NCBI GenBank assembly: GCA_009838735.1 | Contig: VXQZ01000049.1 | Coordinates: 1-64,000 of the forward strand | Length of the DNA stretch: 64,000 nucleotides | DNA from: Chloroflexota bacterium | Lineage (GTDB): Bacteria > Chloroflexota > Dehalococcoidia > Bin125 | Direction: 5' to 3' | Shown here: piece by piece, positions 1 to 64,000 of the stretch | Layout of the letters: each line of letters opens with the position of its first letter | Numbering within the stretch: the stretch's first letter is position 1 | The notes under the pieces: model-generated | Databases searched by the model: none | Seen by the model: only the letters and a program-made list of their open reading frames with translations | Told to the model about the DNA's origin: nothing | Made by a program: the position numbers and the translations under genes

Positions 1-67
1 AGGGGGGCGAATGGTTGACCGTCCAAATTGACAACTCATCACAATGCGCCCGCCCCAAACCGGCGGC

Positions 68-87
68 GGCCCGTCTCACGACGGGCC
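68..87 (-). terminator. GC-rich hairpin downstream of sodN
   Basis: Perfect 7-bp stem (68-74 with 81-87) and 6-nt loop, lying 27 bp past the sodN stop on the minus strand. There is no T-run after it, so intrinsic termination is uncertain. The adjacent AACCGGCGGCGGCC core recurs near 48355, also downstream of a minus-strand gene. Confidence 0.4.
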
Positions 88-113
88 GAGGCAGGTGACG
101 CGGACTCGTGCTG

Positions 114-518
114 CTACTGGGCGTAGACGCCGGCTCCGGGGCCTTCGGCGGTGGCCCAGAACTTTTCTGAGATCTGGTCGATCAGGTCGATGAGTTCCTG
201 GCCCTTGGCGACGTCGTTGGTCTTCTTGGCTTCGCCGGCGACCTTGGTCGCGTTCCACATGAGCTCGTGGATTGAGGCGTCGGCCTCGAGGTGGTGGGGC
301 TTGAAGAAGTCGGTCCAGAGGACCCAGAGGTGGTGCTTGACTTCCTCGGCGCGCTGTTCCTTGACGATGGTGCAGCGGGCCTTGAAGTCGTGGTCGTCGG
401 AGTCGTTGTACTTCTCCATCGACTTGAGGACGGACATGGCTTCGATCTTGGCCTGGGCGGGGTCGTAGACGCCGCAGGGGAGGTCGCAGTGGGCTGAGAC
501 GGTCTGGATCAAGGACAT
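114..518 (-). CDS. sodN: nickel superoxide dismutase precursor
   Basis: Dismutates superoxide with a mononuclear Ni centre. The 134-residue product begins with a 9-residue leader followed directly by HCDLPCGVY. This is the Ni hook motif of the family: after leader cleavage His10 becomes residue 1 and Cys11 and Cys15 become the thiolate ligands. Length fits the family (mature chain about 117-125 residues). The start at 518 was chosen because GAGGAG lies 8 nt upstream and the leader then has the expected short length; an in-frame extension to 629 would run into a repeat. Maturation requires a dedicated peptidase (SodX type) in known systems. None is seen next to the gene here, although upstream genes on this strand are visible and downstream ones lie outside the window. 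The next gene upstream on the same strand is a Cu/Zn SOD, so two unrelated SODs are neighbours. Confidence 0.95.
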   Translation of the reverse strand: MSLIQTVSAHCDLPCGVYDPAQAKIEAMSVLKSMEKYNDSDDHDFKARCTIVKEQRAEEVKHHLWVLWTDFFKPHHLEADASIHELMWNATKVAGEAKKTNDVAKGQELIDLIDQISEKFWATAEGPGAGVYAQ

Positions 519-622
519 TGGGTGCTCCTCTAGGGTTGCTGCGCTGTTGAGATTCAGTTTGAGGCTATCGAGTGGGTTGGAGTCGGGCAACTGGGGGATT
601 CTGACTTGGCGTGTCCGGAGGG

Positions 623-680
623 CCCTCACCCCAGCCCTCTCCCTCGGGGAGAGGGAGAAGGAGAGCGGAGGGAGAGGGAC
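623..680. repeat. intergenic palindromic element (CCCTCACCCYAGCCCTCTCCC type)
   Basis: Pyrimidine-rich left arm (CCCTCACCCCAGCCCTCTCCC split at 623-643) followed by GGGGAGAGGGAG and a second purine-rich arm. It is one member of a family seen at ten or more intergenic sites in this window. It lies between sodN and sodC. Confidence 0.75.
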
Positions 681-707
681 AGCAAGGGTGGGGAGTGGCG
701 ACTCGGA

Positions 708-1463
708 TCAGTTGAGGGTGATGACGCCGCAGGCGATGCGGGCGCCGGCGCCGGGGGCTTCGCCGTAGCTGTCGGGGCCTTCGTGGACGATGATGGCCGA
801 GCCGTCGTGGTCGAACAGCGTGGTGATGCCGGCTCCCAGCGTCGCGTCGACCGTGTACTGGTCGGCGTTGGCGACGCCGTCGGTGTGCGCGTAGATGTTG
901 ACGGTGTCGCCCGGGTGGTGGCCACCTGCGTGGAGCACGCCGTGACCGATGCCGGTCGGGTCGTAGTGACCACCGGCGGCGGAGAAGTCGGGCGCGCATG
1001 ATCCGGTCTCGTGAATGTGGAATCCGTGCCAACCCTCGGGGACGCCAGTCAGGCGCGCCTGGATCAGCAAGCCTCGTGGACCCTGGATGATCGTGACTTG
1101 ACCCATTGGTTCGCCGTCGGGGCCGCTCATTTCGGCGGTGGCGGTGAGGCCGATTGCGGCGGGGTCGACGCCGTCACTGGTGTGGACGTCGATTGCGGTG
1201 CTGGATCGCCAGTGGCCGGGTTCGGAGTCGGCGGCCAGGAATCGCTCGCTGGGCAGGATTCTCTCGCCCCAGGAGTGGTCGGCGTTGCGAATCTGCAGTG
1301 CAACTTCCGCGGCCCCGCTGTCGGTCTGGCGGGCCTGGATGCGGACGGCGGAAGCGCCGTCGCCGGAGTCGCCAGCGGTGATCATTGCGGTGAGGGCGGC
1401 GGCAATTGACGCGGTCGCGACGACAGCGATGATTAATCTGGCCCTGGTAGTGAGTTGTGACAT
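708..1463 (-). CDS. sodC: membrane-anchored Cu/Zn superoxide dismutase with N-terminal WGERxLP module
   Basis: Converts superoxide to peroxide and oxygen outside the membrane. Residues 8-30 form an N-terminal membrane anchor or signal. Residues 40-93 are a module not found in ordinary SodC (core WGERILP at 65-71), shared with five binding-protein-like proteins of this window. Residues 105-251 are the SOD fold. Zn ligands His166, His174, His183 and Asp186 have exactly the spacing of bovine SOD1 63/71/80/83. Cu ligands are His149, His151, His166 and His227. Cys156 and Cys245 can form the family disulfide. A GAGAAGG Shine-Dalgarno sits 7 nt before the ATG. It follows the transporter genes on the same strand and precedes sodN. 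The SOD call is very secure; the role of the module is unknown. Confidence 0.95.
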   Translation of the reverse strand: MSQLTTRARLIIAVVATASIAAALTAMITAGDSGDGASAVRIQARQTDSGAAEVALQIRNADHSWGERILPSERFLAADSEPGHWRSSTAIDVHTSDGVDPAAIGLTATAEMSGPDGEPMGQVTIIQGPRGLLIQARLTGVPEGWHGFHIHETGSCAPDFSAAGGHYDPTGIGHGVLHAGGHHPGDTVNIYAHTDGVANADQYTVDATLGAGITTLFDHDGSAIIVHEGPDSYGEAPGAGARIACGVITLN

Positions 1464-1527
1464 AGAGAACCTTCTCAGTTTGGGAACACAAACTTTGGGA
1501 ATAACGATACCCGAGGAGTCGGGTTGG

Positions 1528-2397
1528 TTAGTCGGCGCGGGTGCGGGCTCGGAGGGCGAGAGAGGCGATGGTCAGGGTGAAGATGCTGAACCCGGCCAGC
1601 GAGACGAAGGCCCAGTGCAGGGCGGGCGGGTTCTTCACGCCGACGACCTGGCCGTCCTCGAAGATCGGCCACATGTAGCCGTCCATCACCAGGCCGCGCA
1701 TGCCTTCCATGATGTAGGTGACGGGATTGACCGTGGCGATCCATTTGAGCCATGAGTCGAACACGTCGAGGGGGGCGAAGGCCGGGGCCATGAAGAGGAG
1801 GGGGAAGAAGAGTAGGAAGCCGGCCTGGGCGGCCTGGGCATTGCCGGTGCGCATGGCGATGAAGATGCCGATGCCGCTGTAGGCGCCGCCGAAGAGTCCG
1901 GCAATGACGAGGATGAGGATCGCGCCGGGGACGCCGGAGGCCATGCCGGAGCCGGCGCCGAGGGCGGCGATCACCATGATGGTGGCGAAGAAGATCGCTC
2001 GGACGGCGTCGGCCCAGACGCGGCCGATGATCAGTGACCAGCGCGAGGCGGGGGTGAGGAGGAGTTTGTCGAAGTAGCCGCGCTCCATGTCGAGGACGAT
2101 CGCGATGCCGGAGGCGGAGGACGAGCCAGCGACGGCCTGAAGCACGGCGACGGGGAGCTGGAAGGCGAGGTAGTTTTCGACGCCGAAGCCGCGCTCGGAG
2201 AAGTTGGCGATCGCGCCGGTGGAGACGGCGAGGAAGAAGAGCGGGATGAAGATGTTGGTGACTTCGACGCCGGGCTGTCGCAGCGATTCGCGGATCGCGC
2301 GGCCGGCCAGGTATCGGGCGTCGATCAGGATCCGAATCGGCCCCGACTCGCGGGCGGCCGAGGTTTGCGGTTGACCGGGAGCCTCGACGGCGCTCAC
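1528..2397 (-). CDS. ABC-2 type transporter permease (DrrB-like)
   Basis: Integral membrane half of an exporter. The 289-residue protein has about six hydrophobic segments and the ABC-2 signature region near residues 195-235, ending in NPVTYIMEGMRGL. This fits the DrrB/NodJ-type permease family. Its ATG overlaps the stop of the ATPase gene by 4 nt (ATGA), so the two are translationally coupled and act together. Family members export drugs, lipids or polysaccharide precursors; the substrate here cannot be told. The N-terminal 20 residues are hydrophilic and cytoplasmic. It is followed by sodC after 64 bp. Confidence 0.9.
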   Translation of the reverse strand: MSAVEAPGQPQTSAARESGPIRILIDARYLAGRAIRESLRQPGVEVTNIFIPLFFLAVSTGAIANFSERGFGVENYLAFQLPVAVLQAVAGSSSASGIAIVLDMERGYFDKLLLTPASRWSLIIGRVWADAVRAIFFATIMVIAALGAGSGMASGVPGAILILVIAGLFGGAYSGIGIFIAMRTGNAQAAQAGFLLFFPLLFMAPAFAPLDVFDSWLKWIATVNPVTYIMEGMRGLVMDGYMWPIFEDGQVVGVKNPPALHWAFVSLAGFSIFTLTIASLALRARTRAD

Positions 2398-3461
2398 GCC
2401 GGACCAGCCTGAGTCGTCTGTGCTGCAGCGTCGCCGGGTTCAATGCGGTGTCCGGTGGCCTTGAAGAAGACATCATCGAGAGTCGCGCGGGCCAGCCGCA
2501 GATTGCTGAAGGGCAGGCTCTCATCGTCGAGCGTTCTGACGACCCGAGGCAACGTGTCGTGACCGCTCTTGCTGTAGATCGCGACGCCTTCGTTGTAGTC
2601 CCATTGGGCATCCTCGACGTTGGGCAAGGGCAAGAGGGCGCTGACGGCGCGCTGTTGCGCCTGTTCGTCGCCTTCGACCTGGACGTAGATCACGTCGGCG
2701 GAGACGGTCGCCTTGAGTCCGTCGGGGGTGCCCTGTTGGACGATTTCGCCGGCGTCGAGGATGGCGATTTCGTCACAGAGTTGGTCGGCTTCCTCGAGGT
2801 ACTGGGTCGTGAGGAAGAAGGTGACGCCGTCCTCGCGGTTGAGTCGCTGGATGTACTCCCAGAGGTTCTGCCGGGAAACGGGGTCAAGACCGGTGGTCGG
2901 TTCGTCGAGGAAAATGATGGGCGGCGAGTGGACCAGGGCGGAGGCAAGGTCGAGTCGACGCTGCATGCCGCCGGAGTAGCCGCCGATCCGTCGGTCGGCG
3001 TCATCGGTCAGGTCGACGACTTCGAGGAGATGCGCAATCCGGTCTTCGATCTCGCCGCGGGGCACGTTGTAGAGGCGGGATTGCAGGCGGAGGAGTTCAC
3101 GTCCGGTCTGGAGGATGTCGAGCCCGGCTTCCTGCAGGGCGACGCCGACGGCGCGGCGGACCTGCCGGTCCTGGTTCAGGACGTCGAATCCGGCGACCCG
3201 GGCAGTGCCGTCTGTCGGGCGCAGGAGCGTCGTCAACATGCGCACGGTGGTGGTCTTGCCGCTGCCGTTCTGTCCGAGGAAACCAAACACCTGTCCGGGT
3301 CGAACCCGCAGATCGATGCCGTTGACGGCATGGATGTCACCGAAGTGCTTGACGAGCCCGTGCGCTTCGATCGCCAGATCGGCGTCACGACTGTGTTGAG
3401 GCGCGCGAGCGCTGAGGTCGTCGATCAGGCGTTCGGCGATGGTGGAGGGTCGGCTGGACAT
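2394..3461 (-). CDS. ABC transporter ATP-binding protein, DrrA family
   Basis: Energises the adjacent ABC-2 permease. A full nucleotide-binding domain spans residues 30-260: Walker A GQNGSGKT at 63-70, Q-loop Gln110, signature YSGGMQ at 162-167 and Walker B IIFLDE at 182-187. The usual H-loop histidine is replaced by Gln220 in TTQYLEEAD, as is common in the daunorubicin-resistance (DrrA) subfamily. A C-terminal accessory region follows (about 260-355). At 355 residues it is a little longer than typical because of a hydrophilic leader of about 28 residues. Order on the minus strand is ATPase then permease with a 4-nt overlap. Antibiotic or lipid export is possible, but no biosynthetic cluster is adjacent. 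Confidence 0.93.
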   Translation of the reverse strand: MSSRPSTIAERLIDDLSARAPQHSRDADLAIEAHGLVKHFGDIHAVNGIDLRVRPGQVFGFLGQNGSGKTTTVRMLTTLLRPTDGTARVAGFDVLNQDRQVRRAVGVALQEAGLDILQTGRELLRLQSRLYNVPRGEIEDRIAHLLEVVDLTDDADRRIGGYSGGMQRRLDLASALVHSPPIIFLDEPTTGLDPVSRQNLWEYIQRLNREDGVTFFLTTQYLEEADQLCDEIAILDAGEIVQQGTPDGLKATVSADVIYVQVEGDEQAQQRAVSALLPLPNVEDAQWDYNEGVAIYSKSGHDTLPRVVRTLDDESLPFSNLRLARATLDDVFFKATGHRIEPGDAAAQTTQAGPA

Positions 3462-3549
3462 CAGCGAGATCGTATCGGCTTAGCGGTTTGAGATGGAAAA
3501 CCCTTGCCGATTTTCATCTAGCACGTGTGTCCTACGGAACAGATGTCCG

Positions 3550-3963
3550 TCAGACCGGGCGGAAGACAGGAATCGGGTAGGCGTCGTCGCCGGCCTGTTC
3601 CTCAAACTCGACCTTGACCCGTTGGCCGATGTGGATGTCGGTGGTTGGATCACTGACGCCGACGATGGTGCTCATCATGCGGAAGCCCTCATCGAGGTCG
3701 ACGTAGGCGACGGCGTATGCGCCGAGCTCCTGGAAGCCGGGCATTCGGTTCTGGCGGACGACGGAGTAGGTGTAGACGGTGCCGAGGCCCGAAGATACGT
3801 TCCAGCTCAGTCCGCGGTCGCCGGTGACGGTGGAGTGTCCGCGGGGGTAGAAGACGACGTTACCGTCGGAGTCGGTCTGGTAACGCAGCTCGCCCTCTTT
3901 GCAGCCGTCCCAGAAGTGCTGGGTGTCAGGCTCGGGGAAGCTGGGTTGTGGTCGGTTGGCCAT
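3550..3963 (-). CDS. DUF35 OB-fold protein with degenerate zinc ribbon
   Basis: DUF35 proteins pair with thiolase-like or HMG-CoA synthase partners and usually carry an N-terminal Cys4 zinc ribbon plus an OB fold. The 137-residue protein keeps the flanking landmarks (WDGCKEGELRYQ at 18-29, then VVFYPRG) and a C-terminal OB-like part (YSVVRQN through VEFEEQ). The ribbon cysteines are gone: the segment between Tyr28 and the YPRG motif has none. It lies 81 bp downstream of the thiolase-like gene on the same strand, with a palindromic repeat between them. The two probably work as a complex in acyl-CoA chain handling. The pairing is standard family context; loss of the metal site is seen directly. 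Confidence 0.85.
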   Translation of the reverse strand: MANRPQPSFPEPDTQHFWDGCKEGELRYQTDSDGNVVFYPRGHSTVTGDRGLSWNVSSGLGTVYTYSVVRQNRMPGFQELGAYAVAYVDLDEGFRMMSTIVGVSDPTTDIHIGQRVKVEFEEQAGDDAYPIPVFRPV

Positions 3964-3998
3964 GTTGGAGTGTCTCCCGTTGTTTCTGGGGAGGGAAG

Positions 3999-4033
3999 GC
4001 CCTCACCCTAGCCCTCTCCCAGAGGGAGAGGGG
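3999..4033. repeat. intergenic palindromic element
   Basis: CCCTCACCCTAGCCCTCTCCC followed by AGAGGGAGAGGGGA. It sits between the DUF35 and thiolase-like genes and is another copy of the 623-680 family. Confidence 0.8.
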
Positions 4034-4044
4034 ATCGGATCCGG

Positions 4045-5229
4045 TTAGTCGGCGGCGAGGATGACGGTGCCGCCGGTGTGGGTTCCTCCGAGGAGTCCTC
4101 CGTTGCCGTGGGCGACGGCGAGTTTGGCTCCGTCGACCTGGCTGTTCGACTCACCGCGGAGCTGGCGGACGGACTCGAGCAGCAGGAAGAGTCCGCGCAT
4201 GCCGGGGTGATTGGAGGAGAGTCCGCCGCCGTCGGTGTTGAGGGTGAGGCCGGGTTGATCGAAGGCGAGGTGGCCGTCCTCGATGAACTGACCCACTTCG
4301 CCCTTGGCGCAGAAGCCGAGGTCCTCGAGCATCACGGCGACGGTGATGCTGAACGAGTCGTAGATCATGGCGATGTCGATCTCGTCGGGCGTGACGCCGG
4401 CCTGTCCGTAGGCGGCCGGGGCGCTCTGCGCGCCGGCGGAGGTGGTGATGTCGCCGCCGTTCTCGCGGTACTTGGTGGCTTCGCCGGCGCCGATGATCCA
4501 GACCGGCTTCTTCTTGATGTCGCGCGCGATTTCGGGGGAGACGAACACGGCCGCGCCGCCGCCGTCGGAGATCATGCAGCACTCGAGCAGGTGCAGCGGG
4601 TCGGCGATGATCCGCGATTCGAGCACGTCCTCGACTGTGATCTCATCGACCTTGACGAACTGCAGGTCGGTCATTGCCTTGACCGCCTCGGGGTTGCGCA
4701 TCGCGTGCTTGCGCGTGGCGACCGAGATCTGGGCGAGTTGCTCGGTGGTGGTGCCGTATTCGTGCATATGGCGGTGGGCGACCATCGCGTAGTTGCTGAT
4801 CAGCGTGCCACCGTACGGGGCTTCCATGTTCTGTTGCCATGAGGCTCCGCCGCGGCCCATGCCGCCGGTGCCGATCGGCACGCGCATTGACGCGGCGGTG
4901 GAGCCGTAGGTAGTGACGGCGACGTTGCAGCGTCCGGCGGCGATGTCGCGCAGGGCGTGGGAGGCATGGAACTCGTAGGAGGAGCCGCCGACCTGGGTCG
5001 TGTCGAGCAGGCGCGGCTTGATCCCGAGGTACGCGGCGAGGCCCAGGCCGCCGCCCCCTTCGCCATCGAGCGCGTCGTAGAGACCATCAACGTCGCCCCA
5101 GTCGAGGCCAGCGTCGTCCAGGGCTCGCTTCATCGAGTCCGCTTTGATCTGCATCGAGGAGACGCCGGGGGCGACTCGCAATGGATATTCGTGGATACCG
5201 GCGATCGCCGCCAGTCGTTCCTGTGCCAT
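4045..5229 (-). CDS. thiolase-like acyl-CoA protein (SCP-x/DitF type)
   Basis: A 394-residue thiolase-fold protein. Start chosen at 5229 (MAQERLAAIAG) with GGAAAGG about 9 nt upstream; the open frame to 5355 would cross the divergent promoter and the next gene. Landmarks include the N-terminal strand AAIAGIHEYP, TTQVGGSSYEFHASHALRDI around 95-115, the CCMISDGGGAAVFVS region, and the C-terminal HGNGGLLGGTHTGG with its histidines. Where classical thiolases have the nucleophilic cysteine after the GG turn, this protein has serines (GGSSYEF). It therefore may not do standard thiolysis, or may act in the aldol-type side-chain cleavage known for DitF-like proteins with a DUF35 partner. The DUF35 gene follows it. 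Substrate unknown; sterol or fatty acyl-CoA is plausible. Confidence 0.85.
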   Translation of the reverse strand: MAQERLAAIAGIHEYPLRVAPGVSSMQIKADSMKRALDDAGLDWGDVDGLYDALDGEGGGGLGLAAYLGIKPRLLDTTQVGGSSYEFHASHALRDIAAGRCNVAVTTYGSTAASMRVPIGTGGMGRGGASWQQNMEAPYGGTLISNYAMVAHRHMHEYGTTTEQLAQISVATRKHAMRNPEAVKAMTDLQFVKVDEITVEDVLESRIIADPLHLLECCMISDGGGAAVFVSPEIARDIKKKPVWIIGAGEATKYRENGGDITTSAGAQSAPAAYGQAGVTPDEIDIAMIYDSFSITVAVMLEDLGFCAKGEVGQFIEDGHLAFDQPGLTLNTDGGGLSSNHPGMRGLFLLLESVRQLRGESNSQVDGAKLAVAHGNGGLLGGTHTGGTVILAAD

Positions 5230-5329
5230 CTCACAGCCTTTCCGCGTCGGACAGACGCAAGCAAGAAGTCGTATGGACGCAAGCCTGATCAGGCTAGCGC
5301 TGATTCCGGCCCCGGCGTAGCCTGCGAGC

Positions 5330-5983
5330 ATGCGCATCGGCCTGATCTCTGACACTCATCTGCCCCAATTGCTGCATTCGATGGACGAACTTGGACCCGA
5401 GACGGGTCAGGCGTTGGCCGGCGTTGAGCTGATTTTGCACGGGGGCGACATCACGGTGCCGGCCGTGCTGGACTGGTGTGAGCAGTTCGCGCCGGTGCTT
5501 GCGGTGCGGGGCAACAACGACATCTTCGATGATCCGCGGTTGGCCGAGCACCAGTTTCTCGACGTTGAGGGGTTTCGGATCGGGTTGGCGCATGAACTGC
5601 GTCCAGAGTCGCGGCCGATCGGCGAGATCCTGGCGGCCTCACTGAACGATGAATGGGTAGATGTGTTGATTGGCGGAGACACGCACGTCGAGCGGCTGGA
5701 GTACCGCGACGACGTGCTGTTGATCAATCCGGGCAGCCCGTCGCTGCCGCATCACCTGTCAACGCGTCTGGGCGCGATCGGCATGCTGACAATCACTCCG
5801 CACCGGCTCGAGGCAGAGATCGTTGCGCTCGGACCGAGCGAGGGTCACCGCAATCCGTCGCGTCCGCAGCATGTCGTGGTGGAGTATGGGCACGTTGTCG
5901 AAGCATCGCTGGACGGACACACAATCACGGCGAACGAGTTTCTGAAGGCGCCACACGAGCGCATCGTCCCGAACGGAGCCTGA
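5330..5983 (+). CDS. calcineurin-like metallophosphoesterase, YfcE/MJ0936 family
   Basis: Likely a dinuclear-metal phosphodiesterase. The 217-residue chain shows the family metal motifs in order: SDTH at 7-10, HGGD near 37-40, GNND near 61-64, GGDTH near 115-119, and NPGS following VLLI. This matches the small YfcE-type phosphodiesterases, though about 40 residues longer at the C-terminus. It is divergent from the thiolase-like gene (100-bp shared upstream region) and is followed after a single base by an SDR gene, so these two form an operon. The natural substrate of this family is mostly unknown; cyclic or bis-p-nitrophenyl phosphates are typical test substrates. Confidence 0.88.
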   Translation: MRIGLISDTHLPQLLHSMDELGPETGQALAGVELILHGGDITVPAVLDWCEQFAPVLAVRGNNDIFDDPRLAEHQFLDVEGFRIGLAHELRPESRPIGEILAASLNDEWVDVLIGGDTHVERLEYRDDVLLINPGSPSLPHHLSTRLGAIGMLTITPHRLEAEIVALGPSEGHRNPSRPQHVVVEYGHVVEASLDGHTITANEFLKAPHERIVPNGA

Positions 5984-5984
5984 G

Positions 5985-6770
5985 ATGGACCTGCAACTCC
6001 AGGGCAAACGAGCATTGGTCACGGGCGGCAGCCGCGGAATCGGCAAGGCGATCGCGCGGGTGCTGATCGAGGAAGGCTGCGAGGTCGCGATTTCGGCACG
6101 CGATCCCGAGCGGCTCGGGGTAGCGGCGGACGAGCTGGGTGCGGCAGCCTGGTTCGCGTACGACGCCGCAGACGATGACTCCGTCGAGGCGATGGTCCGC
6201 GGCGCGGCGGAGGCGCTGGGCGGGCTGGACATCCTGGTCAACAACGCGGCTTCGCCTGGCAGCGTTCATGGTCCTCTGCCGCTGTCGGAGTTGACCGCCG
6301 AGCACGCGCTGGCCGATCTGCAGGTCAAGGTGCTCGGCTACCTGCGCTGCTCGCGGGCGGCGGCGCCGTACATGCAAGAGAACGGTTGGGGACGAATCGT
6401 CAATGTCTCCGGACTCGCTGCGCGGGGCAGTGGCAACACGGTTGGTTCGATCCGCAACGTCTCCGTGGCGGCACTGACCAAGAACCTGGCCGACGAGCTT
6501 GGTCCCGACGGCATCAACGTGACGGTCGTGCATCCCGGGCTGACTCGCACGGAAGCGACGCCGGACCGGTTTGCTCAGATTGCAGAATCAAACGGGATTT
6601 CGCTGGAAGAAGCGGAATCCCGAATGGCGGCGGGCAACTCGGTGCGGACGATCATCGATTCCGACGACATCGCCAACATCGTGGCATTTCTGGCCTCGCC
6701 GAAATCGATTGCGATCACCGGCGACACGATCGCGGCGGGCGGGGGCGTCGGTCGGGGAATTCACTACTAG
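5985..6770 (+). CDS. short-chain dehydrogenase/reductase-like protein lacking the YxxxK pair
   Basis: A Rossmann-fold SDR of 261 residues. TGGSRGIG at 13-20 is the NAD(P)-binding glycine motif; the NNA motif is present at about 84-86 and the structural motif VVHPG near 180. The catalytic Ser follows in VNVSGLA. Where the catalytic Tyr-x-x-x-Lys should precede the LTKNLADEL helix, the sequence reads GSIRNVSVAA, so both Tyr and Lys are missing. A subgroup of SDR-like proteins has this RN-x-x form, so it is probably not a sequencing error, but normal hydride transfer chemistry is doubtful. The gene starts 1 nt after the stop of the phosphoesterase and converges on the DUF169 gene. Confidence 0.88.
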   Translation: MDLQLQGKRALVTGGSRGIGKAIARVLIEEGCEVAISARDPERLGVAADELGAAAWFAYDAADDDSVEAMVRGAAEALGGLDILVNNAASPGSVHGPLPLSELTAEHALADLQVKVLGYLRCSRAAAPYMQENGWGRIVNVSGLAARGSGNTVGSIRNVSVAALTKNLADELGPDGINVTVVHPGLTRTEATPDRFAQIAESNGISLEEAESRMAAGNSVRTIIDSDDIANIVAFLASPKSIAITGDTIAAGGGVGRGIHY

Positions 6771-6840
6771 AGCCGGTCGGCGGAACCGCGGAGCAGTGTC
6801 GAGGCCCTTTCGCCCTGGGCCGAGCAGGTGCGTTCCGTGC

Positions 6841-7665
6841 CTAGAAGCGGTCCTGATACGACCTCGCCAGCGACTCCGACGGATCGGCCTGGATGCCGAG
6901 CGGCGGAATCGGATATCTGAGCCCGTTCCGTGACAGCTTGTCCAGACCGTCGAGCAGCTTGGGCAGATATCGGGGCGGGATCGCCATCAGCAGCTCGTCG
7001 TCCTGGACACCGCCGAAGCGGCGCTCGGCGTAACAGGGAATGCTGAGCGACGGCTCGCCGGTGCGCAGCGCCCGTCCCCAGCTGTCGGCGCAGGCGGACT
7101 CGCCAACCGAGGCAAACTCGAACTTCTTGAAGCCCGAGAACTGCAGTCCGTTGATCAGGATGATCATCTGTCCCGGTGTGCCGTAGAGCAGCACGACGTC
7201 GGGCGGATCGAGCCGGCCGGTGGCGATCGGCGACAGTGCCAGCGCTGCGTAGCGGCCGTAGGGCATCACATCCATCGCCTGCTGATGGAGAATCGAGTCC
7301 TCGTCGGTTTCGAACCAGACGTTGGTCATCGTGGTGCGCAAACGCCACTCGCCGTCGTCTTCGTTCGGATGCAGCCCAACCGGTGCGCCGCATTGCGCGC
7401 CGATCAGATCGTCCATCGTCACTCCTAAGGTGAAGTTGAGCCAGCGGGCCTGCGCGACCAGCTGGTCAAGGGCGTGCTTGAACTGCGGGCGGCGGATGCG
7501 CTCGACCTCCTGCATCTCTTCGACCGTCTCGAACATCTTCATCCCGACCGGCGTCGCGGTCAGTCGCAGGTAGCGCTGCAATCCGGCCACGATGCCGGGC
7601 CAGTCGTAGCTGTCGGGCTCGGGCGGTGCGTCCGCTGAGATTCCAACGGCTGGTGCGGTGGTCAT
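6841..7665 (-). CDS. DUF169 family protein
   Basis: A 274-residue protein of the DUF169 (COG2043) family. Family function is not established. Visible features: N-terminal LQRYLRLTATPVGMKM, then an invariant-looking AQCGAPVGLH segment with a cysteine around residue 99, DDPVVLLYG-like DVVLLYGTPGQMI, and an FASVGESACADSW segment with another cysteine. These Cys-Gly signatures are typical of the family and suggest metal or cluster binding, but that is inference. Start at 7665 (MTTAPAVGI) was preferred because GGAG lies upstream; the long open frame to 8187 overlaps an unrelated plus-strand gene. The gene converges with the SDR and diverges from the anchored binding protein. Confidence 0.8.
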   Translation of the reverse strand: MTTAPAVGISADAPPEPDSYDWPGIVAGLQRYLRLTATPVGMKMFETVEEMQEVERIRRPQFKHALDQLVAQARWLNFTLGVTMDDLIGAQCGAPVGLHPNEDDGEWRLRTTMTNVWFETDEDSILHQQAMDVMPYGRYAALALSPIATGRLDPPDVVLLYGTPGQMIILINGLQFSGFKKFEFASVGESACADSWGRALRTGEPSLSIPCYAERRFGGVQDDELLMAIPPRYLPKLLDGLDKLSRNGLRYPIPPLGIQADPSESLARSYQDRF

Positions 7666-7803
7666 GATCTGGACTCCATCCCCTGAGCTCTGGTGCCTGA
7701 GAGGCATGGTACGGGCTGATCGAGCGGGCGGGTGACAGGCGCCAAGAATCACTATGATGTCGGCGATCAGGCGCGCGATGCGGCGCCCGCGGAAGGTTCC
7801 TGC

Positions 7804-9003
7804 ATGCTTGCCCGTTGTCGCACCCATCTCATGATCGCCATTGTCGTTGCGGCGGCGATTGTCGTGACCACGCTGATTAACCAGCTCATGTTCGAATCGG
7901 CCGAAGCTGATTCGCACGACCGCGTCACGACCGAGGTGCGGATCAACGCGAAGCAACTGGCCGACGGACGCGTCGAGTTCGCCCTGCAGCAGTGGGACGG
8001 CAGTCAGTGGGGCGAGCGAATCCTGCCGCGTCCCCGGCTCTTCCCGGCCAACTCTCCCGTCGATCTGTGGCGCAACAGCGGTGGGATCGAGGTCCAGACG
8101 CCCGTGCCAGCAGCGCCAATGCCCTCGCTTTGCGTGGTCGCAAACGGCGATTCCGACGAACTGTTCTGGCAGTTCGTGGAGTTCCACGCTGCACGGGCGG
8201 CCAATCTGATTGGAGTGAAGCTCGACTACTCAACCCACACCAACGTCGATGATCGAGTCGACGCGATCGAGCAATGCGTCGATGACGGCGCGAGGATGAT
8301 CCTCGCCACCCTGGCTGACGCCGACCAGATCATTCCGGCGCTGGAAGCAGCAGCAGAGCATGGCGTCCAAATCGCCAGCTTCGGAGCGGGCGAAGAGCAT
8401 GCCGACCGTGCCGGATCGCTCATCCACGTCTCGATGGACGAAGCCGCGGCCGGTCGCCGGGCAGCGGAACAGTTCAACTCGGCCGCCGTTGCCGGGCCAG
8501 TCCTGTGCGTGGTCCATCACGACGCGTATGCAGCCCGCAAGAACATCTGCACCGTGCTGGCGGAGGAGTACATCGGCGGCGATGTTGAACAGCTTCAACT
8601 CGGCGCCGAAGACGCCGACGAACAGATCGACAGCACCCTGCGTGACATCCCCGACCTGGCCGGGCTGCTCGTGCTGGAAGCCGATCTCCTGCCAGCTGCA
8701 ATCAGGGCTATCGAGGACTCGGACGACCCGCCATTCCTCGGTTCGATCGGTGAATACCCGCTGAGCAAGCTCGGGTTTGCGAAGCGGGACCTGATTCGCT
8801 TTACGGTGATGGACCTGGCGCGCTTTGAAGTGTTGCTCGCCGCAGCGGCGCTGCACTACATGTACGCCAACCATCCCAACGCCCGATTCTTCGAAGGCGC
8901 GATGATCTTTGACGGCACGCCCAACGTCCACATCGGAGGCCCGAAGGGCGGTCACGGTCGCCCTTCGACCGATGACGGCCACGGTCACGACCATGATCAC
9001 TAA
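7804..9003 (+). CDS. anchored periplasmic-binding-like protein with WGERxLP module and His-rich tail
   Basis: A 399-residue extracytoplasmic protein. Start at 7804 is supported by GGAAGG 7 nt upstream; a 24-codon extension is open but lacks a ribosome site. Residues 9-29 are an uncleaved-looking membrane anchor. Residues 45-97 are the WGERxLP module (WGERILP at 69-75). Residues 108 to about 365 are a type 1 periplasmic-binding fold (Peripla_BP_4-like) with cysteines in SLCVVANG, IEQCVDDGA, VLCVVHH and NICTVL. The last 17 residues are rich in His, Asp and Gly (GHGHDHDH end), a likely metal-binding tail. No transporter gene is adjacent; CoA-transferase genes follow. Ligand unknown; ribose-type sugar-binding proteins are the closest general fold. 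Confidence 0.85.
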   Translation: MLARCRTHLMIAIVVAAAIVVTTLINQLMFESAEADSHDRVTTEVRINAKQLADGRVEFALQQWDGSQWGERILPRPRLFPANSPVDLWRNSGGIEVQTPVPAAPMPSLCVVANGDSDELFWQFVEFHAARAANLIGVKLDYSTHTNVDDRVDAIEQCVDDGARMILATLADADQIIPALEAAAEHGVQIASFGAGEEHADRAGSLIHVSMDEAAAGRRAAEQFNSAAVAGPVLCVVHHDAYAARKNICTVLAEEYIGGDVEQLQLGAEDADEQIDSTLRDIPDLAGLLVLEADLLPAAIRAIEDSDDPPFLGSIGEYPLSKLGFAKRDLIRFTVMDLARFEVLLAAAALHYMYANHPNARFFEGAMIFDGTPNVHIGGPKGGHGRPSTDDGHGHDHDH

Positions 9004-9059
9004 CGCGATGCCGATCGCCTGAAGAGCGATTCGACACTCGCAACAGGAAGGAACCACTC

Positions 9060-10289
9060 ATGCCAGCGCTCGACGGACTCCGCATCCTCGACATGACCCA
9101 GTACGAAGCGGGAACGTCCTGCACGCAGGCGCTGGCCTGGCTGGGCGCCGACGTGGTCAAGATCGAGCAGCCGGGCCAGGGCGATCCCGGCCGCGGCGTG
9201 CGCGAGGATGGGCTCGATTCGCCCTACTTCGTCGCCTGGAATTCTAACAAGCGCTCGGTAGCGATCGATCTGAGCTCTGAGCGTGGACGAGAACTCCTGC
9301 TCGAACTGGCGTCGCATTATGACGTGTTCGTCGAGAACTATGGCCCGGGTGTGATGGAGCGGCTGGGTCTGACCTACGAGGCGCTGAAGTCGGTCCAGCC
9401 GAGCATCATCTATGCACGCATCAAGGGATTCGGGCTGACTGGTCCGTATGCCGAGTTCAAGTGCTTCGATCCGATCGCGCAGAACGCGGCCGGCGCGTTT
9501 TCGACCACCGGATTCGCCGACGGCCCGCCGACGATGCCGAAGGCGGCGGTCGGCGATTCGGGCACGGGCATGCAGATGGCGTTCGCAATTGCCGCCGCCT
9601 ACATCCAGCGGCTGCGCACGGGCGAGGGTCAGGAGATCGAGATCTCGATGCAGGAGGCGATGACCTATTGCATGCGCACCTACGTCTCGCAGACCGACGG
9701 CTGGGGCGAGAGCGTCGTACCGCGCAATGGCAACGGCTTCGGTTTCAGCGCCTCCGACCTCTATCCCTGCAAGCCGGCGCCGGACTCGGATGGGTCGAAC
9801 GACTACGTCTACATCATCCTCACGACCTCCCGGATGTGGGACACGTTATGCACAGCGATGGAGCGGCCTGAGTTGACGGTCGATCCGCGTTTCGTGGAAG
9901 ACGAGGAGAGGGTTGAACATCAGGCCGAGCTACAAGAAGAAATCCGTTCCTGGACCCTGCAGCACACCAAGTGGGAGGCCCAGGAGATCCTGGCCGGAGC
10001 CGGTGTGCCCTGTTCGGCCACGCACGATACCTATGACCTCTTTCACAACCCGCATTTCGAAGCGCGCGGCTTCATCCAACATCTCGATCATCCCGAATGG
10101 GGCGCCATCCGCCAGCTCGGCTGGGCGCCGCGACTCTCCGGCTCAAACGTCGCGATGACGGCTGCGCCGCTGCTTGGGCAGCACACCGCGCAGGTGCTCT
10201 GCGACGACCTTGGGATAGAGGCTGAGGAGTTTGCCAAGCTCGATGCGGAGGGGATCGTCAGTGGCCACCGCAGTGGCCTCTCTGGCTGA
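9060..10289 (+). CDS. CaiB/BaiF family (type III) CoA-transferase, copy 1
   Basis: Transfers CoA between carboxylic acids through an aspartyl-CoA intermediate. The 409-residue protein has family landmarks: [23 protein letters not shown] at the N-terminus, VVKIEQPGQGDPGRG, the ENYGPGVMERLGL turn, and GDSGTG at 165-170 with the expected catalytic Asp166. It belongs to a local set of paralogues (10405, 22244 and a broken copy at 15651) sharing the same opening 48 residues almost unchanged. It starts 56 bp after the anchored binding protein with AGGAAGGAA upstream. Real acyl substrates cannot be read from sequence; carnitine, oxalate, bile acid and aromatic acid CoA-transferases all belong here. 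Confidence 0.93.
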   Translation: MPALDGLRILDMTQYEAGTSCTQALAWLGADVVKIEQPGQGDPGRGVREDGLDSPYFVAWNSNKRSVAIDLSSERGRELLLELASHYDVFVENYGPGVMERLGLTYEALKSVQPSIIYARIKGFGLTGPYAEFKCFDPIAQNAAGAFSTTGFADGPPTMPKAAVGDSGTGMQMAFAIAAAYIQRLRTGEGQEIEISMQEAMTYCMRTYVSQTDGWGESVVPRNGNGFGFSASDLYPCKPAPDSDGSNDYVYIILTTSRMWDTLCTAMERPELTVDPRFVEDEERVEHQAELQEEIRSWTLQHTKWEAQEILAGAGVPCSATHDTYDLFHNPHFEARGFIQHLDHPEWGAIRQLGWAPRLSGSNVAMTAAPLLGQHTAQVLCDDLGIEAEEFAKLDAEGIVSGHRSGLSG

Positions 10290-10404
10290 CTGAACGAGTT
10301 TCACGTTGCTGCCCTCGCCGGGGGAGCTGCCGCGTCGCGACTGACGGGGTCCCTATGATGGTGAGGATTCTCACTACCGCCCGCGCCTTCGGAAGGACAC
10401 CACG

Positions 10405-11625
10405 ATGCCAGCTCTCGACGGACTCCGCGTCCTCGACATGACCCAGTATGAAGCGGGCACGTCCTGCACTCAGGCGCTGGCCTGGCATGGCGCAGACGTG
10501 GTCAAGATTGAACAGCCCGGCGTTGGCGACCCGGGTCGCGGCGTCGGCAGCGGCGACGCGATTGATTCTCACTACTTCATCAACTGGAACGCCAACAAGC
10601 GCTCGGTCACGATCAACCTGCGCGACGAGCGGGGCAAGGCGCTGCTCTTCGAGATGCTGCCCCACTATGACGTCTTCGTCGAGAACTACGGACCCGGCGT
10701 GATGGAGAAGCTGGGCCTGACCTACGAGGCGCTCAAGGAAGTTCATCCGAGCATCATCTACGCGCGACTCAAGGGATTCGGCCTCTCCGGACCGTTTGCG
10801 AACTTCAAGAGCTTCGATCCGGTCGCGCAGAACGCGGCCGGCGCGTTCTCGGTTACCGGAGAAGAAGGCGGGCCGCCGATGCGTCCCGGCGCCTGCGTTG
10901 GCGACAGCGGCACAGGGATGCAACTCGCCTTTGCCATCACGTCCGCCTACGTGCAGAAGCTGCGCACCGGCGAGGGTCAGCACATCGAGATCTCGATGCA
11001 GGAAGCGATGACCTACTACGTCCGCACTCCGGTCGCAGGGACCCAGAGCTGGGGCGACGTCGCCGCCGAGCGGCGAGGCAACGGCTGGAACGGGCCGACC
11101 GACCTGTACCCCTGCAAGCCATTGCCCGACTCCAACGGGGCGGACGACTACCTCTACATCATCGCCCTGACAACCCGCATGTGGGACACCTTCTGCGCGG
11201 CGATGGATCGTCCGGATATGGTCGTCGATCCACGCTTCGCCGACGAGCAAGCGCGGATCGACAACAACGACGCGCTCAAGGCCGAGATCCGCGCCTGGAC
11301 ATTGCAGCACACCAAGTGGGAGGCGATGCAGATCCTCGGCGAGGCCGGCGTGCCCTGCTCGGCCACGCACAGCACCTACGACCTGTTCCACAACCCCCAC
11401 TTCGAGGAGCGCGAGTTCATCCAGGACATCGACCACCCGGAGTGGGGCCCAATCCGCCTGCTCGGCTGGGCACCGAAGATGTCGAAAAGCAACGTGCCGA
11501 TGATAGCCGCGCCGCTGCTGGCGGAACACACCCGCGAAGTCCTCTGCGACGACCTCGGCATCGAAGGCGAAGAGTTCGCCAGGCTCGAGGCAGAGGGAAT
11601 CGTCAGCAGCCGCAACGGCGCCTAG
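10405..11625 (+). CDS. CaiB/BaiF family (type III) CoA-transferase, copy 2
   Basis: Paralogue of the preceding gene (same fold, same order of motifs), 406 residues. Catalytic Asp is Asp167 in VGDSGTG. It differs from copy 1 mainly around residues 48-56 and 205-230, and in His28 within the ALAWHGADV segment. The last 115 codons are close to identical at DNA level to the 3' part of the broken copy at 15898-16241. The 3' end converges on dppC with only 12 bp between stops, and the sequence across that junction is copied inside the broken gene (see 15651). Tandem orientation with copy 1 and a 115-bp gap suggest separate or shared transcription. Confidence 0.93.
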   Translation: MPALDGLRVLDMTQYEAGTSCTQALAWHGADVVKIEQPGVGDPGRGVGSGDAIDSHYFINWNANKRSVTINLRDERGKALLFEMLPHYDVFVENYGPGVMEKLGLTYEALKEVHPSIIYARLKGFGLSGPFANFKSFDPVAQNAAGAFSVTGEEGGPPMRPGACVGDSGTGMQLAFAITSAYVQKLRTGEGQHIEISMQEAMTYYVRTPVAGTQSWGDVAAERRGNGWNGPTDLYPCKPLPDSNGADDYLYIIALTTRMWDTFCAAMDRPDMVVDPRFADEQARIDNNDALKAEIRAWTLQHTKWEAMQILGEAGVPCSATHSTYDLFHNPHFEEREFIQDIDHPEWGPIRLLGWAPKMSKSNVPMIAAPLLAEHTREVLCDDLGIEGEEFARLEAEGIVSSRNGA

Positions 11626-11637
11626 CTGGGCCGACGG

Positions 11638-12519
11638 CTAGCGCAGGTTGCGCAGCCGTGGGTCGAGGGCGTCGCGGACCCAGTCGCCCATCAGGTTGCC
11701 GGTTAGCGCGATCGTCAGCAGGGCCAGGCCGGGCAGCCAGATTGGCCACCAGGCGACGCTCATGAAGTCGCGTCCCTCCGAGATCATCACCCCCCACGAC
11801 GCCGTGCCCGGCGGCGCGCCCACGCCGAGGAAGGTGAGCGCGGCCTCGGCCAGGATCACCAGTGCGACCTCCAGCGTCATGATGATCACGATGCTGTTGA
11901 CGACGTTCGGGAACAGATGCTTCCGCAAGATCCAGGCGGGGCCCGCTCCGGTGGCGCGAGACGCCGTGACGAAGTCGCGCTGCTTGAGGGACAGCACGTC
12001 GGCCCGGACCAGCCGCGCGTACGAGGGCCAAGTCCAGATCAGCAGGATGATGATCACGTTGCGCAGGCTGGCTCCCACCAGGGCCGCCAACAGCACCGCG
12101 AAGAGGATCGCCGGCATCGCCAGCTGCACGTCCACCAGGCGCATCAGCAACTGGCCGATGAGGCCGCCCGCCCAGCCCGAGATCAGTCCCAGCAGCGTCC
12201 CGATCAGCGCCGCGCCCGGCACCACGATGCCCACCACGATCAGAGAGATGCGCGCGCCGTGCAGCAGCCGGCTGAAGATGTCCCGCCCGACCTGGTCCGT
12301 GCCCAGGGCATAGTCCCAACTGCCCCCGTCGAAGACGGGCGGCTGCAAGCGCGCGCCCAGGTTGATGAACTCCGGGTCGTGCGGCGCCAGCCAATCCGCT
12401 CCCACGCCCGCCACGAGCAGCGCCAGCGCGATCAGAGCGGGCACGGACAGCCCCAGCCAGCGCCGCCAACGGACGCCACGGCCCGGGCCCAGCTGCACCG
12501 CCGCCGGCTGGCCCGCCAT
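11638..12519 (-). CDS. dppC: oligopeptide/dipeptide-type ABC permease, DppC-like
   Basis: Inner-membrane permease of a family 5 (peptide/nickel/opine) importer. It has 293 residues with an N-terminal TM at about 22-42, then a periplasmic segment with the HPLGTDQVGRD-like ALGTDQVGRDIFSR landmark typical of DppC, four to five more TMs, and the EAA loop EAALTFLGVGAPPGTASWG. Start at 12519 overlaps the dppB stop by 1 nt (TGATG), so translation is coupled. The open frame continues upstream inside dppB but that is a shadow. The ATPases DppD and DppF are not beside it, so they must come from elsewhere. A C-terminal remnant of a second dppC copy is found at 19193. Confidence 0.93.
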   Translation of the reverse strand: MAGQPAAVQLGPGRGVRWRRWLGLSVPALIALALLVAGVGADWLAPHDPEFINLGARLQPPVFDGGSWDYALGTDQVGRDIFSRLLHGARISLIVVGIVVPGAALIGTLLGLISGWAGGLIGQLLMRLVDVQLAMPAILFAVLLAALVGASLRNVIIILLIWTWPSYARLVRADVLSLKQRDFVTASRATGAGPAWILRKHLFPNVVNSIVIIMTLEVALVILAEAALTFLGVGAPPGTASWGVMISEGRDFMSVAWWPIWLPGLALLTIALTGNLMGDWVRDALDPRLRNLR

Positions 12520-13457
12520 CAGGCGTCCCCCGCCCGGATGCGCGGGTCGATCAGCCGGTAGGACACATCGACCAGCAGGTTGACCAGCGCGATCGACGCC
12601 GCCAGCACGATGATCGAGGCCTGCACCATCGGGAAGTCGTTCTTGAAGATCGAGTCGATGATCAGGCGGCCGATGCCCGGCCACGCGAAGACCATCTCGA
12701 TGATCACCGAGCCGCCGATCAACCGGCCTAGCGAGAGTCCCAGCATCGTCACGACCGGCAGCAGCGCGTGCCGCACGGCGTGCCGCCCGATGATCACCCG
12801 CTCGCTGAGTCCCTTGGCCCGCGCCGTGCGGATGAAGTCGGTGTCCATCACCTCGATCATCCCCGAGCGGGTCAGCCGCATGATCGCGACCAGTTCGAAC
12901 AGGCCGAGTGCGATCGCCGGCAGGATCAACGAGCGGAACCCTTGTTCATCGCCCCCGGTCGGAAACCAGCCCAGCTGCACAGCGAAGAAGAAGATCATCA
13001 TCAGGCCCAGCCAGAAGCTGGGCGTGGCCTGGCCGATCACCGCCACGAAGCGCGACAGCCAGTCAATCGCCGTGCCGCGCCTCAAGGCCGCCACGATGCC
13101 CAGCGGCAGCGCCAGCGCGAGCGCGAACACCACGCCCGCCGCCCCAAGCTTGAGCGTGCTCGCCGCCCGGTCGCCGATCTCGTCGAGCGCCGGTTGGCCA
13201 CCGCCCCGCCACGAGGTCCCGAAGTCGCCTTGCGCCAGGTTGCCCAGGAACGTGCCGTACTGAACGATCAGCGGTTTGTCCAAGCCCAGATTCTTCCTCA
13301 GGCGTTCGACTTCTTCGGGACGCCGCTGCTCGGGCGAGAGCAGGGTCGACTCGGGATTGCCCGCAAGGCGCGAGACAAAGAAGACGGTCGTCGCGACGAT
13401 GAGGACGACGAACAACGCCTGGATCAGGCGGAGGGCGAAGTAGTTCCAGAAATCCAT
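12519..13457 (-). CDS. dppB: oligopeptide/dipeptide-type ABC permease, DppB-like
   Basis: Partner permease of DppC, 312 residues. Residues 10-30 form TM1, and the long periplasmic loop contains LGLDKPLIVQYGTFLGNLAQGDFG, the standard DppB landmark. Five further TMs follow, with the EAA motif region RTARAKGLSERVIIGRHAVRHALLP and the C-terminal FAWPGIGRLIIDSIFKNDFPM signature. It lies 72 bp downstream of the binding protein gene on the same strand, giving the order binding protein, dppB, dppC. The substrate could be peptides, nickel chelates or other small organics; the family cannot be split by eye. Confidence 0.94.
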   Translation of the reverse strand: MDFWNYFALRLIQALFVVLIVATTVFFVSRLAGNPESTLLSPEQRRPEEVERLRKNLGLDKPLIVQYGTFLGNLAQGDFGTSWRGGGQPALDEIGDRAASTLKLGAAGVVFALALALPLGIVAALRRGTAIDWLSRFVAVIGQATPSFWLGLMMIFFFAVQLGWFPTGGDEQGFRSLILPAIALGLFELVAIMRLTRSGMIEVMDTDFIRTARAKGLSERVIIGRHAVRHALLPVVTMLGLSLGRLIGGSVIIEMVFAWPGIGRLIIDSIFKNDFPMVQASIIVLAASIALVNLLVDVSYRLIDPRIRAGDA

Positions 13458-13529
13458 CAGGTCCCTTGCGGATCGCGCCCCGGAGCTCCGCCGACCCTAC
13501 AGGCGGCAAGTGCGCCGAGCGGCGCGGCC

Positions 13530-15488
13530 TCAGGTGGCCTTGCGTCGCTGGATGCCGTAGGCGTTGCCCCCCCACATGAAGCCGGTGCGTCCTCCCTTCG
13601 GCCAGTTGACGTCCGCCCGGGTCAGCACCGCGTCCGGGGCCTCGACGAGGAAAATGAACCACGCCTGACGGGCGTGTTCCAGCATCAGCTCCGCGATCAT
13701 CTCCTGGCGCCGCGTGGAATCGAGCTCAGTCCGCTGCGCGAGGTACAGCTCGTGCAGGGCCGGATCTATGACCCCCTCGCCGCTGAGCTTGGTGAAGAAG
13801 GACTCGGGCCCCACGCAGCAATCCCACATCGATCCGATGTCGCGGACGACGTTGGCCCACATCCAATAGAGGCCCACCGGGCGGTTGGGGCCCCCGACCA
13901 CGTAGGCGTCGGAGAAGTAGTCGGAGACGAGCGCCACCTCGGGCTGCGTGCGGATACCGACCGCAGCCAGGTCCTGCGCCACGGCCAGAGCCATATCCGA
14001 CATGAACGCGCCGCCCCAGTCGGTCGTGTAGTACAGCGGGACCTCGAACCCGTCCGCGTAACCAGCCTCCGCCATCAGTTGCTTCGCCAGCTCGGGGTCG
14101 TAGTTGTACTCGACTTCCGCCCGCTGCTCCGCGGTCGGGTAGCCGTACACGCCGCTGAACGTGAACAGTGAATAGTGCCCCTGGCCGAGCAGAAGGTTGT
14201 CGATTAAAGCTTGGCGGTTGATCGCGTGGTTCGCGGCCTGGCGCACGCGGAAGTCCAGGAACGGGTTCGGGCTACCGTCCGGCATCGTCTCGGGGTACAG
14301 GTTGGGATAGATCACCTGGACGGTCTGGCCAACGGCGGGTTGGAACTGCACGGTGAAGTCGGGGTCGTCCAGGTATGGCTCCACGTTGTTGGGGCCCAGC
14401 CCCGGCACCACGTCAATCTCCCCGGCCTCGATGCCGGCCAGCCGCGACTGGATCTCGGGCCGCACCACGACCCGCTGATGCTTGTGGTGGGCATAGCGCG
14501 GCACCACGACGGGATGGTCGGCCGGGAGGAAGTGGTCCTCGAAGCGCTCGTAGACGAAGTCCGTGTCGTCTTCGTGGCTGACGAAGCGGAACGGGCCGGT
14601 GCCCATCGGCGAGGTGTCCATCGCGAGGTCGCCGCGCGCCTCCGTGTCCGCTTGCGACATGATCACCACCTCCCCGGTCCCGGTCAGGTTGACAACGAAG
14701 AAGCCCGCATCGGGCGCCGGCAACTCGAACGACCAGGTGCGGTCGTCCACGGCCTCGTTGCGGACCCAGTTCGCGGAGCTGCGGCCGACATTCCCGGGGG
14801 TCCAGCCGCCGGGGTGATCGGTCGTCTCGCCGCCCTGGTGGTAGGCGGCCTGCCCGGCCATGCGTTCGTAGCTGAACACCAAGTCATGGGCGGTGAGGAT
14901 CGAGCCGTCGTGGAACTGCGCCGGCACCACCGACGCCCGAACCGTGACGGGATCGATCCACTCCGGCGCGGCCAGATTTGCGATCGGCGCGCCTTCAGCG
15001 GGATCCCATTCCATGGCCGCGCTGAACACGGCGCCGTGCGAGTACAGGTTCGCGTTGCTGCCGGTCCGCATCTGGTCCAGCCCCCCAGCGTCGGAGGGGA
15101 CCACCACGGTGATCGTCGCGTCCAGATCGACCTCGTCCAGCGGCCAGGGCTCCGACCATTCCTCGCTCTCGCCCGGCGTCTCGGCCACGGCGACCTGTTC
15201 CTGTTGCTCAACCGCCTCGGCCTGTTGTTGGGCCTGTTGTTGGGCCTGCTCTTGCTGCGTGGCCTGCTGCTGTTGCTGTTGGACCTGCTCCTGCTGCATC
15301 GCCTGTTGCTGCTGTTGCTGCTGTTCCTGAGCCTGCGCTGCCGATGGCTGTGCATCGTCGTCATCGTCGCCGCAGCCGACCAATGCCAAACCACTCGCGC
15401 CGACGCCGGCTCGCGCCGAGGCCCGCAAGAGCGACCGCCTCGACATCCTGCTACGGCGCATCCGCTGCCAATAGTTTCGTTTGCTCAC
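13530..15488 (-). CDS. family 5 ABC substrate-binding lipoprotein, Tat-exported, with Gln-rich linker
   Basis: Captures the substrate for the DppBC permeases. The 652-residue chain has a Tat signal (SRRSLLRAS at 16-24, twin Arg 17-18) ending in lipobox ALVGC with Cys39, followed by an Asp cluster. Residues 47-94 are almost pure Gln/Ala/Glu, a spacer of about 48 residues encoded by CTG/TTG-rich repeats on the opposite strand. Then comes the SBP family 5 domain (residues about 115-640), with landmarks such as DLDATITVVVPSDAG, DGSILTAHDLVFSYERM, LDFRVRQAANHAINRQALID and YNYDPELAKQLMAEAGY. Export by Tat implies folding in the cytoplasm, sometimes seen with cofactor-loaded proteins. Gene order with dppB and dppC supports the role. 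The coupling of Tat, lipid anchor and Gln linker is unusual. Confidence 0.93.
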   Translation of the reverse strand: MSKRNYWQRMRRSRMSRRSLLRASARAGVGASGLALVGCGDDDDDAQPSAAQAQEQQQQQQQAMQQEQVQQQQQQATQQEQAQQQAQQQAEAVEQQEQVAVAETPGESEEWSEPWPLDEVDLDATITVVVPSDAGGLDQMRTGSNANLYSHGAVFSAAMEWDPAEGAPIANLAAPEWIDPVTVRASVVPAQFHDGSILTAHDLVFSYERMAGQAAYHQGGETTDHPGGWTPGNVGRSSANWVRNEAVDDRTWSFELPAPDAGFFVVNLTGTGEVVIMSQADTEARGDLAMDTSPMGTGPFRFVSHEDDTDFVYERFEDHFLPADHPVVVPRYAHHKHQRVVVRPEIQSRLAGIEAGEIDVVPGLGPNNVEPYLDDPDFTVQFQPAVGQTVQVIYPNLYPETMPDGSPNPFLDFRVRQAANHAINRQALIDNLLLGQGHYSLFTFSGVYGYPTAEQRAEVEYNYDPELAKQLMAEAGYADGFEVPLYYTTDWGGAFMSDMALAVAQDLAAVGIRTQPEVALVSDYFSDAYVVGGPNRPVGLYWMWANVVRDIGSMWDCCVGPESFFTKLSGEGVIDPALHELYLAQRTELDSTRRQEMIAELMLEHARQAWFIFLVEAPDAVLTRADVNWPKGGRTGFMWGGNAYGIQRRKAT

Positions 15489-15650
15489 TGGAGTACTCCA
15501 TCCCTGTCAAACCGCGCCTCTAGCGTGAAGCAGCGTATCGTGGTAAATGGCTAACTTCTGAGCCGTGAATTGTCAAGCGGCCTCACCGCTCGAAGCTGCG
15601 GATTGCCGTTCCCTACGCCAGGGGCAGTTCGCTTGCGGAAGGATCAGACG

Positions 15651-16241
15651 ATGCCGGCTCTTGATGGAATGCGCGTCTTGGATATGACCCAATACGAGGC
15701 GGGCACGTCCTGCACGCAGGCGCTGGCCTGGCTTGGCGCGGATGTGGTCAAGGTCGAGCAGCCCGGTGTGGGCGACCCCGGGCGCGGCGTCGAGGAGAAT
15801 GGTCTTCGTGTCCTGGCGAACATGGACCTCACCCACGCGGCCGCTGGTTGGGTCGTCGGCTAGCGCAGGTTGCGCGGGCGCGGATGGAGGGGAGGTACGC
15901 TCAAAGCCGAGATTCGCGCCTGGACATTGCAGCACACCAAGTGGGAGGCGATGCAGATCCTCGGCGAGGCCGGCGTCCCCTGCTCGACCACGCACAGCAC
16001 CTACGACCTGTTCCACAACCCTCACTTCGACGAACGTGAGTTCATCCAGGACATCGACCACCCCGAGTGGGGCCCCATCCGCCTGCTCGGCTGGGCGCCG
16101 AAGATGTCGAAGAGCAACGTCCCGATGACAGCCGCCCCGCTGCTGGCCGAGCACACGCGCGAAGTGTTGTGTGACGACCTCGGCATCGAGGGCGAGGAGT
16201 TTGCTCGGCTCGAATCGGAGGGCATCGTCAGCAGCCGTTAG
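15651..16241 (+). pseudogene. CaiB/BaiF CoA-transferase, internally deleted copy
   Basis: The first 51 codons (15651-15803) match the start of the neighbouring CoA-transferases, from MPALDG through [11 protein letters not shown]. From about 15898 to 16241 the sequence matches their last 115 codons (KAEIRAWTLQHTKWEAM to the SSR end). The middle of roughly 230 codons, including the catalytic GDSGTG Asp, is missing. In its place lie about 95 bp with a TAG stop. Part of that insert (TCGGCTAGCGCAGGTTGCGC, near 15856) closely matches the junction between CoA-transferase copy 2 and dppC at 11630-11652. The gene is therefore a product of recombination between repeated copies, not simple point decay. 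A ribosome site (GGAAGGA) is still present. Confidence 0.9.
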
Positions 16242-16529
16242 CGGCTGACGAACGCGAGCCGTCCCTTCGGCCGCATACAGAGTCCCTGCTTCACTCAACG
16301 CCTGTCCCGGTTCTCACCGCGGCGCCACGTGTCCATCGCGACGCGAGTGATAGCGAGTTCCCTCCGGGCATCAGCAGCTGCCAACGTGCAGCGAGTGTTT
16401 ATGTACCTGCTGAAGTGCTCTGTCCGCCTCGGAAATGTACATAACACTGACAGAACTGTAAATTCAGCCATATCATTGAGCCTCGACATTGATGGACCTC
16501 TCATGGATGGATGATTGCGGGGATTTAGC

Positions 16530-18950
16530 GTGCGCCGAACATTCCGTCTGATCCGCACTGGCAGGGCCACAACGCTGGTTCTTTTCGTAGCTGCCGTAGC
16601 AACTGCGCTCGTGAGCATCGCGTTGGTCTCCGAAGTGGGCGCGCATCCGCCGGCCGAGGGCCCATCCATCCGCGTCTCAGCACTCAAAGGCGAAGACGGG
16701 CGGGTGACCGTTGGCGTTCAGGTGCTCGAGGAGGATGGTCGGTGGGGCGAGCGGCTGCTGCCGACAAGGCGTGTCATCTCGGCTAGCTCTCGGGCCAATA
16801 CCTGGCTGCGCAGTTCGCCGGTCACTATTGACGGCGGTAACGAACTGAGGCCGCTCTTCTGTGTGGTGGCGCATGGCGGAACTGACGACCACTTCTGGAT
16901 GAAGTTCCGTTCCTTCCTCTACCAGGCAGCCGATCGGAGCGCTAGCAATCTACGCTTCGAGACTCACTTGCAGGCCGATGACCAGGTAGCCGCCATTGAA
17001 CGCTGTGTCTCAGATGGCGCGGCCGTCATTGCCTCGACTCTGGCGAGTCCTGACGATGTCCGGGAACCTCTGATGCAGGCCAAGGCCGCCGGGACGCAAG
17101 TAATCACCTTCAACGCCGGTGTCGAGCACGCCAAGAGCGTCGGCTCAGAAATCCATATCGCGCTCAACGACCACGCTGCGGGGGAACTGGCAGGACAGCA
17201 GTTCAATGAGCGCGGCATCACCGGCCAAGTCGCCTGCCTGATCCATGAGCGAGACAACCTCAGCCTCGAACATCGCTGCGACGGACTCGAGGCCTCCTAC
17301 CAGGGCGCTGGCGTCATGCGGATTCGTCTCGAGGAAGTCGACTCTCATCTCGAGCACGATCATGGCAGCTACGTCGACGATCTGGCCGAGGTGCTCATTG
17401 AGGATCAGCAAGGGATCAAGTACGGCGCCCTGCTCACGTTGAACGCCGACACGCTGACGCATGCATTGACCGCCGTTCAACAACTCGACGGCGCTGCGGA
17501 CGGATTGGTCATCGCCTCGGTGGGATTCAACGTCGATGATCTCGCGGAGATCCCCACGGATTTGCTCGATCTGCACCTTGGATCGCTGATTAGCGACAGC
17601 GCTGATGCGCAGGGGTTCTTCGTTGGCAGCGCGCTGCAGCTTTCTTACAACTTGCACAATGCCCATGTCATCGGGCAGCCCCAGTTGTGGCTGGCCGATC
17701 CTTCCCTCCTTGACCATCACACCGTTGGTGGCAACGCTGAAACACTCGAAGCCCTTTCCGCCTCACTCGATCGGATCATCGAGCAATACTCCACGTCGCG
17801 GCGTCCTGCACCAGGTGTCAGGGTCCGCGTGGCCGCGCTCAAGCGCGACGACGGCTCGGTCGCCTTCGCGATCGAGTCGATGGGGGCCGAGGGTCGTTGG
17901 AGCAGCCGACAGTTGCCGCAGCGTCGCGTCCTCTCCACAGATGCGCCCACCGGGGCCTGGTCAGCGAGTTCAGCGGTCGAGTTGTCGAGCGCCGCCGAAC
18001 AGGCGCCTCTCTTCTGTGTGGTCACGCACGGCTCCAAGGAGGACCGATACTGGCAGGTCGCACGCGCATACATGCACGTCTCAGCCCACGTCACGAACAC
18101 CAACTGGCGCTACGAAGCCCATCTTGACGGCGCCGACCAGGCCGCGGCCATCGACCAGTGCAGCGCCGACGGCGCCGTCGTCATCGCCTCCACTCTCGCC
18201 GATCCCGAGGCGGTGACCGACTCACTGCTTGCCGCCAAACAGGCAGGCGCTCGGATTGTGACCTTCAACTCCGGCGGCGACTACGCCGCCGCCGCTGGCT
18301 CCGAGATCCACGTCGCATTGGACGACCGTGAAGCGGGCGCTGCGGCCGGGCGTGTCATCAACGAGCACGACATCAGCGGACCGATCGCCTGCATCTTCCA
18401 TGAAACCGGCAACGTTGGCCTGGAAGAACGCTGCGAGGGTCTGGAGGCTACTTATCAGGGCGGGAGCGTGAGTCGGCTGCAACTCACCGAGGGAGCGACA
18501 GACGAGCAGGTAATCGACGAGCTCGTCAATGCCTTGACGGATCCCGAGCGACCGGCGATTGAACTGGTACTCACCCTCAACGCCAATACCCTATTCGGCG
18601 CGTTGGACGCAGTCAGTCAAATCCACGCCGAAGGCGGTCGGACGATACAGGTCGTCCCGATCGGTACGCACGTCGAGCTGATACGTCGCTCTACTCCAGA
18701 GACGAGAGCGCGTCACCGGCTAGCGGGGTTTAACGACAGTGTCGAGTCGCAGGGATTCCTCGTCGTCAGCGCGATGCACTTCGTCCACCATCATCCCACG
18801 CCACCCGCATTCATCGACAGACCGCAGCTTTGGCTAGCCTCTCCGTTTGCCTTTGATACCAGACGGGCGGGCAGGGATCCGGCCGCCTCCAGAAGGTCCA
18901 CTGCGACACTCAATCGGTACGTGGAAGAAGCCGCCGCAGACGACAAGTAA
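16530..18950 (+). CDS. two-unit anchored periplasmic-binding-like protein (copy A)
   Basis: About 806 residues. GTG at 16530 is preferred because GGGGA lies 6 nt upstream; TTG at 16515 is the alternative. Residues 12-36 form a membrane anchor or signal ending near AHPPAEGP. Two units follow. Unit 1: WGERxLP module 46-101, binding domain 108 to about 415. Unit 2: module 430-486 (degenerate core WSSRQLP), binding domain 493-806. Each domain has the same landmarks: LFCVV.HG, an ERC or DQC segment followed by DGA.VIASTLA, TFN(A/S)G, and a (C)LIHE..N.(S/G)LE.RC(D/E)GLEA.Y motif, with four cysteines per unit (unit 1: 111, 159, 236, 250). The fold resembles type 1 sugar-binding proteins. No transporter is adjacent. 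It is a tandem duplicate of the gene at 19629. Confidence 0.85.
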   Translation: MRRTFRLIRTGRATTLVLFVAAVATALVSIALVSEVGAHPPAEGPSIRVSALKGEDGRVTVGVQVLEEDGRWGERLLPTRRVISASSRANTWLRSSPVTIDGGNELRPLFCVVAHGGTDDHFWMKFRSFLYQAADRSASNLRFETHLQADDQVAAIERCVSDGAAVIASTLASPDDVREPLMQAKAAGTQVITFNAGVEHAKSVGSEIHIALNDHAAGELAGQQFNERGITGQVACLIHERDNLSLEHRCDGLEASYQGAGVMRIRLEEVDSHLEHDHGSYVDDLAEVLIEDQQGIKYGALLTLNADTLTHALTAVQQLDGAADGLVIASVGFNVDDLAEIPTDLLDLHLGSLISDSADAQGFFVGSALQLSYNLHNAHVIGQPQLWLADPSLLDHHTVGGNAETLEALSASLDRIIEQYSTSRRPAPGVRVRVAALKRDDGSVAFAIESMGAEGRWSSRQLPQRRVLSTDAPTGAWSASSAVELSSAAEQAPLFCVVTHGSKEDRYWQVARAYMHVSAHVTNTNWRYEAHLDGADQAAAIDQCSADGAVVIASTLADPEAVTDSLLAAKQAGARIVTFNSGGDYAAAAGSEIHVALDDREAGAAAGRVINEHDISGPIACIFHETGNVGLEERCEGLEATYQGGSVSRLQLTEGATDEQVIDELVNALTDPERPAIELVLTLNANTLFGALDAVSQIHAEGGRTIQVVPIGTHVELIRRSTPETRARHRLAGFNDSVESQGFLVVSAMHFVHHHPTPPAFIDRPQLWLASPFAFDTRRAGRDPAASRRSTATLNRYVEEAAADDK

Positions 18951-18962
18951 GGATTGCATCTT

Positions 18963-18983
18963 CCGGCGCCAATGGGGCGCCGG
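18963..18983 (+). terminator. GC-rich hairpin after copy A binding protein
   Basis: Perfect 8-bp stem CCGGCGCC/GGCGCCGG (18963-18970 with 18976-18983), 13 nt past the stop. There is no T-run. A related but weaker structure follows the paralogue at 22073-22115, including the hairpin CGGCATCGGATGCCG, showing that the 3' flank was duplicated with the gene. Confidence 0.5.
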
Positions 18984-19192
18984 TGATGCGGCATCGGGCG
19001 CCGCTTTCACTCAGCATCGTCGCTGGATCGGAGCTGCGTCCGTGTATCTCCGTCTAACTGCTGGGAGCCCTGCAGCGCGGGCACGGCGCGGAGGTCGACA
19101 GATCGAGCGGACGATCGAAGGTAATCCCGCGCAGGAGTTGAGCAACGTGCTTCTGCTGGCCAGTAGAAGCTGAGCCGTGCTCGGGTACCGGT

Positions 19193-19250
19193 TGTGAGGC
19201 GCGGGTCGAGGGCGTCTCGCTCCCAGTCGGCCATCAAACTGGCCGTCGCA
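19193..19250 (-). pseudogene. dppC 3' remnant
   Basis: On the minus strand this encodes SLMADWERDALDPRL, matching the end of the intact DppC (NLMGDWVRDALDPRLRNLR at 11638-11700). DNA identity is evident across GGGTCGAGGGCGTC. No upstream part of dppC remains. It marks a second, now lost, copy of the importer operon between the two large binding proteins. Confidence 0.75.
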
Positions 19251-19628
19251 TGGTCTCGGCGTGGCCAGCCGCGGCCGCCCGGGCGGCCTCCGGGCGACGC
19301 GTATCGGTACCCTCGCCTCGGACTCTGTTTGCCTCCAGGGCGGGAGAAGCGGCGTTGCCAAGGAACCAGATCAGGTTTGCATGTGAAGTGCACGATCAGG
19401 GTCTGCGATCAATACGAATGACACACACCAATCTGGTTAGGCTACTTCGCTGAGTGAGCCCGTTTAGGGAGCAGAGAGGCCCAGGAGCCGTCACACACCA
19501 ATCATTGGCCACTGGGCGATGGCGCCAACCAACGCAAAATGATTCCGACCTTGCTACCGGCCTCGCTATTCGATGATCGCCGCTCTCTCAGAAAAGCTCA
19601 CGCGCACCCTAGGTAGACAGGGGATCGT

Positions 19629-22061
19629 ATGACTACAGGCAAGCCCGAATACATCCGTATGAGCCGAACGCAAGCTTGGGTGACGATTGCATTGGGACTG
19701 GTCATCGCATTCACGACCCTTGCCAGCCTCTCGCTTGTCAACGTTGCCAAGGCGCATCCGCCTGCTGAAGGCCCATCTGTCCGTATTTCTGCGCTCAAAG
19801 GCGATGGCGGTACAGTAACGGTCGCCATCCAGGTGATGGGACCGGACGGCACCTGGGGTGAGCGGCTGCTCCCGGCCAAGAGCCTCCTGACAACTACCTC
19901 CCCCTACGACACCTGGCTGCGTAGTGACGCGGTCAGCATTGATCGCGGCCGCGATCTGTCGCCGCTGTTCTGTGTAGTCGCGCATGGCGCACCCGACGAT
20001 AGCTTCTGGCTGAAGTTCCGTGCCTTCCTCTACCAATCTGCCAACCTGACCGACAGCGATATACGCTTCGAGACGCACTTGAGCGGCGCCGACCAAGCCG
20101 CTGCGATCGAGCGCTGCATCGCCGACAATGCTGCGATGATCGCCTCGACCATGGCAAGTCCCGCCGACGTTAGCGGGCCACTGATCAGGGCCAAGGCAGA
20201 AGGCGCTCGGATTGTCACCTTCAACGCCGGGCTTGAGCACGCCGAGAGCGTAGGCTCACAGGCCAACATCGGACTCAACGACCGAGCGGCCGGCGAACTG
20301 GCGGCGCGCGAATTCAATCAGCGCGGCATTAGCGGTCAGATCGTCTGCCTCATCCACGAACGAGACAACCTCAGTCTCGAAGATCGGTGCGACGGGCTTG
20401 AAGCCGTCTACGGGGGCGCTGGTGTGACCCGAATTCGGCTTGAGGAAGCAGCGAACGACCTTGAGCATGGTTCAACCAGTCGCATCGATAGGATTGCCAG
20501 CCTGCTCGGAGGTACAGAGGGGCCGCCGTACGACGCTGTGCTCGCGCTGAACGCAGACACATTGCGGCAAACGCTCGCCGCAGTGAGTCGATTGGACGGC
20601 GCCGCCGAAGGACTGCGAATCACCGCGGTTGGCGCAACGTTCGATGACTTGGTCGGATTCCCCGAGGCGTTGCTCGAACAGCACGTCGATGTGCTGATCA
20701 GCGACAGCGTTGAAACTCAGGGCTTCTTCGTCGCGAGTGCGATGGAGCTGATCTACAACGTGCACAATGGCAGATTCGCCAGCCAGCCACAGCTATGGCT
20801 AGCTCAACCCTCGCTCATTCGCTACCAAACTGCCCGCGAGAACACCGACGAGTTCGAGTCCATTTCGGCCTCGCTCGAGCGGTTGATCGAACAGTCCCGC
20901 ACGACGGAGCGCCAAGCAGTCCAGGGCGATGTCCGGGTCGCTGCCTTCCAACGACTCGATGGCTCGATCGTCTTCGCGATCGAGTCGTTGGGAGCTGACG
21001 GCCGATGGATCAGACAAGACCTGGGCCCACGGCGCGTCTTACATGTCGATGCGCCCACCGGCCGTTGGTTGTCGACCTCGGCGGTTAAGCTGTCGAGTCC
21101 CTCTGAACACGCCCCGCTCTTCTGCGTGGTCACGCATGGTTCGAAGCAGGACTACTACTGGAAAGTATGGCGCGCCTACATGCACCTGGCCGGCCACCTC
21201 GCCGATAGCAACTTCCGCTATGAGTCGCATCTCGACGGCGCTGATCAAGCAGCGGCCATCGACCAGTGCAGCGCTGACGGCGCCGCTGTGATCGCCTCCA
21301 CGCTGGCGGATCCAGAGGCGGTGACGGATTCCTTGCTGGCCGCCAAGCGGGCTGGGGCTCGAATTGTCACCTTCAACTCCGGCGACCGGCACGCCGCCGC
21401 TGCCGGCTCCGAAATCCACGTCGCCCTGGACGACCGCGAGGTCGGTCCCATCGCGACGCGCCGAATCGCTGAGGAAGGCATCACAGGGCCGATCGCGTGC
21501 ATCATCCACGAGGACGGCAATGACGGGCTGGAGGAACGCTGTGACAGTCTGGAGCAGTCCTACACGGGAGCGAGCGTCATCCGACTGAGACTGACTGAAG
21601 GTGCGACGAACGCACAGATTGTCGACGAGCTCATCACTGCCCTGACTGATCCTCGGCATGTCGACATTGAACTCGCGATGGTGCTCAATGCCGACACGAT
21701 GCTCAATGCTCTTGATGCGTTCGATCAAATTTTCACCGCGTCCGGGCGCAGTATCAGAATCCTGTCCATCGGAGCAACTGTCGATCTTGCACGGGTGAGC
21801 CTGGACATCAGGAACCGCCACCTCAGGGCGCTCTTCAACGATAGTGTCGAGTCGCAGGGTTACCTGGTCATGAGCGCGATGCAGTTCGTCCACAACTACC
21901 ACACTCCGGCCGAGCTCGTTGGCAGTCCTCAGCTCTGGATGGCTTCTCCATACCTCCTCGACTCAGCCAAAGCCCGCGCTGCTGTGACTGCGGAGGAACT
22001 GCGCTGGCTGATCACGACCCAGCGGCGGTATGTGGCCGAGGCCGCGGCAGACGACGAGTAA
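19629..22061 (+). CDS. two-unit anchored periplasmic-binding-like protein (copy B)
   Basis: 810 residues, paralogue of the protein at 16530. Residues 15-40 form an anchor followed by AKAHPPAEGPSVR, nearly the same as copy A. Unit 1: module 51-104 with WGERLLP, binding domain from 113. Unit 2: module around 434-490 with a decayed core (RWIRQDLGPRR), then a second binding domain to the C-terminus. The four-cysteine pattern is kept in each unit. By eye the two paralogues agree at more than half of positions, with unit 1 aligning with unit 1 and unit 2 with unit 2. The two-unit layout therefore predates the gene duplication. AGGGGA lies just before the ATG; ATG at 19659 is an alternative start. 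A CoA-transferase follows. Confidence 0.85.
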   Translation: MTTGKPEYIRMSRTQAWVTIALGLVIAFTTLASLSLVNVAKAHPPAEGPSVRISALKGDGGTVTVAIQVMGPDGTWGERLLPAKSLLTTTSPYDTWLRSDAVSIDRGRDLSPLFCVVAHGAPDDSFWLKFRAFLYQSANLTDSDIRFETHLSGADQAAAIERCIADNAAMIASTMASPADVSGPLIRAKAEGARIVTFNAGLEHAESVGSQANIGLNDRAAGELAAREFNQRGISGQIVCLIHERDNLSLEDRCDGLEAVYGGAGVTRIRLEEAANDLEHGSTSRIDRIASLLGGTEGPPYDAVLALNADTLRQTLAAVSRLDGAAEGLRITAVGATFDDLVGFPEALLEQHVDVLISDSVETQGFFVASAMELIYNVHNGRFASQPQLWLAQPSLIRYQTARENTDEFESISASLERLIEQSRTTERQAVQGDVRVAAFQRLDGSIVFAIESLGADGRWIRQDLGPRRVLHVDAPTGRWLSTSAVKLSSPSEHAPLFCVVTHGSKQDYYWKVWRAYMHLAGHLADSNFRYESHLDGADQAAAIDQCSADGAAVIASTLADPEAVTDSLLAAKRAGARIVTFNSGDRHAAAAGSEIHVALDDREVGPIATRRIAEEGITGPIACIIHEDGNDGLEERCDSLEQSYTGASVIRLRLTEGATNAQIVDELITALTDPRHVDIELAMVLNADTMLNALDAFDQIFTASGRSIRILSIGATVDLARVSLDIRNRHLRALFNDSVESQGYLVMSAMQFVHNYHTPAELVGSPQLWMASPYLLDSAKARAAVTAEELRWLITTQRRYVAEAAADDE

Positions 22062-22243
22062 GGCTTGCAGCTGCCGGCGCCAACCAGGCGCCCGTGGTAC
22101 GGCATCGGATGCCGCTCTCACTCGGCTTCTTCGCGGAGTGGGAGCGGCGTCCGCGCGTTTCGATCTAAGATGCAGGAGACTTGGGGGTAGGCGCTGCGGC
22201 TCGGATACCGTTGCCGAACCTGCTCTTGATGGAGGATCTGACG

Positions 22244-23476
22244 ATGCCGGCTCTTGATGGAATGCGCGTCCTGGACATGACTCAGTACGAGGCGGGGACT
22301 TCCTGCACTCAGGCGCTGGCCTGGCTTGGGGCGGATGTGGTCAAGGTGGAGCAGCCCGGCGTCGGCGACCCCGGGCGCGGCGTGCGCACGGGCACACTCA
22401 ACTCGCCCTACTTCATCAACTGGAACTCCAACAAGCGCTCGGTCACGATCAACCTGCAGGATCCCAAGGGCCGCGAGTTGCTGCTCGAGATGCTGCCCCA
22501 CTACGACGTCTTCGTCGAGAACTACGGCCCCGGCGTGATGGAGCGGCTCAACCTGACCTACGAGGTGATGAAGAAGATCAACCCGGCGATCATCTACGGG
22601 CGACTCAAGGGCTTCGGCCTGTCCGGTCCCTGGCAGGACTTCAAGTGCTACGACATGGTCGCCCAGGCGGCCGCCGGCGCGTTCTCGGTGACCGGCGAGA
22701 AGGACGGACCGCCGATGATGCCGGGCTCGACCGTCGGCGACTCCGGCACCGGCACGGAACTGGCGCTGGCGATCACCGCGGCCTTCGTCCAGCGCCAACG
22801 AACCGGCGAGGGCCAGTTCATCGAGATCACGATGCAGGAGGCGATGACCTACTTCATGCGTACCCGCATCGCCTATGCGCAGTGGGGCGAGCGGGTCGCG
22901 CCGCGCAACGGCAACGCGGCCGGCGCACCGACCAACCTCTACCCTTGCAAGTCCACGCCCGGAAGCGAGGAGCGCGGCGGCGACAACGAGTGGGTCTACA
23001 TCATGGTCGTGACCTCGCGGATGTGGGACACGCTCTGCGCCACGATCGACCGTCCCGAGCTGCTGCTCGACCCGCGCTTCGAGGATATGTGGAAGCGCAA
23101 CGAGAACGGCGACGAGCTCTACGCCGAAATCTCGAAGTGGACCAAGACACGGACCAAGTGGGAAGTGATGGAGATCCTGGGCGAGGCCGGCGTGCCCTGC
23201 TCGGCGGTGCTCGACACATACGACCTGTTCCACAACCCACACTTCGAGGAGCGAGGCTTCGTCCACGACCTCGACCATCCCGCGCATGGCAAGATCCGTC
23301 TGCTCGGCTGGGCGCCGCGGATGTCGAAGAGCGACGTGCCGATCGTCCGAGCCCCGCTGCTAGGAGAGCACACCAGCCAGGTGCTCAGCGACGACCTCGG
23401 CCTCAGCGCCGGAGACCTCCAGGAAATGGAAGCCGCCGGCATCATTGGAGGCGAACCGGTCTTCCCGGCGAAGTAG
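22244..23476 (+). CDS. CaiB/BaiF family (type III) CoA-transferase, copy 3
   Basis: 410 residues, with the same opening as copies 1 and 2 and the catalytic Asp166 in VGDSGTG. Start at 22244 is supported by GGAGGA 8 nt upstream; the in-frame extension to 22181 is not needed. It differs most in the central and C-terminal parts (for example MKKINPAIIYGR and an acidic EERGGDNEW loop near 245), so it is likely specialised for another acyl group. It lies after the second two-unit binding protein, mirroring the arrangement of the broken copy before the first one. A cluster of palindromic repeats follows its stop codon. Confidence 0.93.
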   Translation: MPALDGMRVLDMTQYEAGTSCTQALAWLGADVVKVEQPGVGDPGRGVRTGTLNSPYFINWNSNKRSVTINLQDPKGRELLLEMLPHYDVFVENYGPGVMERLNLTYEVMKKINPAIIYGRLKGFGLSGPWQDFKCYDMVAQAAAGAFSVTGEKDGPPMMPGSTVGDSGTGTELALAITAAFVQRQRTGEGQFIEITMQEAMTYFMRTRIAYAQWGERVAPRNGNAAGAPTNLYPCKSTPGSEERGGDNEWVYIMVVTSRMWDTLCATIDRPELLLDPRFEDMWKRNENGDELYAEISKWTKTRTKWEVMEILGEAGVPCSAVLDTYDLFHNPHFEERGFVHDLDHPAHGKIRLLGWAPRMSKSDVPIVRAPLLGEHTSQVLSDDLGLSAGDLQEMEAAGIIGGEPVFPAK

Positions 23477-23481
23477 GGTCA

Positions 23482-23628
23482 CCCTCACCCCAGCCATCGC
23501 TTCCTTTAGTCCCCTCTCCCTGAGGGAGAGGGTTAGGGTGAGGGCCCATCCCACGAACCTCTGGGGACCCTCACCCCAGCCCCCCGCATCAAGTGCGGGG
23601 CAGGCTTCTCCCAGAGGGAGAGGGGGGT
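23482..23628. repeat. two intergenic palindromic elements in tandem
   Basis: Copy one (23482-23545) is an inverted repeat opening CCCTCACCCCAGCC and closing GGGAGAGGGTTAGGGTGAGGG. Copy two (23568-23628) carries an inner hairpin CCCCGCATCAAGTGCGGGG, also present in the element at 44067-44126. Confidence 0.8.
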
Positions 23629-23657
23629 CGGGAGAGGATTGAGGTGATGGCCGTCTC

Positions 23658-24173
23658 ATGCCACCCGACGACCTCCTCCAGGGCTTGCCGCCGATCCTGC
23701 CCGACGGGCCGATCCGGGCGCTGATCCTTGGGTCGTTTCCCAGCGTGCAGTCGCTGGAGCGGCGGCAGTACTACGCGCATCCTCAGAACTGGTTTTGGCG
23801 GGTGATGGCGCACTGCGGCGTCGTAGTCGATGCGGGAGCGCCGTATGCGGAGCGAGTGGAGCAGGTTTGCACGAAGCACCTCGCGATCTGGGACCTGTAT
23901 GAGCGTGTGCGCCGCGAGGGGTCGGGGGATGACAAGATTCGTGACGCGGTTCCGAATCGGGTCGGGGAGCTGCTGGAGTCGCGGGGGCCGTTTCCGATCC
24001 TGTTGAACGGGCGTCGGCTGCGAGAGTTCCGCCGTGCGTTTCCCGACCTGGAAGCGGAGCTGATCGCGCTACCGAGCACCAGTCCTCGTCCGCTGCACTG
24101 GAACACCGAGGCGTCGAGGTCGGCGGCGATCGAGGAATGGTGCGCGGCGCTGGGGTTGGCGGGGGAATTCTGA
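23658..24173 (+). CDS. uracil-DNA-glycosylase superfamily, hypoxanthine/deoxyinosine DNA glycosylase (family 6 type)
   Basis: Removes deaminated bases from DNA. The 171-residue protein shows the family opening LILGSFPSVQSLERRQYYAHPQNWFWRVM (residues 22-50) and the C-terminal LPSTSPRPL loop (about 138-146) that replaces the usual HPSP motif. In family 6 enzymes the catalytic polar residue lies in the N-terminal part rather than as the GQDPY Asp of Ung. It is preceded by palindromic repeats and followed by a repeat-containing spacer, so it is probably transcribed alone. The fold assignment is strong; activity on hypoxanthine rather than uracil is inferred from the subfamily. Confidence 0.88.
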   Translation: MPPDDLLQGLPPILPDGPIRALILGSFPSVQSLERRQYYAHPQNWFWRVMAHCGVVVDAGAPYAERVEQVCTKHLAIWDLYERVRREGSGDDKIRDAVPNRVGELLESRGPFPILLNGRRLREFRRAFPDLEAELIALPSTSPRPLHWNTEASRSAAIEEWCAALGLAGEF

Positions 24174-24520
24174 GCGGAATTGGCGGATCTGGCGCTGTGG
24201 ACTGGGAATCGTGCGATTTGGCGTCCGGGAGAGTCCAGATTTGTCCAGATTTGTCCAGATTTGGATAGTTTTGGCTCAGTTTTGTGCGTGTTTTTCTGCG
24301 TCACGGCAGGAATGTGCGGGATTGTGTCGGAGGCGGTGGATTGTGGTTCGGGGTTCATGGCTCGCTCGGTGGCGTCGGTGTCGGGTGTTGGGCGTCGTCC
24401 ATTGTATGCGGACGTTTGTTCTGTGGGCATCGGCTGGTGGGGGAGCGTGGCCGGAGCGACGGTCACAGCTGCTGATGCTCAATCGAGATACGCTCGGTTG
24501 GTGGCGATAGGACCAACGCG
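24174..24520. other. non-coding spacer with triple decamer repeat
   Basis: 347 bp without a supportable gene. Three perfect direct copies of TCCAGATTTG occupy 24234-24263. The following sequence is G- and T-rich on the plus strand and unlike the neighbouring codon usage. No HigB-like toxin could be recognised upstream of the antitoxin gene. Confidence 0.65.
24234..24263. repeat. three direct copies of a 10-bp repeat
   Basis: TCCAGATTTG repeated without gaps at 24234, 24244 and 24254. It could be a binding site array or simple slippage. Confidence 0.85.
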
Positions 24521-24805
24521 ATGCCGATGAAGAGTCCGCCTCACCCGGGGGATACGGTGTTGGTGCTCTGCTTCGAGCCGTTTGACCTCTCGATCACCGA
24601 CGCCGCGACGCACCTCAAAGTGGATGAGACCTACCTCGCGGCACTGTGCGAAGGACAAGATCGCATCACCGCTGACCTCGCTGTTCGCCTAGAGCAGGCA
24701 TTTGGAGGAACGGCCGAGTCATGGCTTCGCCTTCAAACCGCCCATGACCTTGAGCTAGCTCGAAGCTCAACCTGTGACGTCGAGCGATTTGAGCCCGCCG
24801 CCTGA
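24521..24805 (+). CDS. higA: HigA/VapI-family antitoxin-like transcription regulator
   Basis: 94 residues. The N-terminal PPHPGDTVL is the family signature, followed by a helix-turn-helix (residues about 24-58: LSITDAATHLKVDETYLAALCEG) and the ITADLAVRLEQAFGGTAESWLRLQTAHDLELA segment that defines HigA proteins. AGGA lies 8 nt before the ATG at 24521; ATG at 24527 is also possible. HigA normally neutralises the HigB mRNA interferase and represses the operon. No HigB is visible before or after it, so this is an orphan antitoxin or regulator. A related broken copy follows immediately. Confidence 0.88.
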   Translation: MPMKSPPHPGDTVLVLCFEPFDLSITDAATHLKVDETYLAALCEGQDRITADLAVRLEQAFGGTAESWLRLQTAHDLELARSSTCDVERFEPAA

Positions 24806-24813
24806 CGGCGTCG

Positions 24814-25092
24814 ATGAAGAATCCGCCTCATCCAGGGCGCTCGCTACTCCGCGACTGCATACAGAAGATCGACCTCACGATCGCTAAGACAGCGGAACAT
24901 ATGTAGGTTTACGAGCAGGTTCTGGCAGGCGTCCGCCACTGCCGAGCGCCGATCACCGCCAACCTGGCAGTCCGAATCGACATGGCCTTTGGGAATGGGG
25001 CCGACACCTGGCTCGCCATGCAGACCGCCCACGACCTTGCCCAGGCCCGCAAGACGGATTGGGAGATCACGCGGATCGAACGGGCAGCTTGA
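24814..25092 (+). pseudogene. second HigA-like antitoxin with in-frame TAG
   Basis: 93 codons in a single frame, from ATGAAGAATCCGCCTCATCC to TGA at 25090, interrupted only by TAG at 24904-24906 (codon 31). Before the stop it reads MKNPPHPG and a helix ending AKTAEHM. After the stop it continues with ITANLAVRIDMAFGNGADTW and LAMQTAHDLAQAR, aligning without gaps to the intact HigA just upstream. It arose by tandem duplication and recent nonsense mutation, or the stop is suppressed. The minus strand also shows an open frame there, but it is a shadow. Confidence 0.85.
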
Positions 25093-25113
25093 GTCAGCTG
25101 GCACGGTCGACTG

Positions 25114-26073
25114 CTACCTTGCCGAGGCCCCGTGCCAAGTCAACTGTTCGCGCGATTCGGCATCCTCTACGTTGCGAAGCCTAGGAGGATTCTCCTGATC
25201 GTCTAGCGCTTCATCTAACTGCGATTGCAACAGGCCTACTACGGCACCGCGTTCTTCACCCGAGTGTGTCCACTGAGCATATCTACCATCACTATCGATG
25301 TACCACTCAGTGAAGTTCGCATTTGAGAGCTTCGCACATCGCAGTATTGCTCCTCCAATGAATGCGTCTCTGAACGTACAATCGGACAGGTCTGCTCCTG
25401 TGAAATCTGTGTTCATCAACTTCGCCTCACCAAAGTATGAATCGCAGAGTAGCGCGCGACTCAAGTTCAGATCCTTCAAGTCCCAGCCTTCAAAGTTCAT
25501 ATTGTGCAAGTCCACCACAATGTCATATGCCCTTTCGAAGTCAATATCCTCCTGCGTTCGGGAACCGACGAAGTCAATGGCAGCACTCACGTCTTCGCGC
25601 ACACTACGACCGCTTCCGCGAAGGACTCGCGTGGTGTCTGTGCCTTTGCCAGTGCGCGGCTGCCGAATGAATGAGGCAAGTAGACGCGCAGTTTGATCAT
25701 AGTACCGTTCGCGATCTGCCCTGGCAAGCTGAGCAAGCGTATGGATCGCACCCAACCGTACGGCGCTGAGATCGTGGCCGAGCATTTGAGCCGCTGCCTG
25801 AAATCGCTGGTTTGTGATCGATTCGTGTGTAGCGCTAACGCTGTCGTTCGTCGCCTTAACCTGCTGCTCCGCGACCCAACCGCGCCAAATCGCGAGTGGC
25901 AACGCCAAGAGTGCACCGATCATCAACATGACATTGCGTACCGTCGTGCTCAGGCTTTCGCGGCTGCCTTCCCCAGTCGCAGCCAAATCGCCCCAGAAGG
26001 CGGCTGACAACCCAGCTCCGATGCCCAGCACAATGACCACGGCGACGCTGAACCAGAACGTGCCCGATTCCAT
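25114..26073 (-). CDS. membrane-anchored pentapeptide-repeat protein
   Basis: 319 residues from the ATG at 26073 (MESGTFWF), chosen because it starts directly before the first TM; a longer frame to 26205 overlaps the upstream fragment. Two TM segments lie at about residues 6-26 and 46-64 (LMIGALLALPLAIWRGW), followed by a helical part with an LGAIHTLAQLARADRERYY motif. Pentapeptide repeats run at about 190-250 (LKDLNLSRALLCDSYFGEAKLMNTDFTGADLSDCTF and on). This layout of two TMs, a helical domain and a short beta-helix is common in bacterial proteins of unknown function. Base composition is noticeably lower in GC than the flanks, suggesting transfer. It follows an 8-bp gap after the restriction-enzyme scrap. 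Confidence 0.85.
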   Translation of the reverse strand: MESGTFWFSVAVVIVLGIGAGLSAAFWGDLAATGEGSRESLSTTVRNVMLMIGALLALPLAIWRGWVAEQQVKATNDSVSATHESITNQRFQAAAQMLGHDLSAVRLGAIHTLAQLARADRERYYDQTARLLASFIRQPRTGKGTDTTRVLRGSGRSVREDVSAAIDFVGSRTQEDIDFERAYDIVVDLHNMNFEGWDLKDLNLSRALLCDSYFGEAKLMNTDFTGADLSDCTFRDAFIGGAILRCAKLSNANFTEWYIDSDGRYAQWTHSGEERGAVVGLLQSQLDEALDDQENPPRLRNVEDAESREQLTWHGASAR

Positions 26074-26081
26074 AACGCCTC

Positions 26082-26291
26082 TCACTTGCCAACCTCCGAA
26101 AGCCAGAGAATACCCGCGATTCGGCGCGCCACTTCGGAGAACCAGTCGACCTCCACCAATTCCAGCCCTCGACTCAGCGCCTTCGAGTCCCGGTAGCTCA
26201 GCCATTTCTTGAAGATCAGGTAGCGGCCGCGGGGGTAGTCCCGGACCAGATCCCTGCGCTCGGGCTTGACGGCCTGGCGGAGTTCACTCAA
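26082..26291 (-). pseudogene. C-terminal scrap of a type ISP restriction-modification enzyme
   Basis: About 69 codons on the minus strand. The segment FKKWLSYRDSKALSRGLE followed by ARRIAGILWL resembles the extreme C-terminus of type ISP / Eco57I-like enzymes, where a KKWLSYRE motif precedes the final RRIAALL helix. Helicase, nuclease and methylase parts are absent: upstream is the intact panE-like gene, which the frame overlaps by 8 nt. Only a TTG could serve as start. It may be transcribed with the pentapeptide gene 8 bp downstream, but is best read as a remnant. Confidence 0.6.
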
Positions 26292-27237
26292 CGCGTTCGC
26301 CCAGCTTCCCGACCAGCGAGGCGACCATTGACATCATTGGGACTCCGATGCCTAGCTGGCTGGCTCTCTGGACGGGTTGGCGGAAGATGGCGTCGAGTTC
26401 GAGGGGGCGGCCGTTGTTGTAGTCGATGACGGTGCTGGGGCGGTAGGCTCCCATGCCGAGGGTTTGGGTGAGGAAGAGGTGGGCGATGCGGGGGCCGTCG
26501 ATGCGGGCGGACTGGCCGTGGGCCTCGAGGTCGGCGTTGCCGGCGGCGACGATTTCCTTGATCAGCTCGTGGGCGGCGTCGTAGAGGGGCGGGTCTTCGA
26601 TCACCTGGTCGACCGGGACGCCGCCGGCGATTACGCAGAGGCCGTTGAAGGGGATGTTCCAGCAGAGCTTCTCCCAGCGCGCCTTGAGCAGGCTGGCTTC
26701 GGGCCGGATTTCGACCTTGCTGCCGGCAAACAGGTCGACGCCGCGCTGCAACTCGTGAGGGTCGTCGCCGTGGTGTCCGAGATTGATCGCGCCGAACTCC
26801 TGGTGCAGGATCTGGCCCGGCTCACCGCGGATCACGCCGATGAACCCGAGCCCGCCGAACAGCGACGTGCCGGCGGGCAGTTCCGCGGCGATCTCCTCGT
26901 CGACGCTGAGTCCGTTCATGATCGCGAGGACTCGTGTGCCCTCAGAGAGCAGCGGTCCGACCAGTTTCGGGATGTCGGGAATGGCGGTGGCCTTGAGTCC
27001 GACCAGGACCCAGTCGACGGGTCCGTGGGCAGCCAGGGCTTCGGGCGTGCGCTCGACGGTTGCCGCCTCCAGCGACAGGTCGCCGAGGTGGCTGGACAGG
27101 TGCAGTCCGCCGGATTTGACGGCGTCGTAGTCGCGTCGCATGAGGAAGCGGACGTCGTGTCCAGCCTCGGCGAGGCGCATGCCGAAGTAACTGCCGACCG
27201 CGCCGGCGCCGACCACCGCGATCCGTTGCGGTTGCAT
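26284..27237 (-). CDS. ketopantoate reductase family protein (ApbA/PanE)
   Basis: NADPH-dependent 2-ketoacid reductase fold, 317 residues. The N-terminal GAGAVGSYFG (residues 10-19) binds the dinucleotide. The KARWEKLCWNIPFNGLCVIAGG segment (about 185-206) contains the catalytic-type Lys and the Asn expected in PanE, and the C-terminal DYNNGRPLELDAI fits the family. It may make pantoate for CoA synthesis or reduce another 2-oxoacid; neighbours (FAD amine oxidase, hydrolases, LLM oxidoreductases) favour a catabolic role, but no other pantothenate gene is nearby. It lies 69 bp downstream of the oxidase gene on the same strand. Confidence 0.88.
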   Translation of the reverse strand: MQPQRIAVVGAGAVGSYFGMRLAEAGHDVRFLMRRDYDAVKSGGLHLSSHLGDLSLEAATVERTPEALAAHGPVDWVLVGLKATAIPDIPKLVGPLLSEGTRVLAIMNGLSVDEEIAAELPAGTSLFGGLGFIGVIRGEPGQILHQEFGAINLGHHGDDPHELQRGVDLFAGSKVEIRPEASLLKARWEKLCWNIPFNGLCVIAGGVPVDQVIEDPPLYDAAHELIKEIVAAGNADLEAHGQSARIDGPRIAHLFLTQTLGMGAYRPSTVIDYNNGRPLELDAIFRQPVQRASQLGIGVPMMSMVASLVGKLGERVE

Positions 27238-27246
27238 CAGCGAAAG

Positions 27247-27293
27247 GACCCCCCTCTGCCTTCGGCATCTCCCCCCGCTGCGCGGGGGGAGAG
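27247..27293. repeat. intergenic palindromic element (CCCCCTCTGCCTTCGGCATCTCCCCCC type)
   Basis: Contains hairpins GCCTTCGGC and CCCCCCGCTGCGCGGGGGG, of the same general class as elements at 57646 and 63356. Located between the oxidase and panE-like genes. Confidence 0.7.
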
Positions 27294-27306
27294 CGTGGAT
27301 TTGGCG

Positions 27307-28494
27307 CTAGTCGGCTGCCGCCGTTTGTGCGCCGAGAGGCTCGACGAAGCGGTCGATGCGGAAGAGTTCGAGGTCGTGCTCGGTCTTGCGGTGCATGCTG
27401 AGGTCGGCCAGGGCTTCGCCGATTGCCGGGGCGAACTTGAAGCCGTGACCGGAGCAGGGGCTGGCGACCACGATGTTGGGGCGCTTGGGGTGGATGTCGA
27501 GCAGGAAGTGCGCGTCAGGCGTATGCGTGTAGAGGCAGGTCTCGGCGCGCAGCAGCTTGCCGCCGACGTCGGGGAAGGTGCGCTCGAGCCAGTAGCGGAC
27601 GTTGGACTCGTCCCGCTCGGTCAGTTCACGGCTGTAGCCCGAAGGCTCGACCTCGTCCAGCGGCTGGTGGTGTCCGAGCTTGAAGCCCTTGCCCACGTTG
27701 GGGAAGCCGTAAGCAAAGTCCTGCGGGCCGCGCTCCCACATCCAGAAAGGCAGCGCGCCGACCTCGAACGCCTCGGGATTGCGCTTCGGTTCGAACCAGA
27801 ACATGACCTGGCGCGTGACCATCAGCGGCAGGTTGAGCTTGCCCAGCAGTCCCGCGTTCCAGGCGCCGGCTGTGACGACCATGCGCTCGGCCTCGTACGT
27901 GCCCTTCGCGGTGTTGATCGTGACCGGCGACTCGATATCGTCCATGTCCTGCGGCAACCACTTGTCGACGGGTTCGTCGAAGTGCAGCTCCGCGCCGTGC
28001 CGCGCGGCCTGGTCGAGCTGTCCGTTGAGCGCAGGCTCGATTTCGATCATCCCGCCGCGCTGTTCGAGGACTCCGACGAGGTCGTCGGTGGCCATGACGC
28101 CGGGATAGCGCTTCTTGAGTTCGCTTGAGTCCATGTAGTCGACGGCGATGTCGTGCTCGCGAGCGCTGGCCAGCACGCCCTCGACCAGGCTCGCGCCCTC
28201 GACGCCGAGCGAGAGCGCACCGGTCTGGGTGAAGAGCTGCTGGCCAACCAGACCGGAGAGTTCGTCCCAGAGTTCGTAAGCTCGGCGCACGAAGGGCACG
28301 TAGGACGGCCCCTCGTAGTAGGCCTCGCGGATGCCGCGGGTGTCGCCGTGGGTTGAGCCCATCATGTGGGGCGGATGGAAGCGGTCGAAGCCGATCACCC
28401 GCTGTCCGCGCCGGGCCAGATGCCAGGCGGCGGCGGAGCCCATCGCTCCCAGGCCGATGATGGCGACGTCGTAGCGATTGGTTGAGGTAGTCAT
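27307..28494 (-). CDS. monomeric sarcosine oxidase / N-methyl amino acid oxidase-like flavoprotein
   Basis: Oxidises secondary amines with covalently bound FAD, releasing peroxide. The 395-residue chain has the Rossmann motif IIGLGAMGSAAA at 12-23, the HGDTRGIREAYYEG segment (about 48-61) typical of MSOX and SolA, LYTHTPDAHFLLD, and SPCSGHGFKFAPAIGE with Cys347, the expected FAD-linking cysteine. Length matches the family (about 390). The start overlaps the stop of the upstream DinB-like gene by 4 nt (ATGA), so they are co-translated. Sarcosine, N-methyltryptophan, pipecolate or other methylated amines are possible substrates. Confidence 0.93.
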   Translation of the reverse strand: MTTSTNRYDVAIIGLGAMGSAAAWHLARRGQRVIGFDRFHPPHMMGSTHGDTRGIREAYYEGPSYVPFVRRAYELWDELSGLVGQQLFTQTGALSLGVEGASLVEGVLASAREHDIAVDYMDSSELKKRYPGVMATDDLVGVLEQRGGMIEIEPALNGQLDQAARHGAELHFDEPVDKWLPQDMDDIESPVTINTAKGTYEAERMVVTAGAWNAGLLGKLNLPLMVTRQVMFWFEPKRNPEAFEVGALPFWMWERGPQDFAYGFPNVGKGFKLGHHQPLDEVEPSGYSRELTERDESNVRYWLERTFPDVGGKLLRAETCLYTHTPDAHFLLDIHPKRPNIVVASPCSGHGFKFAPAIGEALADLSMHRKTEHDLELFRIDRFVEPLGAQTAAAD

Positions 28495-28946
28495 CCGGAA
28501 CCTCCTGCCGCAGCCGCACCGGCCTGTGACTTCATCTCAGAGGCGACCTGCGACATTGAGTTGTTTTCCCAGTAGAGAACATGCTCGACGTGTTCCCGGA
28601 TTGACCACTCGTCGTTGGGCGCTTTGGCGTCGAGCAGGGCGTCGTCCATGTGCAGGAGCTGGCCGACCAGTTCGGCTCGCTGGAAGATGAGGTCGCGGGT
28701 CAGGTGCGAGAGCGGCGATTCCTGCATCTGCTTGGCCGTGTAGCGCGCGGTCGAGACAGCGCCAGCGTGCATTCGGTCGTGTTCGGCGTTGTGCACGAGC
28801 AGGCGCTGGACGCCGCCGTTCATCGCGCAGCCGTGCTCGGTCGGGAAGGTCAGGTCGTCGTCAGACATGGTTGTGAGTTGTTCGACGGTGTCCGTGAGCT
28901 GGCGCAGCAGTCTGAGCGCGAGTTCGGTGGATTCGGTTGTGGGCAT
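28491..28946 (-). CDS. DinB-like four-helix-bundle protein
   Basis: 151 residues from ATG 28946, with GAGGAG about 9 nt upstream. Three metal-type histidine positions of the DinB/YfiT superfamily are visible: His in LLVHNAEHDRMHAG (about 54-67) and in REHVEHVLYWEN (about 125-136). Family members bind Zn or Ni and include thiol transferases (bacillithiol or mycothiol S-transferases), but many have no known role. Coupled by a 4-nt overlap to the FAD amine oxidase gene downstream, so it may act on the product or in detoxification of that pathway. The last residues (QAGAAAAGGSG) are low complexity. Confidence 0.82.
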   Translation of the reverse strand: MPTTESTELALRLLRQLTDTVEQLTTMSDDDLTFPTEHGCAMNGGVQRLLVHNAEHDRMHAGAVSTARYTAKQMQESPLSHLTRDLIFQRAELVGQLLHMDDALLDAKAPNDEWSIREHVEHVLYWENNSMSQVASEMKSQAGAAAAGGSG

Positions 28947-28980
28947 GAGGTGGCTCCTCTGTCTGTGCAACCCTGGATGG

Positions 28981-29058
28981 CCCTCACCCTAGCCCTCTCC
29001 CACGGGGAGAGGGAATGTCTGATCCCCTCTCCCTGGAGGGAGAGGGTCAGGGTGAGGG
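28981..29058. repeat. paired palindromic elements forming a 78-bp inverted repeat
   Basis: Left arm CCCTCACCCTAGCCCTCTCCC (28981-29001), right arm GGGAGAGGGTCAGGGTGAGGG (about 29038-29058), each with its own small hairpin. The right arm encodes the last few codons and stop of the epoxide-hydrolase-like gene. Confidence 0.85.
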
Positions 29059-30087
29059 TGAGCGTCCGAGGAACTCGAGCAATGTCTGGTTGGTGATGTC
29101 GGGCGCTTCCTCCGGGAAGAAGTGGCCCGCGCCGGGCACGCCGACCGTGGTCAGGTCGGGGAAGTACATCGGGAACTGGTCGAAGAACGGGTTGCCCGAC
29201 GGCGTGTCGCGGCTGGGCGGACTGTCGGGCGCGAGTCGCGCGTTGCCGTACATCCAGAGCGCCGGCTTCTCGAAGCGCTTGTGCCGATCCTCCGGCCCGT
29301 ACTCCATGAACTCACGGCCCCAGGGATGGTCGTCGAGTCCCAGCCGCCAGACCTCGCCGACCTGGGCCGAGGTCAACCGCTCGCAGCGGTAGCCGCCGGC
29401 GACGTTGTTGTCGGGACGCATCCGATGGAAGGGCAGCGCGTGTCGGTAGTAGGAGATCGCGGCGGCGTGCGAGCCCGGGTCCGAGAACGCCCGCTTGTAG
29501 ACAGCGACGTCCTCATCGGTCGCCCAGCGATTCGGCGTCAGGCGGCGGCCGCTGACGTTCCAAGGCGAATCGGGCCAGCCGGGCAGTTCCGGATCGGACT
29601 GGCCGGTGAAGATCGTCTCGATGAACTGCTCGTGGTACTCGGCGTAGAAGTGTTCCGGGAGCGGACGCGCCTTGAACCAGAAGCCATGCACCGCAAACGG
29701 CGTCCAGACCGTGCAGAGGGTGTCCATCAGGGCGACGCTGGAGATTCGCTGGGGCCAGTCGATGACGACCTTGAAGCCGATGATCCCACCCCAGTCGTGC
29801 CCGACCAGCGCCACCTCTTCGACGTCGAAGTGGTCGAGGACGCCAATCATGTCGGCGGCCAGCGTGTGCCTTGAGACGGGTCCGGGTGGCTTATCGGAGT
29901 CACCGTAACCGCGCGTGTCGGGGACGATCACGCGGTAACCGGCGTCAACGAGAGCGGGGATCTGCTTGCGCCACTCGTAGGAGGTCTCGGGGAAGCCGTG
30001 GATCAACAGGACCGGAGGCCCGTCCGACGGGCCATCGGTCAGGACGTTGATCCGGATCCCATTTGAATCGACGCGCTGGGTCTCCAT
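29047..30087 (-). CDS. alpha/beta hydrolase, soluble epoxide hydrolase-like
   Basis: 346 residues. HGFPE at 30-34 is the oxyanion-hole motif of epoxide hydrolases, and the nucleophile elbow GHDWGG puts Asp98 as nucleophile, the class that forms an ester intermediate with epoxides or haloalkanes. The histidine is in GAGHFFPEEAPD near the C-terminus. A long cap region (about 145-270) with two tyrosines in SYYRHALPFHR fits epoxide ring opening. The C-terminal RSPSP is encoded by a palindromic repeat that has moved into the 3' end of the gene. Upstream on the other strand is a PaREP1-like gene, divergently placed. Substrate unknown; a second unrelated epoxide hydrolase is at 57175. Confidence 0.9.
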   Translation of the reverse strand: METQRVDSNGIRINVLTDGPSDGPPVLLIHGFPETSYEWRKQIPALVDAGYRVIVPDTRGYGDSDKPPGPVSRHTLAADMIGVLDHFDVEEVALVGHDWGGIIGFKVVIDWPQRISSVALMDTLCTVWTPFAVHGFWFKARPLPEHFYAEYHEQFIETIFTGQSDPELPGWPDSPWNVSGRRLTPNRWATDEDVAVYKRAFSDPGSHAAAISYYRHALPFHRMRPDNNVAGGYRCERLTSAQVGEVWRLGLDDHPWGREFMEYGPEDRHKRFEKPALWMYGNARLAPDSPPSRDTPSGNPFFDQFPMYFPDLTTVGVPGAGHFFPEEAPDITNQTLLEFLGRSPSP

Positions 30088-30149
30088 CGACGGCTCCGAT
30101 CATTGTGTCGCGCAGGCTAGCGCGGATTGGCACAAGGTATGATTCCCCC

Positions 30150-30509
30150 ATGACGACTGAACAGGTGACGCACTACCGGGAGTTGAGCGCAGAGTATCTG
30201 GACCATGCGCGAGCCCTGTTGGCGGAGGGTGACCTACCGCAGGCATCGGAGAAAGGTTGGGGCGCAGCCTCGGTATTGGTCAAGGCGGTGGCGGAGGCCA
30301 GGGGTTGGCGTCATGAAGGGCACCGAGAACTGTGGTGGGCTCTGGCCCAGTTGGCCGACGAGACCAATGACGGCGAGATGCGTCGACAGTTCGGTCTCGC
30401 CGGGGCGCTGCACACGAACTACTACGAAGCGTGGCTCGACGAAAAGGCGGTTGCTCAGTATCTAGGCGAGGTCGAGCAGTTGGTGGAGAAACTGGACGGA
30501 CTGGCCTGA
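30150..30509 (+). CDS. small HEPN-like protein of the PaREP1 type
   Basis: 119 residues from ATG 30150. The segment YLDHARALLAEGDLPQASEKGWGAASVLVKAVAEARGW followed by HRELWWALAQLADE is the helical PaREP1 pattern, first described in archaeal repeat families and related to HEPN helical bundles. The RNase motif Rx4-6H of active HEPN toxins is not evident. No nucleotidyltransferase (MNT) partner lies next to it, so this is a stand-alone copy. The family is more frequent in archaea and thermophiles, so transfer is possible. Diverges from the epoxide-hydrolase-like gene. Confidence 0.7.
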   Translation: MTTEQVTHYRELSAEYLDHARALLAEGDLPQASEKGWGAASVLVKAVAEARGWRHEGHRELWWALAQLADETNDGEMRRQFGLAGALHTNYYEAWLDEKAVAQYLGEVEQLVEKLDGLA

Positions 30510-30609
30510 CGCACTTGACCGTCTGCCGTGTACCCGCATTCGGGGAATCTCGCTCGACACCCTTAGACGCGTGACTCGTCCAGTGGCTGATTCCTAGAGA
30601 CGATTCCGT

Positions 30610-31587
30610 TCAGTCGAACGCCGGTAGCACCTCGTTGACGACGCGGTCGTAGGCGGACTGCTGGTCGTAGCCGACGAGGCGGAGCGTGATGGTCGTGGCG
30701 CCGGCGTCGATGTAGGACTGGATGTCGGCGATGCACTGGTTGGGGGTTCCCATCGCGACCCAGAGGCCGAGCATCTCGTCCGAGTACTCGGTGTTGTAGT
30801 AGGACTCGAGGTAGCGGCGGGACTCGGCAAGTGAGGCCTGGCGGTCGTCGTTGACGTTGATGTTGTAGTAGACGCAGGTCTCGAAGTCGTCGGGGAGCTG
30901 GCGGCCTTCCTCGTCGGCGTAGCGGTGGATATCGGCCAGATACTCCTCGACGATCGCCGGCGGCTGGAACGTCGTCATCCAGCCGTCGCCGAGCCGCGCC
31001 GTTCGCCGTAGTCCGGCTTCACGATTTCTGGTCAGGTCGGGACGTGGATTCGAGGTGACCCAGATGGGGATTGGACGCTGCACCGAGCGCGGCTCGATCG
31101 TGACATTGTCGAAGTCGTTGTACTCGCCGTGGTAGCTGACGTTCTCTTCCGAGGTCAACAGGCGCATGATCTCGATCGCCTCCTCCATTCGCTTCATCCG
31201 CGATTCGGGCGCAACGCAGAAGGCGTCGAACTCGTGCAGCATGTCGCCGCCGCCCGGCGCCGCCTGGCCCATGCAGGCGGCGAAGATGGAGCGGCCGCTG
31301 GACATGAAGTCGAGCGAGGCGTACTGGTAGGCGAGCAACAGCGCGTCGCGCAGCGGAGTCGAGGCGAAGCAGGCCGGACCGATGCGGACACGGTCGGTGA
31401 CGACGGCGAGCGCCGACATCAGGTTGAGAGCGTCCAGCCGAGGCTTGGCCAGGATCGAGTCGCCGACCCAGATGCTGTCCCAGCGTTCGTCGGCGTCGGC
31501 GCGCTGTGCCAGGGCGATCATGTCGTCCAGCGTCGACGCGCCGGTGACGACCCCGCGGTTGGAAAGAGTGAGTCCGAAGTTAACCAT
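30610..31587 (-). CDS. LLM-class flavin/F420-dependent oxidoreductase
   Basis: Luciferase-like TIM-barrel enzyme of 325 residues, starting at 31587 (MVNFGLTLSNRG). Landmarks: WVGDSILAKPRLDALNLMSALAVVTDRVRIGP (N-terminal barrel strands), DFMSSGRSIFAACMG, RMKRMEEAIEIMRLLTSEENVSYHG, and PIPIWVTSNPR. The enzyme uses FMNH2 or reduced F420; the cofactor cannot be decided by eye. It is a close paralogue of the protein at 34929 (shared opening FGLT-NRGVVTG and the same C-terminal VNEVLPAF or SEEVLPAF). The open frame continues to 31989, but nothing there resembles this family. Confidence 0.9.
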   Translation of the reverse strand: MVNFGLTLSNRGVVTGASTLDDMIALAQRADADERWDSIWVGDSILAKPRLDALNLMSALAVVTDRVRIGPACFASTPLRDALLLAYQYASLDFMSSGRSIFAACMGQAAPGGGDMLHEFDAFCVAPESRMKRMEEAIEIMRLLTSEENVSYHGEYNDFDNVTIEPRSVQRPIPIWVTSNPRPDLTRNREAGLRRTARLGDGWMTTFQPPAIVEEYLADIHRYADEEGRQLPDDFETCVYYNINVNDDRQASLAESRRYLESYYNTEYSDEMLGLWVAMGTPNQCIADIQSYIDAGATTITLRLVGYDQQSAYDRVVNEVLPAFD

Positions 31588-32150
31588 GGCAGCCCTCTTT
31601 GCTGGTGAACACAGGGTATTGATCGGCAGCTCGCCTGGGTGACTGCGATCACCGTCCCCCTTCGGCGCTCTGAGCTGTGTGGTTGTCAGCGACGGGCGAC
31701 GATCAACTGCGCCAACACCACATCGCAGAGATATTGCGCGGAGCGACGCAGGCTCGAGCCAATCACTGTCTTCATAGATCGCCAATGCAGAACCTGCCAG
31801 CCGGTCAGTCTTGTTCTCGAGATCGTCGGTGGTGCGACCGATCAGCCGTGCGCAGATGAATTCTGTGCTAACGAGTCTGCATTCAATGACAATAAACCCC
31901 GGCAAATGACGACATAAGAACAATCGTAGTGTAAATTCTCGAAGTCGTTCCCGAACAGGAACCGTGGATGTATCGGTTGGAGCACCCACGTGTGTGACCG
32001 CACGCCCACCGGCGACGTTTCGATTGCCACCGCTTGGCCGGTTGCGTCTGTCTCAGCGTGTGGGCCCGACCTCGTGCTCCGCGCGACGCCCGCGCCGCGG
32101 CCGTATCGATGCCAAGACGAGCCCGGTCTCGAGCCAGTGGCAATGCTCGT
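31588..32150. other. intergenic region without recognised gene
   Basis: 563 bp between the divergent LLM oxidoreductase and peroxidase genes. An open minus-strand frame (to 31989) and several plus frames exist, but none shows a recognisable domain or ribosome site. It is relatively AT-rich around 31880-31935 (TGACAATAAACC and AATCGTAGTGTAAATTC), a likely promoter zone for one or both genes. Confidence 0.6.
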
Positions 32151-34865
32151 ATGAGCATTCCCCTGGCGGCGGTACAGTTGCGACTGCACCTCATCGCTCT
32201 GGGTGCGTTGTCGGGTGTCGGGCTGTTGACTGTGCTCGCAATGCTCGCCCCGCTGGCCGGCGCCCAGCACAGTGCGCCACCGTCATCTGACGGCGTCGCC
32301 GAGCTGCGCGGCGAGCAAATCTGGACGTCCACCATGACGGTCGGCTCCAATGGCCGCATGCTCGGCTTTGGCACGTTCGGTGGCCGAGATGTCGGACGAC
32401 TGAGCCAGAGCACCTTCACCTGGCGTGGGACGACGTACACCGTTGCCAACCTGTGGTCCAACGGAACTCCGGGCAGCGCTGACTCCTGGAGTGTGGTGAT
32501 CGATATCTCGCCGCCGTTGTCTCTCGAAGCGGAGGAGTACGGCTGCCTGACGCTTCAGCTCGGCCATCTCTGGCTCAACCTCGCCGACGGACGGGGCAAT
32601 GGGCGTCAGTTCTTCTGGTATGACGTCGAACTTTCCTGGAGCAGCGGAGCGTCCGTCGAGGTTGGCCTGAGGCAGTTTCCCGATTCGTTTGAAACTCGCT
32701 CGATCACCGGGTGGGGCAACAACTTGCAGCGACCGGAACTGGGTATGGCCGAAACTCAATTGCTGCGCGTGGCGCCAGTCGCATTCGCCTTCGCCATGAG
32801 CGGCGCGATGCAGGACGAACTGCCAGACGCCCGGATGATCAGCAACTCGGTTCACCAACAGGGCGAGCTCAGGCCAAACAGGACCAGGGCCACGGACATG
32901 CTGTGGCAATGGGGACAGTTCCTCGACCACGACATCAGCTTGACTCCGTCAACAGTCATCTCATCGCAGGACTCGATTCCCATCCCGCAGGGGGATCGCG
33001 AATTCGACCCGTTCGGTACTGGTCTGCGGTTCATCCCGTTCAATCGATCACAGTTTGACCCTGAGACTGGTCTCAGTCCCGACAATCCCAGGGAACAGCT
33101 GAACCTGATCACAGCGTTTATCGACGCATCGAACGTGTACGGATCGTCCAGCGATCGACTGAGCGAACTGCGCACCAATGACGGCAGCGGCCGGCTCAAG
33201 ACAACAGACGACGGACGATACCTGCCCCTCAATCCGCCGGGCCTCGAGATCGACGACGGTGGCAGACGCCGCAACGGACTGTTTCTCGCCGGCGACATTC
33301 GCGTCAACGAGCACGTAGTGCTGACTGCAATGCACACGCTGTTCGTACGGGAACACAACCGTCTCGCAGAACAGATCGCGATCGAACATCCCGATCTGAC
33401 CGGACACGAGATTTTCGAACTTGCCCGCAAGATCGTCGGGGCACAGATGCAGGTGATCACCTACCAGGAGTTCTTGCCTCTGTTGCTCGGACCGGACGCG
33501 ATGGGACCGTATGAGGGATACGACCCAGACGTTGACGCCGGCATCGCGAACGAATTCTCGACCGCTGCCTTCCGCGTCGGGCATACGATGCTCTCCCCCG
33601 CCTTGATGATGATCGACGAGGAGGACGATGTAGAACAGGTGCCGCTGGTCGAGCTCTTTTTCAATCCGCCGGCAATCAGAACTGCAGGAATCGAAGCGTT
33701 CCTGAGGGGACTCTCCACCCAATTGGCCCAGGGCATCGATCTCGCCCTGGTGGATGAAGTTCGCAGCATGCTCTTCGGTCCACCAGGAAGCTCGGGCCGC
33801 GATCTCGCTGCCCTGAACATTCAGCGCGGTCGGGACCATGGGCTGCCTCGATACAACATGGTGCGAACGGCGTACGGGCTGCCGCCGGTCGGCAGTTTTG
33901 CAGATATCTCGTCGGATCCTGAGGTTCAGCAAGCGTTGGCGCGTACTTATGCCGATGTGAATGATCTGGATCTCTGGACGGCCGGATTAGCCGAGGATCA
34001 CGTTCCTGGAGCCATGCTGGGTGAGACGTTTCGCACGATCATCGCCGACCAATTTCGCCGTTTGCGAGACGGTGATCGGTTCTGGTTTGAGAGTGATCCC
34101 TGCTTCCTGGCTAACCCTGAGCTACTGGCCGAAGTGCGGAGCACCACGCTCGCCGACATCATCCGCCGCAACACGCTGATCGATGACGAAATCGCTGACA
34201 ACGTGTTCGGTGGGATGCCACCGATAGTCAGTATCTCGGGGCCGAACCAGGCAGCAGCAGAGGGATCAGCGGCCGTGTTCAGACTCGACCGTAGTGGTCC
34301 CACCACGATTCCGTTGACAGTGAATGTCCGGATCTCGGAGACCGGCGCCACGCTGAGCGAATGGGCCGATCGAACGGCTGATGCCACTTTCGGAGCTGGC
34401 CAGGCAACGACCACCTTGGTCGTCGAGACTAACGCCGACAGCAATCCAGAATACGACAGCACAATCCTGGCAATGATCGCAGATTCCGATACCTATGAGA
34501 GCAGCGCCGAGTCGAATGCAGCGGACGCATTGGTGGTCGACGACGATGGGGTCGACCTGCATCTTGAGCCGGGCGTCAACGTCATTCGTTGGGCCGGACT
34601 CGACGGTGTGGACATCGTTTCTACACTGACGGGCAACGGCGACGCCGACGTCAGCGCGGAGATCGTTGCGATCTTCGAGTGGGACGAAACGGCTGAGCGC
34701 TGGCTCACGTTTTTTCCGGCTTTTGAGTCAGTACCTGGACTGAGTAGCGCGAACACCTTGCGCACGCTGAGAGCCGGGCAGACGTACCAGATCCGGGCGA
34801 CGCAAGCGCTGGTCTGGAGGATCCCGCGGCCCGACCTGATGATCGCTGTGCTTGGCGAGGGGTAA
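32151..34865 (+). CDS. secreted animal-type haem peroxidase with Calx-beta domain
   Basis: 904-residue peroxidase of the myeloperoxidase/peroxinectin superfamily. Residues 10-38 are a signal peptide ending AGAQ. Residues 55-175 form a beta-rich domain (IWTSTMTVG to VEVGLRQF) found in other surface proteins. The catalytic domain (about 180-700) has Gln256, Asp259 and His260 in WGQFLDHD (distal site), Arg384 and Glu387 in GDIRVNEH, and proximal His478 in FRVGHTM. Asp259 and Glu387 correspond to the two residues that form haem esters in myeloperoxidase. A Calx-beta-like segment follows (about 710-805), then a C-terminal domain (LEPGVNVIRWAG to VWRIP). Likely secreted, using peroxide to oxidise halides or phenols. 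ATG 32151 has a poor Shine-Dalgarno; 32109 is an alternative. Confidence 0.92.
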   Translation: MSIPLAAVQLRLHLIALGALSGVGLLTVLAMLAPLAGAQHSAPPSSDGVAELRGEQIWTSTMTVGSNGRMLGFGTFGGRDVGRLSQSTFTWRGTTYTVANLWSNGTPGSADSWSVVIDISPPLSLEAEEYGCLTLQLGHLWLNLADGRGNGRQFFWYDVELSWSSGASVEVGLRQFPDSFETRSITGWGNNLQRPELGMAETQLLRVAPVAFAFAMSGAMQDELPDARMISNSVHQQGELRPNRTRATDMLWQWGQFLDHDISLTPSTVISSQDSIPIPQGDREFDPFGTGLRFIPFNRSQFDPETGLSPDNPREQLNLITAFIDASNVYGSSSDRLSELRTNDGSGRLKTTDDGRYLPLNPPGLEIDDGGRRRNGLFLAGDIRVNEHVVLTAMHTLFVREHNRLAEQIAIEHPDLTGHEIFELARKIVGAQMQVITYQEFLPLLLGPDAMGPYEGYDPDVDAGIANEFSTAAFRVGHTMLSPALMMIDEEDDVEQVPLVELFFNPPAIRTAGIEAFLRGLSTQLAQGIDLALVDEVRSMLFGPPGSSGRDLAALNIQRGRDHGLPRYNMVRTAYGLPPVGSFADISSDPEVQQALARTYADVNDLDLWTAGLAEDHVPGAMLGETFRTIIADQFRRLRDGDRFWFESDPCFLANPELLAEVRSTTLADIIRRNTLIDDEIADNVFGGMPPIVSISGPNQAAAEGSAAVFRLDRSGPTTIPLTVNVRISETGATLSEWADRTADATFGAGQATTTLVVETNADSNPEYDSTILAMIADSDTYESSAESNAADALVVDDDGVDLHLEPGVNVIRWAGLDGVDIVSTLTGNGDADVSAEIVAIFEWDETAERWLTFFPAFESVPGLSSANTLRTLRAGQTYQIRATQALVWRIPRPDLMIAVLGEG

Positions 34866-34928
34866 GTGGAGGTTCCCGCGGCGGCTATGGCCTCTGGGGA
34901 ACACGCTTCAACTTACGCGCCTCGGCGC

Positions 34929-35888
34929 TCAGATGAACGCCGGCAAGACTTCTTCCGAGATGCGCTGATACTGGGTGGTCTGATCGCCGCTGCAGATGCG
35001 CAGCAGGACTGAGGTGGCGCCGGCGTCGATGTAGCGCTGGATATCCTTGACAGCCTGCTCCGGCGGGCCGTACGAGCACCAGCGGCGGACCATGGCTTCT
35101 GAGTGGTCGAGGAAGTAGTAGTCGTCGAGGAAGCGCTTGGCCTCGGCGTAGGCGGCGTCGCGGTCGTCGTCGATCATGACCGAGTGGAACGCGACCACAT
35201 CGAAGTCGTCGGGCAGCTCCCGGCCTGCCTCGTCGGCGTAGCGGTGGATATCGCCGAAGTATTCCCCGAGCAGCTCTGGCGTGAGCGTGGTTGACATCCA
35301 GCCGTCACCCAACCGTGCCACGCGGCTCAATCCACGCTCACGGTTGCTCGCGTCGTTGGGGTTCGGATTGGAGACGATCAGAATCGGAATAGGCCGCTGG
35401 ATCGAGTGCGGCTCGATGGTCAGGTTGTCGAAGTCGTTGTATTTGCCGTGGAAGGACGCGTCGTCCTCTGACGTCAGCAGCCGAATGATCTCAATCGCCT
35501 CCTCCATCCGTCCCGATCTTGTGATCGGAGGGATGCAGAAGTGGTCGAACTCGGACGCGTCAGCCGCCCCCATACACGCGGCAAACGTCAGTCGGCCGTT
35601 GGAGATCACATCGATGGCGGCTAGCTGATAGGCCAGCAGAATCGCCGGTCGCACAGGAGTCGTGGCGAAGCATCCGGGACCGATGCGCACGCGCTCGGTG
35701 CGAGCCGCGAGCGCACTCATCAGGGACAGGGCATCCAGCCGAGGCTTGGCCGTGATTGAGTCCCCGACCCAGACCGAGGCAAAGCGTTCGTCCTCGTCGA
35801 CCCGCCGAGCCAGGTCGTACATCTCCTCGAGCGAAGAATCGCCGGTGACAACGCCGCGGTTGGTTAGCGTCAATCCGAAGTTGGTCAT
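34929..35888 (-). CDS. LLM-class flavin/F420-dependent oxidoreductase
   Basis: 319 residues, paralogue of the enzyme at 30610. Shared landmarks: FGLTLTNRGVVTG, WVGDSITAKPRLDALSLMSALAARTERVRIGPG, DVISNGRLTFAACMG and RMEEAIEIIRLLTSEDDASFHGKYNDFDN. It is the last gene of a four-gene minus-strand operon (38005-39243, 36679-37929, 35885-36679, this gene); its ATG overlaps the hydrolase stop by 4 nt. The insertion present at DMLHEFDAF in the paralogue is shorter here. Oxidation of a shared substrate chain with its neighbours is likely. Confidence 0.9.
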   Translation of the reverse strand: MTNFGLTLTNRGVVTGDSSLEEMYDLARRVDEDERFASVWVGDSITAKPRLDALSLMSALAARTERVRIGPGCFATTPVRPAILLAYQLAAIDVISNGRLTFAACMGAADASEFDHFCIPPITRSGRMEEAIEIIRLLTSEDDASFHGKYNDFDNLTIEPHSIQRPIPILIVSNPNPNDASNRERGLSRVARLGDGWMSTTLTPELLGEYFGDIHRYADEAGRELPDDFDVVAFHSVMIDDDRDAAYAEAKRFLDDYYFLDHSEAMVRRWCSYGPPEQAVKDIQRYIDAGATSVLLRICSGDQTTQYQRISEEVLPAFI

Positions 35889-36679
35889 GCAGTCACGCCT
35901 TCGAGGGCGAAGTTTCGGACCAGGTTGGCGAGGGCCTCGGGGACTTCGAGGTCGGCGATGTGGCCGGAGTCGGCGAGTTCGACCGACTGCGCTCCCGGGA
36001 TAGCGGCTCGCCAGATGTCGCCCATCTCACTCGCCACGATGTTGTCGTGCTCCGAGGTGGCGATCAGCGTGCGCGTGTCGATTCGCATCAGCCTTCGGCC
36101 GACGCCGGTGTCGGGAATCGGCCAGAGGAATTTGGCCGAGGCCCGCAGGTCAAGCAGCTCGCCGACGTAGGCGTCCATCGGATCGCGATCGCCCATCAGC
36201 AGCTCGGTGCGCTTGTCCGGATTGCTGAACAGCACCGCGGTCGGGAAGCCCGGATGCTGAGCGAAGGCGTCCTCGCCGGGGTACTGCTCGGACCACAGAC
36301 CGAGCGGGTTGACCAGGGTCAACGACTGCACGGCGTCGGGCCGAATCGCAGCAATCTCAGCGCCGATCCAGCCGCCGATGCTGACGCCAACCACGTGGGC
36401 AGAGCCGACGCCCAGCGTGTTCAGCAGGTCGACGTTGAAGAGCACCAGGTCGAGTCCGTCTCGAGCGCCTGGCAGATCGTCTTTGGCCGGGCCCCAGCCG
36501 GGCTGGTACGGCGCGATGACATGGAAGTCCTGGGCCAGCGACTCGAGTGCATCGCCCCAGCGCGGGATGCCCGTAATCGGGTGGAGGAAAAGCAGCGCCG
36601 GCGCGTTAGCGTCGCCGCCTTCCCATACGTGAGCGGTCTGCCCACCGGGGCGGAGGTCGAGCGTCTTCAGTTCAGCCAT
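35885..36679 (-). CDS. alpha/beta hydrolase
   Basis: 264 residues with a standard alpha/beta-hydrolase layout: LLFLHPITGIPRWGDAL (oxyanion region, 30-45), GVSIGGWIG at 98-106 with nucleophile Ser100, and the histidine in ADSGHIADLEVPEAL near the C-terminus. It lacks the HGxP motif of epoxide hydrolases, and Ser rather than Asp is the nucleophile, so esterase, lactonase or C-C hydrolase activity is more likely. It is sandwiched between two LLM oxidoreductase genes and overlaps both (1 nt with the upstream stop, 4 nt with the downstream start), so it probably cleaves an ester, lactone or ring product made by them. Confidence 0.9.
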   Translation of the reverse strand: MAELKTLDLRPGGQTAHVWEGGDANAPALLFLHPITGIPRWGDALESLAQDFHVIAPYQPGWGPAKDDLPGARDGLDLVLFNVDLLNTLGVGSAHVVGVSIGGWIGAEIAAIRPDAVQSLTLVNPLGLWSEQYPGEDAFAQHPGFPTAVLFSNPDKRTELLMGDRDPMDAYVGELLDLRASAKFLWPIPDTGVGRRLMRIDTRTLIATSEHDNIVASEMGDIWRAAIPGAQSVELADSGHIADLEVPEALANLVRNFALEGVTA

Positions 36680-37929
36680 CAGTTCACTCCTGCGAGTTCG
36701 CGTTCAGTTGTTCGATTCAGTCGATCAGCCGCAATCGGGGTCGGCGACCAGTGGTCGTCGTAATCGTCCCACAAGTGTCGCAGACGTGGGATTACCTGCT
36801 CAGCAAACAGTCGGGTGCTGCGCAAGGTCGCGTCATGCGGCATGTCGCCGACATGGAACACGCCGACCAGGTGCCCGGCTCGCAGCGAGGTTACGAGGTG
36901 CTCCAACTGCTCGGTGACCGTCTCCGGAGAACCGGCCGCGAGCGAGCCGCTGTCGATCCGCTCCTGCCAGGTCGGTATCCGCGGCGGAGCGCGGTCGGCG
37001 AGTTCCGCCATAGTCCGAACCGCGCGTTGGCGGATGCCGCGCTCCGTCCGCCAGCCGGGCGCCTCCGACCAGCCGGGAAAGTCGCCCAGCGTGTGCCGCG
37101 AGCTGTAGTCGAGATGCTGCTGATACCGCTCCTGCGCCTCGGCGTCGGACTCGGCCACCACGATGGTCTGCGACACCACGCCCTGATACGGATTGCGAGG
37201 CAGCCCTCGTGCCTCGACGCGCGACCAGAAGCCGTCCATCGCCGCCTGCGCCGGCGCGATCCCGCGTGACGCGAGACAGACGTAGGCGTACCCGCGCTCG
37301 GCGCAGAAGTCCCACGTCTCTGACGAGATGCCGTCTGCGGGAATCCAGATCGGAGGATGCGGCTGCTGGATCGGACGCGGCCAGATGTTCACGTAGCGCA
37401 GCCTGGCCGACTCACCGTTCCAGGCGAACACTTCGGGATCCTGCCAGGCTCGCAGGATCAAATCGTGGTGTTCGCGGTAGACGCGACGAAACTCGGCCGG
37501 ATTCGCTCCATACGCGAAGTTGGTATCCATCGGCGTACCGAGCGGGAATCCCACCACGATGCGGCCGCCGGAGATCACGTCGAGCATCGCGATCTCCTCC
37601 GCCGCTCTAGTGGCGGGACGATAGAGCGCGATCGACATCCCCAGCAGGATGATCGCCGCCCGCGACGTCCGCCGCGCCAACGCCGCCGCCATCAACTGCG
37701 GCGACGGCATCAACCCGAACACATGCTGATGGTGCTCGTTGAGCACCAGCCCGTCGAACCCGACCCGCTCGGCGAACTCGAGCTGGTCGAGGTACTCGTG
37801 ATACAGCCGATGGCCCTCCACCGGGTCGTACAGACGCGAGTCGGCGTCGACCCAGACGGATCGATTGTGCTCACGGAAGTCGGCCGGCAAATGCGGCCAA
37901 GGCGTCCCGTGAAACCAGTGGAATTTCAC
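36679..37929 (-). CDS. LLM-class flavin-dependent oxidoreductase (LimB-like length)
   Basis: 416 residues. The opening MKFHWFHGTPWPHLP, RSVWVDADSRLYDPVEGHRLYHEYLDQLEFAERVGFDGLVLNEHHQ, GLMPSPQLMAAALARRT and LDVISGGRIVVGFPLGTPMDTNFAYG define a longer LLM subgroup that includes monooxygenases. NEHHQ is a typical substrate/flavin-side motif. Its stop overlaps the hydrolase start by 1 nt. It is clearly duplicated from or with the next upstream gene (38005), the two agreeing over the full length. Monooxygenation of an alkane, terpene or sulfonate-type substrate is possible, but not provable here. Confidence 0.9.
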   Translation of the reverse strand: MKFHWFHGTPWPHLPADFREHNRSVWVDADSRLYDPVEGHRLYHEYLDQLEFAERVGFDGLVLNEHHQHVFGLMPSPQLMAAALARRTSRAAIILLGMSIALYRPATRAAEEIAMLDVISGGRIVVGFPLGTPMDTNFAYGANPAEFRRVYREHHDLILRAWQDPEVFAWNGESARLRYVNIWPRPIQQPHPPIWIPADGISSETWDFCAERGYAYVCLASRGIAPAQAAMDGFWSRVEARGLPRNPYQGVVSQTIVVAESDAEAQERYQQHLDYSSRHTLGDFPGWSEAPGWRTERGIRQRAVRTMAELADRAPPRIPTWQERIDSGSLAAGSPETVTEQLEHLVTSLRAGHLVGVFHVGDMPHDATLRSTRLFAEQVIPRLRHLWDDYDDHWSPTPIAADRLNRTTERELAGVN

Positions 37930-37941
37930 ATCGAATCTCCG

Positions 37942-37966
37942 CTCCCCCTGTTCAGGGGGAGAGGGA
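37942..37966. repeat. short intergenic palindromic element
   Basis: CTCCCCCTGTTCAGGGGGAGAGGG: hairpin of the CTCCCCC/GGGGGAG class between the two long LLM genes. Confidence 0.65.
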
Positions 37967-38004
37967 AAAGCCTGCGGAGTACGCCGAACGAACCGGCGAA
38001 GCGA

Positions 38005-39243
38005 CTAGTTCGACCCCGTCAGCACCGGAGCCGGCGTCGCGACCTGCTCCGACCCGATCGGCTTCGGCGACCAGTGGTCTTCGTAGTCTTCCCAGATGTG
38101 CTTGACCCGCGGCATGACCTGCTCGGCGAAGAGCTTGGTCGATGCCCTCGCCTTGTCGTCGGGCATGTCGCCGCAGTGCAGCAGCGTGACCAGGTGGCCG
38201 ACCTGCAGCTTCGTCGCGAGCGCTTCGATCTGCTCGGTCACCGAGTCGGGCGAGCCGGCCACGATGTAGCCCTCGCGCACCCAGTCCTTCCACTCGAGCG
38301 TGTGGGCGATGCCCAGACCCTGCGCGCCGCCGGCTCGGAGTCCGGCGCGGATCGTGTTCTCGGTGCGGTAGCCCGGAGCGTCGGCGAAGCCGGGGTAGAC
38401 GTGCAGGCACTTGTCGAAGAAGTACTGCAGATGCTCGGTGTACATCTGCTCGGCCTGGTCGTCGGTCTCGGCGACCACGACCTGCTGCGCGAAGGCGCCC
38501 TGGAACGGATTGAACTCGACGCCCATCTCGCCCAGGCGGTTCCAGAAGCCCTGCATCAGCGCCTCGCCGCGGACATAGCCGTTGAACGAGAGGTAGCTGT
38601 AGTTGTAGCCCATCTTGCCGCAGAAGTCCCAGGTCTCGACCGAGCCGCCGCCGGGAATCCAGATCGGCGGGTGCGGCTTCTGGATCGGGCGCGGCCAGAG
38701 GTTGACGTAGCGAATCTTGTTGTACTCGCCGTTCCACGAGAACACCTCAGGGTCCTGCCAGGCGCGCAGGATCAGGTCGTGATTCTCCTGGTACTTGTCG
38801 CGCAGCGTGGCCGGATTCGAGCCGAAGCAGAAGTTGTCGTCCATCGACGTCCCGACCGGGAATCCCGCGACCAGCCGCCCGCCCGACATCACGTCGAGCA
38901 TCGCCATCTCCTCGGCCACCCGCGTCGGCGGGTTGTACAGCGCGATCGACTGGCCCAGCAGCAGCAGCGTCACGTCCTTGGTCCGACGCGACAGCGTAGC
39001 CGCCATGATCTGCGGCGAGGGCATCATCCCGTAGGCGTTCTGGTGATGCTCGTTGACGCCAATCCCGTCAAAGCCCAGCGTCGCTGCATACTCCAGCTGG
39101 TCGAGGTACTCGTTGTACACCCGGTGCCCCTCGACTGGGTCGTAGAGCCTGGAGTCGACATCGACCCAGACCGACCGGTTCGTCTCCCGAAAATCATCCG
39201 GAAGATGGGGCCAGGGCATCAGGTTGAACCAGTGAAACTTCAT
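38005..39243 (-). CDS. LLM-class flavin-dependent oxidoreductase (LimB-like length)
   Basis: 412 residues, paralogue of the gene downstream. MKFHWFNLMPWPHLPDDFRETNRSVW, NEHHQNAYGMMPSPQIMAA, LDVMSGGRLVAGFPVGTSMDDNFCFG, and QKPHPPIWIPGGGSVETWDFC are all shared, and the C-termini agree (HLWDDYDDHWSPTPI versus HIWEDYEDHWSPKPI). First gene of the four-gene operon. Between it and the next gene is a small palindromic element. FMN-dependent two-component monooxygenase function is the best guess; no flavin reductase gene is adjacent. Confidence 0.9.
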   Translation of the reverse strand: MKFHWFNLMPWPHLPDDFRETNRSVWVDVDSRLYDPVEGHRVYNEYLDQLEYAATLGFDGIGVNEHHQNAYGMMPSPQIMAATLSRRTKDVTLLLLGQSIALYNPPTRVAEEMAMLDVMSGGRLVAGFPVGTSMDDNFCFGSNPATLRDKYQENHDLILRAWQDPEVFSWNGEYNKIRYVNLWPRPIQKPHPPIWIPGGGSVETWDFCGKMGYNYSYLSFNGYVRGEALMQGFWNRLGEMGVEFNPFQGAFAQQVVVAETDDQAEQMYTEHLQYFFDKCLHVYPGFADAPGYRTENTIRAGLRAGGAQGLGIAHTLEWKDWVREGYIVAGSPDSVTEQIEALATKLQVGHLVTLLHCGDMPDDKARASTKLFAEQVMPRVKHIWEDYEDHWSPKPIGSEQVATPAPVLTGSN

Positions 39244-39349
39244 GGGAAAACTCCATTCGGAGGGCGCATCGGGGTCTGTAGCGTCAGTGTAGACGGTGGA
39301 CCGGCCACATCCCGATACACTCGACGGCAGGGAGGGCGAGCCAGCGACG

Positions 39350-39892
39350 ATGACTATCGATCATCCCGTCGACGCGCCGCCCGCCGAGCTGCTACGCGCG
39401 GCGCGGGAAGCGGCCTGGTCGGACGACAAATCCCTCGCCGCGAACGCCTATGACTGCGCCATCCGCGCAGTTGAGCAATCATTCCGTCAGATCGCGACCC
39501 CCGACAATCCCACGGACAACCTTGGCGTGATTCTCAAACACTGGGAAGAGCGGCCCGACCTCTGGAACTCGTGTTTTCTCCGGATATCCGATCTTGGTCC
39601 GATCATGAGCTTGCTCAATGGCATCTGGTATGGCCGTGACAAGTTCGACCCCCTGTTCCCCCTGCGCCTCGAAGACGCCCGCCTCGCTGTGACCATCGCC
39701 GAAACGGTCGTCAGCCTGACTGAACTCGGATTCTTCGAGCTCTTGGACGAACTGACGCCAGAAGAGGAAGCGGAAGACCTGCGCATCGCAGACGAGAGCT
39801 TGGCCTGGTACGACGAGCACGGGCAAGACGACACGATCCCATGGGAAGAGGTTCGTGCGGAGTGGGCCGCGCAGGATGCCAAGGAGCGATGA
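39350..39892 (+). CDS. HEPN-like helical protein with antitoxin-type C-terminal tail
   Basis: 180 residues from ATG 39350. Residues 10-115 are predicted helices (LLRAAREAAWSDDKSLAANAYDCAIRAVEQSF and others) resembling HEPN-type bundles, without a clear RNase motif. Residues 135-180 are acidic and end in DDTIPWEEVRAEWAAQDAKER, the pattern seen at the end of RelB/PHD-type antitoxins next to RelE toxins. The stop overlaps the start of the RelE-like gene by 4 nt (ATGA), matching a toxin-antitoxin operon. The fusion of a long helical domain to a short antitoxin tail is unusual. It probably bound the toxin that is now frameshifted. Confidence 0.65.
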   Translation: MTIDHPVDAPPAELLRAAREAAWSDDKSLAANAYDCAIRAVEQSFRQIATPDNPTDNLGVILKHWEERPDLWNSCFLRISDLGPIMSLLNGIWYGRDKFDPLFPLRLEDARLAVTIAETVVSLTELGFFELLDELTPEEEAEDLRIADESLAWYDEHGQDDTIPWEEVRAEWAAQDAKER

Positions 39893-40289
39893 CCCAGCCC
39901 TCGGGGCCGTATCGCCTGGTGCTCCGAAATCGCGCAAAGCGTCAACTCAACCGCGTCCCGCGCCGCGACCGCGAGGCTATCTCAGAAAACATCGACGGCC
40001 TGCCGGCGACCCTCGACCACGTCACAGCCTGAAGCTCAGAGACGATCTATATCGCATCCGGGTTGGCAACTGGCGTGTGTTCTATCGGCTCGACACCCGA
40101 GGACGAACAGTCACGATCACCGCTGTCCGCCGTCGAAACGAGCGCACCTACCGCGACGTCCAGTCCCCCAGCGGCCGACCCCGCCCTCTCCTACAACCCA
40201 CCCTCCGTGTCGCTGACGGGGGCGGCGCCCGCCTGATCGCCGTTACCAATATCCACCGCCAAGTCGAACGCTCCTACCGCGATCGCTAG
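39889..40289 (+). pseudogene. RelE/ParE-like toxin with frameshift
   Basis: The first frame (39889-40032) encodes YRLVLRNRAKRQLNRVPRRDREAI and ends at TGA 40030. A second frame takes over around 40020 with LKLRDDLYRIRVGNWRVFYRLDTRGRTVTITAVRRRNERTYRD, the conserved second half of RelE toxins (KLR..YRIRVG.WRV.Y). One insertion or deletion near 40018-40030 has split the gene. The tail after 40150 ends in a partial second copy of the last motif (VERSYRDR). The antitoxin-like gene upstream remains intact, so the toxin was probably lost first. Confidence 0.85.
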
Positions 40290-40319
40290 TCATTCACCTA
40301 CTGCCTTGCCAGATCCAGA

Positions 40320-41150
40320 TCACGGCCCCGAAGACAGCTCGATCGCCACTTCTACTATCCAGCGAAGCAAATCTGCAACTACCGAAGCGTCAAGCTTGGG
40401 CGCAACTCGTGGCAACACCATGATCAAAATCACGAAGAGTTCTAGCCTCTTTGCATCGACCGACGTCAGTTCACTATCGCCATCTTCAAATGAGTCAAGG
40501 CCGCTATCTGTCGCCTCAGGGACAGAGTCCCAGCCAGACAAATCGTCGATAGCACTCTGCAGCTCGCCGGCCTCAGCGAAAGGTGCCATCGTCTCCTGCC
40601 ACTCGCGCCGGTCGTAGGCAGAAGCCGCTATTCGTCGTAGCTCCCGCATGTCCGGCATCGCCGCCGCTCGGCGAAGGGTCACGCTTGCGTCCGGCATCGT
40701 CTCCAGCACTCGTTGCATCGCCGTCACATCCGGCATCGTCTGCAAGGCCCGCAGCGTTGGCGTGAGGTCCGGCATCGTCTGCAAGGCCCGCAGCGTTGGC
40801 GTGAGGTCCGGCGTCGTCTGCAGAGCCCGTAGCGTTGGAGTCAGGTCCGGCATCGTCTGCAGAGCCCGCAGCGTTGGAGTCAGGTCCGGCTTCGTCTGCA
40901 GAGCCCGTAGCGTTGGAGTCAGGTCCGGCATCGTCTGCAGAGCCCGCAGCGTTGGAGTCAGGTCCGGCTTCGTCTGCAGAGCCCGTAGCGTTGGAGTCAG
41001 GTCCGGCGTCGTCTGCAAGGCCCGCAGCGTTGGAGCAATGTCCGTCATCGTCGCTAGCGACCGCTGCATCTGCAGCACGGCTGGCTGCGACCTATTCCAA
41101 TTGTCCAATACGAGCCGTTTCGTGCGAGAAATGTGGCGGTCGTGCGTCAT
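40320..41150 (-). CDS. protein of tandem 13-residue leucine-containing repeats
   Basis: 276 residues. Residues about 37-140 consist of eight near-perfect copies of a 13-residue unit TPTLRALQTxPDL (x is Met, Lys or Thr), flanked by three more degenerate copies (PAVLQMQRSLATMTDI before, TAMQRVLETMPDA and SVTLRRAAAMPDM after). Each unit is probably a short amphipathic helix ending at PD. A non-repetitive acidic part follows (about 195-240, rich in S, D, E), then a hydrophobic C-terminal stretch LFVILIMVLPRVAPKL. No homology to a named family is recognised. Variable position x and DNA identity of the repeats point to recent expansion. It could be a surface or scaffold protein, or neutral. Confidence 0.6.
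   Translation of the reverse strand: MTHDRHISRTKRLVLDNWNRSQPAVLQMQRSLATMTDIAPTLRALQTTPDLTPTLRALQTKPDLTPTLRALQTMPDLTPTLRALQTKPDLTPTLRALQTMPDLTPTLRALQTTPDLTPTLRALQTMPDLTPTLRALQTMPDVTAMQRVLETMPDASVTLRRAAAMPDMRELRRIAASAYDRREWQETMAPFAEAGELQSAIDDLSGWDSVPEATDSGLDSFEDGDSELTSVDAKRLELFVILIMVLPRVAPKLDASVVADLLRWIVEVAIELSSGP
40731..41042. repeat. eight tandem copies of a 39-bp coding repeat
   Basis: Perfect 39-bp periodicity from 40731 to 41042, each copy starting CGGCNTCGTCTGCA and ending GTTGGNGTNAGGTC. Copies 1-2, 4/6 and 5/7 are identical or nearly so, indicating expansion by slippage or unequal exchange. No spacers, so it is not a CRISPR array. Confidence 0.95.
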
Positions 41151-41432
41151 GATTCTTCAATTCCTGCTGAGGTCCGCTATGGGGCGGTCCTCGTCATCTC
41201 AACCAGGCTTGCTTCGATAGAGGACGGCGTGACGCCCATTGGTCCGATTTTACGGCGCAGAACCCACGTTCGCAAGCATCTGCGTCTCAGCTTACGCTGG
41301 TGATCGGTTATTCGCCCCAACAACCGACCCGCCAACTCCTCCACACGCTGACCCTCCGCCGACACCGACACCCTCTCTCGGACACCAGCACGAACGGCCG
41401 GATTCCCGGTACGTGCTCACCCTGCTGAAGAC

Positions 41433-42179
41433 TCAGTAGAAGTGCTCGAAAGTGACCCCCAGTATTGCCAGGCTCAGCATCACCACGCCACTCCAGGCAC
41501 CATGGATTAGGGGCCCTGCTCCCCGTTGCTTGACTTCGCCCCGCCGCGTCCAGTGGCTCATCAAAATTGCCCCCAGCGTCCACGCGGGCGTGGCCACCAT
41601 CGTGAAGAAGAGGGCCGCCATCCCCGGACCATCCGATCCCGCGTAATGGATCTGCATCTGCGAGCCAAAGAATGTATAGCCGAACAGGCCGAACAGGGTA
41701 GGACCGGCGATCATCCCAACCAGCGTCGCAGTGACGCGGGAGAAGAGTGGCAACCACACAACCGTAAACGCGGCCGTGAGCGCAGTTCCCAGCCAGCGCA
41801 CGAGGCCGAACTCATCCGGTCCGACGCGGGTCAGCGATGTATCCCAGGACCAGACGAGATACGCGATCAAGCCAACCAGCGCCACCGCCATCAACAGCGG
41901 GAGGTAAGGGTCGATTCGGCGCGACCGCAGCGCGATTATCCGGTCGGCGCCCCAGCGCCAGCGTGCAGCGCCGATTGCCGTGAGGGGCACCACCATCAGC
42001 TCAATGCCGGGCCGAGGGGCGGGCCAACCACCGCGGTCGTGAAGGGCATCATCCAACAGGAATGCGCCCGCCGCGCCGAAAATGAGCATCACAAGAGTCA
42101 CCAACACCACTAGAAGAAACATGGCCAACCCTGGCCCCTCAACCATCCGATCGAACTCCCGGCGACTGCTTGGCGTCAT
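41433..42179 (-). CDS. integral membrane protein, tandem paralogue 2
   Basis: 248 residues with about seven hydrophobic segments (GLAMFLLVVLVTLVMLIF, LPLLMAVALVGLIAYLVWSW, LGTALTAAFTVVWLPLF, LFFTMVATPAWTLGAIL, VVMLSLAILGVTF). Start at 42179 gives MTPSSRREF and overlaps the upstream stop by 4 nt. It matches the next gene along its length (shared YLVWSWDTSL-T-VGPDEFGLVRWLGT, GSDG, FxxMVATPxWxLGA). No named family recognised. The two likely form a hetero-oligomeric membrane complex. Confidence 0.75.
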   Translation of the reverse strand: MTPSSRREFDRMVEGPGLAMFLLVVLVTLVMLIFGAAGAFLLDDALHDRGGWPAPRPGIELMVVPLTAIGAARWRWGADRIIALRSRRIDPYLPLLMAVALVGLIAYLVWSWDTSLTRVGPDEFGLVRWLGTALTAAFTVVWLPLFSRVTATLVGMIAGPTLFGLFGYTFFGSQMQIHYAGSDGPGMAALFFTMVATPAWTLGAILMSHWTRRGEVKQRGAGPLIHGAWSGVVMLSLAILGVTFEHFY

Positions 42180-42874
42180 CCCGCAATCCCACCCAACAGC
42201 GCCAGACACAGCATGATCGTTGCGCTCCAGGCAGCCTGGAACATCGGTCGTCCTCCTTGACTCAGCCAACTTGCGCCGAGGATCCACACTGGGGTGGCGA
42301 TGAGGCCGACGAAGAGAAACGCCCCCTCTGATCCATCAGACCCCACCGTGCGACTCAATTCATGGGCGCCAAAGAGCGTGTTGTGCATGAGCGCAAGCCC
42401 GGCAGGAACCGCGATTGCACCGGACAGTGTGGCCACGATGCGAGGGAAGAGCGGCAGCGCAACAGTCGTGAACACCACTACGAGCATCGTGCCCAGCCAC
42501 CGCACCACTCCGAATACGTCCGGTCCGATGCTGTTCAGCCGCGTGTCCCAGGACCACACGACATACGCCGTGAGCGCCACCAGCGCGGTCGCCATCAGCA
42601 AAGGAAGCCAGGAGCCGAGACGACCCTCCCTGAGTGCCACGACACGGTGCGCACCAAAGTGCCCAAATGTCGCGAGGAGCGCCGTCACCGGCATAGCCAC
42701 GAACTCAACCCCTGGACGCGCGGTAGCTGATTCGAGACTGTTGTGAAGTGACTCGTCGAGCAAGTAAGAGGCGCCGCAGAAGATGAACATGACGGGCACC
42801 AGCACCAGAAGGAGAAGGGCTAAACCTACCTTCTCAGCGCTCGGCTCGATTATCTCCGCGATCCATCCCTTCAT
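42176..42874 (-). CDS. integral membrane protein, tandem paralogue 1
   Basis: 232 residues, about seven TM segments. Shared landmarks with the downstream gene: AYVVWSWDTRLNSIGPDVFGVVRWLGTMLVVVFTTVALPLF, GSDGSEGAFLFVGLIATPVWILGA. The N-terminus MKGWIAEIIEPSAEKVG is amphipathic. Both proteins are acidic-poor outside the membrane, with small loops. Family and function unknown; no transporter or enzyme motif could be seen. Confidence 0.75.
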   Translation of the reverse strand: MKGWIAEIIEPSAEKVGLALLLLVLVPVMFIFCGASYLLDESLHNSLESATARPGVEFVAMPVTALLATFGHFGAHRVVALREGRLGSWLPLLMATALVALTAYVVWSWDTRLNSIGPDVFGVVRWLGTMLVVVFTTVALPLFPRIVATLSGAIAVPAGLALMHNTLFGAHELSRTVGSDGSEGAFLFVGLIATPVWILGASWLSQGGRPMFQAAWSATIMLCLALLGGIAG

Positions 42875-43170
42875 CTGGCGCGCCTCGTTTCGGCGTCACA
42901 AGGGATGTTGGGGGGCGTGCATGCCTGCATCCTACGCAACCCCGTTGGATTGCCCACCGCCATACAATAGAGCACACCCGTTCGGACGACGCAGATTTGG
43001 ATGACATCATGACTGCTCGCCTTCCATCGCCGACCAAAATCAACCACTTCCAACCACCCCGATCCTGGCGATATGCCGTAGAACACTGGAGATCGGCTCG
43101 GTTTTTTTCCCGACGCCGTCAGGAAAAAATTTCTGGCTAACCACCGACCACCCCCTCATACACTGAGCCC
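42875..43170. other. intergenic region upstream of rhomboid gene
   Basis: 296 bp without a gene. The only structure is the AT-rich hairpin at 43103-43129. The region between the divergent membrane pair and rhomboid gene must hold both promoters. Confidence 0.6.
43103..43129. other. AT-rich hairpin TTTTTTCC/GGAAAAAA
   Basis: 8-bp perfect stem (43103-43110 with 43122-43129) around an 11-nt GC-rich loop, only 41 bp before the rhomboid start codon. Strongly AT-rich stem in a GC-rich genome. It could act as a bidirectional terminator or a regulatory hairpin. Confidence 0.5.
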
Positions 43171-44052
43171 ATGGGTTCCCGCGACGCCACCTGCTATCGC
43201 CATACCGACACCTGGGCCGGGGTGCTCTGTCAACGCTGCCAGCGGCCGATCTGCACGGGCTGCATGGTCCAGGCCCCGGTGGGATTCCAGTGTCCCGAAT
43301 GCGTCCAGGAGGGACGCAAGCGGACGCGGGAGTGGTCGACGAGCTCTCCGATCCGCGTCTCCCAGGGGTTGGCGGCGGTCAACGCGCTGGTCTGGATCTT
43401 CGTCGCGCTGTTGACCGGCTCGCTCTCGCTCTGGGGCGGCGGCGTGACCGATATCCATGTCGACTTCGCCCTGCACGGCGCGTACGTGCATCAGGACGGC
43501 GAATGGTGGCGGCTGTTCACCTCGGCCTTCCTCCACTACGGACTCATCCACATGGCGATGAACATCCTCATCCTCGTCTTCCTCGGACGGATGCTGGAGC
43601 CGGCGATCGGCTGGTGGCGGATGCTGCTGCTCTACGGCGTCTCGCTGACAGGTGGCGCGCTGGGCGCGCTGCTGGTCGAGCCGAACGCGTTCACGGCCGG
43701 CGCCTCGGGCGCCGTCTTCGGGCTGGCCGGTGCAGTCGTGATCGCCGAGCGCGCCTCGGGCCGGCGCTGGCAGGACTCGGGCATTCTCTTCTTCCTGATC
43801 ATCAACATCGTCTTCTCGCTGCTCTTGCCTCGCATCAGCATCGGCGGACACCTCGGCGGGATGATCGTCGGCGCGATCGCCGCCGGCATCCTCTGGACCT
43901 TCCCCAACTGGACCGGCTTCATCAAGACGGCGACTACTATCAAGATCCTCCGCCCCCTGCCTGAGCTCCTCGTCCTCGGCCTGGGCGCCCTATGCATCTT
44001 CCTCGCCCTCGAATGGGCCGCCCCCCGTTGGTTCAACCCAATCATCGGCTGA
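43171..44052 (+). CDS. rhomboid-family intramembrane serine protease with N-terminal zinc finger
   Basis: Cleaves transmembrane substrates within the bilayer. 293 residues. Residues 8-44 have Cys/His pairs (Cys8, His11, Cys20, Cys23, Cys28, Cys31, Cys41, Cys44) in a B-box-like zinc-binding arrangement on the cytoplasmic side. Six TM segments follow. The rhomboid landmarks are HYGLIHMAMN (122-131, His127 and Asn131), GASGAVFG with nucleophile Ser179, and GGHLGG with His227 as partner. Such zinc-finger rhomboids are common in Actinobacteria and Chloroflexota. Located divergently from the membrane-pair operon and upstream of an SDR gene from which it is separated by a palindromic element. Confidence 0.94.
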   Translation: MGSRDATCYRHTDTWAGVLCQRCQRPICTGCMVQAPVGFQCPECVQEGRKRTREWSTSSPIRVSQGLAAVNALVWIFVALLTGSLSLWGGGVTDIHVDFALHGAYVHQDGEWWRLFTSAFLHYGLIHMAMNILILVFLGRMLEPAIGWWRMLLLYGVSLTGGALGALLVEPNAFTAGASGAVFGLAGAVVIAERASGRRWQDSGILFFLIINIVFSLLLPRISIGGHLGGMIVGAIAAGILWTFPNWTGFIKTATTIKILRPLPELLVLGLGALCIFLALEWAAPRWFNPIIG

Positions 44053-44066
44053 CCCGTCGGCTCCGT

Positions 44067-44126
44067 CCCCCTCTCCCAGAGGGAGAAGCCTGCCCCGCAC
44101 TTGATGCGGGGGGTTGGGGTGAGGGC
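44067..44126. repeat. intergenic palindromic element with inner hairpin
   Basis: CCCCTCTCCCAGAGGGAGAAGCC followed by hairpin CCCCGCACTTGATGCGGGG and GGTTGGGGTGAGGG. It is the reverse-complement form of the long element at 23568-23628. Confidence 0.85.
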
Positions 44127-44191
44127 CCGACGAGAGCAGCGACTATTCTTCGCAAAGTGAATTCCGCAAGTAACTTGAGAGGCAGATGAAC

Positions 44192-44968
44192 ATGAGCGAT
44201 CGATTCGAAGGCATGGTGGCGATCGTGACCGGCGCAGCCGGCGGCATCGGACGAGCAGCCTGCGTCCGCTTCGCCGAGGACGGCGCAAAAGTGGTCGCCG
44301 TAGACCTCGCCGGCTCAGACCTCGATGAGACCGTCGCGGCCGTCGTCAACGCCGGCAGCGAGTGCATCGCCGTCGAGGCCGATGTCACCAGGGAAGCGGA
44401 CGTCGCGAACTACGTGGAACGTGCGAAGTTCCACTACGGCCGGATCGACATGTTCTTCAACAACGCCGGAATCGAAGGCGTGCGTTCGGCCCTGACCGAG
44501 CTCGACGAAGCCGACTTCGACCGCGTGATCGCCGTCAACCTCAAGGGCGTCTGGCTGGGCATGAAGCACGTCGCCGCGGCGATGGCCGAATCGGGCGGCG
44601 GAGCGATCGTCAACACGGCCTCCATCGCCGGACTCGCGCCGACCCCCGGCATCATCGCCTACGGCGCCTCAAAGCACGCGGTGGTCGGGATGACCAAATC
44701 GGCAGCCCAGGAGCTCGCGCCCAGCGTGCGAGTCAACGCCGTCTGCCCCGGCCCGATTGAGACCCGAATGATGCGCTCCCTGGAGCGTCAGTTCGACCCC
44801 GACAACCCCGAGGCGGTCCACGACATGTTCGCCGCAGCAAACCCCCTCGGCCGCTACGGAGAACCCGAGGAAGTCGCCGCCCTCGTCACCTGGCTCTGCT
44901 CCGACGACTCCCGTTACATCAACGGAGCGATGCACACCATCGACGGCGGCGGCAATCGGGGTCGCTAG
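44192..44968 (+). CDS. short-chain dehydrogenase/reductase
   Basis: Classical SDR of 258 residues. Start at 44192 chosen over 44186 because GAGAGG then lies 8-9 nt upstream. TGAAGGIG at 13-20 binds NAD(P), NNAG is at 90-93, and the catalytic Ser144, Tyr157 and Lys161 (YGASK) are all present. Asp38-type acidic residue in VVAVDLAG after strand 2 suggests NAD preference. Ends in the C-terminal IDGGGNRGR typical of the family. Substrate unclear; alcohols of lipid or aromatic degradation are typical. A strong hairpin terminator follows, convergent with korB. Confidence 0.93.
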   Translation: MSDRFEGMVAIVTGAAGGIGRAACVRFAEDGAKVVAVDLAGSDLDETVAAVVNAGSECIAVEADVTREADVANYVERAKFHYGRIDMFFNNAGIEGVRSALTELDEADFDRVIAVNLKGVWLGMKHVAAAMAESGGGAIVNTASIAGLAPTPGIIAYGASKHAVVGMTKSAAQELAPSVRVNAVCPGPIETRMMRSLERQFDPDNPEAVHDMFAAANPLGRYGEPEEVAALVTWLCSDDSRYINGAMHTIDGGGNRGR

Positions 44969-44993
44969 CGCACGCCGGGTGCCATCAACGAAC

Positions 44994-45018
44994 GAGGCCG
45001 CCCCTAGCGGGCGGCCTC
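44994..45018. terminator. bidirectional hairpin terminator between SDR and korB
   Basis: Perfect 9-bp stem GAGGCCGCC/GGCGGCCTC (44994-45002 with 45010-45018), loop CCTAGCG, followed by TATT. It lies 26 bp after the SDR stop and 26 bp from the korB stop. Confidence 0.75.
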
Positions 45019-45043
45019 TATTCGTGCTGCATGGAACTAGAGG

Positions 45044-46096
45044 CTATTCAACCTGCCAGGTAGAGCGGCCCTTGAGGAGTTGGGTGACGTCGTGGCGGTT
45101 CTTGAACTTGGCCACTTCGATCTGGCTGTCCAGGTAGTCGCCGTAGGTTGGCGTCGTGACCTGGCGGATGACTCCCATGGGAACCGGCATCTCGGGGTAC
45201 TGGCAGCGGGCCAGGAGTTGATGAACGTCGGGCGAGGGGCGGGTCGCGTCGTGATGCAGGATCAGGCCGGCGTCGGGGCCATTGGCGTCGACGACACGTA
45301 GTCCAGTGGCCGAGACGGCGAGGCCTTTGTCCTTGTTCTCGCCGAAGAGCATCGGTTCGCCATGCTCGAGGTAGAGCAGGCGCTCGTCGCGGACGTCGCG
45401 GTCAGTGTAGTCAGCGAAGGCCCGGTCATTGAAGATGTTGCAGTTCTGCAGGATCTCGACAAAGGCGGCGCCGTGATGCCTGGCTGCTCGCTCAATAGTC
45501 TCGGTCAAGTGTTGTGGGTCGGTGTCGAAGCTGCGAGCGACAAACGTGGCCTCCGAGGCGAGAGCGACGGAGAGCGGGTTGAGCGGGCGCTCGGTGGTGC
45601 CGATCGGCGAGGACTTGGTTACCTTGCCCAGCTCGGAAGTCGGTGAGTACTGACCCTTGGTCAGGCCGTAAATGCGGTTGTTGAAGAGGAAGATCTTGAC
45701 GTCGACATTGCGGCGCAAGACGTGCAGCAAGTGGTTGCCGCCGATTGAGAGGGCGTCGCCGTCGCCGGTGATCACGAAGACCATCAGGTCGGGGCGCGAG
45801 AGCTTGAGTCCGGAAGCAATCGTCGGCGCTCGGCCGTGGATCGAGTGCATCCCATAGGTGTTCATATAGTAGGGGAAGCGGGACGAGCAGCCGATCCCGG
45901 AGACGAACACCATCTTCTCGGGCGCGACATTGAGGTTGGAGAGACCGCGCTGCATCTGGGCGAGGATCGAATAGTCGCCGCAACCGGGACACCAGCGCGT
46001 GTCGACGTCGGAGGCGTAGTCCTTGCGCTTCAGGTCCTCATCCGCGAGCGGAATGATGGACTCGACAGGTTCGAGCGGCGGCGTCTGGAGTACCAT
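45044..46096 (-). CDS. korB: 2-oxoacid:ferredoxin oxidoreductase, beta subunit
   Basis: Decarboxylates 2-oxoglutarate (or another 2-oxoacid) to the acyl-CoA with reduction of ferredoxin. 350 residues. CPGCGD at 36-41 is the first iron-sulfur ligand pattern, GIGCSSRFPYY at 68-77 contains another cysteine, and GDGDALSIGGNH (111-122) with NNRIYGLTKGQYSPTS (139-154) is the thiamine diphosphate/Mg site. Cys226 region (LQNCNIFND) supplies a further cysteine. Start has GGAGGCACGAG upstream. It follows the alpha-gamma gene after 49 bp, forming a two-gene operon. Needs ferredoxin, which is encoded elsewhere. Confidence 0.94.
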   Translation of the reverse strand: MVLQTPPLEPVESIIPLADEDLKRKDYASDVDTRWCPGCGDYSILAQMQRGLSNLNVAPEKMVFVSGIGCSSRFPYYMNTYGMHSIHGRAPTIASGLKLSRPDLMVFVITGDGDALSIGGNHLLHVLRRNVDVKIFLFNNRIYGLTKGQYSPTSELGKVTKSSPIGTTERPLNPLSVALASEATFVARSFDTDPQHLTETIERAARHHGAAFVEILQNCNIFNDRAFADYTDRDVRDERLLYLEHGEPMLFGENKDKGLAVSATGLRVVDANGPDAGLILHHDATRPSPDVHQLLARCQYPEMPVPMGVIRQVTTPTYGDYLDSQIEVAKFKNRHDVTQLLKGRSTWQVE

Positions 46097-46145
46097 CTCG
46101 TGCCTCCTGTAGCTCTCTATGACCGATGTTAGGCGATAGTCGTCG

Positions 46146-48029
46146 TTACTCGCTGGCGAATTGGGTGATTCTCTCGGTCAGCAGCCGGGCCGAGAGTGGT
46201 TGGCCGGTGACTTCGTTGTACCCCTGGGCGTCGACAAGGAAGTTGGCCCGGATTAGCATCCGCAGCTGTCCGGTGTTGGCTTCGGGAATCAGCACCTTCT
46301 TGTAGCGCGAGACCACGTCGCCGAGGTTGCGCGGGAAGGGGTTCATGTACTGCAGATGGGCGTGAGACACCTCGTGACCGGCTTCGCGCGCGTCGTTGAC
46401 GGCGGTGAAGACGGCGCCGTAGGTCGAGCCCCAGCTGAGCACCAACAGATTGCCGGACTCGGGGCCGTCGATCTCGACCTCGGGAATGAAGTTGGCAATC
46501 CGGGCGATTTTCTCGGCGCGCAGGTCCGTCATGCGCTGGTGGTTCTCCGGCGAGTACGCAACATCGCCGGTGATGTCTGATTTCTCCAGACCGCCGATCC
46601 GATGCTGCAGGTCGGGCTGGCCGGGCGGAATGAACATCCGCGCCAGGGTGTCGGGATCTCGCTTGTAGGGCTCGAACTCCTCGGGACTCACATGCTCGAG
46701 CTTGCGATACGGGATGTCGATCTGGTCGAGTTGAGTAACATCTGGTACCGGCCAGGGTTCCGCGGTGTTGGCCAGGTAGGTGTCGGAAAGCAGGACCACC
46801 GGAGTGACGAACTGGTAGGCGAGCCTCACCGCTTCGAGGACCATGTAGAAACAGTCGCCCGGCGTCTTGGCGGCGAGTACGCAGAGCGGCGACTCTCCGT
46901 TGCGTCCGAACATGACCTGGAGCAGGTCGGTCTGCTCGGTCTTGGTCGGCATTCCGGTCGAGGGGCCGGAACGCTGGACATCGAGCACGATCAGCGGCAA
47001 CTCGGTCATCACGGCGAGGTTGAGCGCCTCGCTCTTGAGCGCGATGCCGGGTCCTGACGTGCCGGTGACGCCGAGCGCGCCGCCATAGGCCGCGCCAATC
47101 GCGGTGCCGATGGCGGAGATTTCGTCCTCGGCCTGGAAGGTGCGGACGCCGAATTCTCGCAAGGCCGCGAGTTCGACCAGCACGTCTGAGGCTGGAGTGA
47201 TTGGATAGGAGCCGTAAAACAGCTCCAGGTCCGTCAGGTGCGACGCGGTGATCAGCCCGAGTACCAGCGCCTGGTTGCCGGTGATGGTGCGGTACTCGCC
47301 TGGTGTGAGCACGGCCGGCGGAACGCGGACGTGCGCATCGGCGATTTCGGTGGTCTCGCCGTACGCGTGACCGGCGAACAGCGCTCGGCGATTGGCCTCG
47401 GCAATGTTCGGCAGACGGCCGAAGCGCTCTTCGATCCAGTCGAGCGTGGGTTGCAAATCGCGGTCGTAGAGCCAGTAGACCAGACCCAGAGCGAAGAAGT
47501 TCTTCGTCCGCTCGGCGTTCTGGTTAGTCAGTCCGAGATCGTCGACCGCGGCGACGGCGGCCGTCGTGATCGGCGCCTTGATGATCCGATAGCCGTCGAG
47601 CGAGCCGTCGGACAGCGGATTGCTGGGATAGTTGGCTTTCTTCAGGTTGCCCGACGTGAAGGCGTCCTCGTTGATCACCAGCAAGCCACCCTTGGTCAGA
47701 GCGGAGAGGTGCGACTTGAGCGCGGCGGGGTTCATCGCCACGAGCGTGTCGGGTTCGTCGCCGGGGGTGAAGATCTGATGCTTGGAGAACGAGATCTGGA
47801 AGCTGGAGACGCCGGCCAACGATCCGGCCGGGGCGCGGATCTCGGCCGGGAAGTCGGGCAATGTCGAGAAGTCGTTGCCGAAGACTGCGGTGGCGTCGGC
47901 GAAACGATTGCCAGCCAGCTGCATGCCATCGCCCGAGTCGCCGGCAAAACGGACCGTGACCCGGTCGCGCTCCTGGATCGGCATCCCCGACCCTCCCGAA
48001 CCGTTCGTCTGCGTTGACGTGGTGGTCAT
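46146..48029 (-). CDS. korA: 2-oxoacid:ferredoxin oxidoreductase, fused gamma-alpha subunit
   Basis: 627 residues combining the gamma domain (residues about 22-190, GDSGDGMQLAGNRFA at 30-44) with the alpha domain (about 240-627). The YPITP motif of alpha subunits is in GSYPITPASDVL (around 272), followed by ISAIGTAIGAAYGGALGVTGTSGPG (CoA/pyrimidine region) and TKTEQTDLLQ. This gamma-alpha fusion is the two-subunit KorAB type of aerobes, which tolerates oxygen in some bacteria and can replace the 2-oxoglutarate dehydrogenase complex. The N-terminal 18 residues are low complexity; ATG giving MPIQERDR is a possible alternative start. Confidence 0.94.
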   Translation of the reverse strand: MTTTSTQTNGSGGSGMPIQERDRVTVRFAGDSGDGMQLAGNRFADATAVFGNDFSTLPDFPAEIRAPAGSLAGVSSFQISFSKHQIFTPGDEPDTLVAMNPAALKSHLSALTKGGLLVINEDAFTSGNLKKANYPSNPLSDGSLDGYRIIKAPITTAAVAAVDDLGLTNQNAERTKNFFALGLVYWLYDRDLQPTLDWIEERFGRLPNIAEANRRALFAGHAYGETTEIADAHVRVPPAVLTPGEYRTITGNQALVLGLITASHLTDLELFYGSYPITPASDVLVELAALREFGVRTFQAEDEISAIGTAIGAAYGGALGVTGTSGPGIALKSEALNLAVMTELPLIVLDVQRSGPSTGMPTKTEQTDLLQVMFGRNGESPLCVLAAKTPGDCFYMVLEAVRLAYQFVTPVVLLSDTYLANTAEPWPVPDVTQLDQIDIPYRKLEHVSPEEFEPYKRDPDTLARMFIPPGQPDLQHRIGGLEKSDITGDVAYSPENHQRMTDLRAEKIARIANFIPEVEIDGPESGNLLVLSWGSTYGAVFTAVNDAREAGHEVSHAHLQYMNPFPRNLGDVVSRYKKVLIPEANTGQLRMLIRANFLVDAQGYNEVTGQPLSARLLTERITQFASE

Positions 48030-48377
48030 TTCTCAACGGCCTCCGTGGACGGGTGGGTAATGCAATGTGCCGTCCAATTTATCCGGGAATGAGCCTGCGG
48101 CTGCGCGCAGCGACAAACGCTCCCACGGGCATCAATGGCCCATGCGGCGCAGGATACGCAATGCCCAGGCGAGCGCGGTGTGCAGAATGGGGATTCGAGC
48201 CACGCGGGCTGATCATGCAGTAACCCCAGGAACATCCCCGTCGTCTAGGACGCTACGCCTAAACGAGCGTTATCCGCAAGTAGTTTCGTAGGCACGAATG
48301 AAAACCCCATTTCGCTGGCGGCGAAGCGCCGCCGCCGCGCGGCTGGTCTTCCAACCGGCGGCGGCCGACGGGCCGTG
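48030..48377. other. intergenic region between korA and an anchored binding protein
   Basis: 348 bp without a supportable gene. It contains the promoter side of korA and, at 48317-48375, GC-rich hairpins following the binding-protein gene. Short open frames in both directions show no domain. Confidence 0.6.
48317..48333 (-). terminator. hairpin after the anchored binding protein
   Basis: Perfect 7-bp stem GGCGGCG/CGCCGCC with a 3-nt loop, read on the minus strand, followed there by AGCGAAATGGGGTTTTC. A second GC-rich repeat (AACCGGCGGCGGCC) lies between it and the stop codon; it also occurs next to sodN. Confidence 0.55.
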
Positions 48378-50009
48378 TCAGTTGTCGCCGTCCCCAGCGT
48401 CATCTCCTGAATCGCCACTGTCGGATCCATCGTGCTCCGCGCTATCACTGCCGGTCAGATAGCGCTCCTTGATTTCCGGGGGGATCAGCCCGCTCAGCAC
48501 GCGTTGCATCTGTTCGGCATCGGCGATCTGCGGTTCGATCAGCATCGCCATCCCGTTGAACAGCGTGACCGGATCGAGTCTCATGCGCTCGATCAGCAAC
48601 GCGCCCATGACGCCCAAGTAGGTCTGGACCAGCGGGTGGTCGTAGATGGCGAACATGATCTTGCCTTCCTCAACCCACTTGGCGAAGCCGAGGTTGAACC
48701 CGAAGGTGGCCAGCGGAACCTCGGGGTCGGGCCACTGCGCCCGGAGGACGGCGGAGCCGACAGAATCGGAGAGTGCCATCACGGCGCCGATGTCGCCCTG
48801 GGCGTACCGTTCGAGCACTGCCTCGGCGGCGTCCCGGCCTTCGTGGCTCCAGGTCTCGACTTCTCCGTTGGCGTAGGTCGCCGCGAGACCGTCACAGCGC
48901 TCCTGCAGACCGATGTTGTTGGCCTCGTGAATGACGCACAGGATCGTGCCCTCGGTGCCTTCACGGTTGAACTGTTGACCGGCGACCTCACCGGCGCGGC
49001 GATCGTCGAGGCCGATGTGGAAGCTGGTGCCAACATCAGCGGCGGCGTGGACGCCGGAGTTGAAGGACATGACCGGGATGCCGGCCGCCTTCGCCTCTGC
49101 AATCGCTGGCGCCAGATCCTCCGGCGAAACCAACGTGGTCGCAATCGAGACGGCGCCGTCCTCGACGCACTGCCGAATCGCATCGGCCTGGTCTGAAACC
49201 TGACTGAACGACTGAGCGCGCACGTTGATGCCGAGGGCTGCCCCAGCAATGATCGCGGAGTCGGAAGCCTGACCCCAGAAGAAGTCCTGTCCGCCGTGGC
49301 TGATCACGCAGAACAGATCGTCGCCGGCGGGCAGCTGCGGGTCGATGGGCTCGAACCAGTAATGGACCCAGGTCCAGCCGAGATCGGGGTTGTTGAGCAA
49401 CACGTGGTCGCGAGCGAAGACGGCCGTCTCGAGTATATGGTTCGAGGTGGCCAAGATCTGCGAGATTTCGCCGGCCAGCAGGCGACGCTCCACCTCATCG
49501 GCGACCGCGTTGTAGTCGTCCGACTCGATCACATCGACGCCGGCTGGGAACGTCTCGCCGATCCCGTCGCACAACGCGCCCAGTGTGGCTTCTGAAGGAT
49601 TGACCAGGCAGAGTACCGGGGCGAGCGATTCGAGGTCGTCATCAGAATGGAATCGGCCAACGAAGTACTGCCCGTACAACCGACCGACTTCAACCAGATA
49701 GTTCTGATATTCGGTGGCGATGAACTCGGCCCGGGTGACGAGATCGAACACGACTGGAGAGCTGTATTTCACCTTCCCGACCTCTGTCTCGGGGAGCAGG
49801 AAGCGACGCTCTGGCTTCTTCGTCTCGCCCCACTCTCCGTCGTCACCGCGCTGCTGCAAGCCAATCTCGACACTGCCGTCCTGGAGCCGCTCGACCGAGA
49901 CACGAACTTCGAACTCCTCGTCTTCGCCATTCCGGTCCACGGCCCAGACTCCGCCCAGCGCCGCCGCTCCGATCAGCGTGCCGAGCAGAAGAACAATCAA
50001 TGTCCGCAT
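48378..50009 (-). CDS. anchored binding-like protein with WGERxLP-type module and half-domain remnant
   Basis: 543 residues. Residues 3-22 are the membrane anchor (LIVLLLGTLIGAAALGGVW). Residues 35-88 are the module (core WGETKKP). Residues 131-200 (PVLCLVNPSEATLGALCDGI and following) match the second lobe of the binding domain found later in the same protein (TILCVIHEANNIGLQERCDGL). Residues 232 to about 505 are a complete binding domain (LFCVISHGGQDFFWGQ, IRQCVEDGA, SIATTLVSPED, MSFNSG). Thus the first unit has lost its first lobe. The C-terminal 26 residues are Asp, Gly and Ser rich. Paralogue of the next gene upstream. No transporter is adjacent. Confidence 0.85.
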   Translation of the reverse strand: MRTLIVLLLGTLIGAAALGGVWAVDRNGEDEEFEVRVSVERLQDGSVEIGLQQRGDDGEWGETKKPERRFLLPETEVGKVKYSSPVVFDLVTRAEFIATEYQNYLVEVGRLYGQYFVGRFHSDDDLESLAPVLCLVNPSEATLGALCDGIGETFPAGVDVIESDDYNAVADEVERRLLAGEISQILATSNHILETAVFARDHVLLNNPDLGWTWVHYWFEPIDPQLPAGDDLFCVISHGGQDFFWGQASDSAIIAGAALGINVRAQSFSQVSDQADAIRQCVEDGAVSIATTLVSPEDLAPAIAEAKAAGIPVMSFNSGVHAAADVGTSFHIGLDDRRAGEVAGQQFNREGTEGTILCVIHEANNIGLQERCDGLAATYANGEVETWSHEGRDAAEAVLERYAQGDIGAVMALSDSVGSAVLRAQWPDPEVPLATFGFNLGFAKWVEEGKIMFAIYDHPLVQTYLGVMGALLIERMRLDPVTLFNGMAMLIEPQIADAEQMQRVLSGLIPPEIKERYLTGSDSAEHDGSDSGDSGDDAGDGDN

Positions 50010-50116
50010 CTCGCCATTCCTCTCTCTGGCCGCGCAACGGGTCGGCGCGCGCCGTGATTCTCAAGCGATTGGCGACCGGTAGCCGCCCTGGTTCGGGTTA
50101 TGCAATCAATTGAAGC

Positions 50117-51652
50117 CTATTCCTGCCATTCGGTCAGGGAATCGAGCAAGGCCTGCATTTCTTCGGCGTTGACGATCGTCGGCGTGATGAGCATCTGGGC
50201 GCTGTTGAAGTAGGACATCGGATCGATCCGCAGGCGCTCGGTCAACAATGCGCCGACGGCGGCCAGGTAGGACTGGATCTCGGGATGGTCGAAGATGGCG
50301 AACATGAGCCTCCCGTCGGCGACGTACTCGGCGACGGTCCGGCTGAAACCGAACGTCGCGCCCTTCACGTTGAGCCGCGAATCGAAGATGGCGCTGCGGA
50401 TCTCGACGCCGATCGACGACGACAGACCGAGCACAGCGCTGACGTCACCTTCATCTAGTCGCGCGTGCAACTCCTCGACCGTGGTGTCACGATCGGTCAT
50501 GCTCCAGCGTTCGACAGTCCCGTTGAAGCTCTCCGTGAGCCCGTCGCAGCGGTCGTGGAGTCCCTGGTTTTCCGGCTCATGGATGACGCAGAGCACGTTG
50601 CCCTCAATGCCCCGTCGGTTGAACTCCTCGCCAGCCACGCGGCCGGCCACAAGATCGTCAAGCGAAATGTGCAGGGCGGTGCCCACCTCGGCGGCATCTT
50701 CAGCGCCCGAGTTGTAGGAGATTACGGGAATGCCCGCGGCGATTGCATGGCGGACCGCCGGTTGCATTGCTTCGGGATCGGCGAGGGTGGTGGCGATGGC
50801 GACCGCGCCGTCGGCTACGCAGCGTCGGACGGCATCGGCCTGCGCGGCGCTGTTGGTGTAGACCTCGTTGCGCACGTTGATTCCGAGCATGCCGGCGGCG
50901 GCGACAGACGACTCGGCCGCCAGGCCCCAGAACAGGTCTTCGTCGCTGCCGTGACTAATCACGCAATGCAAATTGTTCGGCGGGGGCAGATGCGGATCAA
51001 TCAGCTCGATCCAGTAGCTCCAGGGAATGAATCGGCGGGTCGCCTCGCGCGCCTCGTCGACGATGTTGGCAGTGGGCACGCTTGTGGCGAAGAGTGCCCC
51101 GAGTTCCCGATCTTCCAACAGCCTCGTTTCCAACTCGACTCGGAAGTCGTCGTAGTCGCTGACCTCCCAGCGCTCGACTTCGCCACCGTAGGTTGACTCG
51201 ATGCCGTCGCAGTAACTGCCAAATCCGGGATCATTGAGGTCATTGACGCAGAGCATCCTGGGAAGGTCCCCGGCGCCACCAAGTCGCTCGTGGAAGCGCA
51301 GGGCCGATTCTTGTCCGGAGGCGAAGAGATATTCCGCGTAGGCACCCGCGACGGTCTCGTAACGGCTGTCCGTATCGACGATCACGACGGAACTGTGCAA
51401 CGGGCGGTCAGCCCGGGCACCGGCGAGCAGGAAGCGATGCTCCGGCCGGAGCGTCTCGCCCCATTCGCCACTCACTTCGCGCTGCTGCAGCCCAACCTCG
51501 ACATCTCCGCTGGCGTGGCGCTCAACGATGATGCGTACGTCGACGGCGCCATCGGGATCGTCGGGAGTGTTGGCCACATTCGCCCAAACCGCCCCCAGTG
51601 TCGCGGCGCCCAGGATGAACCCCAATGCGACCCAGATGAGATTTCGCATCAT
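50117..51652 (-). CDS. anchored binding-like protein with WGERxLP-type module and half-domain remnant (paralogue)
   Basis: 511 residues from ATG 51652, preferred because GAAAGG lies 6-7 nt upstream; a GTG at 51658 is also in frame. Residues 5-25 form the anchor and residues 38-92 the module (core WGETLRP). Residues 131-205 are the leftover second lobe (RMLCVNDLNDPGFGSYCDGI), and residues 227-511 a full binding domain (LHCVISHGSDEDLFWG, VRRCVADGA, AIATTLADPEA, ISYNSG, VLCVIHEPENQGLHDRCDGL). Same architecture as the 48378 protein, without the acidic tail. The pair lies in tandem, with a 107-bp gap. Ligand unknown. Confidence 0.85.
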   Translation of the reverse strand: MMRNLIWVALGFILGAATLGAVWANVANTPDDPDGAVDVRIIVERHASGDVEVGLQQREVSGEWGETLRPEHRFLLAGARADRPLHSSVVIVDTDSRYETVAGAYAEYLFASGQESALRFHERLGGAGDLPRMLCVNDLNDPGFGSYCDGIESTYGGEVERWEVSDYDDFRVELETRLLEDRELGALFATSVPTANIVDEAREATRRFIPWSYWIELIDPHLPPPNNLHCVISHGSDEDLFWGLAAESSVAAAGMLGINVRNEVYTNSAAQADAVRRCVADGAVAIATTLADPEAMQPAVRHAIAAGIPVISYNSGAEDAAEVGTALHISLDDLVAGRVAGEEFNRRGIEGNVLCVIHEPENQGLHDRCDGLTESFNGTVERWSMTDRDTTVEELHARLDEGDVSAVLGLSSSIGVEIRSAIFDSRLNVKGATFGFSRTVAEYVADGRLMFAIFDHPEIQSYLAAVGALLTERLRIDPMSYFNSAQMLITPTIVNAEEMQALLDSLTEWQE

Positions 51653-51830
51653 ATTCACCTTTCGTTACGTCGAGTAGTTCGACGCATCCGTATCGTACCG
51701 AGAACGATCGGCGTGCAGAATCGAGTACTGCGGTCCGGATTCACGGCCAATCTGATGTTCCCTGGTGCGAGTGGTCGATCAACGACCGGGAGCGCTTATC
51801 CTGCCGACGGCGCAATCGGGCAATCAGTTC

Positions 51831-51852
51831 GTTGACAACCTTGATGGTCAAC
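51831..51852. promoter_or_regulatory. inverted repeat GTTGAC-N10-GTCAAC upstream of the SDR operon
   Basis: Perfect hexamer inverted repeat (51831-51836 with 51847-51852), 26 bp before the ATG of the SDR gene. The first arm overlaps a TTGACA that could be a -35 element. Looks like an operator for a dimeric regulator; no regulator gene is adjacent. Confidence 0.4.
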
Positions 51853-51877
51853 ACTTCAGAATTGAGAGGCGGATGCT

Positions 51878-52684
51878 ATGGCTGGTGCACTTGAAGGTAA
51901 GGCGGCTCTGATCACTGGTGGAGCCAGTGGGATCGGCGCAGCCTGTGCGATTCGCTTCGCTCAAGAGGGCGCGGACGTGCTGCTGGCCGACCTGCTGCCG
52001 CATCGGGCGGCCGACACGGTGGCGGCAGTCGAAGCGCTCGGCAAGCGTGCGGTGGTGGTCGAGTGCGACACCTCGACCGAGGCCGCCAATGACGCCGCGG
52101 CCCAGGCATGCGCCGACGAATTCGGCCGGCTCGATGTGGTTGTAGCTGCGGCGGGCATCTCGAATGCCGAGTACGTCTCCGGCGAGACCACGGAGCTCGG
52201 CGACGACCGGACGGCGTCGTTCATCACCAACCAGAACGTCGAGCACTGGGAGAAGGTGATGGCGGTTAATCTGACCGGCGTGATGATGACCGACCGGTCG
52301 TGCGCCAGGAAAATGATCGAACTCGGCAACGGCGGATCGATCATCAACATCGCGTCGATCATGGCCAAGTTTCCCCAGCCTGGGGCGGCGAACTACTGCG
52401 TCTCCAAGGCCGGCGTCTGGATGCTGACCAAAGTGCTGGCCCAGGAGCTGGTGCAGGACGGAATCCGCGTCAACGCGATTGGCCCCGGCTTCATCGAGAC
52501 GCCGATGACGGAAGCCATTTCGGGCAACGAGGAACTCAATCAGTGGGTTCTCAGCCTGACCCCGATGCGGCGCTTCGGGCAGCCCGAGGAAATCGCCAAA
52601 GTGGCGCTGTTCCTGGCCTCGGAGGAGGCGTCCTACGTCACGGGGGAGATCATCCATCCGGACGGCGGGTGGTTCACGGAGTAA
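51878..52684 (+). CDS. short-chain dehydrogenase/reductase
   Basis: 268 residues; first gene of a plus-strand operon. TGGASGIG at 13-20, Asp38 after strand 2 (LLADLL, suggesting NAD), an insertion at about 99-118 (VSGETTELGDDRTASFITNQ) not present in most SDRs, and catalytic Ser160, Tyr173 and Lys177. The C-terminal EIIHPDGGWFTE is typical. GAGAGGCGG lies upstream of the ATG. It is followed at 75 bp by an M20 amidohydrolase, and then two glyoxalase-like proteins and an LLM oxidoreductase, so it likely oxidises an alcohol intermediate of that pathway. Confidence 0.92.
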   Translation: MAGALEGKAALITGGASGIGAACAIRFAQEGADVLLADLLPHRAADTVAAVEALGKRAVVVECDTSTEAANDAAAQACADEFGRLDVVVAAAGISNAEYVSGETTELGDDRTASFITNQNVEHWEKVMAVNLTGVMMTDRSCARKMIELGNGGSIINIASIMAKFPQPGAANYCVSKAGVWMLTKVLAQELVQDGIRVNAIGPGFIETPMTEAISGNEELNQWVLSLTPMRRFGQPEEIAKVALFLASEEASYVTGEIIHPDGGWFTE

Positions 52685-52759
52685 GTTGGATCTGCGGCCG
52701 GATGGACCAGCCGAGGATTCCCCATCTCAAACGGGGACTGGGAGCGTTGGGAGACTGAG

Positions 52760-53941
52760 ATGTCACTCTGGGACATTGCCTCACAGACGATCGATGCATC
52801 GTCGGAGTCGTTGCGCGCTCTGAGTCTTGATATTCACGCTCATCCCGAGGAGAACTATGAGGAGGTGCACGCTCACGCGGCGCTGACCTCGTGGTTGACG
52901 GACGCCGGATTCAGCGTGACGCCCTCCGCCTACGGGATGGAGACGGCGTTTGAGGCGACGCGCGGGTCGGGAGGACCAACGATTGCCGTGCTCAGCGAAT
53001 ACGACGCGCTGCCGGGGATCGGCCACGCCTGCGGGCACAACTTGATCGCCATCTCCGGCGTCGCGGCCGGCCTCGGGGTGGCGGAGGCTCTTGAGCGTGA
53101 GGGTGTTGAGGGCACCATTCGGGTGCTGGGATCGCCGGCCGAAGAAGGCGGCGGCGGCAAGATTCGGCTGATTGACGAAGGCGCCTTCGAGGATGTCGGC
53201 GCAGCGATGATGATCCATCCCGGCACGGGCAACATCATCTATCCGTTCGTGCTGGCAATCGATACCTGTTTTGTCGAGTTCCGTGGCAAGAACGCGCATG
53301 CCGCCGGCGCGCCCTGGGAGGGCCGTAACGCCCTCGATGCCCTGGTGTTGGCCTACCAGGCAATCGGACTGCTGCGTCAGCAGTCTCATCCAACCGTTCG
53401 GATCCACGGCAAGATTCATCACGGCGGCGATAAGCCGAACATCATTCCCGACTACGCCCAGGCCGAGTTTTACGTCCGTGCGCCGCAGGAAGATCGTCTG
53501 GACGAAATGATCAGGCGAGTCGAGGACTGCTTTGCGGGCGCAGCGCGAGCGGCGAACTGCGAATGGTCCGTCGAGTGGCAGGCAGGCGAGCGATACAGCA
53601 ACATGGCCAGCAACGGACCGCTGGCCCAGGCTTATGGACGACGCTGGCTCGACCTGGGTGTGGAAGCCGCCGACCTCGACGGCGGCGTGCAGGGCAGCTT
53701 CGGCTCGACCGACATGGGCAACGTCTCGCACGTGGTGCCCTCGATTCACCCGTTGTACCTGATCCCGCATGAGAGTGGTAACCACACCCCGCAGTTCACG
53801 GCGGCAGCCGCCTCGGATGAGGGCCATCAGTTGACCCTGACGGCGACCAAAGCGATGGCGCACGCGGCGCTCGACTGGCTGACGGATCCCGACCTTCGCG
53901 ATCAGGCGCTGGCCGATTTTGAAGCGACCCACGGAAACTGA
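52760..53941 (+). CDS. M20-family amidohydrolase (aminoacylase/AbgB-like)
   Basis: 393 residues; cleaves an amide such as N-acyl amino acid or p-aminobenzoyl-type conjugates. Metal site landmarks: EYDALPGIGHACGHN at 80-94, SPAEEGGGG with the catalytic Glu at 128-129, IHPG, and a dimerisation-type GKNAHAAGAPWEGRNALDA. The C-terminal STDMGNVSHVVPSIHP completes the metal site. Length fits the AbgB/PM20D2 subgroup (about 390-440). It sits second in the operon; the next gene starts 11 bp later. The substrate is probably an amide-linked compound that then feeds the following glyoxalase-like and oxidoreductase steps. Confidence 0.92.
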   Translation: MSLWDIASQTIDASSESLRALSLDIHAHPEENYEEVHAHAALTSWLTDAGFSVTPSAYGMETAFEATRGSGGPTIAVLSEYDALPGIGHACGHNLIAISGVAAGLGVAEALEREGVEGTIRVLGSPAEEGGGGKIRLIDEGAFEDVGAAMMIHPGTGNIIYPFVLAIDTCFVEFRGKNAHAAGAPWEGRNALDALVLAYQAIGLLRQQSHPTVRIHGKIHHGGDKPNIIPDYAQAEFYVRAPQEDRLDEMIRRVEDCFAGAARAANCEWSVEWQAGERYSNMASNGPLAQAYGRRWLDLGVEAADLDGGVQGSFGSTDMGNVSHVVPSIHPLYLIPHESGNHTPQFTAAAASDEGHQLTLTATKAMAHAALDWLTDPDLRDQALADFEATHGN

Positions 53942-53952
53942 GGAGCCAGACG

Positions 53953-54579
53953 ATGCTCGATCACATCGTTCTCGCGACACCGGACGTGCAGGCCACGGTT
54001 GACGAGATCGCGGCGGCAACCGGTGTTCGGGCCGGGCTAGGTGGCCGCTTCACCCAGATGGGCGCCTATAACCATCTGCTCGCACTGCAACACGGCGCCT
54101 ACCTTGAGATCATCGGGCCCGATCCCGAGCACCAGGGGGGCGGCTCAATGCCGTTTGGCCTGGACCCACAATCAGGCAGAGGCGCGCATATCCCACACTG
54201 GTGTTGGAAAGGCAATGAGCGGATCGACGAGCTTGCCGATGCGGCCAGGACCGCCGGTTACGACCTCGGTGACGTCGTCCCACTTGGACGAGATCTGCCT
54301 GACGGAGGACGCCTCGACTGGCGGCTCACGATCGGTACCTGGCCGCCGCACCTGGGTGGGCTGATTCCGTTCCTGATCGACTGGGGCGACGCGCCGCATC
54401 CATCCACGACCGCGGTCCAGGGCGTGACGCTCGCGTCCTGGCACGGCGAGCACCCCGACCTCGACACCGTCCGTGCGGCGCATCAGGTGATGGGCATCGA
54501 GATCGACCTGCGGGAAGCCAACGAGCCGGCCCTGGTCGCCACGTTCCAGGGGCCTGAGGGCTCGATCACCTATCGCTAG
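53953..54579 (+). CDS. glyoxalase-like (VOC superfamily) domain protein, copy 1
   Basis: 208 residues. LDHIVLATPDVQATVDEIAAATGVRAGLGGRF and YNHLLALQHGAYLEIIGPDPE are the Glyoxalase_3-like opening (betaalphabetabetabeta fold, His3 or His4 and Glu as metal-type residues). The second half has RLDWRLTIGTWPPHLGGLIPFLIDWGD and a C-terminal EPALVATFQGPEGSITYR. VOC proteins include ring-cleaving dioxygenases, epimerases and resistance proteins; this subgroup has no fixed role. Tandem with a paralogue 20 bp downstream. Confidence 0.85.
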   Translation: MLDHIVLATPDVQATVDEIAAATGVRAGLGGRFTQMGAYNHLLALQHGAYLEIIGPDPEHQGGGSMPFGLDPQSGRGAHIPHWCWKGNERIDELADAARTAGYDLGDVVPLGRDLPDGGRLDWRLTIGTWPPHLGGLIPFLIDWGDAPHPSTTAVQGVTLASWHGEHPDLDTVRAAHQVMGIEIDLREANEPALVATFQGPEGSITYR

Positions 54580-54599
54580 CAGGCGCGGGAAAGACTGTC

Positions 54600-55229
54600 A
54601 TGCTGGACCACATCGTTCTTGCCTCGCCCGACGTACAGGCTTCGGTCGCCGAGATCGAGGCTGCGATCGGTCTGCGCCCCGAACTCGGCGGCCACTTTCC
54701 GGGGCGCGGCGTGTACAACCATCTGCTCGCACTGCAGGACGACGCCTACCTGGAAATCATCGGTCCCGACCCGGAGCAAGCCGATCACGAGGGTGTGTTG
54801 CCGTTCGGGATGCACGACTTCGGGGACAAGGGCGCGCATGTGCCGCACTGGTGCTTCAAGGCCGGCGCCGACATCGAACAACGCGTGGCGGCCGCGAAGG
54901 CGGCCGGCTACGACATCGGCGAGGTTGGACCGCTGGGCCGGGTGCTGGCGGACGGGACGCGGCTTGACTGGCGCTTGACCCGCACCATCTGGCCGCCGCT
55001 TCTGGGTGGACTGATGCCGTTCCTGATCGACTGGGGCGACGCCCGGCATCCGTCAACGACTGCTGTCAAGGGCGCGCATCTCGCGTCGTGGCACGGCGAG
55101 CATCCTGACATTGACGCGGTGCGAAGGGCTCACGAAGCGCTGGGCGTTGAACTTGAACTCCGCAAAGGCCCTGAGCCTGCGCTGGTCGCGGTGATCGAGG
55201 GACCTGAGGGCTCAATCACGCTGCGTTAG
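54600..55229 (+). CDS. glyoxalase-like (VOC superfamily) domain protein, copy 2
   Basis: 209 residues, agreeing with copy 1 over its whole length (LDHIVLASPDVQASVAEIEAAIG, YNHLLALQDDAYLEIIGPDPE, LDWRLTRTIWPPLLGGLMPFLIDWGD, ALVAVIEGPEGSITLR). The two differ mainly in the central loop. VOC proteins often act as dimers of two-domain chains, so this pair may form a heterodimer or act on related intermediates. Next gene, an LLM oxidoreductase, starts 23 bp later. Confidence 0.85.
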   Translation: MLDHIVLASPDVQASVAEIEAAIGLRPELGGHFPGRGVYNHLLALQDDAYLEIIGPDPEQADHEGVLPFGMHDFGDKGAHVPHWCFKAGADIEQRVAAAKAAGYDIGEVGPLGRVLADGTRLDWRLTRTIWPPLLGGLMPFLIDWGDARHPSTTAVKGAHLASWHGEHPDIDAVRRAHEALGVELELRKGPEPALVAVIEGPEGSITLR

Positions 55230-55252
55230 CTCGCGGCAGAGAGGAATGGACG

Positions 55253-56311
55253 ATGAAACTCGGACTGTCGCTCGGTTACTCGGGCGCATACATGTCATTG
55301 CCGGTCGACCTGGTCAGGAAGGCGGAGGAGTTGGGCTACGACTCGGTCTGGACTGCTGAGGCGTACGGCTCGGACGCGTTTTCGCCGCTGGCGTATCTCG
55401 CGGCCGTCACCGAGAAGATTCGGCTGGGCACCGGCGTGATTCAGCTCGCGGGGCGGACGGCTGCCAACGCTGCGATGACGGCAGCGACGATCGATGCGCT
55501 AGCCGGGGGCGACCGCGTCATCCTCGGTATCGGCGTGTCGGGACCACAGATCGTCGAGGGCTGGTACGGCGAGCCCTGGGGTAAGCCCAACACACGAATT
55601 CGAGATTACGTCGCAATCATTCGCAAGATCCTCGCCCGCGAAGAACCGGTGGTACACGACGGCAAGGAAATCTCGCTGCCGTACCAGGGACCCGGCAGCG
55701 CCGGTCTGGCGAAGCCGCTCAAATCGATCCTGCACATGAATCCCAACATTCCGATCTGGTTGGGCACGGGCACCGAGATGAACGTGCGCATGACCGGCGA
55801 GGTCGCGGACGGCTGGTTGCCGCTCGGCCTGACGCCGTACAACGCCGATCTGTTCGAGCCCTGGGTCGAGCAGGGATTCCAGCGTTCAGAGGCGAAGACG
55901 GGGTCGCCCAAGTGGTGGCCCGACTTCGAAGTGCAATCGTCGGCCGAGGTCGAAATCACCGACGACCTGCGCGACGCGTTCCGCAAAATGAAGCCGAATG
56001 TTGCGCTCTACGTCGGAGGAATGGGCCACAAGACGCTTAACTTCCACAAGATGTCGATGATTCGGCGCGGCTATGGCGACGCCGCCGAGCGGATCCAGGA
56101 GCTTTATCTCGCCGGCCGCAAGGCCGAGGCGATTGAAGAGGTCCCGGAGGAGTTTCTCGACGAACAGGCATTGCTCGGTTCGCCGGACCGGATTCGGGAG
56201 CGTTACCAGGCCTGGGCGGACAGTTACATCACCGGCCTGACGGTCAGGACGAATCAGCCTGAGGCGATCGAGCTGATGGCCGACCTGGCAAAAGAATCGT
56301 CGGGCGCCTAG
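55253..56311 (+). CDS. LLM-class F420-dependent oxidoreductase
   Basis: 352 residues, starting MKLGLSLGYSGAYMSLPVDLVRKAEELGYDSVWTAEAYGSD, the pattern of F420-dependent enzymes such as those in the Mer/FGD group. Also LAAVTEKIRLGTGVIQLAGRT, DALAGGDRVILGIGVSGPQIVEGWYGEPWGKPNTR and IWLGTGTEMNVRMTGEVADGWLPLG. It differs from the four other LLM proteins here, which lack this opening. It closes the five-gene plus-strand operon (SDR, M20, two glyoxalase-like, this). Redox of an acyl or ring intermediate is likely; F420 use is inferred from subgroup only. Confidence 0.9.
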   Translation: MKLGLSLGYSGAYMSLPVDLVRKAEELGYDSVWTAEAYGSDAFSPLAYLAAVTEKIRLGTGVIQLAGRTAANAAMTAATIDALAGGDRVILGIGVSGPQIVEGWYGEPWGKPNTRIRDYVAIIRKILAREEPVVHDGKEISLPYQGPGSAGLAKPLKSILHMNPNIPIWLGTGTEMNVRMTGEVADGWLPLGLTPYNADLFEPWVEQGFQRSEAKTGSPKWWPDFEVQSSAEVEITDDLRDAFRKMKPNVALYVGGMGHKTLNFHKMSMIRRGYGDAAERIQELYLAGRKAEAIEEVPEEFLDEQALLGSPDRIRERYQAWADSYITGLTVRTNQPEAIELMADLAKESSGA

Positions 56312-56328
56312 CGCCTAACGCCGAGCGC

Positions 56329-57066
56329 CTAGTCGATACCGGCGATCTCGACCAGGCCCGCGTTGTATTGGTCGTGTCGACGCACCCAGGCCATACCCCA
56401 GGGCAAGTCAGCCTCGTCTCGTCCCTTCGGCAGCACATCGAGGAATCGGTAGGTGCCGATGAAGTCTTCCAGCCCGCGGGCATAGGTCGAATAGGTGTGG
56501 AAGATATCCCCGGTCTCGTCCTTACAGAACACGGAGAGGCCCGGAGCCTCACCGCCGTCGAACTGTGACTGGAGCGCGTAGTTGTACTCTCGACGACTCG
56601 CCTCGACCTCGTCGTCGGAGAACGAAACGCCGTAATCGAAGTTGAAGCTATTGGCGTTGGACGACAACCACCTGAAGCTCCAGCCCATTCGCTCGCGATA
56701 GGACTCCAACAGATCCAATGGCGCGCGCGAGATTGCGGCGAAGGCGGTGTCGCGTTGTTCGATGTGAATCGTGATGGGGTTGAAGTGGTCGGCCAGGAAC
56801 GAACAGGAGATGCAGCCTTCATCCCAGTCAGGACCGAACATGAAGTGGTAGACGATCAGCTGGCTGGCCTCACCGAACAGATCCGACAGGGATTGCGGGC
56901 CGCTGGGACCATCGAAGATGTAGTCGGTCTCGACTCGCTCCCAGGGAAGCGCCCGCCGAGCCTCAACAATCTCATCACGGAGACGGGTGAACTCCTTCTC
57001 CCGGCGCAACAGGTCTCGCCGAGCGTCGGTCCATTCCTGGTGCGATACGACTGGTTGCCTCGGCAT
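56329..57066 (-). CDS. DUF899 thioredoxin-like protein
   Basis: 245 residues from ATG 57066 (MPRQPVVSHQEW). Typical DUF899 landmarks: an N-terminal helix with LLRREKEFTRLRDEI, YIFDGPSGPQSLSDLFGEASQLIVYHFMFGPDWDEGCISCSFLADHF (with the CxxC-like CISC at about 92-95), FRWLSSNANSFNFDYGV, and GLSVFCKDETGDIFHTYSTYARG. The fold is predicted thioredoxin-like, with no confirmed activity. It converges on the LLM operon and diverges from the LEH-like gene. Confidence 0.85.
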   Translation of the reverse strand: MPRQPVVSHQEWTDARRDLLRREKEFTRLRDEIVEARRALPWERVETDYIFDGPSGPQSLSDLFGEASQLIVYHFMFGPDWDEGCISCSFLADHFNPITIHIEQRDTAFAAISRAPLDLLESYRERMGWSFRWLSSNANSFNFDYGVSFSDDEVEASRREYNYALQSQFDGGEAPGLSVFCKDETGDIFHTYSTYARGLEDFIGTYRFLDVLPKGRDEADLPWGMAWVRRHDQYNAGLVEIAGID

Positions 57067-57174
57067 CTTGTGGCCCTTCCATCGTGACGAACGTCCGTGC
57101 GGACATGACAAAGATACCTCGAATCGACCTTCTACACTGCGCACGCGCCCAACTGATGAAGAGAGGAATCACTT

Positions 57175-57558
57175 ATGTCCGACGCCGAAGCCGTTGTCAA
57201 TGCCTTTATGGCCGAGTTCGACGCTGAGCACCCCGATCCGGACAAACTCGCCGCGTACTTCACCGACGATGCGATCTACAACAACATGCCGGTGGATATG
57301 CCGGCGGCGGAAGGCATTGAGGCGATCTCGGCGGCGCTGCAGGGGATCTCGCAGATGACCTCTCGCGGCTGGGAGGTGATCCACTCGGCCTCGGTGGGAG
57401 ACATCGTGCTCAATGAGCGGGTCGACCGATTCGAGATCGGCGGCGCGAGCGTCGACGTTGAGGTCTGCGGCGTGTTTGAGCTGCGCGACGGCAAGATTCA
57501 CCGCTGGCGCGACTACTTCGACATGGCCTCGTTCCAGAAGCAGATGCCCGGCGGCTAA
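57175..57558 (+). CDS. limonene-1,2-epoxide hydrolase-like protein
   Basis: 127 residues of the cystatin-like LEH fold. LEH opens epoxides with a water activated by an Asp-Arg-Asp triad. Here Tyr35 and Asn37 (in IYNNMP) match LEH Tyr53 and Asn55; Arg82 and Asp84 in NERVDRF match Arg99 and Asp101; and the WRDYFD segment at 111-116 carries the last Asp. LEH-like proteins occur in terpenoid and sterol degradation. The next genes on the opposite strand are HSL-type esterases. The gene is divergent from DUF899. Substrate unknown; a cyclic epoxide is the natural guess. Confidence 0.85.
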   Translation: MSDAEAVVNAFMAEFDAEHPDPDKLAAYFTDDAIYNNMPVDMPAAEGIEAISAALQGISQMTSRGWEVIHSASVGDIVLNERVDRFEIGGASVDVEVCGVFELRDGKIHRWRDYFDMASFQKQMPGG

Positions 57559-57645
57559 GGGATTCAAGACCTCACCCTCTGGGCGAGGTGCCGCGAAGCG
57601 GCAGAGGGGGCAGCCGACGCCCAACGGAGATTGCCAGCGCGAGCA

Positions 57646-57688
57646 GCCCCCTCAGTCCCTTCGGGACAGCTCCCCCAGAGGGGGAGCT
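57646..57688. repeat. intergenic palindromic element (CCCCTCAGTCCCTTCGGGACAGCTCCCCC type)
   Basis: Hairpin GTCCCTTCGGGAC plus GCTCCCCCAGAGGGGGAGC. Same class as 63356-63398 (GTCACTCCGTGAC). A related hairpin, GCCGCGAAGCGGC, lies nearby at about 57590. Confidence 0.75.
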
Positions 57689-57693
57689 CTTTG

Positions 57694-58626
57694 CTAGTCC
57701 CGGCCGAAGGCGGTGCGGAGTTCCGCGGCGATCTGGTCGAGGGCCTGGTTGCCTTCAGGGACGGCCGCGAAGGCGCTGACGAAGCCGTGGATCACGCCGT
57801 CGTAGCGGGTGCAGCTTGACTGGTTGCCGGCCGCGCTGAGGGCGGCGGCGTAGGCCTCGCCTTCGTCTCGGAGCGAATCGTATTCGGCCGTGATGGTCAG
57901 GGCCCTCGGCAAGTTTGAGAGATCCTCGGCCTGGATCGGCGATGCGTAGGGCTGCGCGCCTTCGGAATCGTCGTTCAGGTAGAGGTCCCAGAACCAGCGC
58001 ATGCCGGCTTCGGAGAGTCCGTACTCGCCGCCGCCATTGACCTTGTACGACTCGGTCTCGAAGTTGAAGTCGGTGACCGGATAGATCAGGATTTGCGCGG
58101 CGATCTGCGGACCGCCGCGATCGCGCGCCATCTGTGAGACGACCGCGGCCAGGTTGCCGCCGGCCGAGTCGCCGGCGACGGCGATCTGGTCGCTGGGACC
58201 TCCCTGCTGGGCGTACATCCCGGTGATCCACTCCAGCGCGGCATAGCAGTCGTCGGCAGCGGCGGGGTATGTTGCCTCGGGCGCGAGCCGGTAGTCGACC
58301 GAGAGCACGCTGGTCGGCACCCGATTGGCGAGGGCGCGGCAGACTGCGTCGTGCGAGTCGAGGTCGCCGATCACCCAGCCGCCGCCGTGGAAGTAGACGA
58401 CGGTGGGCAGGTCGCGAGGATCGTCGGTGGGCAGATAGCCACGAGCAGGGATATCGCCTGCCGGTCCGGGGATCACCATGTCGTGGACCTGGGCGACAGG
58501 TTCGGGCTCGCCCTGTGGGCGCAGGGCAGCCATGGCTTCGCGGGCATCCTGGGGAGACATTTCGTTGAACGGCGTTGCGCCGGCTCGCAGATCGAGGATG
58601 GCCTGGGTTTCAGCGGTGACGGGCAT
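57694..58626 (-). CDS. HSL-family alpha/beta hydrolase (esterase/lipase)
   Basis: 310 residues from ATG 58626, with AAAGGAC upstream. HGGGW at 80-84 is the HSL oxyanion motif, and GDSAGG with Ser154 is the nucleophile elbow. The DPLRDEGEAYA-type acid site reads DSLRDEGEAYA and the histidine lies in GVIHGF near the C-terminus. Paralogue of the next gene upstream (58783) and of the partial gene at 63420. The family hydrolyses short acyl esters or lactones. Two palindromic repeats flank it. The C-terminal EVE-type segment reads ALDQIAAELRTAFGRD. Confidence 0.92.
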   Translation of the reverse strand: MPVTAETQAILDLRAGATPFNEMSPQDAREAMAALRPQGEPEPVAQVHDMVIPGPAGDIPARGYLPTDDPRDLPTVVYFHGGGWVIGDLDSHDAVCRALANRVPTSVLSVDYRLAPEATYPAAADDCYAALEWITGMYAQQGGPSDQIAVAGDSAGGNLAAVVSQMARDRGGPQIAAQILIYPVTDFNFETESYKVNGGGEYGLSEAGMRWFWDLYLNDDSEGAQPYASPIQAEDLSNLPRALTITAEYDSLRDEGEAYAAALSAAGNQSSCTRYDGVIHGFVSAFAAVPEGNQALDQIAAELRTAFGRD

Positions 58627-58669
58627 GTGGATGTCCTTTCGGCCACGCTTAGTCGGCTCCCCTGAAGCT

Positions 58670-58763
58670 CCCTCTCCCTCTGGGAGAGGGCTGGGGTGAG
58701 GGTCCGAGATCTCTGCGTGGAGACTGGCCCTCACCCTAGCCCTCTCCCTCAGGGAGAGGGGAC
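58670..58763. repeat. two intergenic palindromic elements
   Basis: CCCTCTCCCTCTGGGAGAGGG with GGGGTGAGGG (58670-58702), and CCCTCACCCTAGCCCTCTCCCTCAGGGAGAGGGG (58728-58763). They lie in inverted order between the two esterase genes. Confidence 0.85.
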
Positions 58764-58782
58764 AGGAGAGGGGAACTCCTGG

Positions 58783-59709
58783 CTAGATCCGTTCGTTGAT
58801 GAAGGCGGCTGCTTCCTTGAGGCATTCGATGCCGGTGGGGATGACGGCGAACATCATGAACGGGTCGTGGACGACCCCGTCGTAGCGATGCACGGTGACG
58901 TCGCCGCCGGCTGCCTCGATTGCGGCGCCGTAGGCTTCGCCCTCATCGCGCAGGGGATCAAACTCGGCGGTCTGGATTAGGGCCGGGGCCAGACCTGAGA
59001 GATCGGCGGCCTTGATCGGCGAGGCGTAGGCTTCCTGACCTGCTTCGGCGTTTGGCAGGTAGTGATCCCAGAACCAGACCATCGAGTCACGCGTGAGCAG
59101 CATGCCTTCTGCGTTTTCGGTGTATGACGGGTAGCTGTAGTTGTGGTCGGTGACGGGCACGTGCAGGACCTGCGCGGCGATAGCGGGGCCGCCCCTGTCG
59201 CGGGCCATCTGCGAGACAACGGCGGAGAGGTTGCCGCCGGCGGAGTCGCCGCAGACCGCCATGCGGGATCCGTCGGCGCCGATCTGGCCGCCGTTCTCCG
59301 CGACCCAGGCCGCGGCTGCGTAGCAGTCATCGGCCGCGGCCGGGTACTTGTCCTCGGGCGCGAGTCGGTAGTGAACCGAGACGACGACCGCGTCGCCCAG
59401 CTCGGCCAGCAGCTGCTTGCAGGTGCCATCGTGCGATTCGATGTCGCCGAGCACCCATCCGCCGCCATGGAAGTACATCACGACGGGCAGGTTGTCGCCT
59501 TCAGAGGCGTACACGCGTATCGGAATGTCGCCGGCCGGGCCGGGAACAGTGCGGTCTTCGACGCGCGCCGGCTCGGGCGCGCCGGCCTGCATGGCGGCAA
59601 ATCCGGCGATCGCGACTCGCGCTTCCTCGGGCGTCTGTTCGGAGATATCCGGCCCGCCGGCCTCTTCCAGCATGGCGAGCAGTCCCTGGGTCTCTGGGGT
59701 TGGGGGCAT
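58783..59709 (-). CDS. HSL-family alpha/beta hydrolase (esterase/lipase)
   Basis: 308 residues. HGGGW at 81-85; catalytic Ser156 in GDSAGG; DPLRDEGEAYG with the acid, and GVVHDPFMMF with the histidine at the C-terminal end. AAAGGTG lies before the ATG at 59709. It shares the layout of the gene at 57694 with different detail (LAEELGDAVVVSVHYRLAPEDKYPAAADDCYAA versus DYRLAPEATYPAAADDCYAA). Both likely cleave ester or lactone intermediates. Confidence 0.92.
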   Translation of the reverse strand: MPPTPETQGLLAMLEEAGGPDISEQTPEEARVAIAGFAAMQAGAPEPARVEDRTVPGPAGDIPIRVYASEGDNLPVVMYFHGGGWVLGDIESHDGTCKQLLAELGDAVVVSVHYRLAPEDKYPAAADDCYAAAAWVAENGGQIGADGSRMAVCGDSAGGNLSAVVSQMARDRGGPAIAAQVLHVPVTDHNYSYPSYTENAEGMLLTRDSMVWFWDHYLPNAEAGQEAYASPIKAADLSGLAPALIQTAEFDPLRDEGEAYGAAIEAAGGDVTVHRYDGVVHDPFMMFAVIPTGIECLKEAAAFINERI

Positions 59710-60317
59710 GTGTCACACCTTTCAACGTGTGCAGATGTCAGGTTCGGTTCCCACAGGATACGCGCTGATGCCGGCCGAACATCTGGCTGATTCTCGGTTT
59801 CAGGTTTTCGGTGAACTTTTGTTCTGGGCGGAAAACGACCGAGGAAGGACCACGATGTCCCGCAAAACACTGGAGATCGTGAACTCAGGGGTTTCAGCAT
59901 CTTTCAGGTTTTTTCAGGCCTCTTCATGGGTCGCCACTGGTTCGGAGGTTCAGAAGAGTCGACTGCCGGACCAAGTACCGGGTTGAACTGGAATCGGACA
60001 TTGGCGGTCCCTCAAACGCTCTGCTGTCGGATAATCATATACGAACATGAGTGCGTTTCCAAAGCCAACCGCTGCGTGGCGGATGACGGATCCAGATGCG
60101 CACGAAGTGAGCGGCAAGTGAGCGGCAAGCGGAGTGCCTCGGTGGGCTCCCTCCGGCCTGCGTTGGACCGGTGACTTCCGTAAAGGCTTGGATCTCCCGG
60201 TTAAGCGCACGAAACCTCGACTGTTTTCTGTCACCTCAGCACAGACTTGTCACATACATTGCCGCCTAATGCCGATCTTGACGTGACTCATCCGTGAGTG
60301 GAAGCGGGGCCAGCTCG
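59710..60317. other. intergenic region before the anchored surface protein
   Basis: 608 bp with lower gene density. The only candidate gene is a 43-codon frame at 59855-59986. It contains direct repeats GTGAGCGGCAA near 60105-60130 and an AT-rich stretch at 60030-60060 (ATAATCATATACG), a possible promoter. Confidence 0.6.
59855..59986 (+). CDS. hypothetical 43-residue protein
   Basis: Short frame with ATG and a good ribosome site (GGAAGGA, 6 nt before). The product (MSRKTLEIVNSG start) has no recognisable domain. May be a real small gene or chance. Confidence 0.25.
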   Translation: MSRKTLEIVNSGVSASFRFFQASSWVATGSEVQKSRLPDQVPG

Positions 60318-61700
60318 ATGTTTGCATACACGACTCCCTGTGCCGGGGCTGCCAGAGGAAGGCCCGGCGGCACGGTCAGCAACGGCTGGCCGATGGGCGT
60401 TCTCGGCCTGATTGTGCTGGTGGGTCTGATTGGCCTGGGGGCGCTGCTGCTGGGCGGGGCCACTGCCGGCGCGCAGACCTCCACCACACTGGCCAGCAAC
60501 TTCGGCAAGGCCGACGGGAAGACATTCGGCTTTGGACACGAGTACGGTCAGTCGTTCACGACCAGATCCCACGCAGCGGGATACAAACTGACTGCGCTGA
60601 AGCTCGATGTCAACGTGGGTAAGCCCAACGGGAATCAACCGAACTACAGAATCGAACTGTGGTCGATGAAGAACTCGTTTCCGGGTAGTCAACTGAAGAT
60701 CCTGACCAATCCTTCTGAGATCACCTCCGGCGAGAACACCTGGACATTCCCGGACGGTGGCTACGACGTCAAGGCCGATACGACGTATGTCGTGCTCTGG
60801 GATGTCCAGGATCCGGTGGGGAGTATCAACGCCGCCTTTGCGACGACTGCCAAGAACGGTGAGGACTCGGGCAGCTGGGCAATCGGCGATACCGCTTTCA
60901 AGAAGGGGAAGAGCGACCCCATCTCCAGTTGGAGCACGGACACCGACGCACTGCAGATCCAGATTCTGGGTTACGCCAAAACTACGCCGACCGTTGCTCC
61001 TGCCCAGGCGCCTCCACCGCCGCCGGATCCGCCGAACCTGGCGCGCGGAGGCATCCAACCGCCCTCCTCAGGCAGCGCACCTGCTGCCGCCGCGAGCGAC
61101 CGGGTCGGGCTGTTAGGAGCGCTGAACAGCCGGTCGGAACTCGGTGGCAGGCGTGGAATCCATCGAGTGCCGGTGGAGATCAGGGAAATCAGATCGAACC
61201 AGCCGTCGGGCGCGTCCGGATCGCTCGATCTGACGGCCATCTCGGCCTCGGTGTCGGAGGAGCTACGCCGCTATTCGAGAGGCTTCTATGTGACCGTGAT
61301 GGTTGAGCGAGTCGGGGGGCATCGGCATCTGTTCCGTTCCGGCGCGGTGCTGGACGGAGATGGACGGAGCCACGAGTTAGCTCAACGTGCGCCGCTGCTC
61401 AAGGTGCGGATCTGGCACGTTTACTACCACAGCGGCCGGGGGATGAACACGATTGAGTTGCTTGGCGAGGTCTTCGGCGGACGAGCTGGAGACCGGCTGG
61501 CCCGGCCGGCCGAGGTTTGTTTGCCTGCCCCCGCATCGGACGTGGAGCGGGCGCAGATTGCTGTGCGCGGCCGGCTCGACCGACACTGGACGATTCTGGA
61601 CTCCTACCTGACGTTCGATGGCCGGATCTGCGCTGAGACTGTGCGGGTGTCCTGGTTCACGATCGTGCTCGAACCGGAGTCGGAGGAAGCGGCCGCGTAG
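60318..61700 (+). CDS. anchored surface protein with choice-of-anchor R-like domain
   Basis: 460 residues from ATG 60318 (GTG 60294 also possible), with GGGG 9 nt upstream. Residues 27-48 are an N-terminal TM/signal. Residues 54-215 form a domain beginning TTLASNFGKADGKTFGFGHEYGQSFTT and containing GYKLTALKLDVNVG and TWTFPDGGYDVKADTTYVVLWD, matching the extracellular choice-of-anchor R pattern. A Pro-rich linker (APPPPPDPPNLARGG) follows. Residues 270-460 are a second part of unknown family (RRYSRGFYVTVMVER, LLKVRIWHVYYHSGRGMN, ERAQIAVRGRLDRHWTILDSYLTFDG). Ends 3 bp before the stop of the convergent family 3 glycosidase. Confidence 0.7.
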   Translation: MFAYTTPCAGAARGRPGGTVSNGWPMGVLGLIVLVGLIGLGALLLGGATAGAQTSTTLASNFGKADGKTFGFGHEYGQSFTTRSHAAGYKLTALKLDVNVGKPNGNQPNYRIELWSMKNSFPGSQLKILTNPSEITSGENTWTFPDGGYDVKADTTYVVLWDVQDPVGSINAAFATTAKNGEDSGSWAIGDTAFKKGKSDPISSWSTDTDALQIQILGYAKTTPTVAPAQAPPPPPDPPNLARGGIQPPSSGSAPAAAASDRVGLLGALNSRSELGGRRGIHRVPVEIREIRSNQPSGASGSLDLTAISASVSEELRRYSRGFYVTVMVERVGGHRHLFRSGAVLDGDGRSHELAQRAPLLKVRIWHVYYHSGRGMNTIELLGEVFGGRAGDRLARPAEVCLPAPASDVERAQIAVRGRLDRHWTILDSYLTFDGRICAETVRVSWFTIVLEPESEEAAA

Positions 61701-61703
61701 CGT

Positions 61704-62846
61704 CTAGTCGATCAGGCCGTATCTGCGCTTGAGGGCGAGGATTCGTTCGACCGATCCTTCGATTCGCTGGCGCGTGATCTCGCCACGCTCGACGGCGGCG
61801 ATGATTGCGGCCTTGACACGGCGGACGTGGTCGATGTCGTAGGTGTTCTGATTGGCGATCAGGATCACATCGACGCCCGCCTTGATCGCCTCGATCGCCG
61901 CGGTCTCCAGGCTGTACTGCTCAAGGATCGCGCCCATCTGCATGTCGTCGGAGAGGACCACGCCGTTGAAGCCCAACTCGCTGCGCAGCAGGTCGGTGAC
62001 GATGGGACGTGAGAGGGTCGCCGGTCGGGCTGAGGGATCGAGATTGCGGTTGACGACGTGCGCTGTCATGACGACGTCGTCGTAGCCGTCGTCGATCAAC
62101 GTTCGGTAGGGGGCGAGTTCGGCTTCCCGGATGAACGAGTCCGTCACGTCGGTGACGCCGAGATGTGTGTCGCCCACGGCGCTGCCGTGTCCGGGGAAGT
62201 GCTTGAGCGTCGAGACGACGCCCTCGTCGCGGTGGGCGCGGGCGAATGCGGCGGCGTGGTCGGCGACGGCATCGGGATCGTCGCTGAAGGAGCGCTCCCA
62301 GTAGCCGATGGCCGGACTCTCGGGGAAGACGTTGACGTCGACGACGGGCGCGAGGTTCCAGTTGATCCCGAGGTAGCTCAGTTGTCGGGCCGAGGCGGCG
62401 GCCAACGACTCGGTCTCGGCCGAAGTTCCCGCGCCGAGGGTGAGATGGCTGGGCAGCTGGACCTCGAACCCGTAGTCCTCCTTGAGCCGGTTGACGAAGC
62501 CGCCTTCGGCGTCGATGGCGATCAGCAGCGGGCGCTCCGACGCTTCCTGCAGGTCAGCGGTCAACGCCTTCAGTTGCTCGGGCGAGACGATGTTACGCAC
62601 CTGCTCACCGCCGCTGGGGCCGTCGTAGTCGAAGAGGATGACTCCTCCCGGGGAGATCTCGTCCAGCAGCGCTGTTGTCTCATCGTCGAGGGTCTCTCCG
62701 CGGAAGCCGATCAGGAGCATCTGGCCGACGGCATCTTCGAGGGAGAGCGGATCGGCGTCATCGGATGCACAGGCGGTGAGAGACGCAGCGATCGCCGCCA
62801 AGCCGACGAGCGTAAGAAGTAATCGCCTCACTGCGCGTCGAGCCAC
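61704..62846 (-). CDS. glycoside hydrolase family 3 lipoprotein (NagZ-like)
   Basis: Hydrolyses beta-N-acetylglucosaminides, for example in peptidoglycan turnover. 380 residues with a lipoprotein signal (lipobox LTAC, Cys26). Catalytic domain: AVGQMLLIGFRG near the start, IAIDAEGGFVNRL at 109-121, NWNLAPVVDVN, KHFPGHG at 215-221 (family signature), VMTAHVV, and nucleophile Asp300 in GVVLSDDMQMGAI. Ends AVERGEITRQRIEGSVERILALKRRYGL. The single-domain length of about 350-380 fits NagZ-type enzymes. It overlaps the upstream DinB gene by 19 bp. Confidence 0.93.
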   Translation of the reverse strand: MARRAVRRLLLTLVGLAAIAASLTACASDDADPLSLEDAVGQMLLIGFRGETLDDETTALLDEISPGGVILFDYDGPSGGEQVRNIVSPEQLKALTADLQEASERPLLIAIDAEGGFVNRLKEDYGFEVQLPSHLTLGAGTSAETESLAAASARQLSYLGINWNLAPVVDVNVFPESPAIGYWERSFSDDPDAVADHAAAFARAHRDEGVVSTLKHFPGHGSAVGDTHLGVTDVTDSFIREAELAPYRTLIDDGYDDVVMTAHVVNRNLDPSARPATLSRPIVTDLLRSELGFNGVVLSDDMQMGAILEQYSLETAAIEAIKAGVDVILIANQNTYDIDHVRRVKAAIIAAVERGEITRQRIEGSVERILALKRRYGLID

Positions 62847-63298
62847 TGGCGGGTCATTTCGGCGTGCCCGACGTGTTCGGCCGTGTGCGCGAGAGCGCGG
62901 ACGACCAGCTCGTGTCCGCTGAGGTTCTTGTCCATAAACATGTGGTAGTGCGGACCGTCCCAGGCGTCGTCCGAGAGCCCGGCCAAGGCAGATTCAATCG
63001 TCGCTTTCGCACCGGCCAACCGCTCGCTCAGCAGCCGATGGGGATCGTCAACCGAGACCGCACGGGAGTCGAACTCGGACTGTCGGCTGCGGTCAACCTT
63101 CTGGCCGGCGAGGACCTCGACAAAGTTCCACTCGGTCGCTGAGATTGCGTGAGTGGCGAGGATGAACAGGGTCGAGGAATCGTCCCAGGGTGCGGCGTCA
63201 AGCTGCTCTGATGAGAGTCCGCTGGTGGCGGCAAGGATGCGTTCCAACAGTTCGCAAGCCGTATCGAATGCAGGCTGGGCGGGTCCGCTGAGTGACAT
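62828..63298 (-). CDS. DinB-like four-helix-bundle protein
   Basis: 156 residues from ATG 63298; a TTG at 63310 is also in frame but GGAGAGG lies directly before the ATG. Histidines of the metal site are in LATHAISATEWNFVEVLAG and RALAHTAEHVGHAEMTRQWLD. Family includes thiol-S-transferases and inactive helical proteins. It overlaps the glycosidase by 19 bp; its role in the operon is unclear. Confidence 0.78.
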   Translation of the reverse strand: MSLSGPAQPAFDTACELLERILAATSGLSSEQLDAAPWDDSSTLFILATHAISATEWNFVEVLAGQKVDRSRQSEFDSRAVSVDDPHRLLSERLAGAKATIESALAGLSDDAWDGPHYHMFMDKNLSGHELVVRALAHTAEHVGHAEMTRQWLDAQ

Positions 63299-63355
63299 CG
63301 GCCTCTCCAAGTTGGATATCTATACTTCGTGGGTTCGCGGAGGTAGCAGTGTAGG

Positions 63356-63398
63356 CCCCCTCCGTCACTCCGTGACACCTCCCCCAGAGGGGGAGGTC
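63356..63398. repeat. intergenic palindromic element
   Basis: CCCCCTCCGTCACTCCGTGACACCTCCCCCAGAGGGGGAGG: hairpins GTCACTCCGTGAC and CCTCCCCCAGAGGGGGAGG, as in 57646-57688. Confidence 0.75.
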
Positions 63399-63419
63399 TA
63401 GATTCGACAGGAGCAGCAC

Positions 63420-64000
63420 ATGAAGCCGGACCCGCAGACGCAGGCGTTGAACGTGATGATCGAGGAGGCACTGTCGCAGGGCAAGCCGTGGAGCGAGATG
63501 GAACCGCAGGAACTGCGCGACCAACTGGCGCAGGGCGGCCCACTGGGTCCGCCGCCGGTTCGTCTTGACGACATCGCGCAAGAGCGGACGGTGCCGGGTT
63601 CGGCCGGCGAGATTCCGGTGCGCGTGTTCATCCCGCCCGTGGTGCGCGGGGTCTACCTGCACATCCACGGCGGCGGCTGGGTGATCGGCTCGCACGACGG
63701 CGCCGACGAGCGGCTCTGGGAGCGCGCCCAGGCGACCCAACAGGCGGTCGTCTCGGTGGGCTACCGGCTCTCGCCGGAGCACCCGTATCCGGCGCCGAAT
63801 GAGGATTGCGAAGCCGCCGCCGTCTGGCTGGTCGAGAACGGGCAGTCTGAGTTCGGTACCGACGTGTTCACGATCGGCGGAGAATCGGCCGGGGGCCACC
63901 TCTCAGCGACGACGCTGCTGAGGATGCGCGACAACCACGGATACACGGGCTTCCAGGGCGCGGCCCTGACCTACGGCGTCTATGACTTGCGCCACTCGCC
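63420..64000 (+). CDS. HSL-family alpha/beta hydrolase, truncated at the window edge
   Basis: First 193 codons, continuing past the window. ATG 63420 has AGGAG 7 nt upstream. HGGGW at 83-87 and GESAGG with nucleophile Ser156 identify an HSL-type esterase. It is more distant from the pair at 57694 and 58783 (GESAGG instead of GDSAGG) but shares YRLSPEHPYPAPNEDCEAA. The missing C-terminus would carry the acid and histidine. Third HSL-type enzyme in 7 kb. Confidence 0.9.
   Translation, partial: MKPDPQTQALNVMIEEALSQGKPWSEMEPQELRDQLAQGGPLGPPPVRLDDIAQERTVPGSAGEIPVRVFIPPVVRGVYLHIHGGGWVIGSHDGADERLWERAQATQQAVVSVGYRLSPEHPYPAPNEDCEAAAVWLVENGQSEFGTDVFTIGGESAGGHLSATTLLRMRDNHGYTGFQGAALTYGVYDLRHS

Follow-up and report, generated by a model that had tools for sequence, protein, structure and literature searches.

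A CUT2-type binding protein with a His/Asp-rich tail, altered pocket residues and a candidate surface-retention module in a Chloroflexota bacterium

Introduction

A stretch of 64,000 nucleotides from a Chloroflexota bacterium (contig VXQZ01000049.1, assembly GCA_009838735.1; hereafter the window) encodes a binding-like protein, P0001, with a His-rich C-terminus, and about 6 kb from its gene a superoxide dismutase gene (sodC). The first-pass annotation had described a module common to both, which a profile HMM bears out (Table 1), and had taken this as a hint of an anchored system dealing with Cu, Zn or Ni, or with oxidative stress. Does the module link the two proteins in function, and what do tail, binding domain and module each suggest about P0001?

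Results and discussion

A tail conserved in four proteins

P0001 is exported and belongs to a set of paralogous CUT2-type (sugar-binding-like) proteins. A lipobox scan of its N-terminal region found no lipobox. Its start codon is ATG, as in two of its three orthologues, the third having CTG at that place. In a full-length structure model the module and the tail were poorly predicted.

Table 1. Features of P0001, its neighbours and other module proteins of the window
Feature	Position	Strand	Basis or remark
His-tailed binding-like protein P0001, 399 aa + stop	7804..9003	+	translation; three orthologues, 55-70% identity
N-terminal hydrophobic segment, then AEA-D (possible signal-peptidase I site)	7828..7893	+	site by eye
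Shared module, ~52 aa, VRI.A..L.DGRVEFALQ..DG.QWGERILP..R....W..S	7936..8088	+	HMM, 75.9 bits
Periplasmic-binding domain, PF13407 / CUT2 sugar-binding fold, pocket residues replaced	8125..8838	+	Pfam, Foldseek, pocket comparison
NVHxGGxxGGHGR motif	8923..8961	+	4/4 orthologues
His/Asp-rich C-terminal tail GHGRPSTDDGHGHDHDH	8950..9000	+	
SodC (Cu/Zn superoxide dismutase), module 1188-1346 ahead of PF00080	708..1463	-	PF00080 E 1.4e-31; module HMM
DUF169-like gene, divergent neighbour	6841..7665	-	beside orthologues in L058, L059, L060, 94-99% identity
CaiB/BaiF-type CoA-transferase, next gene downstream	9060..10289	+	ORF list
Second CaiB/BaiF-type CoA-transferase	10405..11625	+	best match of gene beside orthologues (L058, L059, L060), 82-98% identity
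Protein of two module + binding-domain units in one chain	16515..18950	+	modules 16668-16826, 17823-17981
Protein of two module + binding-domain units in one chain	19629..22061	+	modules 19779-19937, 20931-21086
Module + binding domain, acidic His-poor tail	48378..50009	-	module 49752-49907
Module + binding domain	50117..51658	-	module 51383-51538

Translation confirmed the reported ending rich in His and Asp: the last 17 residues (GHGRPSTDDGHGHDHDH) hold five His and four Asp, and the final eight read GHGHDHDH. At a His frequency of 3.1% outside the tail of P0001, the binomial P for five or more His in 17 residues is 1.4e-4, a value that ignores the choice of the stretch; conservation is therefore the better argument for the tail. 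A search of 61 genomes found full-length orthologues in G014 (70% identity), G009 (62%) and G008 (55%), and the tailed protein is present in four of 15 congeneric genomes, that of P0001 included. All four tailed proteins share PNVHxGGxxGGHGR, followed by an acidic stretch and a terminal His (DH or GH), and they end in GHGHDHDH, GHGHDDGH, a long His/Asp stretch and DDDQRDDQDH. The G008 orthologue has a single His after GGHGR, the final residue of its tail, and a metal role would therefore be weak there. The next-best matches of P0001 (31-37% identity) are paralogues without a tail, their alignments ending at or before residue 376, ahead of the tail. The His tail is kept in the three orthologues and missing from the paralogues.

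We also tallied 94 module ORFs from the loci examined (those with the same last 60 residues were merged, and some copies are cut). A count of at least three His among the final 17 residues is confined to P0001 (five), L029 (four) and L030 (three); the third orthologue, L031, has two, not above five unrelated ORFs among those listed. Acidic tails (at least seven D/E in the last 20 residues) occur in 5/94 ORFs, two of them orthologues. The dN/dS of P0001 against three genomes was ~0.17-0.25, with synonymous sites near saturation, versus ~0.01-0.16 for three neighbouring genes, and its identity across genomes was 55-70% versus 94-99% for the DUF169-like neighbour; compared with its G009 orthologue, P0001 is 39% identical over the module region and 67% over the binding domain. 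Judged from these comparisons, P0001 is under purifying selection yet fast-changing.

A sugar-binding fold with replaced pocket residues

The binding domain matched PF13407 (E 4.8e-16; 59.5 bits against a Pfam cut-off of 35.1), the only Pfam match of P0001 at E <= 1; a ZnuA-type domain was not matched. Over residues 111-340 the full-length model (block pLDDT mostly 77-95) has the two-lobe sugar-binding fold, supported by Foldseek to 4ru1 (E 4e-17) and by a sequence profile (E 9e-36).

The pocket was compared in an alignment of 51 non-redundant rows (47 paralogue and four tailed). Eight residues (H114, D119, N194, H238, E239, N242, L245 and R248 in P0001 numbering) are held by 45 of the 47 paralogue rows, while the same positions differ in 31 of 32 cells of the tailed proteins, the exception being H238, which P0001 keeps. 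In the order P0001/L030/L029/L031, the tailed proteins have N/N/N/D at 114, E/K/K/A at 119, G/G/G/G at 194, H/P/P/K at 238, H/H/H/Q at 239, Y/Y/H/P at 242, R/R/R/R at 245 and I/I/V/I at 248. The aromatic pair F121 and W122 is retained in all four; E197, E292 and E317 are invariant in them, position 292 being N in 33 and S in nine of the 47 paralogue rows. Positions 119, 194, 248 and 292 presumably fall on ligand contacts of ribose-binding protein, as judged by hand alignment. The pocket of the tailed proteins looks like either a shift to a cationic ligand or a loss of binding; as it appears rebuilt with invariant Glu residues, a cation would be thinkable as ligand.

P0001 has the same domain and fold as the CUT2 monosaccharide ABC binding proteins (Peripla_BP_4, e.g. 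4ru1). Unlike these, its shared polar residues are replaced, it has no lipobox, it carries an N-terminal module and a His/Asp tail, and its contig (C38) holds no PF02653 permease match. In the draft genome as a whole (56 contigs), PF02653 gave five matches (two on C39, one on C13 and two on C10), and the C13 permease adjoins two module-free Peripla_BP_4 proteins. A permease belonging to the tailed protein itself is thus not in sight. With the ZnuA-type Zn/Mn ABC binding proteins (cluster A-I), P0001 has in common that it is exported with a His-rich stretch. In ZnuA this stretch is an internal loop, whereas P0001 belongs to another Pfam family and its His-rich part is a C-terminal tail. Cluster A-I is named in the abstract of PMC9820375.

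A widespread module on proteins of many kinds

The module profile started from four window copies and was refined by repeated searches of the window plus 17 stretches of its genome, chosen by the matches of an earlier search; it found 41 copies (>25 bits) on 28 ORFs, often as tandem pairs. The carriers (kinds assigned by eye save where Pfam backs them) are binding proteins, SodC, proteins with RCC1-like or Cache-like repeats, a Peripla_BP_6 Leu-binding-like protein, protease-like proteins and others. The genome of P0001 has 48 matches. The module is present in all 15 congeners (13-50 matches each, at least that many where 150 candidates were scored) and, at E <= 0.001, in 18 of 20 family genomes (alignment A1). 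Wider samples, with 16-22 candidates scored per genome, found it in at least 39/393 genomes and 12/226 genera of the class (E <= 1e-5), in at least 7/400 genomes of the phylum (E <= 0.001, two marginal) and in at least 14/296 genomes of the Acidimicrobiia, the class of G451. Twelve of these 14 carry two weaker copies and no more, both within an ORF of 841-881 aa; in the four such ORFs inspected (L088, L089, L090 and L091) the copies lie near the C-terminus, and L026, in P0001's own genome, looks like a relative. A scan of the named genomes returned 21 loci, three being the orthologues and 18 matching over the module or little more.

The module lies beside a hydrophobic segment or C-terminally in 85 of the 94 ORFs; it stands just after such a segment in 73 and is C-terminal in nine, as a pair in eight of these. 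Exceptions are an internal module (9/94) and the lack of a hydrophobic segment in the first 200 residues (9/94, some being cut ORFs).

Over the module of P0001 there was neither a Pfam match at E <= 1 nor an NCBIfam match. No Pfam or NCBIfam cut-off was reached over any of the modules scanned (best E 0.0057), the surface-retention families SLH, LysM and CWB2 being unmatched, and five module pairs searched against Pfam at E <= 10 gave only MerB (0.25) and DUF5770 (0.011), both below cut-off. The structure predicted for a tandem pair of L082, together with 12 relatives, is an all-beta, compact unit (pLDDT 97.2, pTM 0.88). Foldseek found no PDB match to this fold at E <= 0.001 (best 9oee_A, E 0.027); the best VIA hit was an S-layer protein at Z 5.7, within the range that the tool calls common; a viral library gave no match at E <= 0.001; the module sequence profile reached E 0.21 at best against the PDB; and one module pair had no match among plasmids and phages. 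As no solved structure clearly matches the module, retention gains no support from the fold. Among the papers listed in literature searches, neither titles nor abstract openings mention a module of this kind. SLH, LysM and CWB2 are small cell-surface retention domains. Like them, the module is short, often tandem, terminal and found on proteins of unrelated function; it differs in having no Pfam or NCBIfam model at cut-off and no clear fold match.

Two side observations concern module copies. Loci L073 (5498-6064) and L078 (7995-8525) hold three tandem modules of 97-100% identical DNA, which suggests that they arose recently by duplication or by gene conversion, unless they are an assembly artefact. 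A large ORF of the window (32034-34865), peroxidase-like by eye, has no module, and a similar Acidimicrobiia ORF (L076, 3144-5312) carries two.

Modules and lipid anchors

Lipoboxes were detected with a home-made regular expression, three cases being settled by eye (L116, L120 and, counted as one, a Peripla_BP_4 pair); the script missed the lipobox of L116 and L120, both seen by eye. The own-genome set comprised six Peripla_BP_6 matches (L092 and L093 being one ORF) and 31 SBP_bac_5 matches, 30 of which yielded loci. Of the 35 distinct proteins, 34 have a lipobox and none of these has a module; the remaining one, L097 (Peripla_BP_6), has a module and no lipobox, and the module match of L096 is L097's own module in its flank. 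The two Peripla_BP_4 proteins without a module (L014) differ in this respect: by eye, a lipobox is present in one, and the other, of 372 aa, has no clear one; ten further Peripla_BP_4 proteins have a module and no lipobox. Thus among the own-genome solute-binding proteins examined, a lipobox occurs in 35/36 module-free versus 0/11 module-bearing ones (Fisher P = 7e-10, the ten module-bearing Peripla_BP_4 proteins being paralogues and not independent); for Peripla_BP_6 and SBP_bac_5 alone, P = 0.029, resting on one module protein. As a separate observation, the SBP_bac_5 gene of L120 (C19) is interrupted, its lipobox and binding domain lying in different frames.

No lipobox was found before the module in the 28 module ORFs, at least three of which (L016, L018 and a 252-aa ORF of L013) are without their true N-terminus in the available DNA; one chance match, GASC, follows the module. 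Many of the hydrophobic segments are followed, by eye, by A-x-A-like sites.

SodC, present as one copy in 14 of 15 congeners, has the module in all 14 (HMM, 66-77 bits) and a lipobox in none. Five SodC matches from other genera are all module-free: L133 and L134 carry a lipobox, L149 and L150 seem to rely on a membrane helix, and L151 is a fragment. The lipid-anchored SodC proteins (one each in G018 and G016) resemble the window SodC, which has the PF00080 domain, and carry a lipobox and no module, whereas the congener proteins carry a module and no lipobox. The module thus tends to stand where a lipid anchor would, and other solutions exist: since there are module-free proteins without a clear lipobox (the 372-aa protein of L014; L149 and L150), the module is not the sole substitute for a lipid anchor. 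We infer that the module serves to retain exported proteins on the cell surface or in the matrix around the cell.

SodC, promoters and gene neighbourhood

The module is generic, with its 48 own-genome matches and its presence on 28 ORFs of many kinds, so that its presence on both P0001 and SodC is functionally uninformative. The two genes lie on different contigs in G014 and G008 and ~94 kb apart in G009. The step from the shared module to a metal function common to P0001 and SodC was rejected on both grounds, and the hint at Cu, Zn, Ni or oxidative stress drawn from the SOD-fused module falls with it.

A look for Zur- or CueR-type promoters was equally unrewarding: there was no convincing Zur, CueR or Fur box upstream. 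Five regulator boxes were compared with each of five upstream regions (25 tests, 300 shuffles each). For Zur before P0001, 62, 102 and 195 of 300 shuffles were as good for the three boxes used, which may not be those of this phylum. None of the 20 tests on P0001 and its orthologues was equalled by fewer than 29/300 shuffles, the lowest counts being 29 for Zur in L066 and 33 for Fur before P0001. Across all 25 tests, the strongest result was CueR before sodC (four mismatches of 14; 10/300 shuffles as good), and with so many tests this was counted as noise. No perfect inverted repeat (arms of 6-10 bases, gap of 0-15) was found before P0001.

Of the original metal-handling hint, what stands is the tail kept in three orthologues, and the pocket Glu residues make a cation thinkable; the generic module, the distance from SodC in the other genomes, the lack of a convincing regulator box, the sugar-type domain and the one His of G008 tell against it. 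A metal role for the tail is thus thinkable and, from the sequences, partly supported, with no support from the SodC link.

The order DUF169-like gene, P0001 and CaiB-type gene is conserved at the three orthologue loci (L058, L059, L060), and the same flanking genes, with no tailed gene between them, occur in L061 (G002) and L062 (G011).

The RHO, IRC, COS and SB bins are presumably also from sponges. PMC8163846 names Rhopaloeides, Ircinia and Coscinoderma, with no bin names in its accessible part. Chloroflexi bin125 (record MPNM) is tabulated in PMC5649159, which deals with the sponge Aplysina aerophoba, and jk18x bin names, as in two of the orthologue records, occur in an Ircinia sponge study (PMC9531527). 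Neither bin125 nor superoxide is mentioned in the accessible part of an A. aerophoba metaproteome paper (PMC6081418). CaiB/BaiF genes are reported to be enriched in SAR202 sponge symbionts (PMC6306507).

What the tailed protein may do

Our best explanation, held tentatively and at a little under an even chance, is that P0001 is a module-retained surface trap of CUT2 type with a changed pocket and a His/Asp tail. The module would be a generic retention domain, in the role that lipid anchors play for ordinary solute-binding proteins of the same genome. The binding domain has lost the polar residues shared by its paralogues, kept the aromatic pair and holds Glu residues instead. The tailed protein may then capture, at the surface, a ligand of another kind that is probably positively charged, and its tail might collect or buffer divalent metal; that pocket and tail serve a new, perhaps cationic, ligand is speculative throughout. 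The residue loss could mean decayed binding rather than a new ligand, and anchoring could be due to the hydrophobic segment at the N-terminus, if this stays uncleaved. Taken further, an undescribed small domain would, instead of lipid anchors, hold dozens of unrelated exported proteins (SodC and binding proteins among them) on the surface or in the sponge matrix in at least two sponge-associated lineages, Chloroflexota and Acidimicrobiia, and the tailed protein would be a sugar-binding protein turned into a surface trap for a metal or another cation; as a whole we find this claim rather doubtful.

Three other accounts deserve weighing. In the first, P0001 would be a plain sugar-binding component of an ABC transporter, and its tail disordered and functionless. 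This fits the CUT2 fold, with 4ru1 as the nearest solved relative, the nearest NCBIfam model (rhizopine-binding protein, at 47.6 bits far below its 420-bit cut-off) and the acidic tails on a few other module proteins; we nevertheless judge it unlikely, given the shared polar residues replaced in all four tailed proteins, the GGHGR invariant in each and the lack of a PF02653 match on the contig, although a distant permease could be shared. We give a similarly low standing to the idea that an uncleaved hydrophobic segment is the anchor and the module merely a stalk or spacer. It would account for the 73 ORFs with the module just after such a segment, but not readily for the nine with a C-terminal one, mostly paired; the A-x-A-like sites behind many segments and the prediction of a module pair as one compact unit also count against it. 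Very improbable, finally, is one anchored metal or oxidative-stress system of P0001 and SodC linked by the shared module. Both proteins are encoded in the same window, both carry the module and the tail is His-rich, yet the module sits on so many kinds of own-genome ORF, the genes are apart in all three other genomes, SodC is in 14/15 congeners versus 4/15 for the tailed protein, and a convincing metal-regulator box was not found.

Taken alone, the His tail matters little; of broader interest are the module and the rebuilding of the binding domain. If the module is a retention domain, it would show a lipid-anchor-free display of enzymes and binding proteins in uncultured bacteria, some of them known sponge symbionts, and one profile would be enough to list the surface proteins of such bacteria. 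The tailed clade is a clear case of a binding protein rebuilt within an otherwise conserved gene neighbourhood.

Further observations in the window

The two single-unit binding proteins on the minus strand (48378-50009 and 50117-51658) have ~120-130 extra residues between module and binding domain, which by eye resemble part of a binding-domain lobe. A short piece of a CaiB-type CoA-transferase (15870-16241) lies upstream of a double binding protein, and a related piece (54%) is found in L062 between binding-protein genes. An ORF at 40320-41150 contains many repeats of a short unit like TPDLTPTLRALQT.

Follow-up and report, generated by a model that had tools for sequence, protein, structure and literature searches.

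Two adjacent genes in a Chloroflexota genome each encode two fused substrate-binding units and have no transporter of matching type beside them, which raises the question of what such orphan binding proteins do. The genes lie in the 64,000-nucleotide stretch analysed here (the window; contig VXQZ01000049.1, positions 1 to 64,000). A reading of the sequence alone had described two paralogues of 806 and 810 residues, each consisting of two repeats of a module followed by a type 1 binding domain, and the open reading frames, Pfam matches and a profile of the 54-residue module all agree with this description. The two genes, hereafter the doubles, are organized as follows:

16530..18950, + strand: double 1, 806 aa; signal-like segment, leader module, binding domain, leader module, binding domain
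16668..16829, + strand: leader module, unit 1 of double 1 (profile match E 1.1e-23)
16848..17744, + strand: type 1 binding domain, unit 1 of double 1
17823..17984, + strand: leader module, unit 2 of double 1 (profile match E 3.0e-23)
18006..18890, + strand: type 1 binding domain, unit 2 of double 1
19629..22061, + strand: double 2, 810 aa; architecture as in double 1, to which it is 60% identical
19779..19940, + strand: leader module, unit 1 of double 2 (profile match E 4.1e-20)
19962..20855, + strand: type 1 binding domain, unit 1 of double 2 (AlphaFold2 model)
20931..21092, + strand: leader module, unit 2 of double 2 (profile match E 7.3e-19)
21114..21995, + strand: type 1 binding domain, unit 2 of double 2 (match to PDB entry 4RU1, Z 27.3 over 283 residues)

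Double 1 starts with GTG at 16530, an alternative in-frame TTG being present at 16515. Each unit was said to carry cysteines at four equivalent places; this is true of all four units, which contain no others, the complete sets being 111, 159, 236, 250, 496, 544, 621 and 635 in double 1 and 115, 163, 240, 254, 499, 547, 624 and 638 in double 2. Identity between the doubles is 60% for units 1 and 63% for units 2, whereas unit 1 and unit 2 share only 39%–43%, and therefore the internal doubling predates the duplication of the gene. A two-unit protein is also encoded in five other genomes (60%–62% identity), and dN/dS values of the doubles are 0.16–0.31. An assembly artefact was ruled out as the source of the two-unit gene by the two copies here and the five other assemblies.

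Both doubles contain two Peripla_BP_4 domains (E 4.7e-34 and 4.1e-30) and score 118.5 and 105.6 bits, well above the Pfam gathering score of 35.1. AlphaFold-type models had been suggested as a check of disulfide geometry, with a different fold as a refuting outcome, and the type 1 fold was confirmed: the AlphaFold2 model of the 810-residue protein, built from 37 sequences, comprises two type 1 folds with pLDDT mostly 80–97 in both domains, while the linkers and modules are of low confidence. The best PDB match, 4RU1, is also the closest solved structure by sequence (E 2.7e-43). This CUT2-family substrate-binding protein (SBP), ACEI_1806 of Acidothermus cellulolyticus, resembles the doubles in its C-lobe cysteine pair, FW motif, and pocket N and R, but it is a single domain without the leader module and without the N-lobe cysteine pair.

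The absence of a sugar-type ABC permease or ATPase nearby, noted in the sequence-only reading, was borne out, since the OppABC cluster, the only ABC importer there, is of the peptide type. The genome, 3.15 Mb in size and 96.6% complete, encodes 14 Peripla_BP_4 units, of which two belong to its sole CUT2 operon, with a BPD_transp_2 permease and an ATPase, located on contig C13 and thus on another contig than the doubles. The remaining 12 units form 10 orphan open reading frames, two of them doubles, and the leader module is present in all 10. Further orphans in the window are the following:

7732..9003, + strand: single-unit orphan with leader module (PF13407 5.4e-16), directly upstream of a CoA-transferase gene (9060)
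48378..50009, - strand: orphan with leader module, an extra lone C-lobe-like segment (E 0.012) and a full binding domain (PF13407 1.1e-24)
50117..51658, - strand: tandem paralogue of the preceding orphan, alike in architecture (PF13407 9e-23; segment E 4.1e-5)

The extra C-lobe-like segment of the last of these outscores all 1000 shuffles. Adjacent orphan pairs sized like that at 48378-51658 recur in most genomes of the genus.

A search of relatives for linked transporters left the orphan status standing across 15 genomes of the genus: any BPD_transp_2 permease detected on the contig of an orphan lay more than 20 kb from it, some contigs being short. The CUT2 operon was present in all 15, and in G012 (88% complete, 290 contigs) the operon pair was the only representative. 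Across the class, the subfamily occurs in 16 of 294 genomes, one of the 16 being outside the genus, and the transporter-linked type is found in every one of them; four other genomes of the same taxonomic family have neither orphans nor the transporter-linked type. The relatives are Dehalococcoidia/Chloroflexi MAGs, and their hosts are presumably sponges, as we take from isolate names. A search of the literature on SBPs of sponge SAR202 gave no match.

The four cysteines, put forward as a mark of the tandem protein, proved to be more widely distributed: one pair is subfamily-wide and the other is common to all orphans, whether they have one unit or two. The pair equivalent to 236/250 was found in 57 of 57 aligned units, transporter-linked relatives included, as well as in 4RU1, and is by this distribution an old feature of the whole subfamily. 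The pair equivalent to 111/159 was present in 50 of 50 orphan rows of the alignment, which include a few repeats of one unit, versus none of the seven operon rows. In the AlphaFold2 model, the 111/159-type pair links the start of strand 1 to the end of helix 2, and the 236/250-type pair links a strand to the next helix at the start of the C-lobe; by this topology, disulfides are plausible for both. Four cysteines in every orphan row, recurrence of the two-unit protein in five genomes and the dN/dS values indicate that the cysteine pattern and the architecture are not due to chance.

For orphans and operon SBPs alike, the best NCBIfam model was that of the rhizopine catabolism SBP (NF052284, 1.1e-37), yet the doubles score 129.8 and 115.3 bits versus a curated cut-off of 420, and no rhizopine genes were recognised beside the genes examined. 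Pocket positions were assigned by the CUT2 motif, as inferred from the RbsB family (811 numbering). In the N-lobe, H120, D125, F/Y127, W128, N200, G202, and R254 are kept in the doubles and, a few other orphans excepted, throughout the subfamily; continued selection for ligand binding is therefore probable. In the C-lobe of operon members and 4RU1, position 337 is mostly D or E (G in some) and positions 361-362 are mostly Q (4RU1 itself retains the equivalents of D337 and Q361/Q362), unlike the doubles with G337, D361, and S362. The C-lobe residues also differ between unit 1 and unit 2, each set being largely fixed across species, which suggests two related but different ligands. The doubles probably still bind ligand, with a specificity that is altered and unlike between the units, and a sugar or cyclitol is predicted from pocket residues that are conserved in part.

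The doubles are located between two family III CoA-transferase genes, with the following features around them:

10405..11625, + strand: family III CoA-transferase, upstream flank (PF02515 6.8e-103; synteny)
11638..15488, - strand: OppC, OppB, and SBP_bac_5 genes, between the upstream CoA-transferase and double 1
15632..16237, + strand: CoA-transferase gene remnant of which the 5' and 3' parts are left (two intact copies are ~90% identical to it in DNA)
19190..19300, - strand: oppC remnant (3' end), between the doubles (72% DNA identity to 11646-11759)
22181..23476, + strand: family III CoA-transferase, downstream flank (PF02515 2.2e-107)

The downstream CoA-transferase has an orthologue, 90%–99% identical, in 14 other genomes of the genus. 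One double lies between the same two CoA-transferase genes in G004, G010, and G013, and a double adjoins the downstream one in G003. Two or more tandem single-unit genes occupy the locus in G002 and G011, and no binding protein gene was found between the flanking CoA-transferases in G001, G005, G006, G008, and G014; the double of G001 is located elsewhere. In the phylogenetic tree, units 1 and 2 of the doubles form sister clades (98/96) that adjoin the single-unit genes of G002, G008, G009, and G011, which indicates a single origin of the doubles by fusion or duplication of units. At the CoA-transferase locus, tandem units turned into one two-unit gene, which is present here twice. The Opp cluster, not found at the equivalent place in syntenic relatives, together with the gutted CoA-transferase copy and the oppC remnant, shows further local duplication in the window. 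Reading frames are interrupted in two relatives, the double of G013 (L058) by an in-frame TAG and a single-unit orphan of G011 (L076/L094) by an in-frame TAA, through either sequencing error or decay. A general functional link between binding proteins and CoA-transferases was considered and held to be weak: with 70–99 CoA-transferase-like candidates per genome, such adjacency is partly expected, and the locus itself is conserved.

Other parts of the window contain a gene whose 943-aa product includes a complete animal haem peroxidase domain (32034-34865, + strand, E 7.7e-158), found here in a bacterial genome, and five luciferase-like monooxygenase genes, several of them mutually paralogous (30610-39243 and 55253-56311). 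Direct repeats of ~78 bases occur in or near an open reading frame without a Pfam match (40689-41052), and repeats of 35–50 bases, in both orientations, are found mostly at gene ends (617-669, 3994-4035, 23509-23582, 28975-29016, and 58668-58774).

The doubles begin with a hydrophobic stretch that has a conserved A/V-x-A/S site at its end, before HP, as for a cleaved signal peptide; the (-3,-1) positions before HP fit in all doubles with a readable N-terminus, and no lipobox was found in their N-termini. Of the proposed tandem fusion on a single anchor, the fusion stands, while the N-terminus, which resembles a cleavable signal peptide, does not support the anchor. The operon binding proteins look membrane-tethered, by a lipobox or a hydrophobic segment, and the orphans not obviously so. 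Since cultured SAR202 cells are monoderm (PMC10444878) and peptidoglycan genes are missing from the genomes of sponge SAR202 (PMC6306507), an anchorless protein needs some other means of retention, for which the leader module is the obvious candidate.

The leader module is about 54 residues long and occurs in 9–44 copies per genome of the genus. Across the phylum it was found in 3 of 301 genomes, and the sole one of these outside the genus (G101, contigs C9 and C11) has it in two frames of ~880–890 aa. None of 59 copies gave a Pfam match of note. The module was modelled as a hairpin (pLDDT 80), for which Foldseek returned no match under E 0.7, the weak partial matches above this value being to enolases and others. 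In the orphans, it comes after the hydrophobic N-terminus, and it also precedes Cu/Zn-SOD, RCC1, PKD, cadherin-like, and Liv-type proteins. One such Cu/Zn superoxide dismutase, with the module at its N-terminus, is encoded in the window (708-1463, - strand, Sod_Cu 1.4e-31). A Peripla_BP_6 protein with the leader module and without a lipobox (L056, 7768-9219, - strand) adjoins a Liv transporter, and its neighbours are Liv-type binding proteins with a lipobox. At least seven further genomes of the genus have modules and Liv-type permease pairs a few kb apart on one contig, and the module can therefore occur in a transport context. It is best read as a promiscuous extracellular module without prior description.

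The transporter-linked subfamily with one cysteine pair is ancestral, and paralogues beside it have the leader module and the second pair, without a linked permease. As the best explanation, we tentatively propose a genus-specific expansion of exported binding proteins of the rhizopine/inositol type, which would bind their ligands at the cell surface and probably pass them in trans to the lone CUT2 transporter. Secretion of the doubles would involve a cleaved signal peptide, the leader module would hold the proteins in the monoderm envelope, two disulfides per domain would stabilise it outside the cell, and the ligand-bound orphans would deliver to the single unlinked CUT2 permease-ATPase of the genome, the two units of the doubles probably binding two related, different ligands. 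Docking of orphans on the CUT2 permease is predicted from co-occurrence. A precedent for such numerous orphan SBPs is provided by the TTT/Bug proteins (PMC5994714), which show similar lineage-specific multiplication with very few membrane components; they belong to another protein family, and the passages of that source concerning them mention neither a leader module nor tandem fusion. Against feeding in trans are S362 and G337 in the doubles, versus Q362 and D/E337, which fit a new ligand or a lost transport role, and the tethered appearance of the operon SBPs, not obvious in the orphans.

Alternatively, the doubles could capture ligands at the surface without any transporter, as a sink, adhesin, or competition device in which two units provide avidity or dual specificity, the ligands being host- or seawater-derived, free or as glycoconjugate end groups. 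We consider this less likely: the lack of a linked permease in 15 genomes and of a lipobox in the doubles, the leader module on other extracellular proteins (adhesion-type, RCC1, PKD, cadherin-like, Cu/Zn-SOD), and the sponge hosts suggested by the isolate names of related MAGs are all consistent with it, but the conserved pocket is typical of binding proteins for soluble ligands and the CUT2 operon is always there too. Somewhat less likely still is a transporter-independent surface system of sponge symbionts, in which the leader module would display tandem SBPs of two specificities that capture or sequester host ligands. The independence from transport suggested earlier is weakened by the same-subfamily CUT2 operon in all these genomes and by the leader module on a Liv-linked binding protein. 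Avidity, sensing and ligand storage, put forward in the sequence-only reading, are conjectural for the doubles. Feeding in trans is thus modestly favoured over transporter-free capture, because the operon is invariably present and the pocket is kept, and only modestly, because descent from operon SBPs explains the co-occurrence equally well.

A sensory role, with ligand-bound doubles signalling to a histidine kinase or chemoreceptor, is very unlikely. The type 1 fold is used in this way elsewhere, as the sensor component in XylFII-LytS (XylFII-LytSN was among the PDB matches), but no kinase, response regulator, or chemoreceptor was found beside the doubles or at the conserved locus, the sole kinase/regulator-like pair seen close to an orphan (C37) has two genes of the opposite strand between it and that orphan, and cultured SAR202 cells are non-motile (PMC10444878). 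Least probable, and already disfavoured, is that the doubles are locally duplicating or decaying paralogues of little function, since the caiB and oppC remnants, the in-frame stops in the G013 double and the G011 single-unit gene, and the empty locus in some species are outweighed by the dN/dS values and by the cysteines and pocket residues conserved in six full-length copies.

Among known systems, GlnPQ (PMC8025302, PMC11331510) likewise has two covalently linked binding domains of differing specificity, but these are fused to the membrane domain of the transporter; the doubles are of the type 1 fold and have a module before each unit, and no permease domain was found in their open reading frames, which sets them apart from a GlnPQ-type fusion. 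They represent a clean case of orphan SBPs multiplying around one conserved transporter. The putative second disulfide, the leader module, and the tandem fusion are markers separating orphans from transport-linked relatives, and they make the general question of the role of orphan SBPs directly testable. The findings also point to a promiscuous extracellular module, so far undescribed, in sponge symbionts that are abundant and for the most part uncultured.

Follow-up and report, generated by a model that had tools for sequence, protein, structure and literature searches.

We report two neighbouring proteins, P0001 and P0002, that probably are envelope-anchored, sugar-receptor-like proteins in which a solitary second lobe (lobe 2) of the type I periplasmic binding protein (PBP) fold, inserted in a single-unit ancestor, now acts as a non-binding spacer or docking domain. 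The extra lobe (from here: the half) lies between an N-terminal module and a complete PBP domain. The analysed window, i.e. the whole stretch of 64,000 nucleotides, is located on contig C38 of a 3.15-Mb genome. P0001 and P0002 share 47% identity overall, and their tandem arrangement was found again in related genomes. The features used here are the following:

48378–50009, minus strand: P0001, an open reading frame of 543 amino acids with an N-terminal hydrophobic segment, module, half, type I PBP domain (Peripla_BP_4) and acidic tail
49752–49931, minus strand: module of P0001, residues 27–86 (profile match E 2e-31)
49359–49733, minus strand: half of P0001, residues 93–217, a single PBP lobe 2 with a helix, three strand-helix pairs and a strand
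48486–49319, minus strand: PBP domain of P0001, residues 231–508 (VIA Z 32.1 to 4ru1 over 276 residues)
48675–49013, minus strand: lobe 2 of P0001, residues 333–445
50117–51658, minus strand: P0002, 513 amino acids, tandem paralogue of P0001 with like architecture
51383–51550, minus strand: module of P0002, residues 37–92 (profile match E 9e-29)
51008–51367, minus strand: half of P0002, residues 98–217 (shuffle p ~7e-8 versus its own lobe 2)
50135–50977, minus strand: PBP domain of P0002, residues 228–508 (PF13407 E 9e-23)
50324–50665, minus strand: lobe 2 of P0002, residues 332–445
16515–18950, plus strand: P0003, a two-unit protein of the order module-PBP-module-PBP with two Peripla_BP_4 stretches
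19629–22061, plus strand: P0004, a second two-unit protein

The half and lobe 2 of the type I periplasmic-binding fold are homologous. The first-pass annotation had aligned the inter-domain region of both proteins, at about residues 131–205, with the second lobe of the same protein; all four peptide strings that it quoted are present in P0001 and P0002, and the self-alignments, profile comparisons and structural models agree with this similarity. In Smith-Waterman comparisons with 1000 shuffles each, the inter-domain region of P0001 scored 62 against its own downstream part (shuffle maximum 60, Gumbel p ~2e-4) and that of P0002 scored 89 (shuffle maximum 57, p ~7e-8), while the crosswise comparisons between the two proteins yielded p values of 2e-7 and 1e-6. 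A half profile of 23 rows, made of 12 P0001-type and 11 P0002-type proteins, matched the profile of their own lobe 2 in hhalign with a probability of 97.9% (E 4.6e-13), whereas there was no match to lobe 1 in the profile-profile comparison (P 0.69). The half region of P0002 was recognized by the half profile at E 7e-55 and by the lobe-2 profile at E 6e-7. The segment is short and divergent, with 20 of 102 aligned residues identical to the own lobe 2 in P0001 and 27 of 106 in P0002. A Pfam search with the half alone gave no significant match, and the sole solved structure matched by the half profile was the second lobe of 4ru1, weakly (E 0.06). Chance similarity between half and lobe 2 was ruled out by the shuffle tests together with the profile-profile match.

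The predicted structure extends this homology beyond the boundaries first proposed: residues 131–205 do belong to the lobe-2 match, but its extent is better given as about 93–217, from the first helix to the last strand of lobe 2. In the AlphaFold2 model of P0001 (mean pLDDT 80.8, 90–97 across most of the half), the half consists of H93–120, E132–136, H138–153, E158–162, H166–179, E184–187, H190–206 and E215–217. This is the same order of helices and strands as in lobe 2 (H336–350, E356–360, H366–378, E384–388, H394–403, E409–412, H415–424, E433–436). Since matches to the complete PBP domain took up all the VIA results for the full-length model, the half was also folded and searched alone. The lone half was modelled with a pLDDT of 86.7 and matched the C-terminal lobes of the sugar-binding proteins 4irx, 3rot, 2fn8 and 4ru1 with Z values around 10 (up to 10.1), modestly above the best Z of 7–8 that models without a clear match reach in VIA, so that the fold evidence backs the sequence evidence and does not substitute for it. 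Its VIA matches were PBP/LacI-fold proteins, mostly their C-terminal lobes. The Foldseek matches include 7qsp, an engineered permuted C-terminal lobe of the Thermotoga ribose-binding protein, as well as a circularly permuted lumazine synthase and other alpha/beta folds.

The first-pass annotation described these segments as fossils. However, the half is conserved among orthologues about as strongly as lobe 2 (0.77 versus 0.76 in the P0001 group, 0.69 versus 0.76 in the P0002 group) and recurs in further paralogue groups, and the median dN/dS of its core, 0.125 and 0.185 (i.e. 0.13–0.19), compares with 0.157 and 0.142 for lobe 2. Purifying selection acts on the half as it does on lobe 2, and the half is a maintained domain; a decaying remnant was ruled out by the conservation among orthologues and by dN/dS. 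Since it is common to P0001 and P0002, the half is older than their duplication. In a class-wide search of 393 genomes, full-length halves were found in the own genus only, in 14 of its 15 genomes, and one other genus gave weak partial matches only, to the ordinary lobe 2 of single-unit proteins. Across the phylum, a draw of 400 likewise returned the half from the own genus only. Further half-bearing paralogues within the genus are L072, L073, L074, L075, L076, L077, L078, L079 (two of them) and the divergent L110. The named orthologues come from Chloroflexota/Dehalococcoidia metagenome bins, and many of the named loci and genomes are the same assemblies, hence these counts are not independent.

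The residues that distinguish the half from lobe 2 were compared by aligning 23 halves with 83 lobe-2 segments. The cysteine pair of the LC...C-D-G motif is kept in all 23 halves. The ligand loop's conserved arginine (Arg371 equivalent), which directly precedes the second cysteine, is present in 80 of the 83 lobe-2 segments and in none of the halves, all of which have Leu, Tyr, Ile or Met there. We take this arginine to be the equivalent of the ligand-binding Arg141 of E. coli RbsB. The His-Glu motif has changed as well: 22 of 23 halves lack His361, and the equivalent of Glu362 is mostly Asp. With the Arg, His and Glu of the ligand loop lost, ligand binding by the half appears unlikely from these alignments. 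At the arginine position, the former cleft face of the half has turned hydrophobic.

Residues 224–507 of the P0001 model superimpose on 4ru1 in VIA with Z 32.1 and rmsd 2.6 over 276 residues, i.e. as a two-lobed type I PBP fold. PF13407 matches P0001 at residues 235–468 (E 1.1e-24), and the scores of 87.8 bits for P0001 and 81.6 bits for P0002 against a curated cut-off of 35.1 place both in Peripla_BP_4. The best NCBIfam model for the complete domain was that of the rhizopine-binding proteins, NF052284, far below its cut-off. Among known receptors, those of the inositol/rhizopine type come closest to this type I PBP domain.

The evolutionary direction was addressed with trees of the PBP domain, in which half-bearing, single-unit and two-unit proteins were combined with module-less CUT2-type proteins that served as the root. 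A quick tree comprised 84 rows and a careful tree, from which long branches were left out, 64 rows. The half-bearing proteins form one clade in both, with support of 100/99 in the careful tree. Units 1 and 2 of the two-unit proteins are each other's closest group and form a separate clade (98/96), and single-unit proteins are placed around both clades. Forcing the half-bearing PBP domains together with unit 2 was rejected (AU p 3.0e-10), as was forcing them together with units 1 and 2 (AU p 7.6e-4). Fitch parsimony required two changes and returned a single-unit state for the common ancestor. Outside the own genus, G140 is the one genus of the family that has module-PBP proteins, and all those found there are single-unit. 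Together, the separate clades, the AU rejections, the ancestral state and the forms in G140 argue that half-bearing and two-unit forms arose separately, each from single-unit proteins, and the half would have arisen once, from a one-unit ancestor. Common two-unit ancestry with P0003/P0004 was ruled out by the AU tests, the separate clades and the Fitch state. A rooted tree of the host domain can thus overturn a first guess at direction, which here had run from the two-unit form to the half.

L110 has a long branch. Constraining it into the half clade gave AU p 0.603 and a slightly higher log-likelihood, and it may belong there. Its region at about residues 101–236 (G073:C19) is very divergent and was matched by the lobe-2 profile and not by the half profile. 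L110 either branched off deep within the clade or represents a second origin of the half. The two-unit form, for its part, may be a fusion of a tandem pair like L090 (G073:C8) and L091 (G054:C28), loci with tandem single-unit PBP genes akin to the two-unit clade. Within the window, positions 7732–9003 on the plus strand encode a strongly diverged single-unit module-PBP protein, which has a very long branch in common with L108 and L111. The single-unit protein L092 (G054:C57) carries an acidic low-complexity insert of about 80 residues (residues 89–166) between module and PBP domain, at the place where P0001 and P0002 carry the half.

The donor of the half was analysed with a tree of lobe-2 segments (122 columns) and AU tests, and with a column bootstrap of similarity. 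The AU tests rejected none of three constraints, which joined the half to its own lobe 2, to unit 1 or to both two-unit lobes (AU p 0.52–0.59). The own lobe 2 was the group most similar to the half, without significance in the column bootstrap, which did not separate it from two-unit unit 1 and several single-unit groups as the nearest relative; only module-less PBPs and, marginally, one single-unit group were more distant. The position that follows the third strand holds Ser in 22 of the 23 halves and also in 22 of the 23 second lobes of these proteins (Ser189 of the half corresponds to Ser414 of its own lobe 2), whereas it is Asn in 39 of 45 single-unit and 7 of 8 two-unit proteins. This common serine hints, without proving it, at an origin of the half from the lobe 2 of its own lineage.

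A partial duplication or insertion of lobe 2 in a single-unit ancestor, between the module and the complete PBP domain, would account for the present architecture. The inserted lobe would then have lost ligand binding and been retained as a rigid alpha/beta spacer or docking domain, probably stapled by a disulfide, that lies between the receptor and the membrane-side module. The face that once met the ligand would be hydrophobic, as expected for protein-protein contact. The extra lobe may set the receptor off from the module or dock to a partner, perhaps the tandem paralogue. Most likely, the half has been turned to a new, non-binding use as a spacer or docking domain.

A separate ancestor, since lost, is an unlikely though serious alternative: a two-unit protein or tandem-gene fusion independent of P0003/P0004 would have been pared down to module, lobe 2 and PBP domain. 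Tandem pairs are common in this family (P0001/P0002, L079, L090, L091), making fusions easy, and a two-unit fusion did occur once. On the other side, the genomes searched contain no surviving intermediate, the junctions carry no remnant of a second module or of lobe 1, and more events would be needed than for a partial duplication. We give very little credence to a further version, according to which unit 1 of a protein of the P0003/P0004 lineage was deleted except for one lobe, the half. This is the first-pass proposal of descent, by loss of one lobe, from two-unit proteins such as those at 16530 and 19629. The half is indeed a real lobe 2 at the expected position of unit 1, and in the segment tree its grouping with the two-unit lobe 2 was unrejected (AU p 0.589). 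The host domains nevertheless fall into separate clades with both joint groupings rejected and a single-unit ancestor, and the proposed direction is not supported. Losing one lobe would not suffice either: the C-terminal part of unit 1 and the second module would also have had to go cleanly, and there is no trace of either. Moreover, of the 8 genus genomes searched for two-unit proteins, only 3 yielded them, compared with 14 of 15 for the half. Convergence of an unrelated flavodoxin-like domain on a lobe-2 look is the least credible reading. Single alpha/beta domains of this sort are common, and lumazine synthase and other alpha/beta folds appear among the Foldseek matches. However, the reading is ruled out by a profile match that hits the own lobe 2 and misses lobe 1, by LC...CDG cysteines at corresponding positions and by the PBP/LacI-fold matches in VIA.

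A different role for the half is conceivable and distinctly improbable, namely that P0001 and P0002 are receptors with three lobes. The extra lobe 2 would then mimic the real one or compete with it for lobe 1, either of the same protein or of its tandem partner. If so, the outcome would be a closed state that is permuted and needs no ligand, and a PBP's own half would serve as a natural, built-in switch or decoy.

Several known systems resemble parts of this architecture. CUT2/Peripla_BP_4 sugar-binding proteins such as 4ru1 from Acidothermus cellulolyticus, which has the same LC...RC motif as the C-terminal domain of P0001, and the Caulobacter myo-inositol binding protein 4irx are full type I PBPs like the C-terminal domains of P0001 and P0002; P0001 and P0002 differ in being anchored behind an N-terminal module, in the extra lobe and in having no CUT2 permease beside their genes. 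XylFII (5xsj/5xss) has the same fold as the PBP domain of P0001 (VIA Z 27.9). It is the receptor partner of the LytS sensor, a PBP that signals via a partner and does not feed a permease, and it is not known to carry a half-lobe. This analysis identified no sensor partner of P0001 or P0002. GlnPQ, like P0003 and P0004, has more than one binding-fold unit per chain, but there two complete substrate-binding domains are fused to a transporter (PMC8025302), whereas P0001 and P0002 combine one complete domain with a half. The PBP fold is thought to have come from the doubling of a single flavodoxin-like lobe, an idea tested with engineered single lobes (PMC9815098, PMC10601554). The single lobes RBP-CPN and RBP-CPC engineered from the Thermotoga maritima ribose-binding protein demonstrated that a lone type I PBP lobe folds (PMC9815098), and halves of this protein form a heterodimer (PMC10601554). 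Isolated lobes of this kind can fold, form dimers and pair again (PMC9815098, PMC10601554), so docking by the half is plausible, though not thereby demonstrated. In contrast to these laboratory-made lobes, that of P0001 and P0002 is natural, tethered upstream of a complete PBP and devoid of the conserved ligand-loop residues. A literature search for natural single-lobe solute-binding proteins gave no match, which is not proof of novelty. With its natural, conserved and unpaired lobe next to a complete PBP, the architecture shows that evolution also uses the single lobe as a building block in its own right.

Regarding a role in transport, no match to the CUT2 permease family PF02653 was found within the window, and the genome contains five such matches, on contigs C10, C13 and C39 only, compared with 14 Peripla_BP_4 matches. 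The N-terminal module also occurs on unrelated envelope proteins, including Cu/Zn superoxide dismutase, PKD, cadherin-like/Big_9, RCC1 and other solute-binding proteins, and therefore is more likely a general export or anchoring element than a ligand-binding part. No Pfam family was recognized for the ~55-residue module itself. It is present at L018, L020, L023 and L025 to L030 in envelope-type proteins (including Peripla_BP_6 and SBP_bac_6), sometimes in tandem. Within the window, the Cu/Zn superoxide dismutase at 711–1463 on the minus strand (PF00080, E 1.4e-31) carries the N-terminal module of the PBP proteins. On contig C10, at about 80.8–85.7 kb, the module-bearing Peripla_BP_6 protein L018 is located near two PF02653 matches, so the module alone does not exclude transport, and module-bearing binding proteins may sometimes serve transporters.
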